Positions 1 to 64,000 of a stretch of DNA of 64,000 nt are shown here, in pieces. The notes under the pieces are model-generated. The model was not told the DNA's origin and ran no database searches. It worked only from the letters and a program-made list of their open reading frames with translations. Source of the DNA: Cellulophaga lytica DSM 7489 (GTDB lineage Bacteria > Bacteroidota > Bacteroidia > Flavobacteriales > Flavobacteriaceae). The stretch covers positions 446,501-510,500 of the forward strand of contig NC_015167.1 in assembly GCF_000190595.1 (NCBI RefSeq). Direction: 5' to 3'. Position numbers and translations under genes: made by a program. Every line of letters starts with the position of its first letter. Positions within the stretch are counted from its first letter, which is position 1.

Positions 1-262
1 AGTTAGGGTTGAAGACAAAGACGGTAACTTATGTCCTAAAGCAAATCATCTAATTAATTTTAAAGTATCTGGTAATGGTAATTTAGAAGCTGTTGGCAAT
101 GGCAACTCTGCCTCATTAGAGTCTTTTCAGGCAAATTATATTACATCGTTTTACGGTAAAAGTTTAGCCATTTTAAAAGCTACAGAAAATCCTGGTGAAA
201 TAACTCTAACAGCTACTGCAGATAACCTTACCTCTGCCACAATAACTATAAAAACTAAATAG
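1..262 (+). CDS. GH2 beta-galactosidase-like protein, C-terminal fragment
   Basis: Partial gene: only the last 87 codons are in the window, in frame from base 2 to the TAG at 260-262. The residues form an Ig-like beta-sandwich module with the pattern VRVEDKDGN, then FKVSGNG, GNGNSASLE and ITLTATADNL, which is typical of the C-terminal domain of Bacteroidota GH2 beta-galactosidases. The stop is 2 bases before the next sulfatase gene, so the two are cotranscribed. Catalytic residues lie outside the window. The family call rests on this tail and on the second, complete GH2 at 3468, which has a similar VEFFVSGAGELIDNG segment. Confidence 0.7.
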   Translation, partial: VRVEDKDGNLCPKANHLINFKVSGNGNLEAVGNGNSASLESFQANYITSFYGKSLAILKATENPGEITLTATADNLTSATITIKTK

Positions 263-264
263 GA

Positions 265-1647
265 ATGAGTAGCCTTAAAAATTTAATACTTGCTTTTTGT
301 TTTTTTTATTTTGCGCAACTAATAACTGCACAAAAACAACCCAATATTATTGTGGTATTAACAGATGACCAAGGTTGGGCAGATGTTGGTTTTAATGGTG
401 CTACAGATATTCCTACACCAAATTTAGATAGAATAGCTTCTGAAGGTGTAATTTTTTCTAACGGATATGTTTCTCACCCTTATTGCAGTCCGTCTAGGGC
501 TGGATTACTTACCGGAAGGTATCAGGCGCGTTTTGGGCACGACTGTAATATGCCTTATGAAGGAGAAAATGATGCCACAGTTGGTACACCTTTATCAGAA
601 AAACTAATATCTGAAGCATTAAAAGAACAAGGATACAGAACAAGTGCAATTGGCAAATGGCATATAGGAGATCATCCTAATCTGCACCCACCTGCACAAG
701 GTTTTGACCATTGGTTTGGTTTTCCTGGCGGAAGTATGAACTATTGGGGAAAAGCAACAAGCAAAATTCAGACTATTTACCGCAACACAAAGCCAGTTGC
801 AGAGGAAGAACTAACCTACTTAACTGATGATTTTACCAATGAAGCTATCAATTTTATCAACAAAAAAGATAAAAACCCATTTTTTATTTACTTGGCCTAT
901 AACGCACCACACGCACCAGACCACGCTACAAAAAAATATTTAGAGCAAACCAAACATATAGAGTATGCTGGCAGAAGTGTTTATGCTGCTATGGTAAATG
1001 CTGTAGATGCTAATATTGGTAAAATAGATTCTACTCTTGTTGCTAATGGTATTAAAGACAATACTATTTTAGTTTTTTTAAGTGATAATGGCGGAAGAAT
1101 ACAACACGCAGATAACAGACCTTACAGAGGACACAAAGGAATGTTATTTGAAGGCGGAATAAAAGTACCTTTTTTTATCTCATGGCCAAGCAAAATAAAA
1201 GAAGATAGTAAGTATACAAAACCTATATCATCATTAGATTTATTTCCTACACTTTTAAATGCTGCTGGTGGTAATGCTGCTATAGAAAAACAATTAGATG
1301 GTGTAGATTTAATGCCTTATTTACTGAATAAAAATAAAGGTACACCGCACAAGACCCTATTTTGGAGATCTTCTGGTAATTTTGAATATGCTGTTAGAAA
1401 AGACAAGTACAAATTGTATAAAAGTGCCTATAAAAATAAAACCTTACTTTTTAATATTAAAGAAGATAACTTAGAACGATATGATATTGCTGCCCAACAC
1501 CCAGAAATATGTATAGATTTAGAAAAGTCTTATACCAACTGGGATGCAAAAAACAAGACTCCTGGTTGGTTAGATCCGCACGCAGAAAATGTAGTTAAAG
1601 AGGATAAAAGATGGAGAAAAACACGAGAAAAATCATTAAAAAAGTAA
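265..1647 (+). CDS. S1-family sulfatase, secreted
   Basis: Formylglycine-dependent type I sulfatase of 460 residues that would remove sulfate esters from galactan oligosaccharides. It has an N-terminal signal peptide (about residues 1-22, ending near TAQ) and the metal-ligand segment LTDDQ at 33-36. The sulfatase signature CSPSR has Cys74 as the residue converted to formylglycine, followed by LLTGRYQ. A GKWHIG motif is near residue 130 and SDNGG near 270. The length is normal for the core fold and there is no C-terminal extension. The start ATG lies 2 bases after the upstream GH2 stop. The preferred sulfate position cannot be read from sequence. Confidence 0.93.
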   Translation: MSSLKNLILAFCFFYFAQLITAQKQPNIIVVLTDDQGWADVGFNGATDIPTPNLDRIASEGVIFSNGYVSHPYCSPSRAGLLTGRYQARFGHDCNMPYEGENDATVGTPLSEKLISEALKEQGYRTSAIGKWHIGDHPNLHPPAQGFDHWFGFPGGSMNYWGKATSKIQTIYRNTKPVAEEELTYLTDDFTNEAINFINKKDKNPFFIYLAYNAPHAPDHATKKYLEQTKHIEYAGRSVYAAMVNAVDANIGKIDSTLVANGIKDNTILVFLSDNGGRIQHADNRPYRGHKGMLFEGGIKVPFFISWPSKIKEDSKYTKPISSLDLFPTLLNAAGGNAAIEKQLDGVDLMPYLLNKNKGTPHKTLFWRSSGNFEYAVRKDKYKLYKSAYKNKTLLFNIKEDNLERYDIAAQHPEICIDLEKSYTNWDAKNKTPGWLDPHAENVVKEDKRWRKTREKSLKK

Positions 1648-1671
1648 TATTTTAGCCACAAAACCAATTCA

Positions 1672-3267
1672 ATGATACATTTACTTAAAAACAAAAAAAG
1701 ATATATTTACGTTTCGCTGGCAATTGCAACTAGTATTTTTATAAGCAGCTGTAAAGAAACTAAAAAAGAGGCAGACAATTCTGCTAAAAATAAAACAACA
1801 ATGGAAACCGCCAAACCAAATATTGTTGTTATTTATATGGACGATTTAGGTTACGGAGATATTAGTGCTAATGGTGCTACAGAAATAACTACTCCTAATA
1901 TAGACAAACTTGCAAATGAAGGCGTTAGGTTTACCAATGGTTATGCAACATCTGCAACCTGTACGCCTAGTAGATATGGCTTACTAACTGGTGTGTACCC
2001 TTGGCGTAATAAAGATGCGGCAATTTTACCTGGTACTGCACCACTTATAATTAATACAGAGCAAACTACCATTCCTAAAATGCTTAAAAAACAAGGATAC
2101 GCTACTGGTATTGTTGGTAAATGGCATTTAGGACTTGGACAAGGAAATGTGAATTGGAATGAACGTGTTTCTCCTGGTCCTAATGAAGTTGGTTTTGATT
2201 ACTCTTACATTATGGCAGCAACACAAGATCGTGTACCAACAGTTTATATAAAAAACGGACACGTAGATGGTTTAGACCCAAAAGATCCTATAGAAGTAGA
2301 TTATTCTAAAAATTATGACAACCAACCAACAGGCAAAAACAATCCGGAATTGTTAAGTATGAAATGGCATCATGGACATAATAATAGCATTGTAAATGGT
2401 ATTCCTAGAATTGGTTTTATGAAAGGTGGTGAAGCTGCCAAATGGAGTGATGTAGATATGGCAGATCATTTTTTAAAAGAAGCTAAGTCATATGTTACAG
2501 AGCATAAAAATGAGCCTTTCTTTTTATACTACGCTCTACAACAGCCACACGTACCCCGTACACCACACCCACGCTTTGTAGGCAAATCTGGAATGGGCCC
2601 TAGAGGTGATGTAATTTTAGAAGCAGATTGGATTATTGGCGAGTTTATAAAAACATTAGAAGAAGAAAAACTATTAGAAAATACTTTAATTGTATTTACC
2701 AGTGATAATGGTCCTGTTTTAAATGATGGTTATTTTGATGATGCGGTAGAAAAATTAGGAAAACATACACCTACAGGTGGTTTAAGAGGTGGCAAATACA
2801 GTTTGTTTGATGCTGGTACGCGTGTACCATTTATAACTTATTGGAAAGGAAAAATAAAGCCTGCTGTATCTAATGCTTTGGTTTGCCAAGTAGATTTACT
2901 TAGTTCGCTTGCTAAACTTACAGGTAGTAATACAACTACTAATGATAGCGAGCAATTATTAGATGCATTTTTAGGAAAGTCTAACAACGGAAGAAAGCAT
3001 TTAATTTTAGAAGCCAACAAAAAAACGGCATTAAGGAGTGGTGACTGGGCTTTAATTCCACCCTATAAAGGTAAAGCTATAAATACACAAGTAAATATAG
3101 AATTGGGTATAGCTAATGAGTATCAACTTTATAACTTAAAAGAAGATAAACAGCAACAAAACAACTTGGCAGATACAAATGCTAAAAAACTATCTGAACT
3201 TGTTTCTATATATACACAATTAAGAGGTGAAACTACTGAAGAAACTGGAGAATTAGAACTTAAATAA
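1672..3267 (+). CDS. S1-family sulfatase lipoprotein
   Basis: Second sulfatase of the operon, 531 residues, 24 bases downstream of the first. The N-terminus is a lipoprotein signal with the lipid cysteine at residue 27 (FISSC). Metal-binding MDDLG is at 56-60, CTPSR has Cys97 as the formylglycine precursor and is followed by YGLLTGVYPWR, GKWHLG is near 150 and SDNGP is present. The YPWR continuation resembles arylsulfatases of the GALNS-like type, but I do not assign a subfamily. A strong hairpin terminator follows, so this is the last gene of the first transcription unit. It probably acts in the periplasm or on the outer membrane. Confidence 0.93.
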   Translation: MIHLLKNKKRYIYVSLAIATSIFISSCKETKKEADNSAKNKTTMETAKPNIVVIYMDDLGYGDISANGATEITTPNIDKLANEGVRFTNGYATSATCTPSRYGLLTGVYPWRNKDAAILPGTAPLIINTEQTTIPKMLKKQGYATGIVGKWHLGLGQGNVNWNERVSPGPNEVGFDYSYIMAATQDRVPTVYIKNGHVDGLDPKDPIEVDYSKNYDNQPTGKNNPELLSMKWHHGHNNSIVNGIPRIGFMKGGEAAKWSDVDMADHFLKEAKSYVTEHKNEPFFLYYALQQPHVPRTPHPRFVGKSGMGPRGDVILEADWIIGEFIKTLEEEKLLENTLIVFTSDNGPVLNDGYFDDAVEKLGKHTPTGGLRGGKYSLFDAGTRVPFITYWKGKIKPAVSNALVCQVDLLSSLAKLTGSNTTTNDSEQLLDAFLGKSNNGRKHLILEANKKTALRSGDWALIPPYKGKAINTQVNIELGIANEYQLYNLKEDKQQQNNLADTNAKKLSELVSIYTQLRGETTEETGELELK

Positions 3268-3293
3268 ATTTAGTTACCCTAAACAACTAAAAG

Positions 3294-3326
3294 GCCTTGA
3301 AAACTATTTTTCAAGGCTTTTTTTTT
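3294..3326 (+). terminator. Rho-independent terminator after first sulfatase unit
   Basis: Perfect 10-bp stem GCCTTGAAAA / TTTTCAAGGC (3294-3303 with 3308-3317), 4-base loop, then nine Ts. It ends the operon GH2-sulfatase-sulfatase before the new unit starting at 3468. Confidence 0.9.
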
Positions 3327-3380
3327 ATACTAACACATTACTTTTTAATGTTAACAATGTCTTTAAAATGTGCAATAAAC

Positions 3381-3389
3381 CATATGTTC
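3381..3389 (+). promoter_or_regulatory. Candidate regulatory motif CATATGTTC upstream of GH2
   Basis: CATATGTTC lies 78 bases before the ATG at 3468. Closely related CATAYGTTT strings lie 68-117 bases upstream of four other units of this locus: SusC, the sulfatase at 29885-31543, and the GH29 genes at 23839 and 26568. Inferred from recurrence only. Confidence 0.35.
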
Positions 3390-3467
3390 TATTTTTCAAT
3401 ACATATCTAATTACCTATTGAGCTAAGAATAAATAATTTTAATTTCTCATAAACCAAACACTTTACA

Positions 3468-6341
3468 ATGAAAATAAAATTAGCACTCTTAAGCTTATTT
3501 ATTACTGCAATTTCTTATGCACAAAGTAATAATTTACCAGAAGGATTTACAGCTGGTGACAGAACCAAAACAAACTTAAATTTTAACTGGAAATTTCATT
3601 TAGGAGATTTACCAAACGCACCAACTGCTATTGACTTTGATGACAACAATTGGGAAAACGTTTCTGTACCCCATGCACCACAACTGGTATCTTATGAGTT
3701 AGATAGCGTAAAAGAAACTTGGGTACAAGAAAAGTATTTGCGTGACATTAGTTGGTATCGAAAAAAACTTACTATTGATGCCAATGCTACAGGAAAAATA
3801 TTTTTAGAGTTTGAAGCCATACACAATGCTACAGAGCTTTGGGTAAATGGTAAAAAAGTTGGCAACTATGCTGTAAATGGTTATGTTCCTTTTTATTTTG
3901 ATATTACTGACTTTGTAAACTTGGGCAAAGAAAATACTATTGCTGTTAAGGCAGATAATAGTTTTAGTCAGGTAATAGCTCCTGACCCACACAGAACAGA
4001 TTATGTAAAGTTTGGTGGCTTGTATAGAGATGTTTATTTGGTAACAACCAATAAGTTATACGTTAACTACAACTGGGAAGATTTTAATGCTGGCGTACAT
4101 ATTACCACACCAACAGTAAACAAGCATAACGGAACGGTTACCATAAAAACTACCGTAAAAAACGAAAACGATACAGCCAAAAACACCAAGATTATTACCA
4201 AGATTGTTAACAAAGATGGTGTGGTTGTAAAAAAAATTACTTCTACCAAAACAATAGCGCCTAATGCTGTATATACTTTTAGACAATCTGCAACTATAGA
4301 AGACAATTACCATTTATGGTCTCCAGATTCTCCCTATTTGTACAGAGCTAACTCTGTTATTTATGATGAAAATAATGCGGTAGATTTTGTAGAGAACAAA
4401 TTTGGTTTTAGAAAATTTAGCCTAGAAAAAGGTAAAGGGTTTGTTTTAAATGGCGAGCCGTTATTTTTAGTTGGTGCTAACCGTCATCAAAACTACCCAA
4501 ATGTAGGTGATGCCGTACCTAATTCTTTTCATTACAATGAAGCACTACAATATAAAAAAGCGGGGATGAACATTATTAGAACATCACATTATACACAAGA
4601 TGATGCTTTTTTACAAGCTTGTGATGAGTTAGGTATTTTGGTTTATGAGGAACCTAGTACTTGGATTTTATGGGGTGATGATGCTTGGTTTTCTAATTTA
4701 GAAGCTGCTACAAGAACTATGATACGTAACCACAGAAACCACCCTTCTATTATTGTTTGGGGTGCAGGAATAAACCACAGAGGTCCAGTGCCAAGAATGC
4801 AAACTGTTGCTAAAGAAGAAGATCCGTTTAGGCTAACAGCATCTGCATCTAGTCCGTGGAACGGAGTAAAAAATGAAGGTGTTACAGATGTACACGCAAC
4901 TATGGATTACCGTAGAACAGAATTTCCTGAGAGTGCTTTTACTATGGTTATGGAGCACGGTAGTACGCCAGATTCCGAGGTAAATCAGTTTCATATTTCT
5001 AGGTACAAAGGCAATAAAAACAATTTTGCAGCCATAACTTGGTTGGGTGCAGATTACAATCATTTACAACCAGATGTAAATGACGAGCAATGGAAAAGAG
5101 ATTTTATGACTACATACGGAGTATTATCTGCTTTTAGAGTACCAAAACCGGTGTACTACTGGTATCAATCTGAATTGGTAAAAAAACCAATGGTACATAT
5201 TGCAGATGAAACGGCTTCTAAAAACGGAAAAGTTAGAATTTTTAGTAATTGCCAAGAGGTAGCGCTTTATCACAATGGTAAACTTATTGCAAGGCAAGTT
5301 CCAGATAATAGTCTAACCAAACTAAACCTAAACCACCCTTCATTTACATTTAAATTTAACTGGACAAATGGTACTTTAAAAGCTATAGGTTATACAAATG
5401 GAGAAAAAATAACCGAATTTACAAGGCATAAAGAAGAGAGTCCGTATAGATTAAAACTAGATTTAAATATTACAAACCAACCTTTTTATGCTGGCGGATC
5501 TGATATAAGACTGGTACACGCATCTATTTTAGATAAAAATGGCGAGGTAGTTACTAACACAAAGCAACGCGTAGAGTTTTTTGTATCTGGTGCAGGAGAA
5601 TTAATAGACAATGGTAAAATAGATGCTAACCCTGCACGCTCTTTTAACGGTGTTGCATCAATTTACATAAAAGGAAAAAATACTCCAGGTAAAATTACAA
5701 TTACAGCTAAAGCTAAAGGCTTAAAATCTGCTAAAACAAGTATTACAACATCAGCCTATAATACAAATGAAATTGTAAATAATGCTACTCCTATTTACGA
5801 TTTTCCTGTAACCCGTGTAGACATTGGAGGCAACAAACAATTGGTACAATTTGATTGGGAAGAATGGACCGGTAACAGCAATGCCAACTTAACTTACAAC
5901 TTAAAGGATTTTAATGCTACTATAGCGGTTAGTGCTACAGACAACATTAAATGGTTAGGAGATACCGCAATGTTAGGAGATTTAAGCTTTGTAGGTACAG
6001 ATGGTTTATATTCTGAAAAAGGAAATTTAAGTCTTAGCATAAATAATTTAAAAGCAGGTAATTATGAAATAGAAACATTTCACCATACCAGAAGAGGCAA
6101 TGTTAAAATGACCAACGAAATTGAAGTACAAGTTGTAGATGTTAATGGTGCTTTTTCAAGAAAATCTGATGATCATATAGTAGATTATTACCAGAATGAT
6201 AATACAGGAGAACGTAAACCTTTATCTATAACATCTAAGTTTTCTGCAGACGGTAAAAGTACAATAACCATCAACTTTAAAAATTTAAACAATGTAGGTG
6301 ATATGTGGCTAAACGGCTTTGTATTAAAACAAGTAAAATAA
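3468..6341 (+). CDS. GH2 glycoside hydrolase lacking the usual acid/base Glu
   Basis: Secreted 957-residue GH2 protein with a signal peptide ending near SYAQ. Domain order is a jelly-roll sugar-binding domain (about 30-190), an Ig-like domain (about 200-310), a TIM barrel (about 315-590), then Ig-like and C-terminal beta-sandwich modules. Family hallmarks are clear: GFRKF at the barrel entry, NGEPLFLVGANRHQ, and NIIRTSHYT. The nucleophile is Glu496 in VMEHGS. The strand that normally ends in Asn-Glu reads VWGAGINHRG (430-439), so N436/H437 occupy the acid/base position and no Glu is there. The substrate may be an exo-linked beta-D-galactose, but retained hydrolysis is uncertain. It is first gene of the unit running to 13726. 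Confidence 0.85.
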   Translation: MKIKLALLSLFITAISYAQSNNLPEGFTAGDRTKTNLNFNWKFHLGDLPNAPTAIDFDDNNWENVSVPHAPQLVSYELDSVKETWVQEKYLRDISWYRKKLTIDANATGKIFLEFEAIHNATELWVNGKKVGNYAVNGYVPFYFDITDFVNLGKENTIAVKADNSFSQVIAPDPHRTDYVKFGGLYRDVYLVTTNKLYVNYNWEDFNAGVHITTPTVNKHNGTVTIKTTVKNENDTAKNTKIITKIVNKDGVVVKKITSTKTIAPNAVYTFRQSATIEDNYHLWSPDSPYLYRANSVIYDENNAVDFVENKFGFRKFSLEKGKGFVLNGEPLFLVGANRHQNYPNVGDAVPNSFHYNEALQYKKAGMNIIRTSHYTQDDAFLQACDELGILVYEEPSTWILWGDDAWFSNLEAATRTMIRNHRNHPSIIVWGAGINHRGPVPRMQTVAKEEDPFRLTASASSPWNGVKNEGVTDVHATMDYRRTEFPESAFTMVMEHGSTPDSEVNQFHISRYKGNKNNFAAITWLGADYNHLQPDVNDEQWKRDFMTTYGVLSAFRVPKPVYYWYQSELVKKPMVHIADETASKNGKVRIFSNCQEVALYHNGKLIARQVPDNSLTKLNLNHPSFTFKFNWTNGTLKAIGYTNGEKITEFTRHKEESPYRLKLDLNITNQPFYAGGSDIRLVHASILDKNGEVVTNTKQRVEFFVSGAGELIDNGKIDANPARSFNGVASIYIKGKNTPGKITITAKAKGLKSAKTSITTSAYNTNEIVNNATPIYDFPVTRVDIGGNKQLVQFDWEEWTGNSNANLTYNLKDFNATIAVSATDNIKWLGDTAMLGDLSFVGTDGLYSEKGNLSLSINNLKAGNYEIETFHHTRRGNVKMTNEIEVQVVDVNGAFSRKSDDHIVDYYQNDNTGERKPLSITSKFSADGKSTITINFKNLNNVGDMWLNGFVLKQVK

Positions 6342-6387
6342 TGCATTTTACCAACACCTAATTAACCAACCAATAAACCAAAAAACA

Positions 6388-7350
6388 ATGAAAATAACAC
6401 TAAAAAAACACTTGTTTTGGCTGTTTTTACTATGTTTTACTAGCATAACAGCACAAGAGCAAAATGAAAAAGTAATTTTTATTAAAGAACCAAATACTAC
6501 TTTGCAAGCTAATACAACATATGAGTTTACTATTGGTTATGTTGCTTTAATTGATAGTGATTTAAGTGTTGAACTTAGTGGTGGACCCTCTAAATTTTAT
6601 GCTGGCAGCAAGGTGAAAGTAAAAAAAGGTCAGGGTATAAAAAAGTTAACTATTACCACTAATAAAAAACCAACTAACGGCAAAGGCTATAAACTTGTTT
6701 TAAGTTTAAGAGATGTAAATGGCAATTGGAAAACTACACGTACAGGGCAGGTTATTAGTAACATAGAAATGGTTAAACAAGCTGTTTCATTTTCTAACAA
6801 TGTAACGTTTTCTCCACTTTTGGCTACTAATATTGCTAGTAATCCAAAATACAATGTGCCAGTAAGTTACATTACAAAAGAACCAATATTTATACAAGCT
6901 GCAATTTGGGAGGGTGGTAAATGGTTAGCATCATCAGACCGTATAAAGGTATCTACTGGTAAAGGAGATAAACAGTTAACTATAAATTACAATACACCTT
7001 TAGAGGGAAAAAATTACAAGTACTCTGTTTCTTTTGGTAGTCAAGAAGATTTTAGTAATAAAACGTATGTAAGTAAAGAAATATCTGGTCTAAAAATTAC
7101 CAAACCTCAAAAACAACTTACCATAGTAGAGATTAATGATAAAAGCATTCAGGTATCTTTAAACAAAACAGCTAAAGTTTTAACCTTACCAAGTGCAACT
7201 GCATTTAAATACATAAAAATAATAACATTAAAAGGAGAAACGGTTTTAGAGGTAAAAGATAGCAAGTCTGTAGCTCTTAACAACTTGCCTAAAGGTGGAT
7301 ATTTTGCTATTACAAGCGACAATAATTATTACAAATTTGCAAAATTTTAA
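6388..7350 (+). CDS. Unknown secreted protein, two beta-sandwich repeats plus possible T9SS tail
   Basis: 320 residues; family not recognised. The signal peptide ends near ITAQ. Two copies of a module of about 100 residues follow (about 25-125 and 130-235). Each contains a KV..GKG.K.LTI segment, then a GK.YK..VS strand, and the second has WEGGKWLASSDR. The last 75 residues (KYIKIITLKGETVLEV, LPKGGYFAI) look like a degenerate type A C-terminal sorting domain of the type IX secretion system. It sits between GH2 (46-base gap) and GH86 (4-base gap), so it is cotranscribed with enzymes. A secreted carbohydrate-binding role is possible but inferred only from context. Confidence 0.6.
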   Translation: MKITLKKHLFWLFLLCFTSITAQEQNEKVIFIKEPNTTLQANTTYEFTIGYVALIDSDLSVELSGGPSKFYAGSKVKVKKGQGIKKLTITTNKKPTNGKGYKLVLSLRDVNGNWKTTRTGQVISNIEMVKQAVSFSNNVTFSPLLATNIASNPKYNVPVSYITKEPIFIQAAIWEGGKWLASSDRIKVSTGKGDKQLTINYNTPLEGKNYKYSVSFGSQEDFSNKTYVSKEISGLKITKPQKQLTIVEINDKSIQVSLNKTAKVLTLPSATAFKYIKIITLKGETVLEVKDSKSVALNNLPKGGYFAITSDNNYYKFAKF

Positions 7351-7354
7351 ACAT

Positions 7355-9172
7355 ATGAAAAATAAAATTTTAACGCTTATAAGTATTACACTTTGCTCAT
7401 TCTGTTTTTCTCAGAACAATAGTGTACAAATAGATTTTACCACTCAAAAGTTTATTGGAGATAAAAGTGAATTAAGCCGAGAAAAATACTTTGCAATGCA
7501 CGCTTCATACAATGACGGTGCTTTGGCAGACGACCCCAATTATTTATTTAACGATTTAGGTATTAAATTTGGAAGAACATTTGCTGGACCAGGGCCTTTT
7601 TCTAAATATAAAAAAGGAGATTTATCTGTAAATAATGCTACTAAATTAGCCTTAGCAAATGCACAGAGGTTTAAAAAAGCACCTTTATTTGCTACACAAA
7701 AAACAACAGATTTAATTATTACAAACCACCCTAGAGATGCTTATAAACTAGGAATGGATTTTGAAAAAGCCGCTACTTTTAACGTAGCATATATTAAAAA
7801 AGCATACCCAGTAATGCCTAAATATTATGAGGTTATGAATGAGCCTTTTGTACACGCAAAAGATTTTGTAGATAGTTATGATAAGACTCCTAAAGTAATT
7901 TCAGAAATGTCTGAATTTCATAAAATAGTAGCAGATAAAGTACACGCAGAAATTCCTAATATTATGGTTGGTGGTTATAGCGCTGCTTGGCCAGAATATG
8001 ACAAAAATAACTTTGCTATTTGGAACACCAGAATGAAGGTTTTTATGGATACCGCTGGAGAAAGTATGCAATTTTTTGCTACCCATATTTATGATGGCAG
8101 AAATGTAGAAGGCGACTTTAATTATAGGTCTGGTAGTAATTCTGAAGCTATTTTAGATTTAATTGAGTCTTATAGTTACCAAAAATGGGGTGTTGTAAAA
8201 CCTCATCTTATATCGGAGTATGGTTACACTGCAAAAGGTTTACAAGGACAACCTTATTCTGCTGCACTAAATGGTATTTGTTTAACATCATACAATAACA
8301 TATTAATGTCTTTGTTAGACAAACCAGACAGGTTGCTAAAAGCTGTACCATTTATTACTGGCAAAGCAACGTGGTTTTATAAAGATAGTAGAAACCCAGA
8401 TGGTCATCCTTACCCTTGGGTATTACTACGCAAAGGAAAAAATGGAGCGTACAAATACACGCATCTAAGAAAATTTTGGCAGCTTTGGAAAGGTGTACAA
8501 GGCAAACGTATTTATGCAACATCTAACAATCCAGACATACAAGTACACGCGTTTGCTAATAAAAACAAAGGGTATGTTGCTTTAAACAATTTAGCTGGTG
8601 ATGCACAAACTATTAATATAGACTACCTAAACACTAGCAACCAATTGGTAAACAACTTAACTATAAAAAGGTCTTACAATAATAAAAATGGTATTCCTAA
8701 GCTTGTTTTTTTTACCAATGAAAAAGCTGTAAAAGAACTAACTTTAAAACCTGGAGAAACTATTATTTTAGATTATGACCTAGCAGATTATACGTTTTCT
8801 AATGTTATAAAAGAAAACAACTATTATGCAAAAACTTGCTTACAAGAAATAAAAGCTAATGCTCCTATTACTTTTACTGTTAACAATGTAATTTCTACTA
8901 ATAAAGGAAATGCTACTTTAAAAATGGGACTTGGTAGAGCTCATAATTTATCTAAAAAACCTATTGTTAAAATAAATGGTATTAAAGTCACTGTACCTAA
9001 CAATTGGGCTGGGTATGACCAAGCCGGTAGAGAGCAATTTTTTGGTGTAATACCAATACCTTTAACTGTAAGTAATATTAAAAACGGAGTAAACACCGTA
9101 GAGCTCACTTTTCCTGATTCTGGAGGTTATGTAAGTTCTATTATTTTAAATACAGAAAACTTAAAAAAATAA
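7355..9172 (+). CDS. GH86-family endo-beta-agarase/porphyranase
   Basis: 605-residue secreted enzyme. The start is set at ATG 7355, 4 bases after the upstream stop, because it gives a clean signal peptide (MKNKILTLISI... CFSQ); a longer frame back to 7295 would overlap the previous gene. The TIM barrel carries YYEVMNEPF with Glu163 as probable acid/base and HLISEYGYT with Glu288 as probable nucleophile, followed by two C-terminal beta-sandwich domains (about 395-605) containing RSYNNKNGIPKL and GETIILDY. This layout is that of GH86, whose characterised members cut agarose or porphyran internally. It would act outside the cell or on its surface. Which of the two polymers it prefers is not decidable here. 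Confidence 0.85.
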   Translation: MKNKILTLISITLCSFCFSQNNSVQIDFTTQKFIGDKSELSREKYFAMHASYNDGALADDPNYLFNDLGIKFGRTFAGPGPFSKYKKGDLSVNNATKLALANAQRFKKAPLFATQKTTDLIITNHPRDAYKLGMDFEKAATFNVAYIKKAYPVMPKYYEVMNEPFVHAKDFVDSYDKTPKVISEMSEFHKIVADKVHAEIPNIMVGGYSAAWPEYDKNNFAIWNTRMKVFMDTAGESMQFFATHIYDGRNVEGDFNYRSGSNSEAILDLIESYSYQKWGVVKPHLISEYGYTAKGLQGQPYSAALNGICLTSYNNILMSLLDKPDRLLKAVPFITGKATWFYKDSRNPDGHPYPWVLLRKGKNGAYKYTHLRKFWQLWKGVQGKRIYATSNNPDIQVHAFANKNKGYVALNNLAGDAQTINIDYLNTSNQLVNNLTIKRSYNNKNGIPKLVFFTNEKAVKELTLKPGETIILDYDLADYTFSNVIKENNYYAKTCLQEIKANAPITFTVNNVISTNKGNATLKMGLGRAHNLSKKPIVKINGIKVTVPNNWAGYDQAGREQFFGVIPIPLTVSNIKNGVNTVELTFPDSGGYVSSIILNTENLKK

Positions 9173-9174
9173 TT

Positions 9175-11007
9175 ATGTTTAGGCACTACAAAACTTATTT
9201 TATAGGTGTTATATGTTTGGCGTTATTAGTTGGCTGTGAGTCTAAAAAACAAACTACAATAGCTAAAAAAAATACCAAACCAAATGTAATTTTAGTAATT
9301 ACAGATGACCAAGGTTATGGAGATGTAGGTGCTCTAGGAAATACAGTTATAAAAACACCTAATATAGATAAGTTGTATTCTGAAAGTTACCACCTAACTA
9401 ATTTTCATGTTAGTCCTACTTGCGCTCCTACCCGCGCCGCTTTAATGACGGGTAGGTACGCAAATAGTACAGGTGTTTGGCACACTGTTGGTGGTTGGTC
9501 TTTACTTAGAGAGCAAGAAAAAACTTTGGGTAATATGTTTGAAGAAGCAGGCTACTCTACAGCTGCCTTTGGCAAATGGCATTTGGGAGACAACTATCCG
9601 TTTAGACCGCAGGATAAAGGTTTTCATGAAACAGTAATGCACGGTGGTGGTGGTGTACAACAAACCCCAGATTATTGGAACAACACCTATTTTAACGACA
9701 CCTATTTTCATAACGGAAAACCAGAAAAATACAATGGCTATTGCACAGACGTTTTTTTTACAGAAGCCATAAATTTTATTCAAAAAAGCAAAGACAAGCC
9801 CTTTTTCTGTTACATAGCACCTAATGCACCACACGGTCCTTACAATGTTCCTAAAGCGTATTACAATTTGTATAAGGATTTAAACGATACCATTTTAGCA
9901 GATACACAAAAGCGTTTTTATGGAATGATTACTAATATTGATGACAATTTTGGAAAGCTCAGAAAAAAACTTACGGAACTAAAAATAGCGGACAATACCA
10001 TTTTAATTTTTATGACAGATAATGGCACATCTGCTGGTTATTATAATAAAAAAGGTAAAGTTACGGGCTACAACGCAGGTATGCGCGGAACCAAAGGTAG
10101 CCAATATGACGGCGGACATAGAGTGCCATTTTTTATACATTGGAAAGATGGTAAAATTAATACCGCTAAAGATATACATACACTTGCTGCACAAATAGAT
10201 ATTTTACCAACATTGGCTGAGTTATGCAACATAAAATTACCTAAAAACCATTTAGATATAGACGGACAAAGTTTGGTTGCAGTATTAAACGGAAAAGACT
10301 CTTTAAACAATAGACTTTTAATTACCGACTCTCAACGTGTTCAAAACCCAGAAAAATGGAAAAGCTCTGCTGTAATGCAAGGCAATTGGCGTTTAATTAA
10401 CGGTAAAGAACTGTATGATATTAGCACAGATGTTGGTCAGCGAAACAATATTGCAGCTACCAATAAAGAAAAGGTAGCAGAAATGAGAAGCTTTTACAAT
10501 AACTGGTGGACACAAGTATCTAAAGACTTTAATAAAGAAATTTACTTTAAAATAGGTTCTAGTAAAGAAAACCCTATTACACTAACTGCACATGATATAC
10601 ACGGCAAAGAAACTATGCAACCCTGGAACCAAATACAAATTAGGCAAGGTAAAATTGGTGCTGGTTACTGGAGTGTAAATATTTTAGAAGATGGTAATTA
10701 CCAAGTTGCTTTAAGGAGGTATCCTATAGAGTCTAACTTACCTATTAACTCTACTACCCCAGCAATAACAACTTCAGAACTGGTAGGTTTAGAAAAAGAT
10801 ATTCCTGAGGGGAAAAGCTTAAATTATAGTAGAGCTTCTATACAGTTTAAGCATCAAATAGTTTCAGAAATTGATGTAAAAGAGAATGATTTATCAGCAA
10901 ACTTCAATATCAATTTAAAAGCAGGTAAAACTAAATTATATGCAAATTTTATTTCTGATAAAGGAGAAAAGAACGTGGCTTACTATGTGTACATTAAAAA
11001 GTTATAA
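9175..11007 (+). CDS. S1-family sulfatase lipoprotein with C-terminal beta-domain
   Basis: 610-residue sulfatase starting 2 bases after GH86. Lipobox LLVGC (Cys21). Metal motif ITDDQ at about 42-46. The signature reads CAPTR, with Cys83 as formylglycine precursor; Thr replaces the common Ser, which the C-X-P/A-X-R consensus allows. GKWHLG and TDNGT are present. Residues after about 460 form an extra beta-rich domain (GYWSVNILEDGNYQVALRRYP), a tail also seen on some other bacterial arylsulfatases and possibly used for substrate contact. It is tightly coupled to the next sulfatase, with a 1-base gap. Confidence 0.92.
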   Translation: MFRHYKTYFIGVICLALLVGCESKKQTTIAKKNTKPNVILVITDDQGYGDVGALGNTVIKTPNIDKLYSESYHLTNFHVSPTCAPTRAALMTGRYANSTGVWHTVGGWSLLREQEKTLGNMFEEAGYSTAAFGKWHLGDNYPFRPQDKGFHETVMHGGGGVQQTPDYWNNTYFNDTYFHNGKPEKYNGYCTDVFFTEAINFIQKSKDKPFFCYIAPNAPHGPYNVPKAYYNLYKDLNDTILADTQKRFYGMITNIDDNFGKLRKKLTELKIADNTILIFMTDNGTSAGYYNKKGKVTGYNAGMRGTKGSQYDGGHRVPFFIHWKDGKINTAKDIHTLAAQIDILPTLAELCNIKLPKNHLDIDGQSLVAVLNGKDSLNNRLLITDSQRVQNPEKWKSSAVMQGNWRLINGKELYDISTDVGQRNNIAATNKEKVAEMRSFYNNWWTQVSKDFNKEIYFKIGSSKENPITLTAHDIHGKETMQPWNQIQIRQGKIGAGYWSVNILEDGNYQVALRRYPIESNLPINSTTPAITTSELVGLEKDIPEGKSLNYSRASIQFKHQIVSEIDVKENDLSANFNINLKAGKTKLYANFISDKGEKNVAYYVYIKKL

Positions 11008-11008
11008 A

Positions 11009-12652
11009 ATGAAAAAATTACTTTTTGTATTTCTAATATGCACTGCTTTTTGCAAAGCTCAAGATAAACCAAATATTGTATTTATACTTACAGATGACCA
11101 ATCTTATGATTTGCTTGGTTGTACAGGAAATACAATTGTAAAAACTCCAAATATAGATAAACTAGCAGATAATGGTATATTATTTACTAATGCACACGTT
11201 ACAAGTGCTATATGTACGCCAAGCAGAATTTCCATTTTATTGAGTCAGTATGAGCGTAAACACGGTGTAAATTTTAATTCTGGCACTAGTGTTTCTAATG
11301 CTGCTTGGCAAAACTCATATCCTGTTGTTATGCGTAATAATGGGTATTACACATGCTGGATTGGCAAAAACCACGCTCCTATTGGCAAAGGTGGTTACCA
11401 TAGCGGATTAATGGAAAAAAGCTTTGATTATTGGTATGCAGGACACGGACATTTAGGGTTTTACCCAAAAGACAATCACGCTATTTTTAATGATGCTATA
11501 GCTTTTACACAACCCGAAATTATTAATGAAGCAGTAAATGATTTTTTAGACCCTAATGCACGTAAACTAAAAGGTGCATTACACTTTTTAGAAAATAGAC
11601 CAACAGACAAACCTTTTATGCTTTCTGTAAACTTTAATTTACCACACGGAGCAAGTACAAAGTCTATGAAATTAAAAGATAGTGATGATGATATATACAA
11701 AACCTTATACAGAGATATAGCTATTCCGTTACCTGATAATTATATTGCAAAAAAAGACATTACCACACCTAAATTACCTGCTAGCCTATTGCATACAGAA
11801 GATAGGCAAACTGGTTACAATTATGTAGATACACCCGCAACAATTAAAGAGCGTTACATAAGAGAGCTACAAGCAATGACTGGTATAGATAGACTAATTG
11901 GCAACCTACTACAAAAATTAAAAGCTCTTAAGTTAGATAAAAATACCATTATAATATTTACATCAGACCATGGGCTTTTTGGTGGGCAACAAGGTCTTGG
12001 CGGCAAAGCTCTTTGTTATGAGCAAACTACACACGTACCCATAATAGTGTACAACCCAAAAGCCAAAAAAAAACTAAAAGGGATTAAGAGTAATGCTTTA
12101 GTACAATCTATAGATATTGCCCCTACTATGCTTGCTATGGCAAGGGTATCTATCCCAAATACCTATCAAGGAAAAAATATAAGTAGTCTTATTAATGGCT
12201 CTAAAACTGAGGTTAGAGAATATGTTTTTACAGAAAATTTATGGTCTACACATTTTGGAAACCCTAGATGCGAGTCTGTGCAAACAAAAAATTGGAAATA
12301 CATTAGGTACTACAAAAACAACAATTTTTCTGCAGCTAAAGAAATAGCATATGCAAAAGAATTTAACATTCCTGTAAATGAAATGTTGTATAAAATGCAT
12401 GATCCTGGTATTGCTGTATATAGAAATTATATAGAGGCTCCTTTATTAGGAGAACAACCAGTTTATGAAGAATTGTACAATTTAAAAGATGATGCTTCAG
12501 AGTTACATAATCTAATTCACAAGCCAGCTTATAAATCAATTTTAGACAACCTTAAAAAACAGTGGAAAATAGAAATAACTGCCGCTAGAGGCACTAAAAA
12601 GACTGAAGTTTACAGGTATACAAATGACGCTTACCCAAATGCAAAACACTAA
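11009..12652 (+). CDS. S1-family sulfatase, secreted
   Basis: 547 residues from ATG 11009, chosen because it gives a signal peptide (MKKLLFVFLICTAFCKAQ) and a 1-base gap to the previous stop; the frame stays open back to 10940 but would overlap by 68 bases. Metal motif LTDDQ is at 27-31. CTPSR has Cys69 as formylglycine precursor. The usual GKWH is GKNH here (IGKNHAPIG), a substitution next to the sulfate pocket, and SDHGLFGG carries the other metal ligands. The long C-terminal half holds DLKDD-type residues typical of larger sulfatases. The specificity is unknown. Confidence 0.92.
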   Translation: MKKLLFVFLICTAFCKAQDKPNIVFILTDDQSYDLLGCTGNTIVKTPNIDKLADNGILFTNAHVTSAICTPSRISILLSQYERKHGVNFNSGTSVSNAAWQNSYPVVMRNNGYYTCWIGKNHAPIGKGGYHSGLMEKSFDYWYAGHGHLGFYPKDNHAIFNDAIAFTQPEIINEAVNDFLDPNARKLKGALHFLENRPTDKPFMLSVNFNLPHGASTKSMKLKDSDDDIYKTLYRDIAIPLPDNYIAKKDITTPKLPASLLHTEDRQTGYNYVDTPATIKERYIRELQAMTGIDRLIGNLLQKLKALKLDKNTIIIFTSDHGLFGGQQGLGGKALCYEQTTHVPIIVYNPKAKKKLKGIKSNALVQSIDIAPTMLAMARVSIPNTYQGKNISSLINGSKTEVREYVFTENLWSTHFGNPRCESVQTKNWKYIRYYKNNNFSAAKEIAYAKEFNIPVNEMLYKMHDPGIAVYRNYIEAPLLGEQPVYEELYNLKDDASELHNLIHKPAYKSILDNLKKQWKIEITAARGTKKTEVYRYTNDAYPNAKH

Positions 12653-12688
12653 CATTAACTAATAAAACACTATTAAACATTGGTAATT

Positions 12689-13726
12689 ATGACTAAAACA
12701 TTTAAAATTATATTCATCTTTTTAATGATTTCTATTTTGGCTTGTAGTAATTCTGATAATGATGAAGCTGATGTAACTACTAATGAAAAAGAAATTAAAA
12801 ATCAGGAAGAAGAAAATGAAGTAGACTCCACTAAACCTACTTTTTTAGAAAATGAAGATCCTAAACCATCTGAAAAAAAATGGGTTAAAGTAGAAGAACT
12901 TTCTGATGAATTTGATGGTGATGAATTAGACACAAACAAATGGAACCCTACTCCAGAATTTATTTGGAATGGTCAAGACAGAGGATGGTACGGATCTAGC
13001 AGATCACTTTTTGAAGCAGATAACGTAAGTACAGGTAATGGTTTTTTAAGAATAGAAGGTGAAAAGTTTAATAGCCCCAAATATTCTCCTAAAGACAATA
13101 CCAGTGAGGCTCCGCAACGTAGATATGGTGGAGCTTATGTGTACGGAAAAACTTTAGCCGAGCCTGGTTACTACATAGAAGCCCGTATGAAAGCAAGTAA
13201 AACAGCTATGTCTGCTGCTTTTTGGCTTAAGTCTGAGACAAAACCGTGTACCGATAATTTTAACGATGGTGAAAACCTAGAAATTGATATACAGGAATGT
13301 GTGGGCATATTTACAGGAGAATTAGGTGATGAATGGACTAATGATGACTGGGCGGTAAATTCTGAATGGGATAAAATTTTTCATTACAACACGCACAGAC
13401 ACAATAGCCCTTGTAACAATATTGGAGAAAGACAAACTAAAGGAGGTAAAACAAATTTTGATAAAAAAAATGCTGATGAATTTCATATTTATGCAGCATA
13501 TTGGCATGCAGATGGTAGTAAAATTGACTTTTATATTGATGGTGCCCTAGAAAAATCTGTTACCCCAGTAATTCCTTTTAAAGGAGCTCTACGCTTAATT
13601 ATGTCTAGTAATTTTTATGATTGGATTGAGGAAATAAATGCAAAAGAAATGGGATTTGAAAATCCTTTAGAAGAAAGATATACAAGGTTTGATTGGGTAA
13701 GGGTATGGAAGCTTGAAGAGCTATAA
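12689..13726 (+). CDS. GH16 endo-galactanase lipoprotein (agarase/porphyranase type)
   Basis: 345 residues. ATG 12689 is preferred over an in-frame TTG at 12680. A lipoprotein signal (ILACSNSDNDE) is followed by an acidic linker rich in D and E to about residue 50, a feature of surface-exposed flavobacterial lipoproteins. The GH16 jelly roll begins with DEFDGDELD. The catalytic motif ENLEIDIQE has Glu198 (nucleophile), Asp200 and Glu203 (acid/base) in the E-X-D-X-X-E form typical of agarases, porphyranases and related enzymes. Next to it is KASKTAMSAAFWLKSE, close to the KANKTFMSSTFWL of the GH16 at 18732. Last gene of the unit starting at 3468. Exact polymer not decidable. Confidence 0.88.
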   Translation: MTKTFKIIFIFLMISILACSNSDNDEADVTTNEKEIKNQEEENEVDSTKPTFLENEDPKPSEKKWVKVEELSDEFDGDELDTNKWNPTPEFIWNGQDRGWYGSSRSLFEADNVSTGNGFLRIEGEKFNSPKYSPKDNTSEAPQRRYGGAYVYGKTLAEPGYYIEARMKASKTAMSAAFWLKSETKPCTDNFNDGENLEIDIQECVGIFTGELGDEWTNDDWAVNSEWDKIFHYNTHRHNSPCNNIGERQTKGGKTNFDKKNADEFHIYAAYWHADGSKIDFYIDGALEKSVTPVIPFKGALRLIMSSNFYDWIEEINAKEMGFENPLEERYTRFDWVRVWKLEEL

Positions 13727-13965
13727 AATTTAAACTATTACAGAAGCTTCTTCTTTTAAAAATAAAACTAGTTTGTGATTTTATAAAAAACTCTAAAAAA
13801 AATATCATAAACTATAAAAACGGTACTGTTTAGTTAAAATCTAGTTGCCTTAACACATATCAGTTAAAACTAAAAATCATTTATGGTAGTATTATAGTAG
13901 TTTATTTCCCTCAATATATTTCTCTTAAACTAATTTTATCTACTAATTAAGAAATTAAACTGTTG
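13727..13965. promoter_or_regulatory. Intergenic promoter region upstream of sulfatase
   Basis: 239 AT-rich bases with no gene. No clear hairpin terminator follows the GH16. The region holds the first copy of the 31-bp repeat (13878-13908) and probably the promoter of the sulfatase at 13966. Confidence 0.5.
13878..13908 (+). repeat. 31-bp upstream repeat, copy 1
   Basis: Begins CATTTATGGTAGTATT and ends TAGTTTATTTC. It matches 15407-15437 at 29 of 31 positions, differing only at repeat positions 17 and 20. Both copies sit 50-57 bases before an ATG, which suggests a shared operator or promoter element. This copy contains TATTATAGTAG (13890-13900), also found upstream of the GH29 at 23839. Confidence 0.65.
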
Positions 13966-15267
13966 ATGAGAAAATATTTAATATATCTTTTATTTTACGT
14001 ACCAAGCACACTTAGTACTTTTTCACAAACAAATATATTATTTATAGAGTCTGATGACCAAAGCAACCAAGCCATTGGAGCATATGGCAATACGTTTATG
14101 GTTACGCCAAATTTAGACAAGCTAGCAGAAGAAGGCACTTCCTTTACTGCTGCATATAATATGGGTTGCTGGTCACCAGCAGTTTGTATTCCTAGTAGAA
14201 CTATGCTTATGTATGGTAAGTACTTATGGAAATCACAAAAAATAAACAAACAAAATGCTCCCAAATCATTTCCAGAAAAACTACATAATAACGGCTACCA
14301 CACCTATATAACTGGTAAATGGCACGCAATGGGTAAAAGTGTAAAAAACATTTTTGATGAAACAGGTACTATACAACCAGGACAATTAAAAACGTACAAC
14401 TCCCCAGCCGGACATATTACAGATATTACTGCTAATGAGGCTATAAACTTCATAAAAAACTACAGCAGTAAAAAACCCTTTTTTGCATATGTTGCGTTTA
14501 ACGCTCCACATGTTCCTAGGCAAACTACACAAAATTACTACGATTTATACCCGGTAGACAAGGTTAAATTACCTCCTAGTGTTGTAGATAATACACCACT
14601 AAACACCAATGTTAAATACCAATACACAAATAACCCCTTAAGTGCAAAAACAATGCAAAAACGTGTACAGCAAAATAATGCAATGGTAACACATATGGAC
14701 ACACGTATAGGAGATATTATTAATACATTAAAAGAAAAAGGAATATATAATAATACTATTATTGTTTTTACATCCGACCATGGAATTAACTTTGGTGAAA
14801 ATGGAGTTGCCGGAAAAGTATGTTTGTATGAACCTAGCGTTACTGCTCCTCTAATAATAAAAGCCCCAACTGTAAAACAAAACAATAAAATAACAGCTCG
14901 TGTTTACTTGCAAGATGTTGTACCCACCTTATTTAGTTTATTAAAAATTAAAGATAAAGAAGCTACAGACTTTAAAAGTTTAATGCCATTACTTATAAAT
15001 TCTAAAAAAACTAGAGAGTCTATTTACCTAGCTATGTTTAATGATCAAAGAAGCATTATTCATAAAAATAATAAATTGATATTATACCCTAAAACCGGCA
15101 CTATTGAAATGTATAACTTAAAAAAAGATCCATGGGAGACTAACAATATTAGCGCTATAAAAAGGAACCAAAAAACTATTAAAGACCTACTAACCAGGCT
15201 TAAAAAATGGCAAATTAAAACTGATGACGAAACAGATTTAAGCATATTTTATAACCAGTACAATTAA
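13966..15267 (+). CDS. S1-family sulfatase, secreted
   Basis: 433 residues from ATG 13966; the in-frame TTG just before it is less likely. Signal peptide ends near STFSQ. ESDDQS holds the first metal ligands. CIPSR has Cys74 as formylglycine precursor within WSPAVCIPSRTMLMYGKYLW, where MYGK replaces the common LTGR. GKWHAMG and SDHGINFG are present. It stands alone as a transcription unit between two regulatory regions that share a 31-bp repeat. A compact sulfatase with no extra domains; substrate position unknown. Confidence 0.92.
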   Translation: MRKYLIYLLFYVPSTLSTFSQTNILFIESDDQSNQAIGAYGNTFMVTPNLDKLAEEGTSFTAAYNMGCWSPAVCIPSRTMLMYGKYLWKSQKINKQNAPKSFPEKLHNNGYHTYITGKWHAMGKSVKNIFDETGTIQPGQLKTYNSPAGHITDITANEAINFIKNYSSKKPFFAYVAFNAPHVPRQTTQNYYDLYPVDKVKLPPSVVDNTPLNTNVKYQYTNNPLSAKTMQKRVQQNNAMVTHMDTRIGDIINTLKEKGIYNNTIIVFTSDHGINFGENGVAGKVCLYEPSVTAPLIIKAPTVKQNNKITARVYLQDVVPTLFSLLKIKDKEATDFKSLMPLLINSKKTRESIYLAMFNDQRSIIHKNNKLILYPKTGTIEMYNLKKDPWETNNISAIKRNQKTIKDLLTRLKKWQIKTDDETDLSIFYNQYN

Positions 15268-15406
15268 TAATATTTTTTGCGTACAGATTATAATAAGTTA
15301 TACTTCTATGAATAAAAAATACGAAGCTATTTTAAAACTACTGCTGTAATAATCCTGTTTTATCATAAAAACATAACTAAGTAATATTTTTTAAGTAAAA
15401 TAAAAC

Positions 15407-15437
15407 CATTTATGGTAGTATTCTACTAGTTTATTTC
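15407..15437 (+). repeat. 31-bp upstream repeat, copy 2
   Basis: Second copy of the element at 13878, with ATTCTACTAG in place of ATTATAGTAG. The change creates a short inverted repeat TAGTA-TTC-TACTA. It lies 50 bases before the ATG of the GH28-like gene, inside the 220-base intergenic region 15268-15487, in which no gene was seen. Confidence 0.65.
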
Positions 15438-15487
15438 TCTTAAATATTTAATAGGTTACTATTCTTATTTTTAAACTATAAATAAAA

Positions 15488-16870
15488 ATGAAACATTTTT
15501 TTTTGCTTTTTTATATAAGCTTTAGCGTATCTGTATTTGCTAATGATTATAATATTATGGATTACGGTGCCAAAGCTAATGGCAAAACCTTAGACACAAA
15601 AGCCGTACAAAAAACAATTGATTTATGCTCTAAACAGGGTGGAGGAAAAGTTGTAATTCCTGCTGGAAAAACTGTACTTATTGGCACTATATATTTAAAA
15701 GATAATGTAACACTTTATCTAGAAAATGGCTCTATTCTTTTAGGCAGTCCTGATTACAAAGACTACGCAACAAATACACATAAAAACACCTATAAAAATG
15801 AACCTCATATGGATAGGTGTTTAATTTTTGCAAAAGAAGCAAACTCCTTTTCTATAGAAGGTAACGGCACAATTAATGGCAATGGGTTTCCTAAGAATTT
15901 CACAAAAGCTAAAGGAGGTAGACCAATGGTGTTGCGCTTTCTTAATTGTAATAATATTAAAATTAAAAATGTTACCCTTATAAATTCTGCTTCTTGGACT
16001 TCTGCTTGGTTATATTGTAATGAAATTGTTGTAGACGGTATTAAAATTATAAGTAGAGTTAACCAAAACGGAGATGGTTTAGATTTTGATGGTTGTACTA
16101 ACGTACGTGTTTCTAATTCTTCTTTTAATACTAGTGACGACTCTATTTGCTTGCAAACATCTAGACCAGATAAGCCTTGTAAAAACATTGTAATTAACAA
16201 TTGTGTATTTACCAGCAAATGGGCAGCTATGCGTATTGGACTAGCTTCTAGGGGAGATTTTGAATCCGTTACTGTAAGCAACTCTACATTTCATGATATA
16301 CAAGATTCCGGACTAAAAATACAAATGAATGAAGGTGGTGAAATGAAAAATATGATTTTTTCTAACATTGTTATGAAAAACGTTCCTAGACCAATTTTTA
16401 TGACTTTTTGCCAACAAAGAGCAGGTGTAGACTCGCCTTTAAAAATGCTTCCTATGAAAGCTATGCACTCTTTCTCTTTTAATAATATTGTTATAGATAA
16501 CAGAGAACTAGACAAAAATTCTGTTATTTTTTTAACTGGTATGCCTAAAAACTACATAACAGACATACAGCTAAATAATATACAAATGACGGTTTCTGGT
16601 GGTGGAAATACAACAGATGCTAACAAAAAAAATATAAAAGAATACACTTTAGAAACACTAGGTAATTGGTGGCCAGAATTTAGGCTGGTTGGTACATTAC
16701 CCGCCTCTGGAATTTATGCCAGACATGTAAATGGTTTGTTTATTAATAACTTTTATTTAAATACTGTTTTAGATGATAAAAGACCTCCTATTGTTTTAAA
16801 TGACGTTCTTAATTTTTATGGTAATTCTATTTTTTTAAACCGAAAGAAACTAACTGTTAACAACCATTAG
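15488..16870 (+). CDS. GH28-like right-handed beta-helix glycosidase
   Basis: 460-residue secreted protein (signal peptide to about residue 18). The N-terminus NIMDYGAKANGKTLDTKAVQ and the repeated hydrophobic coils are those of the pectin-lyase-like beta-helix, family GH28. NGDGLDFDG corresponds to the NTDGID block with a catalytic Asp, TSDDSICLQ to the DD block, and DSGLKIQ to the RIK block. The GHG block of classical polygalacturonases is replaced by SKWAAMRIG. First gene of the unit GH28-sulfatase-GH16-GH117, 1 base before the next start. Uronic-acid polymers are not expected in an agar locus, so the true substrate may differ from galacturonan. Confidence 0.8.
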   Translation: MKHFFLLFYISFSVSVFANDYNIMDYGAKANGKTLDTKAVQKTIDLCSKQGGGKVVIPAGKTVLIGTIYLKDNVTLYLENGSILLGSPDYKDYATNTHKNTYKNEPHMDRCLIFAKEANSFSIEGNGTINGNGFPKNFTKAKGGRPMVLRFLNCNNIKIKNVTLINSASWTSAWLYCNEIVVDGIKIISRVNQNGDGLDFDGCTNVRVSNSSFNTSDDSICLQTSRPDKPCKNIVINNCVFTSKWAAMRIGLASRGDFESVTVSNSTFHDIQDSGLKIQMNEGGEMKNMIFSNIVMKNVPRPIFMTFCQQRAGVDSPLKMLPMKAMHSFSFNNIVIDNRELDKNSVIFLTGMPKNYITDIQLNNIQMTVSGGGNTTDANKKNIKEYTLETLGNWWPEFRLVGTLPASGIYARHVNGLFINNFYLNTVLDDKRPPIVLNDVLNFYGNSIFLNRKKLTVNNH

Positions 16871-16871
16871 T

Positions 16872-18713
16872 ATGAAACATAAAACCTATATACTATTACT
16901 ATTGCTATGTTTTTGCTCTTACGGTAAAGCACAACAACCTAATATTGTTTGGATTGTTTCTGAAGATAACTCTAAACACTATTTAAAGTTATTTAACAAG
17001 CACGGTGTAACTACTCCTAACATAGAAAAACTAGCTAAAAAAGGAATTACTTTTACCAATGCTTTTTCTAATGCTGCTGTTTGTAGTGCTGCAAGATCTA
17101 GTATTATTACAGGTGTTTACGGACCAAAATTGGCATCGCACTACCACAGGTCCGAAAAAAAAATTGTGCTACCAAATACAGTAAAGATGTTTCCTGTGTA
17201 TTTACAAAAAGCAGGTTACTATACCGCCAATAATGCAAAAGAAGACTATAATATTGTTAAAAACAAAGACGTTTGGGACGATTCTTCTAGAAAAGCAAGC
17301 TGGAAAAACAGAGCTAATAATCAACCTTTTTTTTATGTACACAACTTAGGTACAACCCACGAAGGAAGTTTACATTTTTCTGAAGAAGAAATGAACTCTC
17401 ACAAAACCAAAACTAATGTGCAATCTGTTTTTGTACAACCAAACCACCCAAATACAAAACTATTTAAGTACACCAATGCATTTTACCGAGACAAAATTAT
17501 GGCAATGGATAAAGAGGTAGGTGCTGTTATTAATGCTTTAGAAAAAGACAAGCTGTTAAGCAATACCATTATTTTTTATTACGGAGACCACGGTGGTGTT
17601 TTGCCTAACAGTAAAGGGTATTTAAAAGAAACAGGATTACAGGTTCCTTTGGTTGTTTATATACCAGAAAAATATAAAAAAATGTCTCCTTTTACTATTG
17701 GTACTTCAACTAACACATTTGTTAGTTTTATAGATTTTAGTGCTACAGTTTTAAATTTAGCAGGTGTTACAATTCCTAAATCTATAGATGGTTCTGCTTT
17801 TTTGGGTGAATCAGTAAAACAAAAAACCATTAACAACAATTCTACTTTTGGTTACGCAGATAGGTTTGATGAAAAGTATGATATGGTTAGAAGCATTAGA
17901 GAAAATAACCTAAAGTACATTAGAAATTTTCAGCCTTTTAACATAGATGCTTTAATGAACAACTACAGGTACAAACAACTTGCCTACAAACAATGGAGCA
18001 CGCTAAACCTACAAAACAAACTTAACCCTATACAGTCTAGTTTTTTTAAGCCCAAAATGGTAGAAGAATTGTATGATGTAAAAAAAGACCCTTATGAAAC
18101 CAATAACTTGGCTAAAAATGCTGCTTACAAGCATAAAATAATAGCTTTTAGGCAAAAGATGAATACTTGGCAAAAAGCTATGCCAGATCTATCATTTTAT
18201 CCAGAGCATATACTAGTGGAGCAAGCTTTTAAAAATCCGTTAGCTTATGGTAAAAAACATCAAAAAAAAATAAATAAGTACATTAAAATAGCCAATCTAC
18301 AGCTTATACCATTTAAAGAGGCTAAAACAAAACTTAAAAAACATTTACTATCTAAAGATAAAACAGCACGTTATTGGGCGTTAATAACAAGTACAAGTTT
18401 TGGTAGCAAAGCAACTAGTTTATCAGACCTAATTAAAAATATAATGCTTACAGATACAGATATTGTAAATAAAATGAGAGCTGCAGAGTTTTTGGCTATA
18501 GCTGAAAAAAAAGATACTTCTAAAAATTTAATTCAGCTTTTATATCAATCTAAAAAACCAAAAGAAGCACTTTTAATACTTAATAGCATTGTACTACAAA
18601 AAGATTTTTACCAGAAATATACGTTTACTATTAACCAAAGTAAACTACATACTACTGTTAAAAATAATATGCTAATACAAGAGCGTTTAAAGTACTTACA
18701 AAACCAAATATAA
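16872..18713 (+). CDS. S1-family sulfatase with C-terminal helical extension
   Basis: 613 residues, signal peptide ending near GKAQ. The metal block reads VSEDNSK rather than DDQ. The signature is CSAAR with Cys71 as formylglycine precursor; Ala at the third position fits the C-X-P/A-X-R rule. NNAKEDYN replaces the GKWH block and YGDHGG holds the remaining metal ligands. This combination is like sulfoglucosamine-type (S1_8-like) sulfatases, which I offer only as a resemblance. After about residue 470 comes a Lys-rich helical tail with DKTARYWALITSTSFG and KMRAAEFLAIA, resembling HEAT-like repeats. Cotranscribed with the GH28 and GH16 neighbours. Confidence 0.88.
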   Translation: MKHKTYILLLLLCFCSYGKAQQPNIVWIVSEDNSKHYLKLFNKHGVTTPNIEKLAKKGITFTNAFSNAAVCSAARSSIITGVYGPKLASHYHRSEKKIVLPNTVKMFPVYLQKAGYYTANNAKEDYNIVKNKDVWDDSSRKASWKNRANNQPFFYVHNLGTTHEGSLHFSEEEMNSHKTKTNVQSVFVQPNHPNTKLFKYTNAFYRDKIMAMDKEVGAVINALEKDKLLSNTIIFYYGDHGGVLPNSKGYLKETGLQVPLVVYIPEKYKKMSPFTIGTSTNTFVSFIDFSATVLNLAGVTIPKSIDGSAFLGESVKQKTINNNSTFGYADRFDEKYDMVRSIRENNLKYIRNFQPFNIDALMNNYRYKQLAYKQWSTLNLQNKLNPIQSSFFKPKMVEELYDVKKDPYETNNLAKNAAYKHKIIAFRQKMNTWQKAMPDLSFYPEHILVEQAFKNPLAYGKKHQKKINKYIKIANLQLIPFKEAKTKLKKHLLSKDKTARYWALITSTSFGSKATSLSDLIKNIMLTDTDIVNKMRAAEFLAIAEKKDTSKNLIQLLYQSKKPKEALLILNSIVLQKDFYQKYTFTINQSKLHTTVKNNMLIQERLKYLQNQI

Positions 18714-18731
18714 AACCTTAAACTAACTAAA

Positions 18732-19622
18732 ATGAAATCTATTTTACACGTAACTAAAAAAATTACACTACTTATTATTTTTATAAGTGTTGGACAATCT
18801 TTTGCTCAAAAAGCTCCGTTTTTTAAAGATGGACAAGATCCAAAACCTAACCATAAAAAATGGAAATTGGTAAAAAATATGTCTGATGAATTTAAAGGCA
18901 AAAAAGTAAATGAGAGTAAATGGCAAATATCTGGACAAGGATGGATTGGGCGTGCTCCAGGATTATTTTTGGCAGAAAATATTAAAGTTAAAGATGGTAG
19001 CTTACAAATTACAACCACTTTATTAGATAAGCCCGTTACTAAAAATGGTAAAGTGTACACCCATGGCGGTGGTTATGTTGGCTCTAGAAACGCAATGAAA
19101 TACGGGTATTACGAGTGTAAAATGAAAGCCAACAAAACCTTTATGTCTTCTACCTTTTGGCTAATAAATGAATCTAGAGAACAAAATGGATGTAATAAAA
19201 GAGTTACAGAACTAGATATACAAGAAACTGTTGGGCAAATTGTTAATAAGGCAGAATGGATGAAGTATTTTGATGAATCTATGAACTCTAACACACATAG
19301 TAGAAATATTCCTGAAGGCTGTGATTTTGAAAAAGGCTCTGTTAAATCTAAAGGAAAACTTGATACTAAAACTTATGAAGATTTTCATGTGTATGGTGTT
19401 TGGTGGAAATCTAAAGATGAAATTTTGTTTTTTATGGATGGTAATTTTGTATCTAAAGTAAAACCTGCAGCAGACTTTAATATAGAAATGTATTTAAGAA
19501 TGGTTGTAGAAACGTATAACTGGAATCCGGTTCCTGAAGATGGCGGAATGAACGGTTCTAAAGAAGAAAGAACTACTACTTATAACTGGGTAAGAACTTG
19601 GAAATTAATTGATACTAAATAA
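18732..19622 (+). CDS. GH16 beta-agarase/porphyranase, secreted
   Basis: 296-residue single-domain GH16 with a signal peptide ending SFAQ. The fold starts at MSDEFKGKKV, with GWIGRAPGLF and a GYYECKMKANKTFMSSTFWL block characteristic of agarases and porphyranases. Catalytic ELDIQE (Glu, Asp, Glu) lies near residues 158-163. It ends in TTTYNWVRTWKL, the usual last strand. Unlike the lipoprotein GH16 at 12689, it has no linker or lipobox, so it may be released or periplasmic. It sits 1 base before GH117, so an endo-enzyme and the anhydrogalactose-releasing exo-enzyme are made together. Confidence 0.88.
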   Translation: MKSILHVTKKITLLIIFISVGQSFAQKAPFFKDGQDPKPNHKKWKLVKNMSDEFKGKKVNESKWQISGQGWIGRAPGLFLAENIKVKDGSLQITTTLLDKPVTKNGKVYTHGGGYVGSRNAMKYGYYECKMKANKTFMSSTFWLINESREQNGCNKRVTELDIQETVGQIVNKAEWMKYFDESMNSNTHSRNIPEGCDFEKGSVKSKGKLDTKTYEDFHVYGVWWKSKDEILFFMDGNFVSKVKPAADFNIEMYLRMVVETYNWNPVPEDGGMNGSKEERTTTYNWVRTWKLIDTK

Positions 19623-19623
19623 T

Positions 19624-20871
19624 ATGAAAAGACTAAAAATAACATTAATAATAAGTTGCCTTTTTTTAACGGCTAATACTGTTTGCGCACAAAATTTTCC
19701 GTTTGCATTACCTAAACAAAAACCTAACCAACCGTTAAGTGAGGCTATGCAACGTAATTATGATAATTATTTAGCGCCAAGACCAGAAGACAACGAGTTG
19801 TACTCCTTATTTAAATATACAAAATTAGAGGGGTTAGATTATAGCAATGGAGACGGAACTGTTAGCCGTAGAGATCCTTCTAAAATTATTTTTGAAAACG
19901 GGAAGTATTATGTTTGGTACACACACAGAAAAACCAAAACACCTCCTAAAGGTGCTAAACAGGCTACAGAGACTATACCTTCTGCAGATTGGGATTTATC
20001 TGAAATTTGGTATGCTACCAGTTTAGATGGGTTTAACTGGGAAGAGCAAGGTGTTGCAATACCTAGACCTCCTAAACCAGAATTGGGTCACAGATCTGTT
20101 AGTACTGCTGATATTTTAAAATGGAAAGGAAAGTACTATATGTACTACCAAGGTTTTAGTGAAGCCAGTGGTTTACGTGGTGATGATTGCCCTGTATTAA
20201 TGTCTTATGCAGATTCTCCTGATGGGCCTTGGACAGCAACTAATAAAATTGTGATCCCTAACGGACCAAAAGGTGCGTGGGATCAGTTTTCTATACATGA
20301 CCCATATCCTTTAGTGTATAAAGATAAAATTTACTTGTATTACAAATCTGATTTTGATGGAAAACCTGATTTGGTAAGAATGCAAGGTTTGGCTACTGCA
20401 GATTCTCCTTTTGGGCCTTTTACTAAAAATAAACTAAATCCAGTTTTAGCATCTGGTCATGAAACTACTATGTTCCCTTTTAAAGAGGGAATTGCTGCTT
20501 TAACAATTAGAGATGGTAATGAGCACAACACCGTACAGTTTGCAAAAGATGGTGTTAATTTTAAGATTGCCTCTATAGTAGAAATGATGCCTACAGCAGC
20601 AGGACCTTATGTACCTGATGCCTTTACAAATACTAAAAATGGCACCGGAATTAGTTGGGGATTATCTCATTTTACAAATGCAACAACTTGGGATAAAAAC
20701 CATGCTGTTTTAGTACGTTTTGACTGTGATTTGAGTACTGCTATTAACGATCCTGAAATGAAAAAACACCACGTTTATCACAGACCAGAGGTATATTTAA
20801 AACAAAGTTTAAGTAAAAAACAAAAAGAACGTATTACTGCAAGTAATAAAGAATTACAAAAGTCCAAATAA
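19624..20871 (+). CDS. GH117 alpha-1,3-(3,6-anhydro)-L-galactosidase
   Basis: 415 residues from ATG 19624 (1 base after the GH16 stop), with a signal peptide ending TVCAQ. Five-bladed beta-propeller of the GH117 family, which releases 3,6-anhydro-L-galactose from the non-reducing end of neoagarooligosaccharides. By comparison with the characterised Zobellia enzyme, Asp84 in SRRDPS fits the general base, Asp226 in IHDPYP fits the third carboxylate, and His279-Glu280 in SGHETT fits the acid pair. The N-terminal helical part (LSEAMQRNYDNYL) matches the segment swapped between subunits of GH117 dimers. This gene is the strongest single indicator that the locus targets agar-type galactans. Confidence 0.9.
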   Translation: MKRLKITLIISCLFLTANTVCAQNFPFALPKQKPNQPLSEAMQRNYDNYLAPRPEDNELYSLFKYTKLEGLDYSNGDGTVSRRDPSKIIFENGKYYVWYTHRKTKTPPKGAKQATETIPSADWDLSEIWYATSLDGFNWEEQGVAIPRPPKPELGHRSVSTADILKWKGKYYMYYQGFSEASGLRGDDCPVLMSYADSPDGPWTATNKIVIPNGPKGAWDQFSIHDPYPLVYKDKIYLYYKSDFDGKPDLVRMQGLATADSPFGPFTKNKLNPVLASGHETTMFPFKEGIAALTIRDGNEHNTVQFAKDGVNFKIASIVEMMPTAAGPYVPDAFTNTKNGTGISWGLSHFTNATTWDKNHAVLVRFDCDLSTAINDPEMKKHHVYHRPEVYLKQSLSKKQKERITASNKELQKSK

Positions 20872-20885
20872 TAAATAACATCTTA

Positions 20886-20926
20886 AAAAAAGCCCAAACA
20901 GTTAAACTACCTGTTTGGGCTTTTTT
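20886..20926. terminator. Bidirectional terminator between the two convergent PUL arms
   Basis: 16-bp perfect stem AAAAAAGCCCAAACAG / CTGTTTGGGCTTTTTT (20886-20901 with 20911-20926) with a 9-base loop. It gives a U-tract on both strands, ending the GH117 unit (+) and the sulfatase unit (-). Confidence 0.93.
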
Positions 20927-20943
20927 ATGGTATAAATATCTAT

Positions 20944-22458
20944 TTAAATTTTAGTTTTCTCTCCTGGATCTCTGTATGTGTTGTAGGTTGTAAAAAGGCT
21001 TTTTACTTTAGATGCAAACTCTGGTTTGTGTATTAAATTTTGCTTTTCATTTTCTATAACATTATTATTTAAATTAAATAATGCTACTGGAGTTCTAGTA
21101 CTATTAGTTTTATCTTTTTTATCAAAAGCTATAATTAATTTCCATCCATCTTTAATAATAATTGCTTCTTTACCAGTACCAGATTGTGTAACTAAATAAG
21201 GGTGCACTTCTTTACTTTTGTTTTCTCCTGTAAAAATTGGCAATAAGTTGGCTGAATCATTAGCTTGGCCTTCTTCAATTTCTTGGCTTGTAATTGCTGC
21301 CAAGGTTGCTAAAATATCTATAGTTAAAATTGGTATTTTAGATGTAGAGTTCTTCTTAATTTTTTCTGGCCACCAAGCAATAAAAGGTACTCTGTGTCCG
21401 CCCTCATAAGCTTGGTTTTTTCCTCCTCGGTAAATATCGTTGGATTTGTGACCAGATTGTATGCTTTTCCCTTTTAATAACCCCCCATTGTCTGATGTAA
21501 ACAAAATTATAGTATTATCATAAACACCTTTCTTTTTTAATGCTGCTACCAGCATAGCCATTTGTACATCTAACTCTTTAACCATATCTAAATGTTTAGA
21601 TGGTGTTTGGCCTGCTATTTTTTCACCATTTAGCCTTTTTGTAGGCGTGTGTGGCAAATGCACTGCTAAAGAACAGTAATACATAAAAAAAGGTTTGTTT
21701 GTATCTGCTTTAGCAATATAATCTACTGCTTTATTTACAAGTAAAGGTCCCATATTGTGCGGGTCCCAATTTGTATCTCCTAAGCCTTCATCTTTATCTA
21801 AAGTAACCCCTTTTTTGGTCATATTCTCCTGTGATATATAGCCAATTTCTGAGTTTTTTTCTAAAGGCATCCACTCTTGATTTTCATACACAACATAAGG
21901 TACATTTTGTATTCCTGCAGGGAAAGTTAAACTATAGTCAAAACCATTATCTAGTGGTCCTTTACCTACTATTTTACGTACATCTACGCCTAACTCTACT
22001 CTTTTTCTAGGAGACCTGTATATTTGCCTGTCACTACCTTTTTTAAAAAAATCCATTCCAAACCCCCATTTGCCTAAAAAAGCTGTTTGGTATCCTGCAT
22101 TTTTCATAAGCTTACCAAGAGTTAATTGGTTTGGCTTAATTGGTGATGCCTCATAAGCTCCCCAAACACCCCAAGGAGCATAACTACGGTAGCAATTATT
22201 CCCTGTCATTACTGCATATCTAGATGGTGCACATAATGCCGCAGGAGAATGTGCATCTGTAAAAACCATTCCGTTTTTAGCTAAATTATCTATAGCTGGT
22301 GTTTTTAAAACCACATTGTTGCTATGCATTTTTCTGTAATAAGAAATATCTCCTACACCTATATCATCTGCTAAAACAACAATTACATTAGGCTGTTTTT
22401 GCGCAAAAATCTGTGTTGAAAAAACAACACATATCACAAATATGTACTTTTTAAACAT
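20944..22458 (-). CDS. S1-family sulfatase, secreted
   Basis: 504 residues from ATG 22458, which gives the signal peptide MFKKYIFVICVVFSTQIFAQ and leaves 5 bases after the GH43 stop; the frame is open to 22482 but would overlap the GH43 gene. LADDIG holds metal ligands, CAPSR has Cys76 as formylglycine precursor, and SDNGG is present. The GKWH block is GKWGFGMD, so the His seen in most sulfatases of this window is Gly here. Last gene of the unit GH29-GH43-sulfatase. Confidence 0.92.
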   Translation of the reverse strand: MFKKYIFVICVVFSTQIFAQKQPNVIVVLADDIGVGDISYYRKMHSNNVVLKTPAIDNLAKNGMVFTDAHSPAALCAPSRYAVMTGNNCYRSYAPWGVWGAYEASPIKPNQLTLGKLMKNAGYQTAFLGKWGFGMDFFKKGSDRQIYRSPRKRVELGVDVRKIVGKGPLDNGFDYSLTFPAGIQNVPYVVYENQEWMPLEKNSEIGYISQENMTKKGVTLDKDEGLGDTNWDPHNMGPLLVNKAVDYIAKADTNKPFFMYYCSLAVHLPHTPTKRLNGEKIAGQTPSKHLDMVKELDVQMAMLVAALKKKGVYDNTIILFTSDNGGLLKGKSIQSGHKSNDIYRGGKNQAYEGGHRVPFIAWWPEKIKKNSTSKIPILTIDILATLAAITSQEIEEGQANDSANLLPIFTGENKSKEVHPYLVTQSGTGKEAIIIKDGWKLIIAFDKKDKTNSTRTPVALFNLNNNVIENEKQNLIHKPEFASKVKSLFTTYNTYRDPGEKTKI

Positions 22459-22463
22459 TCTTA

Positions 22464-23801
22464 TTATTTTAACATTAACCAATTTAGATTTACAATTTTA
22501 TCGGCACCCCAAACAGATTTAAAAACAACTACAATATTTTGCATACCAGAAACCTTTTTTAAAAGATTTGTTTCTATGGTTTGCCAACTATTCCAGCCAC
22601 CAGTATATTTTATAGGAAACTCTGCAATTAAATCTCCCTTAGGATTTCCCAAACGTACCTCCATAGAACCTATTCTTTGTCCGCTTGCTACGCGTGCAAC
22701 TATTTTTTTAGCAGAACCACTTGCAAAATCTACATTATTAAACCTTACGTTACTCATCATTTTGGTATTTGTAACCATCCACCCAATAGGCTCATTACCA
22801 CCTACAAAACTAGTTTTTGCTCCACTAATATCATTATACCTATCTACTTGTATTTTTTCTCCTATTGTTGGTGCTCCTATGCCTCTTAATGTTGGCTTTA
22901 CACGGGCTATGCTACCATCTTCTTTAAATGTCATATAATCTGCACGCATAGATCTTAATTTATTGTAACCGCTAATTTCCCACCAGTGATAAAACAATAT
23001 CCATTTTCCTTTATAGTTTACAACAGAATGGTGATTGGTACCATTGCCAAGGTTGTCCATTATTTTGCCTCTATACGTAAAAGGCCCTAAAGGATTGTTA
23101 CTTGTAGCGTATGCAATAGTGTATCCTTCATTTGCAAATACATGCGCAAAAGTTAAATAATATATACCATTTACTTTTATAGGAAAAGAACCTTCTTTAT
23201 AGCCAGCAGGCAACCCTTCTATTTTTATAGGTTTTGCAGCTATTTCTTTCATATTATCTTTTAATGGAGTAACATATAATTTTTCTCCTCCACCAAAATA
23301 TAAATAAGCTTTACCATTATCATCTAACAACAAGCCTGGATCTATACCTTCTACACCTTTAATGTAATTTTTTTCCCATTTAAATGGCCCAGTAGGATTT
23401 TTAGATGTACCTACGCCTATACGCCTAAAGGAAGATTTATCTAATGGTTCTGCAGGGTAATAATAGTAGTATGTATCTCCTTTTTTAATGCAATCTGGGG
23501 CCCACATACCGTAGGAATTTTTTTTACCCCAAGGCACACTATTTTGATCTAAAACCACTCCATAATCTTTCCATGTATTACCACCTTCTAAAGAATACAT
23601 ATGATAATCTGGCATACAAAAATCTGGCGCTTGTACTCCTTCCTCTGGTACTATATCATGAGACGGATAAACATACAACTTACCATTAAAAACACGAGCA
23701 GTTGGGTCTGCCGTAAATATATCTGTTACCAGTGGGTTTTGTGCGTTTATACTAGCACACAGTAGTAATAATACTATAAGTAGTTGCAAAACATTTTTCA
23801 T
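22464..23801 (-). CDS. GH43-like glycosidase with C-terminal CBM6-like module
   Basis: 445 residues from ATG 23801, which begins the signal peptide MKNVLQLLIVLLLLCASINAQ; the frame extends to 23855 but would overlap the GH29 stop. The five-bladed propeller of GH43 is supported by FTADPTARVFNGKLYVYPS (base Asp), GIDPGLLLDDNGKAYLYFG (second Asp) and YKEGSFPIKVNGIYYLTFA (acid Glu). The last 130 residues, with GSAKKIVARVASGQRIGSMEVRLG split by short loops, look like a CBM6-type beta-sandwich. GH43 enzymes mostly remove xylose, arabinose or galactose side groups; here it may strip substituents from the galactan or cut co-occurring algal xylan. Confidence 0.82.
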   Translation of the reverse strand: MKNVLQLLIVLLLLCASINAQNPLVTDIFTADPTARVFNGKLYVYPSHDIVPEEGVQAPDFCMPDYHMYSLEGGNTWKDYGVVLDQNSVPWGKKNSYGMWAPDCIKKGDTYYYYYPAEPLDKSSFRRIGVGTSKNPTGPFKWEKNYIKGVEGIDPGLLLDDNGKAYLYFGGGEKLYVTPLKDNMKEIAAKPIKIEGLPAGYKEGSFPIKVNGIYYLTFAHVFANEGYTIAYATSNNPLGPFTYRGKIMDNLGNGTNHHSVVNYKGKWILFYHWWEISGYNKLRSMRADYMTFKEDGSIARVKPTLRGIGAPTIGEKIQVDRYNDISGAKTSFVGGNEPIGWMVTNTKMMSNVRFNNVDFASGSAKKIVARVASGQRIGSMEVRLGNPKGDLIAEFPIKYTGGWNSWQTIETNLLKKVSGMQNIVVVFKSVWGADKIVNLNWLMLK

Positions 23802-23838
23802 ATAATATAAATTATGTTGGTTTAAGTTAGTTGTTAAT

Positions 23839-25404
23839 TTAATCTGCATGAGCATCTATTGTACCACCAATATTGTTTTCTTTATAACCCTCTAAACTAA
23901 CTTTAAATGCGTGTGCATATTTTGTTGGTAGTTTAGCTGGCTTGGCTATTATAAGTCCTCTTTGGTCTCTTTTCCAGCTAATTTTTTCATTACTGCCCAA
24001 TAAACTTATATTTTCTATTTTAGAGTTTAATACTCCTATAGCGGTAGATAAAGACTTTACCGTAATTTCTTTTTTAGGAGTATCCATTATGATAATATAA
24101 AATTCCTTATCTGATTTTTTAGTAAATCTAATATCTGCATCTGTGTATGCTATTTTAAATTTTTCAACTTTATGTCCGCCTTCTGGTAAACGAGTAGGCC
24201 CCTCACCAAAAATTATCCAAGGTCTTGTACCATAAATTGCATCTCCGTTTACAGCTAACCAACTCCCCATATCTAACAATAAGTTTTTCATTTCTTGAGG
24301 TATAGATCCATCAGGGTTTGGTGGCACATTTAACAACATTAAGCCATTTTTAGATACAATATCTACAAGTATATCTACAAGCTCATTTGGCGTTTTAAAC
24401 TTGGCATTGGGTCTGTAAAACCAAGCACCTGGAGACGTATCTGTTAACCACATAGGAGACTTTGGCTGGTTTGGTCTTCCACGCTCATAGTCTTTAACAG
24501 CAGTGGTTTCAGGAAAAGTAGATTCTTTGTAAGACACTACAACCTCTTTGTTCCACTCAATTCCTTTATTGTAATAATATGCTAAAAATTGCTGTCTACT
24601 TTCTTCTGTCATATTCTCTAACCACCAGTCAAACCAAATTAAATCTGGTTGATACACATCTATATATTCTTTAATTTTAAGCCACCAATCATTATAAAAA
24701 TCTTCATCTGGAGTATTAGATTCTAATGAATGCGGATTTGTATATAAGTCATAATCTTTAGGGTTTATGCCGCCGTGTTTGTGTGCAGGTGCAAAATATT
24801 TCCACGTAAATGCGTGGTGAAAAGAAGCCATAAATTTTAGCCCCTTTGCCTCTATTTCTTTTTTTAATTCTGCTGATGGATCTATGCCACCATAATTTAT
24901 AGAATTCCAACGTGTGGCCTTGCTGTTCCACATAGCAAAATTATCATGGTGCATAGCTACGGGTCCAGCAAATTTAGCTCCTGATTTTTTAAATAACTCT
25001 GCCCATTCTTTTGCATTAAAAGCAGTAGGAGAAAATTGTTCTATTATATGCTTATAACCATATTTTGCTGGCTTACCATACTTTTTTTTATGGTGTAGGT
25101 AGTTAGTTGTTGGCTTACCATTTTTGGTTGGTACTTTTTTACCGTCTTCATACATTTTCATTCCGTGCCAACCAGCATAATACTTATCTGCATCTGTACC
25201 TTCAAAAGCAGAAGAAACTGGTCCCCAATGGGCATATATTCCAAACTTAGCATCTTTAAACCAATTGGGAGTAGCATTTACCTTTGCTAAAGACTCCCAA
25301 CTTTTTGTATATACCGCATTACTATTTTTTTGTTCTTTTGAAGATTGACTATAACTAAACGCTACTATACTAAAAACTGCTATTGTTAATTTTAATTTTA
25401 CCAT
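23839..25404 (-). CDS. GH29 alpha-L-fucosidase-family enzyme (possible alpha-L-galactosidase)
   Basis: 521 residues, signal peptide ending SYSQ. The GH29 barrel begins with WFKDAKFGIYAHWGPVSS. The nucleophile is Asp259 in DLIWFDWW. The sugar-binding His pair is in MHHDNFAMW (Asn where most members have Gly). NGLMLLNVPPNPDG and a C-terminal beta-sandwich complete the family layout. In the gut Bacteroides porphyran locus a GH29 was shown to release L-galactose, so exo-alpha-L-galactosidase is the favoured reading here. It is the first gene of a unit with GH43 and a sulfatase, with its own promoter region at 25405-25568. Confidence 0.88.
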   Translation of the reverse strand: MVKLKLTIAVFSIVAFSYSQSSKEQKNSNAVYTKSWESLAKVNATPNWFKDAKFGIYAHWGPVSSAFEGTDADKYYAGWHGMKMYEDGKKVPTKNGKPTTNYLHHKKKYGKPAKYGYKHIIEQFSPTAFNAKEWAELFKKSGAKFAGPVAMHHDNFAMWNSKATRWNSINYGGIDPSAELKKEIEAKGLKFMASFHHAFTWKYFAPAHKHGGINPKDYDLYTNPHSLESNTPDEDFYNDWWLKIKEYIDVYQPDLIWFDWWLENMTEESRQQFLAYYYNKGIEWNKEVVVSYKESTFPETTAVKDYERGRPNQPKSPMWLTDTSPGAWFYRPNAKFKTPNELVDILVDIVSKNGLMLLNVPPNPDGSIPQEMKNLLLDMGSWLAVNGDAIYGTRPWIIFGEGPTRLPEGGHKVEKFKIAYTDADIRFTKKSDKEFYIIIMDTPKKEITVKSLSTAIGVLNSKIENISLLGSNEKISWKRDQRGLIIAKPAKLPTKYAHAFKVSLEGYKENNIGGTIDAHAD

Positions 25405-25415
25405 ACTAAAAAGGA

Positions 25416-25529
25416 TATTATAGTAGCAAAGTCTTTTCTTTTTTGCTCCTAATTACTAAAAGTGTTGTTTGTTACCTTAAACACATTTCAAAAATAATTT
25501 AATAGCCTCATTTAGCAGATAACGTATGT
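25416..25529 (-). promoter_or_regulatory. Upstream region of GH29 with two recurrent motifs
   Basis: In the 164-base gap 25405-25568 the coding strand carries CTACTATAATA (25416-25426), identical to the core of the 31-bp repeat copy 1 read on the opposite strand, and CATACGTT (25521-25528), a version of the motif found upstream of SusC. No gene was seen here. Regulator unproven. Confidence 0.35.
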
Positions 25530-25568
25530 TTTAGAATATAGAACGGATGATGAATTGTATCTTAAACA

Positions 25569-26483
25569 TTACTGGTTAAGGTACTTTTTAGGAAAAAAGG
25601 TAATTGGTGTTATGCTTAAATTTTTATAATATACTTCAGCAGCTTCAGACTGTATTTGTATTTTTCCTTGAGTTACAGGTGTAACAATACCATTTTTTAA
25701 ATAACGGGCATTTTTTACCCTGTTTACAACTTTACCGTTTACTAGATGTATACTTTCTGACCCCAAACAATAAATTTCTAATGTATTCCACTCTCCGTTT
25801 GGCTTCTCAAACATTCCTAATTTACTGGCTTGACCAGATTCAAAACCTGGTCCCCATTTTAAAGGCACTAATTCTGCATTAGGATTATATACAAAAAATG
25901 GCTTTCCGTTTTTAGCATACTTTTTTTCTGCAGGAACATCACCAAAAACATCTGTTAGAGCAATAAAATCTCCGCAATCACCCTCTTGCACCTGAAACTC
26001 TAAACTAGACATCCAAACATTCCAAAAAGCTCCGTGTGGCCCTTTAGCATGATATAAAATTCCGCTATCTCTTTTGGTATACAAACGTGGTTCCCATTTT
26101 TTTTCTCCCCATTTAAACTGCACACTTAAATGGTAATTTCCATACTCTTGCTTTGTAGTTAAACCGCCATAAATTTCACCTGTAACTTTTAAAACCGGTT
26201 CGTTATTTTCTTTTATGATTGAAAACACATTTTTTAAATCTTTGTTTAGCCCTAAAGGTTTTCCTGTTTTTACATCTGCAAACTTCTCTACATTTAAATC
26301 TACAGAAGTATGCACGGCTCCCATCCAAATTTCCCAATTAGATAACTTTTCATCAAACAAATAAATGGTTGAAGAATTTGTATTTTTAACTACATCTGTA
26401 CTTTTACAACTCACAAATAACAACAAATAAAAAGCTGTTATTACTGTATAAAAAAACACTTTTTTAAAAGATTGCATTGCCAT
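25569..26483 (-). CDS. DUF1080 (3-keto-glycoside hydrolase/lyase family) lipoprotein
   Basis: 304 residues; ATG 26477 two codons later is an equally possible start. The lipoprotein signal ends LLLFVSCKS. The rest is one DUF1080 domain of the concanavalin-like fold, with DEKLSNWEIWMG, RDSGILYHAKGPHG, SSLEFQVQEGDCGDF and a C-terminal GKIQIQSEAAEVYYKNLSI, the standard DUF1080 ending. Members of this family act on 3-keto-glycosides formed by a dehydrogenase. A Tat-exported Gfo/Idh/MocA oxidoreductase is encoded at 49572 in the same region, which could supply such a substrate. It follows the GH29 terminator with only about 24 bases for a promoter, so readthrough transcription is likely. Confidence 0.85.
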   Translation of the reverse strand: MAMQSFKKVFFYTVITAFYLLLFVSCKSTDVVKNTNSSTIYLFDEKLSNWEIWMGAVHTSVDLNVEKFADVKTGKPLGLNKDLKNVFSIIKENNEPVLKVTGEIYGGLTTKQEYGNYHLSVQFKWGEKKWEPRLYTKRDSGILYHAKGPHGAFWNVWMSSLEFQVQEGDCGDFIALTDVFGDVPAEKKYAKNGKPFFVYNPNAELVPLKWGPGFESGQASKLGMFEKPNGEWNTLEIYCLGSESIHLVNGKVVNRVKNARYLKNGIVTPVTQGKIQIQSEAAEVYYKNLSITPITFFPKKYLNQ

Positions 26484-26506
26484 TACACTTACTATTTTTT
26501 TAAACT

Positions 26507-26548
26507 AAAAAAGCCAAGATTTGTATCTGCATAAAACCTTGGCTTTTT
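26507..26548 (-). terminator. Terminator after GH29 (26568)
   Basis: 11-bp stem AAAAAGCCAAG / CTTGGCTTTTT (26508-26518 with 26538-26548) with a 19-base loop. The left arm gives a U-tract for - strand transcripts leaving the GH29 gene. Confidence 0.75.
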
Positions 26549-26567
26549 ATTACTTTAAACAATTAAA

Positions 26568-28115
26568 CTACATTTCTAACTCAATAACATATGCAAAGTC
26601 TCCTGGTTTTTCTTTTGGCATTGTAACCTTAAAACCATCTTTTTCTTGACTCCACTTTATTTTTTCTTTACTACCCAATACTCTTGCATTGGTAATATTT
26701 AAATCTTTTGCATAAGTAGCTTCTTTTGCTAAAGATTCTATAACAACAACACCATCTTTTGGCCAATCTAAAACAATAGCATAAAGCTTATTATCTTTGG
26801 TTGTAAACCTAATGTCTTTAGAAGATAATCCTTTATTATTCCCTTCAGAGTGGTGACCCTTTTTAACCTCTGTTGGTCCTTCTCCAAACGTTTTCCAGTA
26901 AGTAGTGTCATAAATAGCATCACCATTTATAGTTAACCAATCTCCTATTTGTAGTAAAATTTCTTTTTGATCTTCTGGTATTGTGCCGTCAGATTTAGGC
27001 CCTACATTTAGTAAAAGATTTCCGTTTTTACTAACAATATCTACCAAATCATCTACAATTTGGTTGGCTGTTTTAGACTGCCAATTAGAAACATAGCTCC
27101 AAGAGTTTTTGCCAATAGAGGTATCTGTTTGCCAAGGTAATTTACGTATACCAGGTAATTTACCTCGTTCTAGATCATAAATAACTGTACCTTCTGGAAA
27201 AGCTTCATGAGAAAAGTTTTTATCTTGTAGAACAACCTCCTTACCCCATTCTATACCTTTATTATAGTAATAAGCAGCTAATTTTGGTCTCTGATCTGCA
27301 AAATCTGGAATATCTAAATAAAAATCGAACCACATAATATCTGGTTGGTAATTATCTATAATATCTTTAGTTCTTGCCCACCACAACTCTTTAAACTCTT
27401 TAGAAACAGGTTCATTTAAATCTTTACCTTTTGTAGAGTACAAATCTGCATATGCAGGGTTTGTAGTATCAAAATGATCTTTTTTATTAAAGAAAGACCA
27501 ATTAAAAGCAAAATGAGAAGATGCTCCCATAATCATACCTTTTTGTCTTCCGGCTTTAAATAACTCTCCTAAAATATCTCTTTTAGGCCCCATATCTACC
27601 GCGTTCCAACGTGTAACATTAGATTTATACATTGCAAAACCATCATGATGTTCTGCTACAGGTATTACATATTTTGCACCAGATTTTTTAAACAAATCTA
27701 TCCATTCATTTGCATCAAAATTTTCTCCTTTAAACATTGGTATAAAATCTTTATAACCAAACTTTTTTTGGTCTCCCCATTCTTTTTTATGATGCAAATA
27801 CACATCTGAAGGTCCCTTTTTTTCTAAATTTAGTTGCGCAGAAAAAGTAGCCGTATCCATATACATTTTACGTGGGTACCATTCTGATGAATATTCTGGA
27901 ACACTATATGCGCCCCAATGAATAAAAATGCCAAACTTTTTTTTGTTAAACCAAGTTGGGTCTTTATAATTTTTTTTGATTGATTCCCAGTTTGCTTCAT
28001 AAACTGGCTTAGTTTCTTGAGCTATTTCCTCCTTTTTATCTTTTTTATCTGCACAAGACAAAATTGTTAATGAGAGAATAAAAAAGCTCAGTACTATATA
28101 TTTTCCACTTTTCAT
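26568..28115 (-). CDS. GH29 alpha-L-fucosidase-family lipoprotein (possible alpha-L-galactosidase)
   Basis: 515 residues, lipoprotein with Cys21 (TILSC). Of the three GH29 genes this one keeps the most canonical active-site blocks: FGIFIHWGAYSVPEYSSEWYPR, the His pair in AEHHDGFAMY, and nucleophile Asp264 in DIMWFDFYLD. NGNLLLNVGPKSDG follows, then a beta-sandwich C-terminal domain. It would remove a terminal alpha-L-sugar (L-fucose or, in agar-type galactans, L-galactose). It has its own upstream region with CATACGTTTT and CTACTATAAA strings and is followed by a terminator at 26507-26548. Confidence 0.88.
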   Translation of the reverse strand: MKSGKYIVLSFFILSLTILSCADKKDKKEEIAQETKPVYEANWESIKKNYKDPTWFNKKKFGIFIHWGAYSVPEYSSEWYPRKMYMDTATFSAQLNLEKKGPSDVYLHHKKEWGDQKKFGYKDFIPMFKGENFDANEWIDLFKKSGAKYVIPVAEHHDGFAMYKSNVTRWNAVDMGPKRDILGELFKAGRQKGMIMGASSHFAFNWSFFNKKDHFDTTNPAYADLYSTKGKDLNEPVSKEFKELWWARTKDIIDNYQPDIMWFDFYLDIPDFADQRPKLAAYYYNKGIEWGKEVVLQDKNFSHEAFPEGTVIYDLERGKLPGIRKLPWQTDTSIGKNSWSYVSNWQSKTANQIVDDLVDIVSKNGNLLLNVGPKSDGTIPEDQKEILLQIGDWLTINGDAIYDTTYWKTFGEGPTEVKKGHHSEGNNKGLSSKDIRFTTKDNKLYAIVLDWPKDGVVVIESLAKEATYAKDLNITNARVLGSKEKIKWSQEKDGFKVTMPKEKPGDFAYVIELEM

Positions 28116-28182
28116 ATCTAATAGATCTTAAAGGTTGTTCTTACTTATCTAAAGCGAAATTCTAACTATAGTTTTAAAAGCA

Positions 28183-28208
28183 TTAAAACGTATGTTTTTT
28201 ATAGTAGA
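28183..28208 (-). promoter_or_regulatory. Upstream region of GH29 (26568) with two recurrent motifs
   Basis: On the coding strand CTACTATAAA is followed within a few bases by CATACGTTTT, the latter 68 bases before the ATG at 28115. Both strings recur upstream of other units of this locus. No gene is seen in 28116-28236. Confidence 0.35.
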
Positions 28209-28236
28209 CCAAATGTCTAATTCCCTGTTTTTACTA

Positions 28237-29856
28237 CTATTTAAGCCTAGAAATAAGTATTGCATCTGCCTTTTCTGCCCAAGGAGACTTAAACTTTCCT
28301 TGTTTTTTAATAGCTACCTCTTTTGTAAACTCTCCTGTTAGGGTATTAAACCACTGCATAGTTCGGTTTTCATCTTTCTTTTTTAAAAATGCAGCATCTA
28401 TACCGTAGTTTTCTTTGTGTATATATATTAAAACTGTGCCTTTATCATCTGTTAAGTTATAACCACTACCGTTATGCCAAGGAATAGGCTTCATTTTATG
28501 AAACTGAAACTTACTAAAGAGTTTTTGCATGTAATTAAAGTATATAAACTTTGGTTTATAAAACTCTTTAGGTTGCTCAAAAGGGTTATAAATAATTACA
28601 TTCCATGAAGTACCTTGCCAATAATAAGTGGTGTACACACCTGCAAATAAGCACATATAATTGCGACGTAAACAGGTTTCTGCATTGGTATAATCTCCTG
28701 TAAAAACAGTATACATAGACTCCTCATAACCACCGTGTTCTATATTAAATATTGGTTTGTTTTTAAATTTTGTTTTGGCTTCTAACATTTTGTTGTAAAT
28801 GTTATGTGACCAATTTTGAGAAGAAATAAAATCTACCTTATCTGGAAAATTAGAGCAATATTTATAATCATGTACAGACACCAACCTGTTGTATTTGTCA
28901 TTTGTTTTTAACCTTTCTATTCTTCCGTGAATATACGCTTCATCTGCCCTACCATAGTACAGCGCCTCTTTAGAAATATCCCATACTATATTAGGAAAAG
29001 CTTGGTACCTTTTTACTACATAATCAAAATACATATTATCTGCATCTGTATTCATATTAGGCCAAGCAACCAATTTGTTCCAAACGTATATCATTAAATG
29101 CGCAGCTATACGCTTGTTATGCATTAAGCTAATAGTACGATCTAATTTTTTAAAAAATTCTGGGTTTAGAGCTGAGTAATTTGGATTGTTATTATTGCCA
29201 AGGAAAGGAAAAATATCTTTTGGACCACCAAACTCATGCTCTGGATGTTGTTTTAGTTTAGAATCTTTAGTCCAGCTAACATCATAAGAAAAAACATTCA
29301 TCACTACCTGATTAAATCCGTTTTGGTTTAAAAGGTTTAAAAGATGCTCTGTTTTTGGTAATCCTTTTTTGTTGTGGTAGTCTAAGGCATAAAGCCAATC
29401 GCACTCAAAGGCCAATAAAAAGTAAGGAGTGCCATCTTCATAATAAAAATTTTGAGGATCATTTTTTGGTATAACTAATGCTCCGTGATTATTAGTGGCT
29501 GCAGAAGACACCATTACACTACCTTTTTTATGATGTATTTTTTTTAGATCTGCATAGGTTGTAAATTTCCAATTACCCTCTAAAGAACTAGAAAACCGTA
29601 TTACCCATTCTTTATTACCATTATAAAAACCAGGCACTTGCTGTACTGTACCATTACTATGAGTAAAAATTGCATAAAAATTAGCCGTATAAGGAGATGC
29701 TACATTTTGGTTTGCTGTAAATGTTATATCTAAAACCTCCCATTTTGGAATTTTAAAAACAGTGTTTAACGTGTAGTTTTCTTTTTTAAGTTGGCTAGTT
29801 ACTACTGTAAAACTTAGCAAACTAGTAACTATTAAAAGTTTTAATACATTTTGCAT
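28237..29856 (-). CDS. DUF5060/DUF4038-type TIM-barrel glycoside hydrolase candidate
   Basis: 539 residues with a signal peptide (MQNVLKLLIVTSLLSFTVVTS). An N-terminal Ig-like DUF5060 domain (about 30-120) with PGFYNGNKEWVIRFSSSLEGNW is followed by a barrel of the DUF4038 (apiosidase-like) type (about 130-450) and a small C-terminal beta domain. Probable acid/base is Glu297 in VWDISKEALYY and probable nucleophile Glu373 in PIFNIEHGGYE, a spacing normal for clan A hydrolases. CAZy family not assigned with confidence. It lies 28 bases downstream of a sulfatase, so the two form one unit. Likely an exo- or endo-acting galactan enzyme, inferred from context. Confidence 0.72.
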   Translation of the reverse strand: MQNVLKLLIVTSLLSFTVVTSQLKKENYTLNTVFKIPKWEVLDITFTANQNVASPYTANFYAIFTHSNGTVQQVPGFYNGNKEWVIRFSSSLEGNWKFTTYADLKKIHHKKGSVMVSSAATNNHGALVIPKNDPQNFYYEDGTPYFLLAFECDWLYALDYHNKKGLPKTEHLLNLLNQNGFNQVVMNVFSYDVSWTKDSKLKQHPEHEFGGPKDIFPFLGNNNNPNYSALNPEFFKKLDRTISLMHNKRIAAHLMIYVWNKLVAWPNMNTDADNMYFDYVVKRYQAFPNIVWDISKEALYYGRADEAYIHGRIERLKTNDKYNRLVSVHDYKYCSNFPDKVDFISSQNWSHNIYNKMLEAKTKFKNKPIFNIEHGGYEESMYTVFTGDYTNAETCLRRNYMCLFAGVYTTYYWQGTSWNVIIYNPFEQPKEFYKPKFIYFNYMQKLFSKFQFHKMKPIPWHNGSGYNLTDDKGTVLIYIHKENYGIDAAFLKKKDENRTMQWFNTLTGEFTKEVAIKKQGKFKSPWAEKADAILISRLK

Positions 29857-29884
29857 AACACTGTTTTTATTTACCTATATTTTC

Positions 29885-31543
29885 TTAATCATTCCAATGC
29901 TCATCTATTACCTTTTGTATGTGCGGAAACTTACTACCATCTTCCTCATTTAAACTTTTACGTTTGGCTTTTAACTGCTTTTTAAGTTCCTTAATTATAT
30001 CTTTATACGCAGGGTCATTGTAGGCATTATTCATTTCTTTAGGATCTTTAGTTAAATCATAAAACTCCCAAGCAGCTGGTGTATCCATCTCAAACTTATT
30101 ACCCCAACTTTTTTTGTTCCATGTAGCATTAGGGTCTTTGGTATCTACCCAATATTTACCATAAAAAAATATTAGTTTGTACTGTTTTGTTCTAATACCA
30201 AAATGTGCCGGGTTTGCATGTGCGTGTGCCATATGCATCCAGTACCTGTAGTAAGTAGACTGTTGCCACCCTTTTGGTTCTTTACCTGTTTCTAAAATAG
30301 ACTTAAAACTATGCCCTTGCATTTTTTCTGGGGCTGTGCCACCAGCTAGCTCTATTAAAGTAGGTGCAAAATCTGCATTGTTAATTATTGCGTCTGTTCT
30401 AGTACCAGCCTTTATTTTTTCTGGATAACGCACAAAAAATGGCATACGCATAGATTCTTCATACATCCATCTTTTATCAATATAATCATGTTCTCCCAGC
30501 ATAAAACCTTGGTCTCCTGTGTACACAATTATAGTATTATCATACAAGCCTTCCTCTTTTAAAAATTTTACCAATTTGGCTACATTATCATCTACACCTT
30601 TTACACAACGTAAATATCTTTTTAAGTACTCTTGATACGTTTTGTGAGTGTATTCTTTGTCTGTCATATCCAAAGAAATGCTTGAGGCATCAAACTCTGG
30701 GTTAGAGATTTGCATATATTTGTTAGACCACAATCGCATTCCCATACTTCTAACAATGTTTCTTTTAGATACAGATGAGCCAATAACGCGCAGTAAAGAA
30801 TCATTAGAACCCCTTGTTGCTATAGAACCATTATTACCATTCTCATACAAACTTGCTGGTTCTGGTATATATGTATTTTCTAAATAATCTTTATAACGTG
30901 GTGCATACTCAAAATCGTCATGAGGTGCTTTGTAATGGTGCATTAAAAAAAACGGCTTGTCTTTATTGCGTTTGTCTTTTAACCAAGCAATAGTTAAATC
31001 TGTAATATTATCACTAGAGTGTCCTTTAGTTTGTATTCTGTTTTTTGGCCACTCTTGCTCTCCTTGCACTATAAATTCTGGATCATGGTATTTACCTTGT
31101 CCAGGTAATACAGCATAATAATCAAAAGTAGCAGGCTCATCTTCTAAATGCCATTTGCCAACCACAGCAGCTTCATACCCTAATTTTTTCATTTCCTGTG
31201 GCAAATATTGCCTTTCTGGTGGTATATGCCCTTCTAAATCTAACACGCCATTTGTTTGGCTATATTGACCCGTAATCATAGTTGCCCTACTTGGTGTACA
31301 AATAGAGTTTGTAACAAAACAATTATCAAAAATAATACCTTCGTTAGCAATTTTATCTAGATTTGGAGTAGGATTTAAACTTGCCAACCTACTACCATAT
31401 ATACCAAATGCTTGTGACGTATGATCGTCTGCCATTATGTAAATTATATTTGGCTTTTTGGTTTCTATTGTAATTTTTTCTTTTTCGGCACATGAAATAA
31501 TGGTTGCCATAAACAGTGAAAAACAAAATAGCTTTTTAAACAT
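29885..31543 (-). CDS. S1-family sulfatase lipoprotein, candidate L-galactose-6-sulfate sulfatase
   Basis: 552 residues, lipobox ATIISC (Cys18). MADDHTSQAFGIYGSRL, then CTPSR with Cys82 as formylglycine precursor and ATMITGQYSQTNGV, resembles S1_11 sulfatases (the GlcNAc-6-sulfatase-like group), whose member in a Bacteroides porphyran locus removes the 6-sulfate of L-galactose. GKWHLE and TGDQGFMLGEHDYIDKRWMY are present. The subfamily is judged by eye only. It is first gene of a unit with the DUF4038 enzyme, and its promoter region carries two CATATG motifs. Confidence 0.88.
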   Translation of the reverse strand: MFKKLFCFSLFMATIISCAEKEKITIETKKPNIIYIMADDHTSQAFGIYGSRLASLNPTPNLDKIANEGIIFDNCFVTNSICTPSRATMITGQYSQTNGVLDLEGHIPPERQYLPQEMKKLGYEAAVVGKWHLEDEPATFDYYAVLPGQGKYHDPEFIVQGEQEWPKNRIQTKGHSSDNITDLTIAWLKDKRNKDKPFFLMHHYKAPHDDFEYAPRYKDYLENTYIPEPASLYENGNNGSIATRGSNDSLLRVIGSSVSKRNIVRSMGMRLWSNKYMQISNPEFDASSISLDMTDKEYTHKTYQEYLKRYLRCVKGVDDNVAKLVKFLKEEGLYDNTIIVYTGDQGFMLGEHDYIDKRWMYEESMRMPFFVRYPEKIKAGTRTDAIINNADFAPTLIELAGGTAPEKMQGHSFKSILETGKEPKGWQQSTYYRYWMHMAHAHANPAHFGIRTKQYKLIFFYGKYWVDTKDPNATWNKKSWGNKFEMDTPAAWEFYDLTKDPKEMNNAYNDPAYKDIIKELKKQLKAKRKSLNEEDGSKFPHIQKVIDEHWND

Positions 31544-31570
31544 TTTTGGTAGGTTTTAGTTTGATAAAGT

Positions 31571-31593
31571 AAAAGCGCTAATTAAAGCGCTTT
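31571..31593 (-). terminator. Probable terminator after GH16 (31666)
   Basis: 8-bp stem AAAGCGCT / AGCGCTTT (31572-31579 with 31586-31593) with a 6-base loop. The U-tract on the - strand is broken (UUUUACUUU), so moderate confidence. Confidence 0.5.
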
Positions 31594-31626
31594 ACAAAAG
31601 TTACATTTTTTTTAATAATGAAGAAT

Positions 31627-31655
31627 AACATATGATTTTATGAATAAAACATATG
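31627..31655 (-). promoter_or_regulatory. Two CATATG motifs upstream of sulfatase
   Basis: On the coding strand CATATGTTTT (ending at 31646-31647) and CATATGTTA (ending near 31626) lie 104 and 84 bases before the ATG at 31543, spaced about two helical turns apart. They match the motif before SusC and GH2. Confidence 0.4.
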
Positions 31656-31665
31656 ATTAATACAT

Positions 31666-32655
31666 TTAATCTGCTTTAACCGGTTTAAAAATACGAATCC
31701 AATCTACTTTAAATGTATTATTTTCTTTATTAGCCAATTCTGCATCAGATGGTGTAATATTTTTATCTGATCTCCATGTTTGATCCTCTGCATTAATAAT
31801 TATATCCATAGGTTTACTTAACCCTTCACCATCTGCATAATTATTAGGGTCTATCATTTCTGCTCCAGAGGTTGTTCTTACCAACTCTCCATTTATATAA
31901 TACTCTAAATGAAATGGATCTCTCCAGTACACTCCTACTCTATGAAAATCTTCTCTCCATAATGTACCAACCTCATCTTTATACCAGCTACCTGCATCTG
32001 TTGGTTGGTAATCTTGAAAAGGTTCTCTAATAAACATATGATGGCTTAAATGAATACGCTCTGCATACCAAGTTTGGTCTGCCTGTGCTAACTCTGAGTA
32101 GCTTGCTCCGTAAGCTTCTACAATATCTATCTCCTGAGTATCATCTGAGCTTAAAAGCCAAACATCTGATGCTAGCGTAGTATTTGCAATTTTTACATAC
32201 GCCTCTATATACACTGGGTAAATTACTTGTTCTTTTGAGGTTATACAACCCAAATGAATTTTGTTTGAGTTTGGAACTCTACTAGCAACCATTTGCAAAT
32301 AACCATCTTTAACTAAAGAGTGGTCTCTTTTCCATTCTGTTAATCCTGGGCCAGACCATTGGTTATGATAAAAATCTGTCCATTTGGCATCAAACTCTGC
32401 TCCTTTATTAGTGGCCTCTGCTTCATAATCAAAACTGTCTGACATATTTTGAAACTCCCAAACATTACCTTCTCCTGCTTCTGCTGGCACAGGTATGGTT
32501 TTCCAAGTTACTTCTGGTTCTTCTTCTGGTTCTTCAGTTGGGGTTTCTGGTGTCTCTATTACTTCTTCATCTTCTACTTTATCTGTAGAATTACTATCAC
32601 TACAAGACACTACATAAAATAACAAGAATACTATTGCTGTATTAAATTTCATCAT
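31666..32655 (-). CDS. GH16 beta-agarase-like lipoprotein
   Basis: 329 residues. Lipoprotein (VVSC, Cys18) followed by an acidic, Pro-rich linker to about residue 50, typical of an enzyme tethered to the outer surface. The GH16 domain matches classical beta-agarases along its length: NKGAEFDAKWTDFYHNQW, GPGLTEWKRDHS, LGCITSKEQVIYPVYIEAYV, LASDVWLLSSDDTQ. Catalytic Glu175, Asp177 and Glu180 are in EIDIVE. It would cut agarose or unsulfated stretches of porphyran internally and feed SusC/D, whose operon ends just upstream. Of the three GH16 genes this is the most confident agarase. Confidence 0.9.
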   Translation of the reverse strand: MMKFNTAIVFLLFYVVSCSDSNSTDKVEDEEVIETPETPTEEPEEEPEVTWKTIPVPAEAGEGNVWEFQNMSDSFDYEAEATNKGAEFDAKWTDFYHNQWSGPGLTEWKRDHSLVKDGYLQMVASRVPNSNKIHLGCITSKEQVIYPVYIEAYVKIANTTLASDVWLLSSDDTQEIDIVEAYGASYSELAQADQTWYAERIHLSHHMFIREPFQDYQPTDAGSWYKDEVGTLWREDFHRVGVYWRDPFHLEYYINGELVRTTSGAEMIDPNNYADGEGLSKPMDIIINAEDQTWRSDKNITPSDAELANKENNTFKVDWIRIFKPVKAD

Positions 32656-32753
32656 AATAAATTAATTAGTTTGGCTCAAAGTTGTAGAATGATTGTGATT
32701 TTAACACAAAAAAAAACTGTACAAAAAATAGACAACACTAGTATTTTAAGTAT

Positions 32754-32783
32754 AAAAAAGGCCCCACTTTGTAGAGTAGAGCC
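32754..32783 (-). terminator. Terminator of the susCD operon
   Basis: On the - strand GGCTCTAC pairs with GTGGGGCC (two G-U pairs), loop of 8, followed by six Ts. The stem is good only in - strand RNA because the + strand version has C-A mismatches. It separates the SusC/SusD/SGBP operon from the GH16 at 31666; 32656-32753 holds no gene. Confidence 0.75.
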
Positions 32784-32806
32784 ATTTTTTTTTTAAAAAT
32801 TATTTT

Positions 32807-34363
32807 TTATGGTCTTTCATCTACTTCCATAATTCTTATATCATCAAAATATATAACACCCATACCATTGTGTCTTAAATATATTTCATAATCACTACCT
32901 GTAGTAGCTGCAGTAAACCTTTGACCTGGACTTACCGTAACCCAAGTATCTTCTGCTGCTGTTGCAACAATATTATTCCAAAACTGAAATACAGTTTCTC
33001 CGTCTTTTTGTATCCAAGGTCCGTTCATATTTATAACTGCACCAGCTTGCTTATAAATTTTATACTCTAACTGATAAGTTACCCCTGCTGTTAAGGTATA
33101 TTGATCTATTAAATTATGAAAACCAGACCAAGCACCAGATTCTGCTGCATCTACTTTTATACTATATTGTCCGCTAGCTGCTTGTTCTGTTGATGGAGCA
33201 ACAGTTGTAGTTGGTAAGTTATCATCTTTAGTTGTCCAGTTTACTCCACCATCTTCTATATCATAACGTACTGCTTCATGTTGGTACATTTGAACAGGCA
33301 AATCTGTAAAAGCAGCTGGTATACGAGTATCTGTAGACTCTAATGTGCCATTACCATCATAAGAAACAGTAATATTATCTGACCTGTATATTTGGTCTTG
33401 AAGTTTTATCTCTAAAATAGTTGCATTAGAAGAGTTTAAACCTATAGATGAAATGGTAAAAGGAGTACCATTTACGTTTACTGTAAAATGAGCTTTTTGG
33501 TCTGCAAAAGGTTTAAATTCTCCATTATAAGGTATTTGTATGGTTTGGTTTTCTAATTCTACCAAATCACCAGCAACCTCAAATGGTAATGATGACGGCA
33601 CTACATTTATAGTAGCTGCAACATTATACCTATCATAATCTGCAGGTATATTTTCTCCTAGCCTACTAATATTTAAAGCTGCTTTAAAAGAACCCAATTG
33701 GTTTAATTGTATTACAGCAAGTGAATCTGTACTTGTAATATCTCCTATTTGCCATGCTCTAGTATTAGGACGACCAATGGTAGTAATATCTACAAACTCT
33801 AATTCAGACCCTGCTTCTACCGTAATAACATCACTCTCTAATTCATGAGGAACAACTACTCCGTTTTGACGAATTAGTATTTGCGGTACAATAGTATCAT
33901 ACACATCTACAACAAAAGTAGTATCTATAACCCATTTACCACCTACCTCTTTAGAAGGAAAAACAAAACCATCTGCACCTTTAAACTCTACATATTCTTT
34001 AAACTCATTGTAAAGATTTACTTTTTTTAAACCACCTTCTTTAAACAGAACATGTACTGTTTTGTCTGTGCTCTCTAAAGATTCTGGTTTAATTATAAAA
34101 TCATCATAAATAGAATCTTTACGTTTAATTGGACCTTCTAAAAAATAACTTCCTTGTTCTATGGTCCATTTGTGTGATATTTCACCTTGAGATAAATCTG
34201 AAAATGAAGCAAAATCATTTACACTTACACTAACTATTGTATCTCTAAAACCACTTGTGTACCAAGATACGTCTGAGAACGAATTAGGAGCATCATAATC
34301 ATCACTGTTACACGCGGTAAAAAGCGCTATAACTAATGCTATTAAAATTAATCTATTATTCAT
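32807..34363 (-). CDS. Surface glycan-binding lipoprotein (SusE/F-like position)
   Basis: 518-residue lipoprotein (ALFTACNSDD, Cys18) 11 bases after susD, the usual place of a surface glycan-binding protein. It has several Ig/PKD-like beta-sandwich segments (about 30-340), including TIEQGSYFLEGPIKRKDS, and a C-terminal jelly-roll of about 150 residues with SGQYSIKVDAAESGAWSGFH and ending IYFDDIRIMEV, as in CBM4/9-like carbohydrate-binding modules. No catalytic motif is visible. It would bind the galactan at the cell surface and help SusC/D capture it. The sequence of such proteins is poorly conserved, so the call relies on domain type and position. Confidence 0.78.
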   Translation of the reverse strand: MNNRLILIALVIALFTACNSDDYDAPNSFSDVSWYTSGFRDTIVSVSVNDFASFSDLSQGEISHKWTIEQGSYFLEGPIKRKDSIYDDFIIKPESLESTDKTVHVLFKEGGLKKVNLYNEFKEYVEFKGADGFVFPSKEVGGKWVIDTTFVVDVYDTIVPQILIRQNGVVVPHELESDVITVEAGSELEFVDITTIGRPNTRAWQIGDITSTDSLAVIQLNQLGSFKAALNISRLGENIPADYDRYNVAATINVVPSSLPFEVAGDLVELENQTIQIPYNGEFKPFADQKAHFTVNVNGTPFTISSIGLNSSNATILEIKLQDQIYRSDNITVSYDGNGTLESTDTRIPAAFTDLPVQMYQHEAVRYDIEDGGVNWTTKDDNLPTTTVAPSTEQAASGQYSIKVDAAESGAWSGFHNLIDQYTLTAGVTYQLEYKIYKQAGAVINMNGPWIQKDGETVFQFWNNIVATAAEDTWVTVSPGQRFTAATTGSDYEIYLRHNGMGVIYFDDIRIMEVDERP

Positions 34364-34374
34364 AATATCTTTTT

Positions 34375-36177
34375 TTAGTTATTCAAATTTGGGTTGGCTG
34401 TAACTTCACTATTTGGAATAGGATAATATCCATGTATACTCTCGTTATAATTTACTGCAGCTTGTGCATAATCTATAAACGTAAAGCCATTTGCTATAGG
34501 ACTTTCTCCTTCTTTTAAAACAGAACCCCATCTTGTTACTGGTTTACCTTCTTTATCTATAAAAGGAAAATTATCTGCCCAGTATCTTTTTTGACTTAAC
34601 TCTTGAAAGCGTTCTTTTAAAACACCCCATCTTCTTAAATCTAAAAAGCGAACAGCGTGCCCTTCTTCTGCTAATTCTAATGGTCTTTCTACATACATTA
34701 AATGCTCCATTAAACTATTAGCATCATAAGTAACATTGTCATGATCTGCTCCTGGGTAGGTACCGCTACCATCTGGACCAATTAATTTTAAAGCAGAACG
34801 GTGTCTTACTTCATTTATTAATGCCATTGCTTGTTCTACGCCACCGTCATCTGTACCTCCTTTAATTAAACACTCTGCCAACATAAGGTAAACATCTGCC
34901 AAACGTACCAAACGTATGTTAATACCCGAACGTGTATTAGGTACAATGTCACTTTCTGTTGCTACAGTTGCCCAGTTTGTATACTTTCTAAAATATGCTG
35001 TTTCTTTGTTGTTAAATATTGTAGCATCTGCTGTAGATAATCCGCCATAATAAGGAGTGTCTAAATCATCTACTACAGCAATAGAATAAGAAGCACGTAA
35101 TGAGTATGATCTTGGCCTCATTAATGTTACAGGATCACAGCCTTCTGTGCCATCTTCACAAGGCACATAGTTTCTAGGGTCACTCATATCTAATTCTTCA
35201 TTCTTATAGGCCATTTGCAACCAAGCACTTGGCATAGACACTCTAAAACCACCTAAGTTTGCTGGTGCAAATACTCTACCTAATGTGTTAGATACATTTT
35301 GACTATCATACGGGTTTAGTTCTGATTTGAAGTTTACAGAATAACTAACTTCTAAAATAGACTCAGAATTAAATTCACCTGCCTCAGAAAAATTATCGTC
35401 TATGTTTTCTACTAAAGACCTGCCATATTCTCCGTTAGTAATAATATCATTAAAATATACTGCTGCTGTTGTATAATCTTCTTCATACAAATAGCTTCTT
35501 CCTAATTCTGCAGCTGCAGCTGCAGCTGTAACACGACCAACATTAGCATTACCGTCCCACATTGGAGGTAAATTTTCATAAGCAAATTCTAAATCTTTTA
35601 AATAAAAAGCTTTTACCTCTTCAGGCGTGCTTAATGGCTGATAAAAATCGCTTTCTGCCTCTGGTACAAAATCAAAAATTGGCACACTACCCTGGTTAAA
35701 CATATTATACAGGTAGGTGTATGAAATTCCTCTAAAAAACTTAGCCTGTGCTATTATTTGTGTAGCAAAATCTATATTATCTTGGTCATCATACGTTTCA
35801 ATTAACCTTTCTCCGTTAGCTATAACTTGGTTTGCTCTAAAAATAACTGTATATGTAGCAGACCACTTATTTCTTATATCATTTTCTGAATCGTTAAACG
35901 TTTGTAGGTAGAATGAATTTTGTGTGTTTGGCCTACCAAAACCTGGCCAGCTCATATCTGCCCTGTGATTGTCTGACAATACATTGAAAATACTTGTATT
36001 TTTAAAAGCATTATATACCGCAGTTAAACCTCCGTTTAAATCTACATTATTTTTCCAGAAACTACCTGTTGATAGTTCGTTAGGATTGGTTTCTTCCAAG
36101 TAATCATCTGAGCATGCTGTACTGCAAATAATGCACAGTAAAGCAACAGCTATTTTGTTAAATATTAATTTTTTCAT
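34375..36177 (-). CDS. susD: SusD/RagB-family glycan-binding lipoprotein
   Basis: 600 residues, lipoprotein with Cys22 in ICSTACSDDYLEETNP, a near-universal SusD start. A TPR-like helical core includes FRANQVIANGERLIE, AQAKFFRGISYTYLYNMF, a run of Ala in RVTAAAAAAELGRSYLYEEDY, IRLVRLADVYLMLAECL, and the C-terminal RFLDLRRWGVL with GYYPIPNSEVTANPNLNN. It forms the lid of the SusC transporter and binds the incoming oligosaccharide outside the cell. 17 bases after susC. One SusC/D pair serves the whole window. Confidence 0.95.
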   Translation of the reverse strand: MKKLIFNKIAVALLCIICSTACSDDYLEETNPNELSTGSFWKNNVDLNGGLTAVYNAFKNTSIFNVLSDNHRADMSWPGFGRPNTQNSFYLQTFNDSENDIRNKWSATYTVIFRANQVIANGERLIETYDDQDNIDFATQIIAQAKFFRGISYTYLYNMFNQGSVPIFDFVPEAESDFYQPLSTPEEVKAFYLKDLEFAYENLPPMWDGNANVGRVTAAAAAAELGRSYLYEEDYTTAAVYFNDIITNGEYGRSLVENIDDNFSEAGEFNSESILEVSYSVNFKSELNPYDSQNVSNTLGRVFAPANLGGFRVSMPSAWLQMAYKNEELDMSDPRNYVPCEDGTEGCDPVTLMRPRSYSLRASYSIAVVDDLDTPYYGGLSTADATIFNNKETAYFRKYTNWATVATESDIVPNTRSGINIRLVRLADVYLMLAECLIKGGTDDGGVEQAMALINEVRHRSALKLIGPDGSGTYPGADHDNVTYDANSLMEHLMYVERPLELAEEGHAVRFLDLRRWGVLKERFQELSQKRYWADNFPFIDKEGKPVTRWGSVLKEGESPIANGFTFIDYAQAAVNYNESIHGYYPIPNSEVTANPNLNN

Positions 36178-36194
36178 TTCTAGTTCTTTTTTTA

Positions 36195-39100
36195 TTAAAA
36201 TTTAAATTCAATACCAGCTCTATATTGTGTGCTTATTGGGTAAACACCCGCATCTATACCACGTGTGCTTAAACCATCATTACCTATTTCTGGATCAAAA
36301 CCATCATAATTGGTAATGGTTAATAGGTTATCTGCTGCTATGTAAAATCTTAATTTATTAATATTAAGCTTCTCATTTAATTTTTTAGGTAAAGTATAAC
36401 CTAAAGTTACGTTTCTTAACCTACCAAAACTACCGTCTTGCAACCAGTAATCTGTATATCCTCTGTAATTAAAATGATCTCTACCTCTGTCTGACGGAAT
36501 TGTAGATGTTGGATTTGTTAATGTCCATTGGTGAACTAAGTCTTGATGTGTACCCTGCTTGTATGCATAGGCTTTACTACCATTAATAATTTCTCCTCCT
36601 ATGGCTGCATACCAGTTCATAGAAAAATCTACATTTTTATAATTAGCGTTAAAGTTAAAACCCAACTCATACTCAGGAGCTCCACTACCTTTATAAACTC
36701 TGTCATCTAGTGTAATTTCTCCGTCACCAGCATCTGGTATACCATCATTATTTGTATCTACAGTTAACTGATCTACGTACTTTAAATCTCCTAAATTAGC
36801 CGTAGGATCTATTTGTCTGTACTCATCTAACTCTTCTTGACTAGTAACTAAACCATCTGTTTCTACTAAAAAGAATGCACCAGCCTCATAACCTTCTCTA
36901 AGAGCAGTAACTAAATCTTCTCCTGGTAAGCCTGGCGCTACTTGACTACCTCCTAAGAATGAAAACTTGTTAGAATCACTCATTCTAGTAATTCTATTTT
37001 CATTTTTAGAATAGTTAGCAGAAACGTTCCAACTAAACTTACCTTTGTGTTTGTAATTAGCACTCCATTCTGTACCGTAGTTACGCATATCACCAACATT
37101 TAATATTACGCTAGAGTTGTTACCACCACCAACTGTTGGAGGTAAAATAACAGGAAATAGCATATTTGTTCTAGAACCATCATAAACCTCACTGGTTACT
37201 GTAAGTTTATTGTTAAAAAAACCGAACTCCATACCAAAGTTCTTTTCTATTTTCTTTTCCCATTTTGCTTTAGGATTTTTAAATGCTTCTTGTATAGCTC
37301 CTAAAACCAAAACTTGGTCAGATCCTGTACCAAAAACATAGTCATGTCCTAAACCAATAGTTGGTGCAGTACTATAATCTAATATGCTTTGGTTACCTGT
37401 TGTACCGTAACTAAACCTCATTTTAAAGAAATTAAAGGTTTGTCCAAATATATCATCCCAACCTTTTTCGTCTGATGCAATCCAAGCTGCAGATGCAGAT
37501 GGTGCATATATCCATCTGTTTTCTTCAGAAAAACGGCTTGTACCATCACGCCTTAAACTTGCACTTATTAAGTATTTACCTTTATAATCATACTGTATAC
37601 GCCCTAACATACCAATTAATGTATTGGTTCTGTCTTGTCCGTAACCACTACCAGTACCTACGTTAGCATCTAACGTAGCACCATTTAAGTTGGTGATTTC
37701 ATTATTAAAAAGATCAAATTTTTGAGCAAAGAAAGAATCGTATGTGTATTTTTCTGCACTTACCGCACCTACCAACGTAACGTGGTGGTCTCCAAAAGTT
37801 TTGTCAAAAGTTGCAATACCATCTATGGTTGCACTAGTAGATCTATCACTTTGGTTATACACACCAGACCTAATTTGTTGCGGTATTAAATCTCCTTCTA
37901 CAGAATATGCTGTAAATAAGGGATTTACCCTAACTCTTGTATTGTTTGTTCTGCTTAAAGATGCACGTGTAGTTAATTTTAAGCTAGATAATAATTGGTG
38001 ATCTACCTGCATACGTGCATTAAAATTATCACCTTTTCTAACGTCAGACTGTTTAAGCTTAGCCATTAAAAAACTAAGGTTTGTAGCATCATTATTATTT
38101 GCAGCACCTGCGCTATCATCTACCGTTGGTGAATTTGGATCTATTAATTGCTGATAAGGTTTGTACCTGTAACCATCTAATAATATTTGCCAAGGTGTAT
38201 ACTCTTGCTCATCTGTTCTTAAACCAATACCAGTTGTAAACGTCCATTTTCCTTTTTTATAAGTTGTATTTGCTCTTACATTTAACCTTTCTAAACCAGA
38301 ATTAATTAATGAACCTTTCTGATCAAAATAGTTAACAGACACATTAAAACGTAAGCCTTCTTTACCACCTGATATATTAAGGTTATGGTTTTGAATTAAA
38401 GCCATATCTTCCTGAAGAATATCCATTAAATTGGTGTTGTTGGTAAAGTCATAACGGTTTTGCTCTAGTGTTGTAAATGAGTTATTTGGAAAAGTACCAT
38501 TTATATTGTTTAACCTTACAAATTGGCTATACATAGAATCTTCAAAATTCATTAAAGGAACACTAGATACAATATCTTGCACCCCCATATAACTGGTTAT
38601 ACCAATATCCATTTTACCAACTTTACCAGATTTAGTAGTTATTAATATTACACCCGCAGAACCTCTTGTACCATAAATAGCTGCAGAAGCTGCATCTTTT
38701 AGTACATCTATAGTTTCTATTTCTGCAATACTTAATTGTGGATTACCATCTTGTGGTATACCATCTACTACATACAAAGGAGAGTTACTACCAAAAACAG
38801 AGTTTATACCACGTATAAGTATTACTGCATCAGACCCTGGTTGTCCGCTACTAGAAGTTACGTTTACACCTGCAATTTGCCCTTGCAGTGCACTACCAAC
38901 ATCTGAAGTAGATATTTTTTCAATATCCTCTGCCTGTACTTGGGCAACTGCACCTGTTACCTCTCTTTTCTTTTGCACACCGTAACCAATAAGTACTACT
39001 TCCTTTAATGCCTCAATATCTTCTACCATAGTTACATTAATAGTACTTTTAGAGCCTACTGCAATTTCTTGCGCAACATAGCCTATATAACTATATATTA

Positions 39101-39335
39101 ATACGCTATTTGGTTCTGCTTGTATGGTGTAGTTACCATCAAAATCTGTAACTACCCCAACTGTTGTACCCTTTACAACAACACTTACCCCTAAAAGTGG
39201 CTCGCCATCTGCGCTAACATTACCCTTTACGGTTTTTGTTTGTGCTAGAGCCAAACCAAAGCCTATAACAAAAAACAAAATCGTTAAAAAAGCTTTATGT
39301 CTAGACTTAACAAGTAAATTAAATTTCATTTCCAT
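36195..39335 (-). CDS. susC: SusC/RagA-family TonB-dependent oligosaccharide transporter
   Basis: 1046-residue outer-membrane beta-barrel. Signal peptide to about residue 31 (LALAQ), then a CarboxypepD_reg-like domain (about 33-105), a TonB-box-like VVLIGYG (113-119), a plug domain with LQGQIAGVNV, LYVVDGIP and YGTRGSAGVILITTKSG (about 120-235), and the barrel to the C-terminal aromatic (IEFKF). It imports galactan oligosaccharides into the periplasm using the proton motive force via TonB. No N-terminal STN/anti-sigma domain is present, so it does not look like a sigma-factor signalling receptor; control probably comes from the AraC-type regulator. First gene of its operon, with a 296-base upstream region. 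Confidence 0.95.
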   Translation of the reverse strand: MEMKFNLLVKSRHKAFLTILFFVIGFGLALAQTKTVKGNVSADGEPLLGVSVVVKGTTVGVVTDFDGNYTIQAEPNSVLIYSYIGYVAQEIAVGSKSTINVTMVEDIEALKEVVLIGYGVQKKREVTGAVAQVQAEDIEKISTSDVGSALQGQIAGVNVTSSSGQPGSDAVILIRGINSVFGSNSPLYVVDGIPQDGNPQLSIAEIETIDVLKDAASAAIYGTRGSAGVILITTKSGKVGKMDIGITSYMGVQDIVSSVPLMNFEDSMYSQFVRLNNINGTFPNNSFTTLEQNRYDFTNNTNLMDILQEDMALIQNHNLNISGGKEGLRFNVSVNYFDQKGSLINSGLERLNVRANTTYKKGKWTFTTGIGLRTDEQEYTPWQILLDGYRYKPYQQLIDPNSPTVDDSAGAANNNDATNLSFLMAKLKQSDVRKGDNFNARMQVDHQLLSSLKLTTRASLSRTNNTRVRVNPLFTAYSVEGDLIPQQIRSGVYNQSDRSTSATIDGIATFDKTFGDHHVTLVGAVSAEKYTYDSFFAQKFDLFNNEITNLNGATLDANVGTGSGYGQDRTNTLIGMLGRIQYDYKGKYLISASLRRDGTSRFSEENRWIYAPSASAAWIASDEKGWDDIFGQTFNFFKMRFSYGTTGNQSILDYSTAPTIGLGHDYVFGTGSDQVLVLGAIQEAFKNPKAKWEKKIEKNFGMEFGFFNNKLTVTSEVYDGSRTNMLFPVILPPTVGGGNNSSVILNVGDMRNYGTEWSANYKHKGKFSWNVSANYSKNENRITRMSDSNKFSFLGGSQVAPGLPGEDLVTALREGYEAGAFFLVETDGLVTSQEELDEYRQIDPTANLGDLKYVDQLTVDTNNDGIPDAGDGEITLDDRVYKGSGAPEYELGFNFNANYKNVDFSMNWYAAIGGEIINGSKAYAYKQGTHQDLVHQWTLTNPTSTIPSDRGRDHFNYRGYTDYWLQDGSFGRLRNVTLGYTLPKKLNEKLNINKLRFYIAADNLLTITNYDGFDPEIGNDGLSTRGIDAGVYPISTQYRAGIEFKF

Positions 39336-39411
39336 AATCGTTTTTTAAGTTTAGTTACACAAATGTTGGTTTTATTTGCTTTAAGGGTAGTAACAAATGT
39401 TTTTTTAAGTA

Positions 39412-39420
39412 AAACATATG
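39412..39420 (-). promoter_or_regulatory. Candidate operator CATATGTTT upstream of susC
   Basis: On the coding strand CATATGTTT lies 76 bases before the susC ATG, nearly the same distance as CATATGTTC before the GH2 at 3468 (78 bases). The rest of 39336-39632 is AT-rich with no gene. Confidence 0.4.
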
Positions 39421-39561
39421 TATAAAATCTTAAAAAAGTGTTAACTAAATCACGCTGAAACCAGTAAATATGTTGGTTTTGTATTATTTATGTAATTTAA
39501 ACAGTATAAAAATGTTAATTTATAAAAAATTAACGCATTAATTACACAAATTAATAAACAC

Positions 39562-39606
39562 ACAAAAAAACCACCAACACTACAAATAAAATAATGCTGA
39601 TGGTTT
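39562..39606 (-). terminator. Terminator after GH29 (39633)
   Basis: On the - strand AACCATCA pairs with the GGTGGTT arm (one G-U pair), followed by seven Ts. It separates the redox/GH29 operon from susC. Confidence 0.6.
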
Positions 39607-39632
39607 GTTCTATAAAGCTGATGTAAAATTAT

Positions 39633-41120
39633 TTAAAAAACTATTTTGTACACAAAAGCGTAGTTACCATTTTTTGTTTTTGAAGGTTGTATAACCAAAC
39701 CATTTTTTGTTTGTTCCCAAACAATTTTTTGGTTAGTACCCAACATTTCTATTTTTTTTATTTGATGTTTTGTGTTTGCTAATGATTTTATAAAAACCTT
39801 ATCCTTAGGCCAATCTAAAACTATAGCATACAGTATACCATCTTTTGTTGTAAACCTAATGTCTTTTTCTGTGTTGTCTTTATTTTTATGCTCGCTTAAA
39901 TGCCCTTCTACAACCTCCGATGGGCCTTCTCCAAAAACCTCCCAAGTTCTTGTACCATATATAGCTTCTCCGTTTACTTTTAACCAAGCTCCCATTTGCA
40001 GCAAACGTTCTTTAACTTCTGCAGGAATTTCTCCTTTTGCAGTTGGTGTAATATTTAATAAAACTGCTCCGTTTTTACTTACTACATCTACCAAAAAATC
40101 TATAAGTCTGTTTGTAGATTTGTATTTAGGATTTTGAATATGGCTCCAAGATTTCCAGTCTATTGAGTCGTCTGTTAACCAAGTAAAGTCTTTTTTATCA
40201 CTCATTCTAGAACGTTCTAAATCTAAAACTGCAGAGCCAACTGCTAAATCTTTAAATTTATAGGTTACTACAACTTCCTTATTATTTTTTAATCCTTGGT
40301 TGTAAAAGTTTGCTAAAAATTGTTTTCTGTAATCTTCATCAATAATATCCATTTTATTATCAAACCAAACAATATCAGGGTCATACTTAGTAGTTAACTC
40401 TGTAAGTCTGTTTAACCACTCTTCATTAAATGTTTTGTTAGGTAAAGGGTTTGTAGGTTTATCTGCCATAACAAAAGTGCCCTCTGGAACTTTAGGTCCA
40501 TACAATCCCTTATATTTTAAATTAGCAGCATCTGTAGTTTTATCCCAAGTTGGGTACCAAGCGTATAACCAATGCCTGTGGTAAGTAGTAATAAATTTTA
40601 AACCACGAGCCTTTATAGCTTTTTCCATAGCACCAACAACATCTATTTTAGGTCCTTTATCTTTAGCATCCCAGGTGGTTAATTTACTATCCCACATTGC
40701 AAAACCATCTGCGTGTTCTGCTATTGGACCAGCAAATTGTGCTCCTGCATTTACAAATAAATCTGCCCAAGCATCTGCATTAAACTTTTCTGCAGTAAAC
40801 ATTGGTATAAAATCTTTATAACCAAAAGTATCTAAACTACCATACGTTTTTTTATGGTACTTGTTAATAGGGTGCCCATCTACATACATCCACCTAGAGT
40901 ACCACTCATTTTTATATGCAGGCACTGTATATGGCCCCCAATGAAAGTAAATTCCAAATTTTAGGTCCTTATACCATTCTGGCACATTATACTGCTGTAA
41001 AGACTCCCAATCTGCAGTATATTTTAGGCTCTTATTAGGTATTTCTGTTGTTACTTTTTTACTAGCACAACCTGTAAAAAGTAACACTAAGCAAGCTTTT
41101 ATAAAAATTCTGTTTTTCAT
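39633..41120 (-). CDS. GH29 alpha-L-fucosidase-family lipoprotein with altered His pair
   Basis: 495 residues, lipobox LLFTGC (Cys18). Barrel start WYKDLKFGIYFHWGPYTVPAYKNEWYSR and nucleophile Asp254 in DIVWFDNKMD are conserved, as are NGAVLLNITPTAKG and the C-terminal domain. The usual HHDGF sugar-binding block reads EHADGFAMW, so the second His is Ala; in the Thermotoga enzyme both His residues contact the sugar ring. It may therefore accept a different or substituted sugar such as L-galactose or its 6-sulfate. It is the last gene of the operon with the cytochrome and DUF1501/DUF1553 genes (22-base gap), which ties glycosidic cleavage to the redox set. Confidence 0.87.
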   Translation of the reverse strand: MKNRIFIKACLVLLFTGCASKKVTTEIPNKSLKYTADWESLQQYNVPEWYKDLKFGIYFHWGPYTVPAYKNEWYSRWMYVDGHPINKYHKKTYGSLDTFGYKDFIPMFTAEKFNADAWADLFVNAGAQFAGPIAEHADGFAMWDSKLTTWDAKDKGPKIDVVGAMEKAIKARGLKFITTYHRHWLYAWYPTWDKTTDAANLKYKGLYGPKVPEGTFVMADKPTNPLPNKTFNEEWLNRLTELTTKYDPDIVWFDNKMDIIDEDYRKQFLANFYNQGLKNNKEVVVTYKFKDLAVGSAVLDLERSRMSDKKDFTWLTDDSIDWKSWSHIQNPKYKSTNRLIDFLVDVVSKNGAVLLNITPTAKGEIPAEVKERLLQMGAWLKVNGEAIYGTRTWEVFGEGPSEVVEGHLSEHKNKDNTEKDIRFTTKDGILYAIVLDWPKDKVFIKSLANTKHQIKKIEMLGTNQKIVWEQTKNGLVIQPSKTKNGNYAFVYKIVF

Positions 41121-41142
41121 AGTAGGTTAAATAACTTGGAGA

Positions 41143-42534
41143 TTACATTCCTAATACTATTTTAGGAGCATTGTTACTGTTATAGCCTTCCAAATCTTTT
41201 TGTTTTATATTGGTTTTCCAAACATAAGCATATTTTAAGTTCTTCATTTTAGAAAACACTCGTAAACTTTTAGCTGTAATATTAGTTTCAAATAAATTAA
41301 CTGATGTCATTTTTTGTAGACTTGTAAGATACTCTACAGCATTATCTGATATTGGGTTTTTACCAAGCTTTAACTTTTGAATGTTTGTAAATTGACTTAT
41401 CACTTTTACATTTTCATCTGTTATCCCATTACTTTCTAAAGATAACCATATGATATTTTCTTTTATAGGTAACAACTTTTCTAATTTATTATGAAGCTGA
41501 TCTTTGGTTACTTCTTGTATTGTATTGACATCTAAAACTACCTCAAATAAACTAGAATCAAACACTAGCTCTCTTAACCTAAAACCTTCTTTTTCTATAC
41601 TTGCTATTAATTGTTCACTTACTTTAGTTACCGTAGGCAATGCCTCCGAAGAGTTACTATTAGTAAGCCCCAACATAGTGCTAGCAATTGTGGTTATATT
41701 TTCTGGTGTTTCTACATTAGCTACTTTGGTTTTAAAGCCAGCGTTAGAGCTATTTATCCAATAGGTAATAATAGCAATTTCCTCATCAGTTAAGGGTGTT
41801 TTTCCTTCCGGAGGCATAAAATCTTTACTATGAGGGTCTAGTAATACTCTTTTTACCAGTTCAGATTTGGTAGCACTACCAGGTACTAAAACAGGACCAT
41901 TTTTTCCTCCACTATGTATAGAAACACTGTCTACCATAGACAAACCTCCCTTTTTTTTGCTCTGGTTATGACAGCTAATACATTTATTATCTAAAATTGG
42001 AGCCACTAAATGTCCGTAAACCTCAGCTTCTTTTAAATTTGTAACTGCTGCTAATTCTGTTTTTTCTTCTTTGTTAAAAGGTAAGTACTTTACTAGATAA
42101 TCACTACCGTGAGTAAGGTTACCACCGTAATGCCCTGTTACACTTATTACAATAACTAATAAAGTAAGAGCTGCTATATTGGGTTGTAATTTTTTATAGT
42201 TTGATAATTTTATTTTTTCAATTCTAATTAACCAAGCTACAAAGGCTAGTACTGTTGTTACAACACCAAACCAAAAGTGAGAATCCAACGCATTTTCATC
42301 ATAATCTCCACTTAGTGATAACATATAACCTAAAATACAAGCTACCAATGCACTGACACCTCCTAAAAACAATGCTAAAGGAATAGCCGTTGTTAATACA
42401 GGATTTTTTTTAACTCTGCTAAAAACCTCTAATAAAAAGGCAAATACTAAAAAACCTATTGGTAAATGCACCACAAGTGGATGAAACCTACCTAAAAATA
42501 ATACAATATCTGGGACACTATTTTCCATACTCAA
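41143..42534 (-). CDS. Membrane cytochrome c-like protein (DUF2231-like + PSCyt1 + LRR)
   Basis: 463 residues. An N-terminal DUF2231-like membrane part has four predicted helices (about 20-38, 48-72, 86-104, 119-135) and begins FHPLVVHLPIGF. A short periplasmic cytochrome domain of the planctomycete cytochrome c type carries one heme motif CISCH (Cys185, Cys188, His189), KKKGGLSM and KDFMPPEGKTPLT. The C-terminal 170 residues are leucine-rich-repeat-like (NIIWLSLESNGITDENVKVI). It would pass electrons between periplasmic partners and the inner membrane. Fourth gene of the five-gene operon, 9 bases after the NHL gene. Electron donor unknown. Confidence 0.82.
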   Translation of the reverse strand: MSMENSVPDIVLFLGRFHPLVVHLPIGFLVFAFLLEVFSRVKKNPVLTTAIPLALFLGGVSALVACILGYMLSLSGDYDENALDSHFWFGVVTTVLAFVAWLIRIEKIKLSNYKKLQPNIAALTLLVIVISVTGHYGGNLTHGSDYLVKYLPFNKEEKTELAAVTNLKEAEVYGHLVAPILDNKCISCHNQSKKKGGLSMVDSVSIHSGGKNGPVLVPGSATKSELVKRVLLDPHSKDFMPPEGKTPLTDEEIAIITYWINSSNAGFKTKVANVETPENITTIASTMLGLTNSNSSEALPTVTKVSEQLIASIEKEGFRLRELVFDSSLFEVVLDVNTIQEVTKDQLHNKLEKLLPIKENIIWLSLESNGITDENVKVISQFTNIQKLKLGKNPISDNAVEYLTSLQKMTSVNLFETNITAKSLRVFSKMKNLKYAYVWKTNIKQKDLEGYNSNNAPKIVLGM

Positions 42535-42543
42535 CTTATAATT

Positions 42544-43650
42544 TTAAACGCGCTCTAATTTTATTGGAGCCGTTTTATTAGCATTCCATTGGCAGATATA
42601 CAAATTTTTATCTTCATCTACACATACATCATGACCGTGTAAAATGGGTTTGTTTTTTAGTTGATATGATTTTTGAAGAGCTCCGTTTTTGTACTCTGGA
42701 GCAGTGCCTCCCGGATTAGAAACCACTTTATCACCATCTAAAATAGTTACAAAACCAGTGTGGTCTTTCCAGTTTGTTTTTCCAACTTTGGGCTGAGACC
42801 AGCACACACCTGCATACAAGTTAGTATCATCAAAAACTGGTCTGCATACTTGCATATTGGGTAATTTTAATGTTTTAACGTACGTGCCATCTAAGGTAAA
42901 CCATTTAAAACACTGCTCATTTCTTGAGGTACACACAACCATAGGGTTGTTTTTATCTCTGTAATCTATAGCAACACCATGTGCGTTTTGCAAATTGTAA
43001 TTTTTATTGGTGTTGTTATGTCCTCCCCAACGCCTAATAAATTCTCCTTTATAATTGTATTGCAAAATATAATCTTGTCCGTAACCATCTGCCACATAAA
43101 TATCTCCGTTAGGACCTATGGCTATTTCGGTTGGACAAAAATTTTCTCCAGGCTCATAAACTCCTATTGTTTGCGGATGACCAATATCAAAAATAACTTT
43201 ACCATCTGTGGTTGTTTTTGTTATTCTTCCATTATGCTTAACCCATTTTCCTGTTTTATTTAAATACCAACCAGAATCTGCTAAAAACAAAAAATCCTCA
43301 CCACCCTCATTAGATATTTTAAGTCCGTGACCACCAGGGTAAGCTGTTCCCCAAACATCTAAAACCTTACCAGATTTATCAAAAATTATAATATTATTTT
43401 TGGTATGATCACCTATCATTATTAACCTTCCTTTACTGTCCATTTCCATTTCATGGCAATTTAACAAAGGAGTATGCACTGCACTTATTTGTGCCCAATC
43501 ATTATTTACTTTATACGTATAATCTCCGTGGCCTAAAATAGTTTGGTTGGGCTTGCTTTTTTTAAGAATTGAAAAACCGATAGATGGAGTAGCTGTAACA
43601 GCTGCACTAGCTAGAGCTGTATTTTTTATAAAATTTCTTCTAGAAGACAT
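42544..43650 (-). CDS. Tat-exported NHL-repeat beta-propeller protein
   Basis: 368 residues. The N-terminus has a twin-arginine signal (SSRRNFIKNTALASAAV). The rest is a six-bladed propeller of NHL type with blades seen in MEMDSKGRLIMIGDHTKNN, EIAIGPNGDIYVADGYGQD and AHGVAIDYRDKNNPMVVCTS. Relatives are encoded next to PSCyt/DUF1501 genes in Planctomycetes and Bacteroidota, with unknown function. No catalytic residues are evident. Tat export implies that it folds, possibly with a cofactor, before crossing the membrane. 12 bases after the DUF1501 gene. Confidence 0.8.
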   Translation of the reverse strand: MSSRRNFIKNTALASAAVTATPSIGFSILKKSKPNQTILGHGDYTYKVNNDWAQISAVHTPLLNCHEMEMDSKGRLIMIGDHTKNNIIIFDKSGKVLDVWGTAYPGGHGLKISNEGGEDFLFLADSGWYLNKTGKWVKHNGRITKTTTDGKVIFDIGHPQTIGVYEPGENFCPTEIAIGPNGDIYVADGYGQDYILQYNYKGEFIRRWGGHNNTNKNYNLQNAHGVAIDYRDKNNPMVVCTSRNEQCFKWFTLDGTYVKTLKLPNMQVCRPVFDDTNLYAGVCWSQPKVGKTNWKDHTGFVTILDGDKVVSNPGGTAPEYKNGALQKSYQLKNKPILHGHDVCVDEDKNLYICQWNANKTAPIKLERV

Positions 43651-43662
43651 TTATTTGGTTAT

Positions 43663-45177
43663 TTAGGTTAATAAATCTTTTACAACATTACCATGTACAT
43701 CTGTTAAACGGTATCGTCTGCCTTGGTGCTTAAATGTTAAGCGTTCATGGTCTATACCAAACAAATGTAAAAGTGTTGCATGAAAGTCATGTACATGTAC
43801 AGGATCTTTTACAACGTTGTAACTAAAATCATCTGTTTCTCCATAAGTAAAGCCTGGTTTAACACCGGCTCCTGCCATCCACATTGTAAATGCCTTTGGA
43901 TGGTGATCTCTACCATAATTTTCTTTGGTTAATTGACCTTGTGAGTATACTGTACGGCCAAACTCTCCTCCCCAAACAACCAAGGTATCATCTAACATAC
44001 CTCGTTGCTTTAGATCTTTTATTAATGCTGCAGTTGGCTGGTCTGTTTTTTTAGATTGACTTTTTACACCTCCTGGACAGTAACTATGTTGATCCCAACC
44101 CTGATGGTATAGTTGTACAAACTTTACGCCTTTTTCTAACAGTTTTCTGGCCATTAGGCAATTTGCTGCATAAGTACCAGGATCTCTACTGTCTTTACCA
44201 TACATTTCAAAAATTTTATCTGGCTCATCAGACAAGTCTGTTACCTCTGGCACAGAAGTTTGCATTTTAAATGCCATTTCATACTGAGACATTCTTGCTT
44301 GTATTTCTGGGTCTCCGTAAGCATCAGTTTGTAAACTATTTAAATCTTTTAAATAATTTAGCATATGTCTACGGTCATTACCATCATAATTTTCTGGATC
44401 ACTTAAGTACAATACGGGATCTTTACCAGATCTAAACTGTACCCCTTGGTGTTCTGTTGGTAAAAAACCATTACCCCACAAAGCCGCTTTTAAAGGTTGG
44501 CCTTTACCATTTTTAGAAACTAAAGTTATAAACGTTGGCAAATTTTCATTGTCTGATCCTAAACCATAGCTAAGCCAGGATCCAATAGATGGCCTACCTG
44601 GCAACTGGTTACCTGTTTGCATAAAAGTAACTGCTGGTGTATGGTTTATTTGGTCTGTTTGCATTCCTTTTATAAAGCATAAATCATCTACAACCTCAGA
44701 CAAATAAGGCATTGCATTACTAACCCAAGCTCTAGACTCTCCGTATTGCTTAAACGTAAACGAAGATGGCGCTATAGGTAACGTACTTTGGTTGCCACTC
44801 ATCCCAGTTAACCTTTGTCCGCCTATAATAGACTCTGGTAACTCTTTACCAAACATATCTGTTAGTTTAGGCTTATAGTCAAACAAATCCATTTGTGATG
44901 GACCTCCACTCTGAAACAAGTAAATAATTCTTTTTGCTTTTGGTAAATGGTGAGGTAAACCAAGCCTGTTTTTGTTATACGTATTTAATATATCTTCTGC
45001 AGAACTATTCTTATTTATAGACGCAAACATTTTATCTGCTCCTAACAATGTTCCTAAAGCTAAAGCACCTATACCTAAAGATGTCTTTTTTAAAAAATCT
45101 CTTCGGTCTACTTGTTTCTCTAGTTCTTGTAAATCTTTATTAACAGATTTTATTTTTTGGTGATGATTATTACACAT
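43663..45177 (-). CDS. Tat-exported DUF1501 protein (alkaline-phosphatase/sulfatase-like fold)
   Basis: 504 residues. Twin-arginine signal after an N-terminal extension (VDRRDFLKKTSLGIGALALGTLLG, RR at 25-26). DUF1501 hallmarks are KRIIYLFQSGGPSQMDLFDYKP, GKELPESI, HHPKAFTMWMAGAGVKPG and DFHATLLHLFGIDHERLT. The fold is related to sulfatases and phosphatases, but the formylglycine motif is absent, so it is not counted as a sulfatase. It always appears with DUF1549/DUF1553 cytochromes, as here (26 bases upstream). Role unknown; the pairing suggests a redox or desulfation function in the periplasm. Confidence 0.9.
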   Translation of the reverse strand: MCNNHHQKIKSVNKDLQELEKQVDRRDFLKKTSLGIGALALGTLLGADKMFASINKNSSAEDILNTYNKNRLGLPHHLPKAKRIIYLFQSGGPSQMDLFDYKPKLTDMFGKELPESIIGGQRLTGMSGNQSTLPIAPSSFTFKQYGESRAWVSNAMPYLSEVVDDLCFIKGMQTDQINHTPAVTFMQTGNQLPGRPSIGSWLSYGLGSDNENLPTFITLVSKNGKGQPLKAALWGNGFLPTEHQGVQFRSGKDPVLYLSDPENYDGNDRRHMLNYLKDLNSLQTDAYGDPEIQARMSQYEMAFKMQTSVPEVTDLSDEPDKIFEMYGKDSRDPGTYAANCLMARKLLEKGVKFVQLYHQGWDQHSYCPGGVKSQSKKTDQPTAALIKDLKQRGMLDDTLVVWGGEFGRTVYSQGQLTKENYGRDHHPKAFTMWMAGAGVKPGFTYGETDDFSYNVVKDPVHVHDFHATLLHLFGIDHERLTFKHQGRRYRLTDVHGNVVKDLLT

Positions 45178-45203
45178 AATATATCTTTAAAAAAATGGTC
45201 TAT

Positions 45204-48200
45204 TTATCTTTTAGTAATTGTTGCATCTGCATTCATTATTGTACTAGCTACAACGGCATTTGCTGCTACCAGAGCTTTGTTATCTGTGTCAGACAATTTA
45301 AAAGCCCCTGTTTGTAACCAACCTTTTGCTTTATCTAAATTGGCACTAAATTTCTCGTATTCAGATTTTTGCAAATTAATTAGTAGTTTTAGTTCATTTT
45401 GATTGGCATTTCTTCCTGTAAGCCTTAAAAAGGCTAAGTTAACTGCCTCTTTTTCATCTTTTATTTCAGACATTTTTTTACCTAACACCCTAGATGCTTC
45501 TATGTATGTAGGATCATTAAGAACAACAAGAGCTTGTAATGGTGTATTTGTTTTTTGTCTACGAGAAGAGCATAAATCTCTAGTAGGAGCATCAAAAGTT
45601 GCAATAGTTGGGTTTGGCACAGAGCGTTTCCAAATGGTATACATACTTCTTCTGTACAAGCCTTCTTCCCCGTCTTGCACATACTCATCACTATTTACTT
45701 TCCATAATCCTTTAGGCTGATAAGGTTTTACGCTTTCTCCTCCAATTTTTTTGTTTAGCAAACCAGATGCTAACAAGGCATTATCTCTTAACATTTCTCC
45801 AGATAACCTTGAAGACGGACCGCGAGACAACCATTTATTTTCTACATCTACAGCTAATAACTCTTCAGATATTACAGAGCTCTGCTGGTATGTGTTTGTT
45901 AGCATTATAGTTTTAAGTAGTTTTTTTACATCCCAACCAGACTCTACAAAACTAACCGCTAACCAATCTAACAATTTAGGGTGCGTAGGCAGGTTTCCTT
46001 GGTTACCAAAGTCTTCTGAACTTAACACAAGACCTCTTCCAAATAAATTTTGCCAATACCTATTTACCGTTACTCTGGCAGTTAAAGGGTTGTTTTTATC
46101 TGTAATCCACTTGGCTAAACCTAACCTATTTTTAGGCCAGCTATCATCCCATTGCAATATATCTTTTGGCACATTAGGAAAAACAGAATCTGTAGGAGAA
46201 TCATAATTACCACGATCTAAAATATAGGTTTGTCTTGGCGTTTTACGCTCTTTCATTACCATAATCTGCTTAACAGGGTCTATACTATCTACTAGAACAA
46301 GTCTGTCTTTTTCTAATTTTTTTAGCATAGCAGTGTAAGACTCAGAGTTGGTATGTAGGTAATATTTTAATAGTTTATCTTTTTCTGCTTTAGATAAATT
46401 AGCAAAGGTTTTATTTTTAAGTGTTTTTAGTTTTTCTGTATCTGCAATTTGCAACACTTCAATTTCACTTAATTCTTTATTATAAACCAGTAAATCATCT
46501 ACAGTGGCTCCGCCAATACCTTTACCTCTCCATACTGCTCCTATACGCAAACCTGGTTCTAGTTTTTCACTCTCTGGCCCGTATAATCTTATCTCATGAA
46601 ATACAATATCTTTATATAAATTATCATAAACAGTTTTTGTTTTTTGTTTTTCTCCATCTACATAAATAGCTACCCCGTCTGCTTTGCTAGAGCCATCATA
46701 GGTCATAGTAAGTTGTATCCATTTTTCCTTTGGCACATTATTTAATGACTCTATTACTATGGCATTATCTGGATATACATGGGCTAGTAAAGCCTCTAGT
46801 TTATTGTTTTTTATTTTTAAATGATACCCTCTAAAACTGTGTAACTCTGGGCTATTCATTTTATGAAAAATAACTCCCTCTTCTAAATCTTTTGGTATAA
46901 ATACTTTTATACCTATACTAAATGGCTGATTTCTTTGGTAAATACCAATTTTATCTAAATCTAACCAAGTATCTCCATTCATAAACAAACCATTACCACT
47001 AGCTCCTTTTTTGTAAATAGGTTTTTCATTATCTACAAATTGCTGGCGCATTCTTATATTATTTTGTCCGTTACCACCTATAGCATTTGTTATTTTTGGA
47101 GTATTAAAATTAAAAGAGGCCACCAAACCAGTTGGTGCAGGCTGCAATGGTATTTTTTGATGACTATTATTGGCTAACCATTTGTTTGCTTTTGTGGTTT
47201 CATTTTGTGCAGTTTGCGCTACTTTATTTTCTGTAGTATTTACAATTTTTTCTAGATAAGCAATTACCCCTTCTTGCTCTTTAGTTGGCAACATCATTGC
47301 AGGAACTGGTGTAGCTAAATCCCAAGGAATTAAGCCGGTTTCATCTATATTGTTAAAAAAACTATACATTTCATAATAGTTTTTTTGTGAAATAGGGTCA
47401 TACTTATGGTCATGGCATTTTGCGCAAGCGTAAGACAAGCCTAACATACCTTGTGTTACTGTAGCGGTCCTATCTGCAACATACTCAGATCTAAATTCTT
47501 CATCTATAATACCACCTTCTAAATTTTGCGGATGCAGTCTGTTAAAAGCTGTTGCTATTTTTTGTTCTGTTGTTGGGTCATCAAATAAATCTCCTGCCAA
47601 TTGCCAAGTTAAAAACTCATTATATGGCATATTTTCATTAAAAGATTTTATTACCCAATCTCTCCACGGAGAAGTATCTCTATACCTATCATTACTATAA
47701 CCGTGAGTATCTGCATATCTAGAAACATCCATCCAATCTAATGTCATTTGCTCTCCAAAATGAGGAGATGCTAATAACCTATCTATTTGTTTTTCAAAAG
47801 CATTAGTAGAAGTATCATTTATAAAATTTTGTATTTCTTGCTGTGTTGGCGGTAAACCTGTTAGGTCTAAAGAAGCCCTACGGAGTAACATATGCTTATT
47901 TGCTTTTTTAGAAGGTAAAAGGTTTACTTCTTCTAATTTTGCAAGAACAAAATTATCTATAGCATTTGCCGCTAAATTAGGCTCTTTAATTTTTGGTACA
48001 ACTGGCTTTTCTGGTTTAATAAATGCCCAATGATCTTTATACTCAGCTCCGTCTTCAATCCACTTAATTAAAACAGCTTTTTCATAATCTGTTAAGGTTA
48101 AATGAGAACTAGGTTCTGGCATTATTAACTTAGGATCATCTGTCATTATTCTATGAAAAAACTCGCTTTTGTTTAAATTACCTGGAGTAATTGCAAATTT

Positions 48201-48458
48201 TCCTGGAGTCTCTGTTAATTCTGCATAAGCAAAACTAGCCTCATGTAATTGTAAGCCACCTTTTATATTTCCTTTATCTGGACCATGGCACAAATAGCAT
48301 TTATCAGACAAAATTGGTTTTACATGCTGATTAAAATCTACTTTTTCTGGTAAGTTGTTATATTCTACAGCAACCAACTCTGGTAAGTCTGGGCCTCCAC
48401 AAGAACACAATAACAAAAAAACACCACCTATAATTAACAGTATCTTATTTTTTAACAT
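45204..48458 (-). CDS. Di-heme PSCyt1-DUF1549-LamG-DUF1553 lipoprotein
   Basis: 1084-residue lipoprotein (LLLCSC, Cys20). Order: PSCyt1 domain with CYLCH (Cys54, Cys57, His58); DUF1549 (about 150-360) containing a second CXXCH in CAKCHDHKYDPI; an inserted LamG/concanavalin-like domain (about 460-640) with GNGLFMNGDTWLDLDKIG and VDDLLVYNKELSEIEV; and DUF1553 (about 760-1040) with ARVTVNRYWQNLFGRGLV and DLCSSRRQKTNTPLQALV. Two c-type hemes plus a possible sugar-binding LamG module suggest a redox enzyme acting on glycans. Family best known from Planctomycetes; biochemical function is not established. First gene of the operon and divergent from the AraC regulator. Confidence 0.9.
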   Translation of the reverse strand: MLKNKILLIIGGVFLLLCSCGGPDLPELVAVEYNNLPEKVDFNQHVKPILSDKCYLCHGPDKGNIKGGLQLHEASFAYAELTETPGKFAITPGNLNKSEFFHRIMTDDPKLIMPEPSSHLTLTDYEKAVLIKWIEDGAEYKDHWAFIKPEKPVVPKIKEPNLAANAIDNFVLAKLEEVNLLPSKKANKHMLLRRASLDLTGLPPTQQEIQNFINDTSTNAFEKQIDRLLASPHFGEQMTLDWMDVSRYADTHGYSNDRYRDTSPWRDWVIKSFNENMPYNEFLTWQLAGDLFDDPTTEQKIATAFNRLHPQNLEGGIIDEEFRSEYVADRTATVTQGMLGLSYACAKCHDHKYDPISQKNYYEMYSFFNNIDETGLIPWDLATPVPAMMLPTKEQEGVIAYLEKIVNTTENKVAQTAQNETTKANKWLANNSHQKIPLQPAPTGLVASFNFNTPKITNAIGGNGQNNIRMRQQFVDNEKPIYKKGASGNGLFMNGDTWLDLDKIGIYQRNQPFSIGIKVFIPKDLEEGVIFHKMNSPELHSFRGYHLKIKNNKLEALLAHVYPDNAIVIESLNNVPKEKWIQLTMTYDGSSKADGVAIYVDGEKQKTKTVYDNLYKDIVFHEIRLYGPESEKLEPGLRIGAVWRGKGIGGATVDDLLVYNKELSEIEVLQIADTEKLKTLKNKTFANLSKAEKDKLLKYYLHTNSESYTAMLKKLEKDRLVLVDSIDPVKQIMVMKERKTPRQTYILDRGNYDSPTDSVFPNVPKDILQWDDSWPKNRLGLAKWITDKNNPLTARVTVNRYWQNLFGRGLVLSSEDFGNQGNLPTHPKLLDWLAVSFVESGWDVKKLLKTIMLTNTYQQSSVISEELLAVDVENKWLSRGPSSRLSGEMLRDNALLASGLLNKKIGGESVKPYQPKGLWKVNSDEYVQDGEEGLYRRSMYTIWKRSVPNPTIATFDAPTRDLCSSRRQKTNTPLQALVVLNDPTYIEASRVLGKKMSEIKDEKEAVNLAFLRLTGRNANQNELKLLINLQKSEYEKFSANLDKAKGWLQTGAFKLSDTDNKALVAANAVVASTIMNADATITKR

Positions 48459-48576
48459 AAAATTTGACGATTATTTAATATCTCAAAAATAAAATAACTT
48501 GTAGCCATTTTATTGACCAAATCAGCTTATAAAATATACATTTCCGTTATGTTCAGTTTTTATCTAGTGATATAAT

Positions 48577-48666
48577 CTACTAAAATTTGCTATTTTAGTA
48601 GAGATTTAAGTAGTTGTTTAGAAAAGTGTCTAGTTTTAGAAAAATACTAAATCAGCTATTTTAGAA
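48577..48666. promoter_or_regulatory. Operator cluster between DUF1553 operon and AraC gene
   Basis: Within the gene-free 48459-48681 lies a perfect 10-bp inverted repeat CTACTAAAAT / ATTTTAGTAG (48577-48586 with 48592-48601, 5-base spacer). The + strand also shows three similar direct repeats: TATTTTAGTAG (48591-48601), GATTTAAGTAG (48603-48613) and TATTTTAGAAG (48656-48666). Direct repeats are the usual binding-site form for AraC-family proteins, so autoregulation and control of the divergent operon are likely. Confidence 0.6.
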
Positions 48667-48681
48667 GAATAAGTACTAATT

Positions 48682-49551
48682 ATGATAGAAATTCTACAAT
48701 CTTTAAGGTTAACTTTACTTAACACTGGCTATGCTAAATTAGGTACATCATGGAATTTTGACAATGTTATTAGTCCGTTTACCAGAATGTATTACATTAC
48801 AAAAGGCACTGCTAAAGTGTACCATAATGATGGAGTTTACATTTTAAAGCCTGGCTACATATACTTAATTCCTAGCTATACTTATGCTAGGTATATTTGT
48901 GAGGATTATCATGAGCAATATTACATTAGTTTTTTAGAGGAAATTAATAATGGCTTGTCTATATACAATTTTAAAAATTTTGAATACGAAGTAAAAGCAG
49001 ATGAAAAAAGCTTGTATTATTTTAAAAGATTGGTTGACTTAAATGCCAATAGGGAAATTAAAAATAGTGATCCTAAAACGTATGATAATAGACCTACACT
49101 ATTAGACTTTATTAAACAAAATGAAAATTTAACCACAAAAGAGTTTATAGAAACCCAAGGAATATTAAATATATTAATATCAAAATTTATAACAAATAAT
49201 AAACTCCCTAAAGAAATAAACCTAACCAACTCTAATTTAAACCAAATACTAAACTACATTAATAAAAATCTTCATTTACCAATTACTATAGATGAGCTTG
49301 CTAATAAGTGCCATTACAGTACAGATTATTTTTCTAAGTTATTTTTACAAACCTATGGTATTAGACCTAATAAATACATACAAACCAAAAGAATAGAGCG
49401 TGCACAACTACTGCTATTAACCACAAACGACTCTTTAGAAGAGGTGGCACAAAAGGTTGGTTTTGAAAACGTATCATACTTTTCTAGATCTTTTAAAAAG
49501 CATACAGAAAAAACACCTGCTTCTTTTAGAAAGGAACAGGTGAATATATAA
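48682..49551 (+). CDS. AraC-family transcriptional regulator
   Basis: 289 residues, cytoplasmic. The N-terminal cupin-like sensory part (about 20-100: FTRMYYITKGTAKVYHNDG, ILKPGYIYLIPSYTYARYI) would bind a sugar ligand. The C-terminal double helix-turn-helix (about 188-285) has NKNLHLPITIDELANKCHYS, YFSKLFLQTYGIRPNKYI and the signature LEEVAQKVGFENVSYFSRSFKKHTEKTPASFR. It is the only regulator next to the PUL and is divergent from the DUF1553 operon. Half-sites in its own promoter resemble strings before several PUL units, so it is the likely local activator. Effector unknown. Confidence 0.93.
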   Translation: MIEILQSLRLTLLNTGYAKLGTSWNFDNVISPFTRMYYITKGTAKVYHNDGVYILKPGYIYLIPSYTYARYICEDYHEQYYISFLEEINNGLSIYNFKNFEYEVKADEKSLYYFKRLVDLNANREIKNSDPKTYDNRPTLLDFIKQNENLTTKEFIETQGILNILISKFITNNKLPKEINLTNSNLNQILNYINKNLHLPITIDELANKCHYSTDYFSKLFLQTYGIRPNKYIQTKRIERAQLLLLTTNDSLEEVAQKVGFENVSYFSRSFKKHTEKTPASFRKEQVNI

Positions 49552-49571
49552 ATATAATAAGGTATTATGTA

Positions 49572-50894
49572 TTAAAACTTACGTTCTTTTCTACCACGCA
49601 TTTTATTAGCTTCTTTGTCTTTTAAAAACTTTTCTTTTACTGGATCCCAATCTAAATCTCTGCCTAAATTATACGCAATATTAGCAATATTACATACTGT
49701 TGCAGAACGGTGACCTGTTTCTACATCACAAATAGGTTGAGTTCTATTTTTTATAGAAGTAATCCAATCTTGGTAGTGATTCCCTTTTGTGTCATACAAC
49801 TTAGTATCTGATGTTGTTAACTCTGCATTTACTAAATTTTTAGGCGTAGTTTCAAAATAGCTACGGCTAATATCCATAGTGCCTTTAGACCCTATAAAAC
49901 GTACACCCCAACCTCTACCAAAGTCTTGGTGTATCATTTCTACTCCATTATCATAATACATTTTTAAACCTCTAACAGCTGTTTTATCTGTTGGCGGAAC
50001 ATACTTTACAGGTCCAGACCTATCCATACCTAATGCCCATTGTACAATATCAAACATATGTGCACCCCAATCACAAAGTATACCACCACCTACTTCTTCA
50101 TAAAGTCTCCAGTCTGGCCAAAAATCAACATCGTTACGAGATGGTGCTAATCTGTGGTTATATTCTAATAATGGGGCAGGTCCGCACCAATTGTTCCAAT
50201 TTACCTCACTTGGTAGTGTTTCTGCTTTTAAATTGTATGGTACTGCTGGGTCTCCTACATTTACCAATACTTGTTTTATATCTCCCAGGTAACCATTTCT
50301 AACAAGTTCACAGGCTCTTCTAAAATTTTTGTTAGAACGTTGCATACTACCAGTTTGCAATATTTTACTTGTTTTTTTTGCTGTTTTAACTAGATCTATA
50401 CCCTCATTAATATTATGAGTTAAAGGTTTTTCACAATAAACATCTTTACCCGCTTTCATAGCATCTATAGCTTGTATTGCATGCCAATGATCTGGTGTTG
50501 CAATAACTACGGCATCTATATCATTACGGTCTAACAACTCCTTGTAATTTGTGTATGTAGTTACTCCGTTGTAACTATTTTGGTTTCTTTTGTCTGCATA
50601 AATTTTATTTACAGCACCTTTAAACCATTCGTTTTTTGTAGACCATACATCACAGGCTGCTATAATTTGGGAATTTGTAGCACCCACAAAATTATTTGCT
50701 AAACCTCTACTTTGTTTTCCTAATCCTATAAAACCTATATTAACTCTGTCACTTGGAGCAACAAATCCTCTACCAAAAATATGCCTTGGTAATATAGTAA
50801 TGGCTCCGGTTGCTAAAGCTGTTTTTGTAATAAAGCCTCTTCTGGATACTTTGGTGTTTATTTTTGTTTTTTTAATGTTGCCTGAGTCTTTCAT
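49572..50894 (-). CDS. Tat-exported Gfo/Idh/MocA-family oxidoreductase
   Basis: 440 residues. The N-terminus carries a twin-arginine signal (VSRRGFITKTALATGAITIL). A Rossmann NAD(P)-binding domain starts at VNIGFIGLGKQSRG, with ATPDHWH and the family catalytic block DVYCEKPLTHN (Lys of EKP). The C-terminal alpha/beta domain has DWGAHMFDIVQWALG. Tat export implies the dinucleotide is bound before export, as in glucose-fructose oxidoreductase. Such proteins oxidise sugars at C3 to start 3-keto-glycoside routes; the DUF1080 protein at 25569 would be a matching second step. Not in an operon with the PUL genes but separated from them only by the AraC gene. Confidence 0.88.
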   Translation of the reverse strand: MKDSGNIKKTKINTKVSRRGFITKTALATGAITILPRHIFGRGFVAPSDRVNIGFIGLGKQSRGLANNFVGATNSQIIAACDVWSTKNEWFKGAVNKIYADKRNQNSYNGVTTYTNYKELLDRNDIDAVVIATPDHWHAIQAIDAMKAGKDVYCEKPLTHNINEGIDLVKTAKKTSKILQTGSMQRSNKNFRRACELVRNGYLGDIKQVLVNVGDPAVPYNLKAETLPSEVNWNNWCGPAPLLEYNHRLAPSRNDVDFWPDWRLYEEVGGGILCDWGAHMFDIVQWALGMDRSGPVKYVPPTDKTAVRGLKMYYDNGVEMIHQDFGRGWGVRFIGSKGTMDISRSYFETTPKNLVNAELTTSDTKLYDTKGNHYQDWITSIKNRTQPICDVETGHRSATVCNIANIAYNLGRDLDWDPVKEKFLKDKEANKMRGRKERKF

Positions 50895-51040
50895 TTATAA
50901 GGTTGCTTATTTTAGTTAAAAAAGGTTTATCTCTAAATTTAAAATATTTACTTCAATAAAATTAGTAATACTATAATTTGTCTAGTAATAGAAGTGTTTA
51001 AAATTGTAGCACAAATGGTTAATTTTAAATAAAAAAGACA
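50895..51040. promoter_or_regulatory. Gene-free region upstream of Gfo/Idh/MocA gene
   Basis: AT-rich, no open frame of note. It contains TTTGTCTAG near 50978, similar to the TTGTCTAA half-sites in the carotenoid regulator promoter; this could be chance. Confidence 0.3.
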
Positions 51041-51072
51041 AAAAAAATCCGAAAACACTAGGCTTTCGGATT
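51041..51072 (-). terminator. Terminator after the MerR/B12 regulator
   Basis: 9-bp stem AATCCGAAA / TTTCGGATT (51046-51054 with 51064-51072), 9-base loop, then at least five further Ts on the - strand. Confidence 0.85.
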
Positions 51073-51094
51073 CTTAAACTGATTTTTACTTGTA

Positions 51095-51967
51095 CTATTT
51101 TTTTTCCTGAAGTATTGTTATTAATTCTAAAGGGCTAGATACATAAGTTGTTCTTTCTTCAAAATATTTTTCTTTTAAATTTATAGGATTACCAGCTACC
51201 AATAAATGTGCACTTGTATTACTTAATATTTCTTCTATTTTGTCTTTTACCTTGTCTGGTATTGTTGTAATAAACATTGTTAGCATTAATTTAGGCTGTA
51301 CTATTTCTTGTACAGACTTTAAATTTTCAAGCGGCACGTGTTGCCCTAAGTAATAAACATTCCACCCCAAATCTTTTGCTATGTACTGTGCCAGTAACAA
51401 ACCTATTTCATGATGTTCATTTTCAGGTAAAAACAATACTATTTTAGATGCACTTTCTTCTGGCAATGATAAATTATCAATAGCCGATACTACTTTTTGT
51501 CTTATTAAGTTAGACACAAAATGTTCTTGAGCAGGCATTACTTTATCTATACCCCAAAGCACACCTATTTGATTTAAAAAGGGGTAAATTAGGTCTGAAA
51601 CTGTTTGTAAAAGCCCTTTATTTAGGATATGAGCATCTAAAATTTTCACAAATTCTCGCTCATTCATTTCTAACAAACATAACATTAGCGCCGTAAGCAC
51701 ATCACCATCTATAGGCTTTAATAAAACTTCAGTTACATTGGCATGCAACTCATCATTAGACATCTTGTCTATCTTAGAAATTTTAAAACCATTTCTATGT
51801 AAAATACTTACATTAAGCAGTTTACGTAATAACTCATCTGTATAATATCTAATATTAGTATCGGTACGTTTAGGCTGTACAAAGGTGTATCTGCTCTCCC
51901 ACTTTCGTAAAGTGTGTGCATTGATACCAGTTAGTGTGGCAACCTGAGACATTGAATAACTACCCAT
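51095..51967 (-). CDS. CarH-like MerR-family B12-dependent light-sensing repressor
   Basis: 290 residues; ATG 51952 is an alternative start. MerR helix-turn-helix (YSMSQVATLTGINAHTLRKWESRY) at residues 4-27, then a helical B12-binding domain and a Rossmann B12-binding domain. The Trp-X9-Glu-His signature that covers the upper face of adenosylcobalamin in CarH is intact (W138, E148, H149 in LWGIDKVMPAQEH). The lower-ligand motif reads EHHEIG (184-189), with His186 as the cobalt ligand. In CarH, light breaks the cobalt-carbon bond and the tetramer leaves the DNA. The carotenoid operon just beyond the divergent fasciclin gene makes the same role very likely here. Confidence 0.88.
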   Translation of the reverse strand: MGSYSMSQVATLTGINAHTLRKWESRYTFVQPKRTDTNIRYYTDELLRKLLNVSILHRNGFKISKIDKMSNDELHANVTEVLLKPIDGDVLTALMLCLLEMNEREFVKILDAHILNKGLLQTVSDLIYPFLNQIGVLWGIDKVMPAQEHFVSNLIRQKVVSAIDNLSLPEESASKIVLFLPENEHHEIGLLLAQYIAKDLGWNVYYLGQHVPLENLKSVQEIVQPKLMLTMFITTIPDKVKDKIEEILSNTSAHLLVAGNPINLKEKYFEERTTYVSSPLELITILQEKK

Positions 51968-52023
51968 TTGTTTACTTATTTACTGTTTGCAAAAATAACT
52001 CAAAAATAGACTCAAACCATATT

Positions 52024-52108
52024 TTGTCTAATTTTTTATTCTTTTTACTAGACATTTTAAAATATTTTAATACATTTGTCTAACAATAACCTTATAAAAG
52101 TTAGACAA
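52024..52108. promoter_or_regulatory. TTGTCTAA half-site array in the CarH/fasciclin divergent promoter
   Basis: The 142-base region 51968-52109 contains TTGTCTAA (52024-52031), CTAGACA (52048-52054), TTGTCTAAC (52076-52084) and GTTAGACAA (52100-52108). The last two form a perfect 9-bp inverted repeat with a 15-base spacer, and the final half-site ends one base before the fasciclin ATG. Position and symmetry suggest the operator of the MerR-type regulator, controlling itself and the fasciclin gene. Confidence 0.6.
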
Positions 52109-52109
52109 T

Positions 52110-54071
52110 ATGAAAATTAAAATTTATTTTTCGGCATTACTTCTATTCTTATTTACGTTTACATCTTGTAATGATGATGATGACACACCCCAAGAAAAAG
52201 AAGCACAATTAAACATTGTAGAGACGGCATCTAGCACAGATGCGCTTAGCTCTTTGGTTGCTGCATTATCAAAATCAGACGAGAGTCCTAACTCAGATCT
52301 TATTTCTGCATTAAGTGGTAACGGACCATTTACAGTATTTGCCCCTACAAATGATGCATTTACTGCTTTATTTGCTAGTCTAGACGGTTATTCTTCTTTA
52401 GATGATTTTGATACGGAAGAAGAAAAAGCTTTACTTGCTACTATTTTAAAATACCACGTTGTTGCTGGTGCCGCTGTTACGTCTAGCGACTTAACAGACG
52501 GACAAGTAGTAACTACACTGTCTGGAGAAGGTGTATCTATATCTTTAAATAATGGTGTTTTTGTAAGTGATGCATCAGACGTAGATGCACAAGTGGTTAC
52601 AGCAGATGTAGATGCTACAAACGGTATTGTACACGTAATAAATAAAGTATTATTACCACAATCTGTAATAGATGCTATTAATTTAGGAACACTGGTAGAA
52701 GTTGTTGTTGCTAGTGATGCATTAACTGTTTTAGAAGCTGCAGTTATAAAGGCTGGTTTAGTAGACACATTAAATTCTGATGGTCCATTTACTGTTTTTG
52801 CTCCAACTGATACTGCTTTTATTGCTCTTTTAGATATGTTAGGAGATGATTATACTTCTTTAGATGATTTTGATACTGATGAAGAAATACAATTATTAAA
52901 AGACATTTTACTATACCACGTTATACCTGCAAAAGTTTTATCTACAGATTTAGCTGCTGGTGAAGTAAGTACTGCCTTAGCAGACAATACAATAGAAGTA
53001 GTTGATAATGATGGTACTTTTGTTATTGCTGATGCATCAGACATTAATGCAAACATTTCTGCTGTAGATATTATGGCATCTAATGGTGTTGCTCATGTTA
53101 TAGACAAGGTATTGTTGCCACAAGCTGCAGTAGATTTTATTGCAGATCAACAACCTACTATTGTAGAATTAGCAATAGCTACAGATGATTTATCATTATT
53201 GGTTGGTGCTTTACAACAAGCAGATGCTGGTTTGGTAGATTTATTAGGTACAGATGGTCCTTTTACTGTATTTGCACCAACTAATGCTGCTTTTGCTGCA
53301 TTATTAGATGAGTTAGGAGATGATTATAACGAGTTATCAGATTTTGATACCGAAGATGAAAAAGCAATGCTAGCTACAATATTAAAATATCATGTTGTTG
53401 CTGGTACAGCTGCTTTTTCTACAGATTTAAGTAATGAGCAAATGATTACTACTGCACAAGGTGAAGACGTAACAGTTAACCTAACAGGAGGCGTATTTAT
53501 ACAAGATGCGACTGAAACTGATGCGACTGTTACTACTGCAGATATTGAAGCTAAAAACGGTGTAATTCATATAGTAGACAAAGTATTGTTACCACAAGAA
53601 ATTGTAGATGCATTACAACCTAATATAGTAGAACTTGCAATTGCTACAGACAACTTATCATTATTGGTTACTGCATTGCAACAAGCAGATGCAGGGTTGG
53701 TAGAGTTATTAGGTACTGAAGGTCCTTTTACTGTATTTGCACCAACCAATGCAGCATTTGAAGCTTTGTTAGATGATTTAGGCCCGGACTATACAAGTTT
53801 AGCAGATTTTGACACAGAAGATGAAAAAACGCTTTTAGCTAACATACTTAAATACCATGTTGTTTCTGGTGCTGCTGTATTATCATCAGACCTAACAGAC
53901 GGACAAATGGTAACTACTGCACTAGGCCAAGATGTTACAGTTAACCTAACTGGCGGTGTATTTATTACAGATGCAACCAGTAGCAATGCAGAGGTAACTA
54001 CTGCAGATGTAGAAGCTAGCAATGGTGTTGTACACATCATAAACAAAGTGTTAATGCCAGACACTCATTAA
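52110..54071 (+). CDS. Lipoprotein with four fasciclin (FAS1) domains
   Basis: 653 residues. Lipoprotein signal TFTSC followed by NDDDD, an acidic tail typical of surface-exported lipoproteins. Four FAS1 domains follow, each with the GPFTVFAPTN/TDxAF block: starts near residues 33, 195, 348 and 505, each about 140-150 residues. Domains 3 and 4 are nearly identical over ADAGLV(D/E)LLGT and preceding residues, so they arose by recent duplication. FAS1 domains usually mediate adhesion or matrix interactions. It has its own terminator and is divergent from the CarH-like regulator, sharing its promoter region, so light control is likely. Confidence 0.92.
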   Translation: MKIKIYFSALLLFLFTFTSCNDDDDTPQEKEAQLNIVETASSTDALSSLVAALSKSDESPNSDLISALSGNGPFTVFAPTNDAFTALFASLDGYSSLDDFDTEEEKALLATILKYHVVAGAAVTSSDLTDGQVVTTLSGEGVSISLNNGVFVSDASDVDAQVVTADVDATNGIVHVINKVLLPQSVIDAINLGTLVEVVVASDALTVLEAAVIKAGLVDTLNSDGPFTVFAPTDTAFIALLDMLGDDYTSLDDFDTDEEIQLLKDILLYHVIPAKVLSTDLAAGEVSTALADNTIEVVDNDGTFVIADASDINANISAVDIMASNGVAHVIDKVLLPQAAVDFIADQQPTIVELAIATDDLSLLVGALQQADAGLVDLLGTDGPFTVFAPTNAAFAALLDELGDDYNELSDFDTEDEKAMLATILKYHVVAGTAAFSTDLSNEQMITTAQGEDVTVNLTGGVFIQDATETDATVTTADIEAKNGVIHIVDKVLLPQEIVDALQPNIVELAIATDNLSLLVTALQQADAGLVELLGTEGPFTVFAPTNAAFEALLDDLGPDYTSLADFDTEDEKTLLANILKYHVVSGAAVLSSDLTDGQMVTTALGQDVTVNLTGGVFITDATSSNAEVTTADVEASNGVVHIINKVLMPDTH

Positions 54072-54116
54072 CATAAAATTAGATTAACCTGTTGGTTGGG
54101 TTAATTTGGTTGTTGT

Positions 54117-54144
54117 ACCGGTGATGTAAAAATCACCGGTTTTT
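54117..54144 (+). terminator. Terminator after fasciclin gene
   Basis: Perfect 9-bp stem ACCGGTGAT / ATCACCGGT (54117-54125 with 54132-54140), 6-base loop, five Ts. It makes the crt operon a separate transcription unit. Confidence 0.88.
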
Positions 54145-54166
54145 AATATTATATTTAAAAACAAAT

Positions 54167-54185
54167 AGTATCTTAGGAAGATACT
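54167..54185 (+). promoter_or_regulatory. Inverted repeat just upstream of crtI
   Basis: Perfect inverted repeat AGTATCTT-AGG-AAGATACT, 12 bases before the crtI ATG. It could be an operator or a 5' leader hairpin close to the ribosome-binding region. No U-tract follows, so it is not a terminator. Confidence 0.5.
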
Positions 54186-54197
54186 TGTTAATAGTTT

Positions 54198-55658
54198 ATG
54201 AAAAAAGTAATTATTATAGGCTCTGGTTTTTCATCACTATCTGCTAGTTGCTACTTAGCAAAAGCTGGTTATGATGTTACTATGTTAGAGAAAAACACAA
54301 CTACTGGCGGTAGAGCTAGACAACTAAAAACAAACGGTTTTGTTTTTGATATTGGCCCTACATTTTATTGGATGCCAGATGTTTTTGACAAGTTTTTTGC
54401 TGACTTTAATAAAAAAACAAGCGATTATTACCAGCTAGACCAACTAAACCCTGCTTACCAAATTTATTTTGGCAAAAACGATGCTATTTCAATTTCTGAA
54501 GATTTTAATGAAACAAGAGATACTTTTGAAAAAATAGAACCTGGTAGCGGTAAACAATTAGAACGCTTTATTAACAAAGCTCGTATTAATTATGATATTG
54601 CTATAAAAAAACTAGTATACAACCCTGGTGAAAACATCTTTGAAATTATAAACCGTAAAACAATTACCAAATTGTACGAGTTTATACTTACTATAAAAAA
54701 TCAGGTATCTGGTTATGTAAAAAATGATAAGCTACGTAAAGTATTAGAATTTCCTGTTTTATTTTTAGGCGCTAAGCCAAGTAATACACCATCATTCTAT
54801 AATTTTATGAACTATGCAGACCTTAAACTTGGTACTTGGCACCCACAAGGAGGTATGTACAAAGTTGTTGAAGGTATGCAAACATTAGCACAAAGTTTAG
54901 GTGTAAAAACCATTACAGATAGCCCTGTTTTAAAAATTGATATACAAAACGGTAAAGTAAAAGGTGTAGAAAGTAAAAGTGGGTATCTAGAGTGTGATGT
55001 TCTTTTAAGCGGTGCAGATTATCACCACACAGAAACTTTACTACCTGAACAATATAGACAATACACAGAAAGTTACTGGGACAAAAAAATATTTGCTCCT
55101 TCAGCCCTATTATTTTTTGTTGGTTTTAATAAAAAAATTGAAGCTGTAAATCATCATACATTATTTTTTGATACTGATTTTGAAGAGCACGCGAAAACAA
55201 TTTACGATACTAAAGAATGGCCTAACAAGCCCTTGTTTTATGCCAGTTTCCCTAGTAAAACAGATATTAGTAGCGCTCCAGAAGGCAAAGAGGCCGCTAT
55301 ATTTTTAGTACCTATTGCCCCAGATATTGAAGACACTAAAGAACTAAGAGAACACTACTTTAATCAGATTATAGAAAGAGTAGAAAAACTAACAGATCAA
55401 AAATTAAAAGAAGATATATTATTTAAAGAATCTTATTGTGTCGACAATTTTAAAGACGATTACAATTCTTACAAAGGAAATGCATATGGATTAGCCAATA
55501 CACTAATGCAAACCCATATTTTAAGACCTAAACTAAAAAGTAAAAAAGTAGACAATTTATATTTCTGTGGACAATTAACTGTTCCAGGACCAGGTGTGCC
55601 ACCATCATTAATATCTGGCAAAGTAGTAAGTGAACTAATTTTAAAACATAGTAAATAA
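54198..55658 (+). CDS. crtI: Phytoene desaturase
   Basis: 486 residues, CrtI-type FAD-dependent desaturase that converts phytoene to lycopene. N-terminal dinucleotide-binding motif VIIIGSGFSSLSASCYLAKAG at 3-23 (G-X-G-X-X-S here in place of the last Gly) followed by MLEKNTTTGGRARQ. The C-terminal FAD block LYFCGQLTVPGPGVPPSLISG is the family signature. First gene of a tight operon: its TAA overlaps the crtB ATG by one base. Products are membrane carotenoids that give the yellow colour of many flavobacteria. Confidence 0.95.
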   Translation: MKKVIIIGSGFSSLSASCYLAKAGYDVTMLEKNTTTGGRARQLKTNGFVFDIGPTFYWMPDVFDKFFADFNKKTSDYYQLDQLNPAYQIYFGKNDAISISEDFNETRDTFEKIEPGSGKQLERFINKARINYDIAIKKLVYNPGENIFEIINRKTITKLYEFILTIKNQVSGYVKNDKLRKVLEFPVLFLGAKPSNTPSFYNFMNYADLKLGTWHPQGGMYKVVEGMQTLAQSLGVKTITDSPVLKIDIQNGKVKGVESKSGYLECDVLLSGADYHHTETLLPEQYRQYTESYWDKKIFAPSALLFFVGFNKKIEAVNHHTLFFDTDFEEHAKTIYDTKEWPNKPLFYASFPSKTDISSAPEGKEAAIFLVPIAPDIEDTKELREHYFNQIIERVEKLTDQKLKEDILFKESYCVDNFKDDYNSYKGNAYGLANTLMQTHILRPKLKSKKVDNLYFCGQLTVPGPGVPPSLISGKVVSELILKHSK

Positions 55659-56494
55659 TGAAAGCTCTGTTTGATTCCTCTAGCGTTAATTGTAGTAAAT
55701 TAATAACCACAACTTATAGTACGTCATTTTCTATAGGTATAAAACTATTTGCACCATCTATAAGACCCGCCATATATGCTATTTATGGTTTTGTTAGGTA
55801 TGCAGATGAAATTGTAGACACTTTTCATGATTATAATCAAGAAGAGCTTTTAAATGAGTTTGAAGAGGAGTACAGAAAATCTCTTATCCGTAAAATAAGC
55901 CTTAATCCTATTATAAACTCTTTTCAAGAAGTTGTTTTAAAATATGATTTACAAGAGTATGTAGACGCCTTTTTAACTAGCATGCGTTTTGACCTTAACA
56001 AAACAGAATACAGCACAAGGGAAGAATATAACGAATATATTTATGGCTCTGCAGATGTAGTAGGTTTAATGTGTTTACGCGTTTTTGTTAATAATGACAA
56101 TGAAAGATTTAACCACTTAAAAGAGTCTGCACAGTACTTAGGATCTGCTTTTCAAAAAGTAAACTTTTTAAGAGATTTTAAAGACGATATTAATGAATTA
56201 GGAAGATCTTATTTTCCCGAATTAAATACTAACACACTTACACATACTGCTAAAGACCGTATTTTAAAAGATATTGAAAACGATTTTTCTGAAGCTTACA
56301 AAGGTATTGTTCAACTTCCTTTAGAAAGCAGATTAGGTGTTTTTGTAGCATATAAGTACTACTCTAAATTACTTAACAAACTAAAAAAGGCAGATACTAG
56401 TAGTATTATGAACAGTAGAATACGTATTTCTAATCCGCTAAAGTTTTTAATTTTAACCAAAGCATATATTAGATTTAAATTTAATATTATATAA
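55658..56494 (+). CDS. crtB: Phytoene synthase
   Basis: 278 residues. Squalene/phytoene synthase fold with both Asp-rich Mg-binding motifs: YADEIVDTF near residue 48 and VNFLRDFKDDINELGRSYFP near residue 170. It joins two geranylgeranyl diphosphates into phytoene, the first committed step. Translationally coupled to crtI by a one-base overlap; the crtI-crtB order is common in flavobacteria. No GGPP synthase is in the window. Confidence 0.95.
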   Translation: MKALFDSSSVNCSKLITTTYSTSFSIGIKLFAPSIRPAIYAIYGFVRYADEIVDTFHDYNQEELLNEFEEEYRKSLIRKISLNPIINSFQEVVLKYDLQEYVDAFLTSMRFDLNKTEYSTREEYNEYIYGSADVVGLMCLRVFVNNDNERFNHLKESAQYLGSAFQKVNFLRDFKDDINELGRSYFPELNTNTLTHTAKDRILKDIENDFSEAYKGIVQLPLESRLGVFVAYKYYSKLLNKLKKADTSSIMNSRIRISNPLKFLILTKAYIRFKFNII

Positions 56495-56547
56495 CGTAAT
56501 TTCTTATAACTTTATAGTTTATTAGTAGTGACTTTTAAACATAGTTA

Positions 56548-57006
56548 ATGAAATTATTTTTTCTCTTATTTGTTTTAATTTTTAACCAAACCACAGATTG
56601 TACAAGTTTGGAAAGTATTAGAAATACATTTCATACTATAAAAACTAATGATGATTTAAAGAAGTTTATAAAAAGTAGCAAACAAATTAATTGCTCTAAA
56701 GCTACACCATACATTGCCTCATGCACAATGAAAAAAGCTGAGTTTACAGTATGGCCCTTTAAAAAATTAGCGTATTTTAATGAAGGTAAAAAAACATTAG
56801 AAAATTACATCAAAAAATACCCAAACGATATAGAAGCAAGGTATGTGAGGTACTTAGTGCAAAACAACATCCCCAGTTTTTTAGGGTACAACACTAGAAT
56901 TGCAGCAGATAAAAAATTCATTTTAGATAATTTAGATGCATCTGAATTACCTAAAAATTACAAAAAAGTAATTTTAAAAAATATAAATACAATAAGCCCA
57001 AATTAA
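56548..57006 (+). CDS. Unknown secreted protein in the carotenoid operon
   Basis: 152 residues, family not recognised. Short hydrophobic signal (MKLFFLLFVLIFNQ), then a mostly helical protein with three Cys (CTSLESI, INCSKATPYIASCTMKKAE) and WPFKKLAYFNEGKKTLENYI followed by DIEARYVRYLVQNNIPSFLGYN. The pattern suggests TPR-like helices. It overlaps crtZ by one base and follows crtB by 53 bases, so it is cotranscribed with carotenoid genes. It may assist carotenoid enzymes or transport, but this is speculation from position. Confidence 0.7.
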   Translation: MKLFFLLFVLIFNQTTDCTSLESIRNTFHTIKTNDDLKKFIKSSKQINCSKATPYIASCTMKKAEFTVWPFKKLAYFNEGKKTLENYIKKYPNDIEARYVRYLVQNNIPSFLGYNTRIAADKKFILDNLDASELPKNYKKVILKNINTISPN

Positions 57007-57464
57007 TGAAAATAGTACTTTTTATACTAGTTACAGTTGTTACATTTACTGTTATGGAAGTTATAACTTGGCTAACACACAAATATGTAATGCATGGTTT
57101 TTTATGGGTTTTACATGAAGATCATCATCAGCCAAAATACCCACACCCTTTTGAAAAAAATGATTTGTTTTTTGTAATATTTGCGATACCTAGCATTGCC
57201 TTATTTTTCTTTGGTATTAGACCACAATTAAACGTTTTGTTTTTTATTGGTTTAGGTATTTTATTTTATGGCATTGCTTATTTTTTAATTCATGATGTGT
57301 TAATTCACCAACGTTTTAAATGGTTTAAAAAAACAAAAAACAAATATTTAATAGGTCTGCGTAAAGCACACAAAGTACACCACAAACACTTAGGTAAAGA
57401 ACACGGAGAGTGTTTTGGAATGTTATATGTCCCAAAAAAATACCATAAACAATACAAACCTTAA
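57006..57464 (+). CDS. crtZ: Beta-carotene 3-hydroxylase
   Basis: 152-residue membrane enzyme of the fatty-acid-hydroxylase type with all four His clusters of CrtZ: HKYVMH, HEDHH, HDVLIHQR and HKVHHKH, which hold the di-iron centre. Hydrophobic helices lie at about 3-22, 55-75 and 78-97. It adds hydroxyls to the beta-rings, giving zeaxanthin. Overlaps the previous gene and the next gene by one base each, which implies translational coupling. Confidence 0.95.
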   Translation: MKIVLFILVTVVTFTVMEVITWLTHKYVMHGFLWVLHEDHHQPKYPHPFEKNDLFFVIFAIPSIALFFFGIRPQLNVLFFIGLGILFYGIAYFLIHDVLIHQRFKWFKKTKNKYLIGLRKAHKVHHKHLGKEHGECFGMLYVPKKYHKQYKP

Positions 57465-58147
57465 TGAAGCCCTTTTATTACCTACTTATAAATTTTGCTT
57501 GCATTAGTATACCTTTTATTGCTAGCTTTTACCCAAAACACGCTTTTTACAAAAAATGGGGTTCATTTTTTAAAGCGTGCATACCTGTTGCTTTATTTTT
57601 TATTGTTTGGGATTATTGGTTTACAGCTATAGGAGTTTGGGGGTTTAATAAAGATTACCTTAGTGGAATATTTTTTGGAGAATTACCTTTAGAGGAAGTT
57701 TTATTTTTTATAGCCATACCATATGCATGTGTTTTTACATACTTTGCCATATTATTTTTAATAAAAAATAATCCATTACAAAAAATTGAAAAATACATTA
57801 CATTTACAATAATTGCTACTTGTTTAATTACCGCTTTATTTAATTTAGACAAGCTATACACGTGTACAACTGGTATTTTAGCCGTCCTTTTTTTAGTTTA
57901 TTTGTACTATAAAAAAACAAACCTTAGCTATCATTATTTAACGTATTTAATAATTATACCATTTTTTTTAGCCAGTAATGGTTTGTTAACTGGCAGTTTT
58001 TTAGAGTCTCCTATTGTTTGGTATAACAATGCAGAAAATTTAGGTGTTAGAATAGGTACTATACCTGTAGAGGATTGTTTTTACGGACTTGTACTTATTT
58101 TTATGAATATTGAGTTGTTTCGTTACTTTAACAAACAAAATCAATAA
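57464..58147 (+). CDS. Lycopene beta-cyclase, fused CrtYcd type
   Basis: 227 residues, about six or seven membrane helices. Two homologous halves of the heterodimeric-type lycopene cyclase are fused: the first with WDYWFTAIGVWGFN and the acidic PLEEVLFF, the second with IVWYNNAENLGVRIG and PVEDCFYG. These carboxylates are conserved in this cyclase family. It makes beta-carotene from lycopene before CrtZ acts. The stop codon abuts that of the convergent photolyase with no base between them. Confidence 0.92.
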   Translation: MKPFYYLLINFACISIPFIASFYPKHAFYKKWGSFFKACIPVALFFIVWDYWFTAIGVWGFNKDYLSGIFFGELPLEEVLFFIAIPYACVFTYFAILFLIKNNPLQKIEKYITFTIIATCLITALFNLDKLYTCTTGILAVLFLVYLYYKKTNLSYHYLTYLIIIPFFLASNGLLTGSFLESPIVWYNNAENLGVRIGTIPVEDCFYGLVLIFMNIELFRYFNKQNQ

Positions 58148-59437
58148 TTAATCTTCTATACCTTCTTTATATACTTTTAATGCTCTTTCCCTAGCTGCTT
58201 TATGCTCTACCATTGGCTGCGGATAATTAAACCCATCCAACTCAGGAATCCAATGCTTGACGTATTTAAAATCTTTATCAAACTTTTTTAATTGTGTTAT
58301 AGGGTTAAATATTCTAAAATACGGAGCAGCATCACAACCAGTACCTGCTGCCCATTGCCAATTGCCGTTATTAGAGGCCAACTCATAGTCTAACAACTTT
58401 TTAGCAAAATAGGCCTCTCCCCACTGCCAATCTATTAATAAATGCTTACATAAAAAGCCAGCAGTAATCATACGCACTCTATTATGCATATACCCTGTTT
58501 TGTTTAACTGTCTCATACCGGCATCTACCATAGGATAACCTGTATTACCTGTACACCATTTTTCAAAATCTTCTTTGTTATTGCGCCACTTTATTCCATC
58601 GTATTTAGATCTAAAATTTTGGGTAACAACCTTTGGAAAATGAAATAAGATTTGAGTAAAAAATTCTCTCCAAACCAATTCACTTAAAAACACACTTTCT
58701 AAACCATCTAAACCTCTAATTAATTTGCGTACACTTACGGTTCCAAAACGCAAATGTGGACCTAAATATGTTGTTATATCATCAGACGGAAAATCTCTTT
58801 TTTCTGCATAAATATCTAGATGCTCTAAATTGTATGGTTCTACCGTTATGTTTGATGCACTAAATCCTAAATTTTCTAATGAAGGAAAATCTACATTAAA
58901 CTCTAATAATTTACCTTTAAAGTCACATTTCTTATCTTCAATTAGGTCTGGAGTAAATTTAGATAACCATTTATTTTTATATGGCGTATAAACCGTATAT
59001 GGATCACCGTCATTCTTTAAAACATCATTCTCTTCAAAAATAACACTGTCTTTATTAGACTTAACCTTTATAGATTTATCGTTTAAAAATGAAGTTATTT
59101 TCTGATCTCTTTCTCTTGCATATGGCTCATAGTCTTTATTAAAAAAAACACGCTCTACATTGTATGTACTTACTATTTTTTTCCAAGCAAGTTCTGGTGT
59201 TGTATGTAAGCATAGTACACCACTATTATATTCTTTTAAAGTTAAATTTATAGCTGATATAGTTTTATGTATAAACGTTACTCTTGCATCATCTGCATCT
59301 AGTTCATTTAAAATATTTTCATCAAAAATAAAAACAGGAAGTACGGGATTACCAGATTTTAATGCATTACACAGTGCCGTATTGTCTTCAATCCTTAAAT
59401 CTCTCCTAAACCAAAAAACAGATATTTTATCACTCAT
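58148..59437 (-). CDS. phrB: Cryptochrome/photolyase family, probable CPD photolyase
   Basis: 429 residues. N-terminal antenna-binding Rossmann domain (VFWFRRDLRIEDN), linker, and C-terminal FAD domain with ELVWREFFTQILFHFP, MHNRVRMITAGFLCKHLLIDWQWGE and NNGNWQWAAGTGCDAAPYFRIFNP, the class I photolyase signature. It repairs UV-induced pyrimidine dimers using blue light. Its place tail-to-tail with the carotenoid operon extends the light-response theme. A cryptochrome-like signalling role cannot be excluded. It has its own promoter region, as the preceding gene is the divergent tRNA. Confidence 0.93.
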   Translation of the reverse strand: MSDKISVFWFRRDLRIEDNTALCNALKSGNPVLPVFIFDENILNELDADDARVTFIHKTISAINLTLKEYNSGVLCLHTTPELAWKKIVSTYNVERVFFNKDYEPYARERDQKITSFLNDKSIKVKSNKDSVIFEENDVLKNDGDPYTVYTPYKNKWLSKFTPDLIEDKKCDFKGKLLEFNVDFPSLENLGFSASNITVEPYNLEHLDIYAEKRDFPSDDITTYLGPHLRFGTVSVRKLIRGLDGLESVFLSELVWREFFTQILFHFPKVVTQNFRSKYDGIKWRNNKEDFEKWCTGNTGYPMVDAGMRQLNKTGYMHNRVRMITAGFLCKHLLIDWQWGEAYFAKKLLDYELASNNGNWQWAAGTGCDAAPYFRIFNPITQLKKFDKDFKYVKHWIPELDGFNYPQPMVEHKAARERALKVYKEGIED

Positions 59438-59544
59438 AAAACTATAATTATGCTTGTATCAAAAATAAGGCCTATTGAGTAAAAAAGCTATTATATGCTA
59501 GGCTAATACAGAAACAAAAACACATAAAATTTCAAATTAAAAAG

Positions 59545-59575
59545 TTTATATATCTATAGCACATAGTTATATTTG
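59545..59575 (+). promoter_or_regulatory. Bacteroidota-type promoter for tRNA-Leu
   Basis: GTTTA at 59544-59548 as a -33 element and TATATTTG at 59568-59575, a full match to TANNTTTG (-7), with a 19-base spacer. It is about 23 bases before the tRNA 5' end. The rest of 59438-59544 is gene-free and probably carries the photolyase promoter. Confidence 0.6.
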
Positions 59576-59598
59576 CGCTATAAATTATTTTAACCAAT

Positions 59599-59682
59599 GG
59601 CTACGTGGCGGAATTGGTAGACGCGCTACCTTGAGGGGGTAGTGTTCTTAAGAACGTGCTGGTTCGACTCCAGTCGTAGTCA
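59599..59682 (+). tRNA. tRNA-Leu (anticodon GAG)
   Basis: 84-base tRNA with the long variable arm of class II tRNAs. Acceptor GGCTACG pairs with CGTAGTC (one G-T), discriminator A at 59682. Anticodon stem CTACC/GGTAG encloses the loop TTGAGGG, giving anticodon GAG for CUU/CUC codons. T arm is CTGG-TTCGACT-CCAG. CCA is not encoded. Confidence 0.93.
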
Positions 59683-59684
59683 CA

Positions 59685-59716
59685 AAAAAAGCGCTTTTTA
59701 TAAGCGCTTTTTATTT
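59685..59716. terminator. Terminator after tRNA-Leu, probably bidirectional
   Basis: 10-bp stem AAAAGCGCTT / AAGCGCTTTT (59687-59696 with 59702-59711), 5-base loop, T-rich on both sides. It would stop the tRNA transcript and, from the other strand, the TlpA-like genes. Confidence 0.85.
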
Positions 59717-59729
59717 TTTCATCTATATT

Positions 59730-60290
59730 TTATTCTTTCAACAGCTTATCTAATAATTTACGTGTTTTTTCACTATTCCAATCTTTTGCTCCGGTTTCTT
59801 TAACTATAATTTTTCCAGATTTATTTAATACAAATGTTGTTGGAATTACAGTATGTTTAAGCTCTTGCGGTAACTTGTAATTAGAATAATACACATTAAA
59901 ACTAAAATTGTTTTCTTTTAGGTATTTATTTACATTTTTTACTTTATCGCTTGCCAAAAAAATAAACTCTACATCATTTTTATAGTCAGTATATAACTTT
60001 TGTAAACTTGGCATTTCTGCAACACAAGGCGGACACCATGTTGCCCAAAAATTGATAAAAACTACTTTACCTTGGTAGTCATTAAAATTAAAACTGTTTT
60101 CTTTAGCATCTACAAATTTCCAGTTATAATTTTGCAACACAATTTGCTCTTCTTGCTTTAGGGTATTTGGGTTACCTGAAAAAATTTGATTTGTAAAAAC
60201 CTTTACTTTAAACCCTAACGGAGTAAATATTATGGCAACTATAAGTACATAAAAAGCAATATTAAATATTCTTTTTTTAGTAAAAGCCAT
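59730..60290 (-). CDS. TlpA/ResA-like thiol-disulfide oxidoreductase
   Basis: 186 residues. An N-terminal membrane anchor (about 8-26) is followed by a periplasmic thioredoxin fold with FWATWCPPC (Cys86, Cys89) and the cis-Pro block VIPTTFVLNKSGKII. Such proteins reduce disulfides, for example in cytochrome c maturation. It lies 2 bases after a paralogue, with which it shares the FTPLGF/WTPLGH segment after the anchor. It is the active member of the pair. Confidence 0.93.
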   Translation of the reverse strand: MAFTKKRIFNIAFYVLIVAIIFTPLGFKVKVFTNQIFSGNPNTLKQEEQIVLQNYNWKFVDAKENSFNFNDYQGKVVFINFWATWCPPCVAEMPSLQKLYTDYKNDVEFIFLASDKVKNVNKYLKENNFSFNVYYSNYKLPQELKHTVIPTTFVLNKSGKIIVKETGAKDWNSEKTRKLLDKLLKE

Positions 60291-60292
60291 TT

Positions 60293-60847
60293 TTACTCTT
60301 TTAAAAGGTTTTCTACAGTTTGGTATACAGTATTATTATCCCAATTAGATATACCTTCTTCATAAATCACAATATTGCCTTGTTTATCTATTACATAACT
60401 AGAAGGCACTTTTTCTGTATTTACAGCGTGTTTAGCATCAATAATTAAATATGTAACAGGAAAATTAAATTTTTTAAGCTGCATAAATTCTTCTACTACA
60501 TCTTTTTCTTCATTAGTAATTATATAAAAGTCTATTTTACCTTTATAATCATTATAAAACTTTTGTATGGATTGTAGTTCGGCTTCACAATGAACTTTCC
60601 ATGACGCCCAATTGTTTATAAAAATTACATTCCCTTTAGACTTTTTAAAGTTAAACAAGTTGTGATCTTCATCTTTTAAAACCCAGTCATAATCTGTTAT
60701 TTTTTTCTGATTTTCTTTAGTAATAACAGAAGGAGCAGTTGCTACCATATTGTTTAAAAATATTTTCCCCATATGCCCTAAGGGAGTCCAAAAAAATGCT
60801 GCTATAAGAAGCATTATTAGAAGAGTAAAAACTGTTTTCTTTTTCAT
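60293..60847 (-). CDS. TlpA-like thioredoxin-fold protein lacking the CXXC motif
   Basis: 184 residues, same layout as its neighbour: membrane anchor (about 6-20), WTPLGH, thioredoxin fold. The active site reads NWASWKVHC, so Lys84-Val-His-Cys87 replaces CPPC and only the second Cys remains. The cis-Pro block VPSSYVIDKQGNIVI is kept, so the fold is intact. It cannot act as an ordinary dithiol oxidoreductase; it could be a chaperone, a single-Cys isomerase-like protein, or a regulator of its partner. First gene of the pair. Confidence 0.9.
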   Translation of the reverse strand: MKKKTVFTLLIMLLIAAFFWTPLGHMGKIFLNNMVATAPSVITKENQKKITDYDWVLKDEDHNLFNFKKSKGNVIFINNWASWKVHCEAELQSIQKFYNDYKGKIDFYIITNEEKDVVEEFMQLKKFNFPVTYLIIDAKHAVNTEKVPSSYVIDKQGNIVIYEEGISNWDNNTVYQTVENLLKE

Positions 60848-60899
60848 TTTATATTGTATAATTACCCCTAAAATATGAAGATAAATTCATATAAAAATA

Positions 60900-60927
60900 A
60901 AAACTCCCGAATTACTTCGGGAGTTTT
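60900..60927 (-). terminator. Terminator after aconitase
   Basis: 12-bp perfect stem AAAACTCCCGAA / TTCGGGAGTTTT (60900-60911 with 60916-60927), 4-base loop, T-rich on the - strand. Confidence 0.92.
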
Positions 60928-60949
60928 CTTTTATTAAAACAAACTTGGC

Positions 60950-63217
60950 TTATGCCGCGTTTTCTTTTTTAATTACATTTAACGCAGAACCTTCTCTATA
61001 CCAATCAATTTGAGGTTGGTTGTAAGTGTGGTTAAGCTTAATAACATCTTTGCTACCATCTGCATGAACTAACTCTAAAGTTAATTGTTTGTCTGGAGCA
61101 AATTCTGCTATGTCAATAAAGTTAAATGTATCATCTTCCTGTATTAAGTCATAATCTGCCTCATTTGCAAATGTTAAACCTAACATACCTTGCTTTTTAA
61201 GGTTTGTTTCATGAATACGTGCAAAAGATTTTACTATTACAGCCGCAACACCTAAATGTCTTGGCTCCATAGCTGCGTGCTCACGAGAAGATCCTTCTCC
61301 ATAGTTATGGTCTCCCACAACTACAGATCTAACACCTGCAGCTTTATATGCACGTGCAGTATCTGGAACACCACCGAACTCACCTGTTAATTGGTTTTTA
61401 ACAAAATTTGTTTTTTTGCCAAAAGCGTTAACAGCTCCAATTAAACAGTTGTTAGAAATATTATCTAAATGCCCACGGAAACGTAACCAAGGACCAGCCA
61501 TAGAAATGTGGTCTGTTGTACATTTACCAAAAGCTTTAATAAGCAATTTAGCTCCCATTAAACTTTCGTCTTTAATAGGCGTAAATGGCTCTAATAATTG
61601 TAATCTTTCAGAATCTGGAGAAACTTTAACCTCTACACCAGAACCATCTTCATCTGGAGCTAAGTAACCAGCATCTTCTACATCAAAACCTTGTGGAGGC
61701 AACTCTATACCTAATGGCATATCTAATTTTACCTCTTCACCATCTTCATTAATTAATGTATCGTTCATAGGATCAAAATCTAAACGACCAGATATTGCTA
61801 TTGCAGCAACCATTTCTGGAGAACCAACAAATGCGTGTGTATTTGGGTTACCATCTGCTCTTTTAGAGAAGTTACGGTTAAATGAGTGTACAATTGTGTT
61901 TTTCTCATCACCTTTAGCATCACTTCTGTCCCACTGACCTATACAAGGTCCACAAGCATTAGTAAATACTGTAGCTCCTAAGTTTTCAAAAATATCTAAT
62001 ATACCGTCTCTTTCTGCGGTAAAACGAATTTGCTCTGAACCTGGGTTGATACCAAAATCTGATTTGGGCTTAATTTTTTTATCTACAGCTTGTTTAGCTA
62101 TAGAAGCTGCTCTTGTTAAATCTTCGTAAGAAGAGTTGGTACAAGAACCAATTAATCCCCAATCTACTTTTAAAGGCCAATCATTTTCTTTAGCTTTTTC
62201 TCCTAACTGGCCTACTGGTGTAGCTAAATCTGGAGTAAAAGGTCCGTTTAAATGAGGTCTTAATTCATCTAAATTAATTTCTATAATTTCATCAAAATAT
62301 TGCTCTGGATTAGCGTAAACTTCTGGATCTGCAGTTAAGTGCTCTTTAACTTCATTTGCTGCATCTGCAACATCATTACGGTCTGTTGCACGTAAGTAAC
62401 GCTCCATAGACTCATCATAACCAAATGTAGATGTAGTTGCTCCTACTTCTGCACCCATATTACAAATTGTACCTTTACCTGTACAAGAAAGGTTTTTAGC
62501 ACCTTCTCCAAAATATTCTACAATTGCACCAGTACCACCTTTAACAGTTAAAATACCTGCAACTTTTAATATAACGTCTTTTGCTGATGTCCAACCAGAA
62601 ATATTTCCAGTTAATTTAACACCTATTAATTTTGGAAATTTAAGTTCCCAAGCCATACCTGCCATAACATCTACAGCATCTGCACCACCAACACCAATAG
62701 CAACCATACCTAAACCACCAGCATTAACTGTATGAGAATCTGTACCAATCATCATTCCGCCAGGAAATGCATAATTTTCTAAAACTACTTGGTGAATAAT
62801 ACCTGCTCCTGGTTTCCAGAAACCAATACCATACTTGTTAGAAACAGACTCTAAAAAGTTAAACACCTCTGCACTTGTAGAATTTGCTACTTTTAAATCT
62901 GGTGCAGCACCACTTTTAGCTTGTATTAAGTGATCACAGTGTACTGTTGTAGGAACTGCAACTTTTGGCTTACCAGCTTGCATAAACTGTAATAATGCCA
63001 TTTGTGCGGTGGCATCTTGACAAGCAATACGGTCTGGTGCAAAATCTACATAGTCTTTACCTCTTGTAAATTTAGTATTTGGATTACCATCCCATAAGTG
63101 AGAATACAATATTTTTTCTGAAAGTGTAAGTGGCTTTCCTACTATTTCACGAGCCATATCTACTCGTTCAGCCATACGGGCATAAACCCCTTTTATCATA
63201 TCAATGTCAAATGCCAT
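60950..63217 (-). CDS. acnA: Aconitate hydratase (mitochondrial-type aconitase)
   Basis: 755 residues from ATG 63217 ([12 protein letters not shown]); a longer frame would begin at a TTG and add 13 non-conserved residues. It isomerises citrate to isocitrate in the TCA cycle in the cytoplasm. Iron-sulfur ligands are in GSCTNSS and [10 protein letters not shown]; substrate-binding blocks include GTDSHT and [10 protein letters not shown]. Length and order match the mitochondrial type used by Bacteroidota rather than the AcnB type. The gene symbol follows common annotation for this family. Single gene ending in a strong terminator. Confidence 0.96.
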
Positions 63218-63256
63218 TCCTTTTAGTTTTGAGTTTAATTTATTGCAATTCCACAA

Positions 63257-63416
63257 AATTAATAAAATCTAAAGGGTAAACGAAAGAATTGGGCAACGAT
63301 TAGTGTTATTTTGCTAAAAAAACAAAAAAATGCACTTGTAAAAATGAATGCATCATTTTTTACTTAAAATATTATCAAATTATCTACGAAAACGTTTGAA
63401 ATTGATTTTTCTTTAA
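63257..63416. other. Gene-free region between MoxR ATPase and aconitase
   Basis: 160 AT-rich bases with no open frame of note. A weak ATGCA/TGCAT hairpin near 63331-63350 followed by Ts might terminate the upstream gene. Confidence 0.35.
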
Positions 63417-64000
63417 TTAGAGCAATTTGGCAATTATTTGTTCTTCAGAAATATTTTCTGCTTCTGCCTTGTAGTTTTTTATTATTCTATGCCTTAATAT
63501 ACCTGTAGCAACAGCCTGTACGTCTTCTATATCTGGAGAAAATTTTCCGTTTACAGCTGCATGTGCTTTTGCTGCTAATATTAAATTTTGAGAAGCTCTT
63601 GGCCCCGCTCCCCAATCTAAATATTGCTTTACATAATCATTGGCTGTGTCTAGATTAGGTCTAGTGCTATTTACCAACTTAACAGCATATTCTACAACAT
63701 TATCTGGCACAGGAATTCTACGTACCAAAAGCTGTACTGCTACTATTTCTTCTGCACTAAATAAGGCGTTAATTGTAGGTTTATTGTCTGATGTTGTTCG
63801 TTTAACAACCTCTATTTCTTCTGCTACAGATGGGTATTGTAATTCTATAGCAAACATAAACCTATCTAACTGTGCTTCTGGTAAAGGATATGTACCTTCT
63901 TGCTCTATAGGGTTTTGTGTAGCCAGTACAAAATAAGGAAGATCTAATTTGTAATGGTTACCAGCTATTGTTACAGCCCTTTCTTGCATTGCTTCTAAAA
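63417..64000 (-). CDS. MoxR-family AAA ATPase, C-terminal part
   Basis: Partial: the frame stays open to the window end (residues LEA precede the [10 protein letters not shown] block), so the N-terminal Walker A part lies outside; the ATG at 63989 is internal. Visible are [11 protein letters not shown], the sensor region [24 protein letters not shown], and the AAA lid domain with [19 protein letters not shown]. MoxR ATPases act as chaperones, often beside DUF58 and von Willebrand-type proteins, which are not in the window. Confidence 0.93.

What the first reader, a model, noticed from the sequence alone, without database searches (positions are those of the whole stretch)
39633..48458. Cytochrome/Tat redox operon linked to a GH29 within the galactan locus
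A di-heme DUF1549/DUF1553 lipoprotein with an inserted LamG domain, a Tat-exported DUF1501 protein, a Tat-exported NHL propeller and a membrane cytochrome c are cotranscribed with a GH29 (gaps of 9-26 bases). This set is known from Planctomycetes without an assigned function. Here its operon context ties it to sulfated galactan use, pointing to a periplasmic oxidation of sugars with electrons passed to the inner membrane. This is the best candidate in the window for an undescribed system.
Basis: partly seen in the sequence, partly recalled or inferred. Interest (0 to 1): 0.75.

Follow-up and report, generated by a model that had tools for sequence, protein, structure and literature searches.

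The report
Cytochrome operon beside an L-galactosidase
A marine bacterium that eats red-algal sugars carries, in one operon with an enzyme that probably clips L-galactose, a set of electron-carrying proteins of unknown function that tends to occur with the same kind of enzyme in related bacteria, so it probably handles electrons taken from those sugars, though the actual reaction is not yet known.

Summary
In detail: five minus-strand genes (gaps 26, 12, 9, 22) encode a di-heme PSCyt1-PSCyt2-LamG-PSD1 lipoprotein, Tat DUF1501, Tat NHL, a DUF2231-PSCyt1-LRR membrane cytochrome and a GH29, followed by a hairpin before SusC. The GH29 is closest to BpGH29 exo-alpha-L-galactosidase; an apparently complete L-galactose pathway lies 8-16 kb left of the window. 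The module is not planctomycete-specific: PSD1 is in 107 of 397 genomes sampled from the window's family; DUF1501 directly follows PSD1 in 120 of 121 loci read. Three subtypes (LamG, N-glycan-type, FGE/YceI-type) sit in different settings. GH29 entered the LamG operon once, in one clade, but the GH29 orthologue co-occurs with LamG-PSD1 across genomes (18 of 22; 14 of 16 genera). DUF1501 has a sulfatase-like fold without the sulfatase nucleophile motif; the membrane subunit keeps five membrane-part His. Best reading: an electron-transfer module serving L-galactan use, probably oxidising a carbohydrate and reducing quinone. Direction, substrate and catalytic subunit are inferred; free L-galactose does not appear to need it; 23 of 60 LamG loci show no membrane cytochrome within 20 kb. 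A carbohydrate role for PSCyt proteins was proposed in 2017.

The parts
45204..48458 (-). PSCyt1-PSCyt2-LamG-PSD1 di-heme probable lipoprotein, 1084 aa, first gene
   Evidence: Pfam; AlphaFold model pLDDT 89.2, pTM 0.89; Foldseek rows shown appear to match only the inserted LamG-like beta-sandwich (inferred, no aligned ranges shown)
43663..45177 (-). DUF1501, Tat-exported, sulfatase/alkaline-phosphatase-like fold, 504 aa
   Evidence: Pfam, TIGR01409, model pLDDT 83.5, Foldseek
42544..43650 (-). Tat-exported NHL beta-propeller, 368 aa
   Evidence: RR motif in 66 of 70 NHL proteins of the set
41143..42534 (-). Membrane cytochrome: DUF2231 + PSCyt1 c heme + LRR part, 463 aa, TTG start
   Evidence: H18 H23 H86 H135 H142, CxxCH and M240 conserved at 90% or more of 99 rows
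39633..41120 (-). GH29, probable exo-alpha-L-galactosidase, 495 aa, last gene
   Evidence: closest PDB chains 7snk, 7ljj, 7lnp (BpGH29), E about 1e-117
39568..39606 (-). terminator-like hairpin, 16 pairs, followed by a T run, between GH29 and SusC
   Evidence: 8 such sites in the region against a shuffle mean of 4.8
48682..49551 (+). AraC-family regulator, divergent from the operon, 223 bases away
   Evidence: Pfam; an AraC gene directly upstream and divergent in 28 LamG loci besides the window (29 rows)
49572..50894 (-). GFO/IDH/MocA oxidoreductase with an RR signal, distantly like glycoside 3-dehydrogenase BT_2158 (174.8 bits, cut-off 750)
   Evidence: this gene family in 20 of 60 LamG neighbourhoods
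34375..39335 (-). SusC/SusD pair downstream, probably a separate unit
   Evidence: Pfam; hairpin
25569..26483 (-). DUF1080 (3-keto-disaccharide hydrolase family)
   Evidence: Pfam
26568..28115 (-). second GH29, also closest to BpGH29
7295..9172 (+). beta-porphyranase-type enzyme
   Evidence: PF18206 and PF18040
19609..20871 (+). GH117-like 3,6-anhydro-alpha-L-galactosidase relative
   Evidence: PDB 4u6d 712 bits; also 3p2n, 4ak5; the family number is recalled

Best explanation
The operon is one transcription unit that couples release of L-galactose (GH29) to an envelope electron-transfer module. Proposed path: a carbohydrate from the red-algal galactan, held by the LamG-bearing di-heme lipoprotein and its near-obligate partner DUF1501, is oxidised; electrons run through the two c hemes of the PSD1 protein to the c heme and then the His-rich membrane part of the DUF2231-PSCyt1-LRR protein, and into the quinone pool. 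The NHL propeller is a substrate- or partner-binding part. Shown here: gene order, domains, heme motifs, co-occurrence with the GH29 orthologue and with L-galactose pathway genes. Inferred: a single transcript, electron direction, quinone as partner, DUF1501 as catalytic subunit, sugar as substrate. The substrate is more likely an oligosaccharide end or another sugar of the polymer than free L-galactose.
For: Five-gene run between a divergent AraC gene and a hairpin. PSD1 then DUF1501 in 120 of 121 family loci, and in 67 of the 78 genome-contig loci in which DUF1501 was called. Two CxxCH in 123 of 124 PSD1 proteins; five membrane-part His plus CxxCH and Met in the membrane subunit, at least 90% of 99 rows. 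Carbohydrate-associated domains recur in the module: LamG in 60 of 60 long PSD1 proteins, CHB_HEX_C in the membrane protein of the second set. LamG-PSD1 in 18 of 22 GH29-orthologue genomes against 26 of 375 others; within the 127 lactonase-positive genomes 18 of 22 against 22 of 105; by genus 14 of 16 against 20 of 221. Lactonase-like gene in 77 of 107 PSD1 genomes against 50 of 290 without. FucP in 10, lactonase in 9, tagaturonate reductase in 6, altronate-type dehydratase in 6 and Zn-ADH in 10 of 60 LamG neighbourhoods (names), and such a row left of the window in this genome.
Against: No flavin, PQQ, molybdopterin or nicotinamide domain in the five proteins at E 0.001, so the catalytic centre is unidentified. 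The L-galactose pathway left of the window looks complete without it. Three GH29-orthologue genomes (G078, G151, G264) have no PSD1 match and a fourth (G121) no LamG-PSD1 listed. The membrane cytochrome was found within 20 kb in only 37 of 60 LamG loci, and NHL in 43 of 60; L143 has PSD1 without DUF1501. The core also occurs with N-glycan and other gene sets. Freshwater Verrucomicrobia show an inverse relation of PSCyt and GH gene density (PMC5615132). Direction of electron flow is not shown.
Confidence: 0.4

Rival explanations
1. Electrons run the other way: quinol reduces the membrane cytochrome and the PSD1 protein, and the PSD1-DUF1501 pair uses them for a reductive or oxygen-dependent attack on a glycan or its modification.
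For: The heme anatomy allows both directions; no dehydrogenase domain; a MauG/CCP-type protein (Pfam) is in 7 of 60 LamG loci.
Against: No known oxygenase domain in the five proteins; no direct evidence.
Confidence: 0.15
2. The module reoxidises the bound nicotinamide of Tat-exported GFO/IDH/MocA glycoside dehydrogenases that act with DUF1080 hydrolases (3-keto route).
For: GFO gene with an RR signal beside the AraC gene here, GFO in 20 of 60 LamG loci and 8 of 61 others; resemblance to BT_2158; DUF1080 in the same locus.
Against: No GFO gene was detected within 20 kb in 40 of 60 LamG loci nor in any of 26 N-glycan-type loci; resemblance to BT_2158 is far under the cut-off.
Confidence: 0.1
3. 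Not a catalytic redox system: a glycan-binding, sensing or envelope-structure module, as implied by the older link of DUF1501 to compartmentalised PVC cells.
For: LamG, LRR and propeller parts; literature cites a DUF1501 module in compartmentalised PVC species (PMC4960237, passages).
Against: Heme motifs kept in 123 of 124 PSD1 proteins; found in 107 of 397 genomes of the window's own family, which named matches such as Tamlana and Zobellia place in Bacteroidota; statistical tie to catabolic genes.
Confidence: 0.15
4. DUF1501 is a working sulfatase or phosphatase and the cytochromes are incidental neighbours.
For: The 50 Foldseek rows shown are sulfatases, alkaline phosphatases and relatives.
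Against: No CxPSR motif in 121 family and 87 other DUF1501 proteins; the invariant sulfatase Asp of the DNG stretch aligns with E405; DUF1501 follows PSD1 in 120 of 121 loci.
Confidence: 0.08

Closest known systems
PSCyt/PSD proteins of Verrucomicrobia and Planctomycetes (PMC5615132, section 13; first described in Rhodopirellula baltica, as cited there)
   Same: PSCyt and PSD domains in one protein, LamG-type domains, conserved neighbour genes of unknown family, sulfatase genes nearby, function unknown
   Different: Here in the window's own family, with NHL, DUF2231-PSCyt1-LRR and a GH29 in the same run, and tied to L-galactose genes
BpGH29 exo-alpha-L-galactosidase of the Bacteroides plebeius porphyran locus (PDB 7LJJ, 7SNK; PMC12316285, passages)
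   Same: GH29 homology over residues 34-493 of 495, porphyran setting
   Different: In PMC12316285 the word cytochrome occurs only in a reference title; here the gene is last in a redox operon
LacABC periplasmic glycoside 3-dehydrogenase with DUF1080 hydrolase (PMC9007349, passages)
   Same: Membrane-bound periplasmic sugar oxidation as a concept; DUF1080 present in this locus
   Different: No dehydrogenase domain in these five genes
S1 sulfatases / alkaline phosphatase superfamily
   Same: Fold of DUF1501 by Foldseek
   Different: Sulfatase nucleophile motif absent, an invariant Asp replaced by Glu, paired with a di-heme protein

Membership tests
PSCyt/PSD1 (planctomycete-type cytochrome) proteins | PSCyt1 + PSCyt2 (DUF1549) + PSD1 (DUF1553) in one protein | tested here: met
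   Pfam, all over cut-off
PSCyt/PSD1 (planctomycete-type cytochrome) proteins | two c-type heme motifs | tested here: met
   window protein; 123 of 124 proteins of the set
PSCyt/PSD1 (planctomycete-type cytochrome) proteins | conserved partner gene directly adjacent | tested here: met
   DUF1501 next to PSD1 in 120 of 121 and 67 of 78 loci
PSCyt/PSD1 (planctomycete-type cytochrome) proteins | lipoprotein signal | tested here: inconclusive
   N-terminal Cys invariant in 60 of 60 LamG-type proteins, but a strict lipobox pattern matched only 54 of 124
GH29 exo-alpha-L-galactosidase (BpGH29 type) | near-full-length GH29 homology closest to BpGH29 | tested here: met
GH29 exo-alpha-L-galactosidase (BpGH29 type) | activity on alpha-L-galactosides | not testable with these tools
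   needs enzyme assay
S1 sulfatase | CxPSR formylglycine motif (recalled) | tested here: not met
   absent in 121 and 87 DUF1501 proteins
S1 sulfatase | sulfatase-like fold | tested here: met
   Foldseek best E 2.4e-7, TM about 0.35; model pLDDT 83.5
LacABC-type periplasmic sugar dehydrogenase | known catalytic dehydrogenase subunit | tested here: not met
   no dehydrogenase domain in the five proteins at E 0.001
Quinone-linked membrane cytochrome | conserved His in membrane helices and a c heme | tested here: met
   four hydrophobic segments; five His, CxxCH and Met at 90% or more of 99 rows
Quinone-linked membrane cytochrome | b heme and quinone reaction | not testable with these tools
   needs spectroscopy

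The most novel reading that the evidence does not exclude
PSD1-DUF1501 is an unrecognised class of carbohydrate dehydrogenase: a sulfatase-fold, Tat-exported DUF1501 with a rebuilt His/Asp/Glu/Arg site is the catalytic metal subunit, the di-heme PSD1 protein takes the electrons, and the DUF2231 membrane protein feeds them to quinone. The LamG subtype is the version serving L-galactan, while other subtypes serve N-glycan and further substrates.
Probability: 0.22. Interest if true: 0.85.

Novelty: new variant of a known kind. Interest (0 to 1): 0.55.

Why it matters
PSCyt/PSD1 proteins were still called function-unknown in 2017 (PMC5615132), and R. baltica carries 41 copies of PSD1 and of PSCyt2 (PMC2754498, passages). 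A compact version in one operon with a probable L-galactosidase, in a locus for a defined polymer, gives a concrete genetic system and substrate set in which the function can be tested. If it is sugar oxidation, hydrolytic marine polysaccharide loci would also carry a respiratory branch.

Tried and rejected
Idea that the module is the L-galactose 1-dehydrogenase: weakened, because an SDR, lactonase-like protein, Zn-ADH, tagaturonate-reductase-type and altronate-type dehydratase genes lie together left of the window. Idea that DUF1501 is an active sulfatase: motif absent, Asp to Glu; the global alignment was poor and is not used. Idea that GH29 joined LamG operons repeatedly: rejected, one clade with support 96. 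Structure search of the PSD1 model: the 50 rows shown look like matches of the inserted LamG-like beta-sandwich, many of them binding domains of clostridial toxins; this is a common fold and was not pursued. Bacteroidetes-type promoter pattern: 3 hits against 7.2 by chance. AraC operator motif: CATTTCCG in 12 of 29 regions (3 of them empty), highest count in 50 mononucleotide shuffles 11, not convincing. Literature searches listed no paper that assigns a function to this set; the library lacks most subscription papers and supplements could not be read. A word search of PMC5613140 and PMC5698469 (Zobellia transcriptomes) found no mention of cytochrome in the main texts; the passages seen of PMC7356697 and PMC9007349 did not treat this set. 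The PVC genome-content paper was not held and the first R. baltica description was not read.
Full report
Observation. Pfam gives PSCyt1, PSCyt2, Laminin_G_3 and PSD1 in the 1084-residue first protein, DUF1501 in the second, a weak NHL match in the third, DUF2231 and PSCyt1 in the fourth, and GH29 in the fifth; the fourth also matches leucine-rich repeat chains and has four hydrophobic segments. A terminator-like 16-pair hairpin with a T run lies at 39606-39568, directly after the GH29 stop and before SusC (8 sites in the region against a shuffle mean of 4.8). An AraC-family gene diverges 223 bases upstream. So the redox genes and the GH29 probably form one unit of their own; transcription was not measured.

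Setting. The window is a red-algal galactan locus: porphyranase, GH16 and several sulfatases, a 3,6-anhydro-alpha-L-galactosidase relative, SusC/SusD. The operon's GH29 is closest to BpGH29 exo-alpha-L-galactosidase (399.5 bits to 7snk), as is a second GH29; the third was not compared with PDB. BpGH29 acting after the sulfatase in porphyran breakdown is described in PMC12316285 (passages). The 18 kb left of the window hold, in a row, an MFS transporter, an SDR, a lactonase-like amidohydrolase, a mannitol-dehydrogenase-family protein, a galactarate/altronate-type dehydratase and a Zn-dependent dehydrogenase (Pfam). Close homologues elsewhere scored as FucP, L-fucono-lactonase, tagaturonate reductase and so on. 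The order of pathway steps is established knowledge; the lactonase score here is 260 bits against an NCBIfam cut-off of 400.

Second copy. The genome has a second set at C1:2594824-2602632: PSD1 without LamG, DUF1501, NHL, a small lipoprotein-like gene and a longer DUF2231-PSCyt1 protein with CHB_HEX_C, near GH20 and two GH92 genes (Pfam) and SusC/SusD-like genes (by BLAST and eye). No GH29 lies near it: a whole-genome search found GH29 only at three places, all inside the window.

Spread. PSD1 occurs in 11 of 18 genomes of the genus and 107 of 397 sampled from the family. I fetched 120 of the sites listed there as stretches of up to 20 kb. The lists were longer than what I took and were themselves cut at weaker scores, so this is not a random sample. 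With the own second copy that makes 121 loci, 60 with long PSD1 (over 1000 residues) and 61 without. LamG was checked by Pfam in 60 of 60 long and 1 of 61 other proteins. DUF1501 was found in 120 of the 121 (not in L143) and directly follows PSD1 in all 120, with the membrane cytochrome in the same run in 93 and NHL in 67. In genome contigs, 79 loci from Bacteroidota, Verrucomicrobiota, Planctomycetota and Acidobacteriota were returned (the best of a capped list); PSD1 is directly upstream in 67 of the 78 in which DUF1501 was called, with the membrane cytochrome in the run in 24 and NHL in 6. So the PSD1-DUF1501 pair is the constant part and the membrane subunit is less constant outside this family.

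Subtypes (neighbours by BLAST best hit to references from this genome or by clustering, so families absent from the references are missed). LamG (60): sulfatase in 22, GFO in 20, AraC in 30, GH29 in 10, FucP in 10, lactonase in 9, membrane cytochrome in 37. No LamG, with NHL (26): GH92 in 10, GH20 in 9, GH29 in 7, sulfatase in none. Neither LamG nor NHL (35): FGE-type protein in 22, YceI in 22, M20 in 13, SDR in 14, FAH-type hydrolase in 6 (family names). On a quick DUF1501 tree of 121 rows the LamG label needs 2 changes against 40.6 in shuffles.

The GH29 link. GH29 lies in the same run in 12 of 120 loci: seven LamG loci and five of the N-glycan type. The seven LamG ones and the window form one clade of eight (SH-aLRT 96), so the in-operon link of the LamG type is a single event. 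A broader test: GH29 orthologues of at least 59% identity occur in 22 of 397 genomes (the threshold was set after seeing the gap down to 51%, and at most three candidates per genome were scored). Of these 22, 18 have LamG-PSD1 against 26 of 375 others; by genus 14 of 16 against 20 of 221; within the 127 lactonase-positive genomes 18 of 22 against 22 of 105. LamG status there was read from open frames over 1000 residues in the listed rows, so it may be undercounted, and relatedness and general polysaccharide use are only partly controlled. In four genomes (G101, G028, G392, G243) the orthologue lies 28-32 kb from the module; in G034, G229 and G252 it is about 240 kb or more from the nearest site that I compared. 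Against a strict need: G078, G151 and G264 have the orthologue and no PSD1 match. GH29 of any kind lies within 20 kb of 9 of 33 listed PSD1 sites in 21 genomes against 1.4 expected; four of the nine are the same genus.

The L-galactose link. A lactonase-like gene is in 77 of 107 PSD1 genomes against 50 of 290 without, and in 40 of 44 LamG genomes, 37 of 63 other PSD1 genomes. In 35 genomes chosen from loci already seen, it lies within 20 kb of a listed PSD1 site in 10 against 0.8 expected, and within 100 kb in 22 against 4.1; the choice was not blind, so this is supportive only. No lactonase match reached its curated cut-off.

Proteins. PSD1 proteins keep two CxxCH in 123 of 124. The membrane subunit keeps H18, H23, H86, H135 and H142 in its hydrophobic part, plus CxxCH and M240, at 90% or more of 99 rows, which fits a b/c-type link to quinone but does not prove it. 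DUF1501 has R25, R26, H179, D362, H364, R423, D424 and H425 invariant in 68 sequences down to 26% identity, with E405 at 90% or more; its model (pLDDT 83.5) matches sulfatases and alkaline phosphatases by Foldseek (best E 2.4e-7, TM about 0.35). It lacks CxPSR in all 121 and 87 proteins checked, and a local profile comparison (probability 89) puts E405 at an Asp invariant in nine sulfatases. Sequence searches of PDB gave nothing convincing for PSD1 or DUF1501 (best E 0.2 and 0.3). The PSD1 model is confident (pLDDT 89.2), but the 50 Foldseek rows shown look like the inserted LamG-like domain only.

Mechanism. I think the most likely reading is oxidation of a galactan-derived carbohydrate at the PSD1-DUF1501 pair with electrons going through c hemes to the membrane subunit and quinone. 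Gene order, domains, heme motifs and co-occurrence are shown. Direction, substrate, quinone and the catalytic site are inferred. Free L-galactose is an unlikely sole substrate, because the cytosolic route appears complete.

Literature. PMC5615132 (section 13 read) already notes LamG-type domains, sulfatase neighbours and a probable carbohydrate role of PSCyt genes in Verrucomicrobia, with function unknown, and reports an inverse relation to GH density. PMC2754498 (passages) suggests a redox function. PMC4960237 and PMC5122149 (passages) cite a DUF1501 module in compartmentalised PVC bacteria. The window's family is Bacteroidota by its named near matches (Tamlana at 88%, Zobellia), so that link cannot be the whole story. 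Searches for a function of this set listed none in the held library.

Verdict. A real, bounded, conserved operon; a clade-specific variant of a known but unexplained family; a good test case.

Noticed in passing
L001 6824-14632 (genome C1:2594824-2602632): A second, paralogous redox set in the same genome without LamG and GH29, near GH20, GH92 and SusCD-like genes.
   Followed up: partly
L258 2319-9567 (8-16 kb left of the window): MFS transporter, SDR, lactonase-like, mannitol-dehydrogenase-family, altronate-type dehydratase and Zn-dehydrogenase genes in a row: a probable L-galactose operon, followed by a gene that reads like a hybrid two-component regulator.
   Followed up: yes
L004 6139-9357: A divergent DUF1501 gene next to a DUF1800 gene (Pfam), the pair described near bacterial chitin synthases in PMC5122149.
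   Followed up: partly
window 48577-48601: A perfect 10-base inverted repeat with a 5-base loop between the AraC gene and the operon; similar half-sites in L062, not kept in most other loci.
   Followed up: partly
L077 4976-7782: Beside the module of another genome: P450, 2Fe-2S ferredoxin and ferredoxin-reductase-type genes (Pfam), as in the porphyran demethylation system cited in PMC12316285.
   Followed up: partly
L112 11077-12249 and cluster 22: A MauG/CCP-type protein near the module in 7 of 60 LamG loci.
   Followed up: partly
L095, L083, L133, L241, L250 and others: In the subtype without LamG and NHL the module is followed by an SDR and an FAH-type hydrolase related to 2,4-didehydro-3-deoxy-L-rhamnonate hydrolase, hinting at deoxy-sugar acid breakdown.
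   Followed up: partly
L164 and L171 near 9980-13274: A small gene with a CxxCH-like stretch and xanthine-dehydrogenase-type molybdenum enzyme genes follow the module, another possible redox partner.
   Followed up: no
window 25569-26483 and 49572-50894: DUF1080 and an RR-signal GFO/IDH/MocA protein in the same locus suggest a possible 3-keto sugar route.
   Followed up: partly
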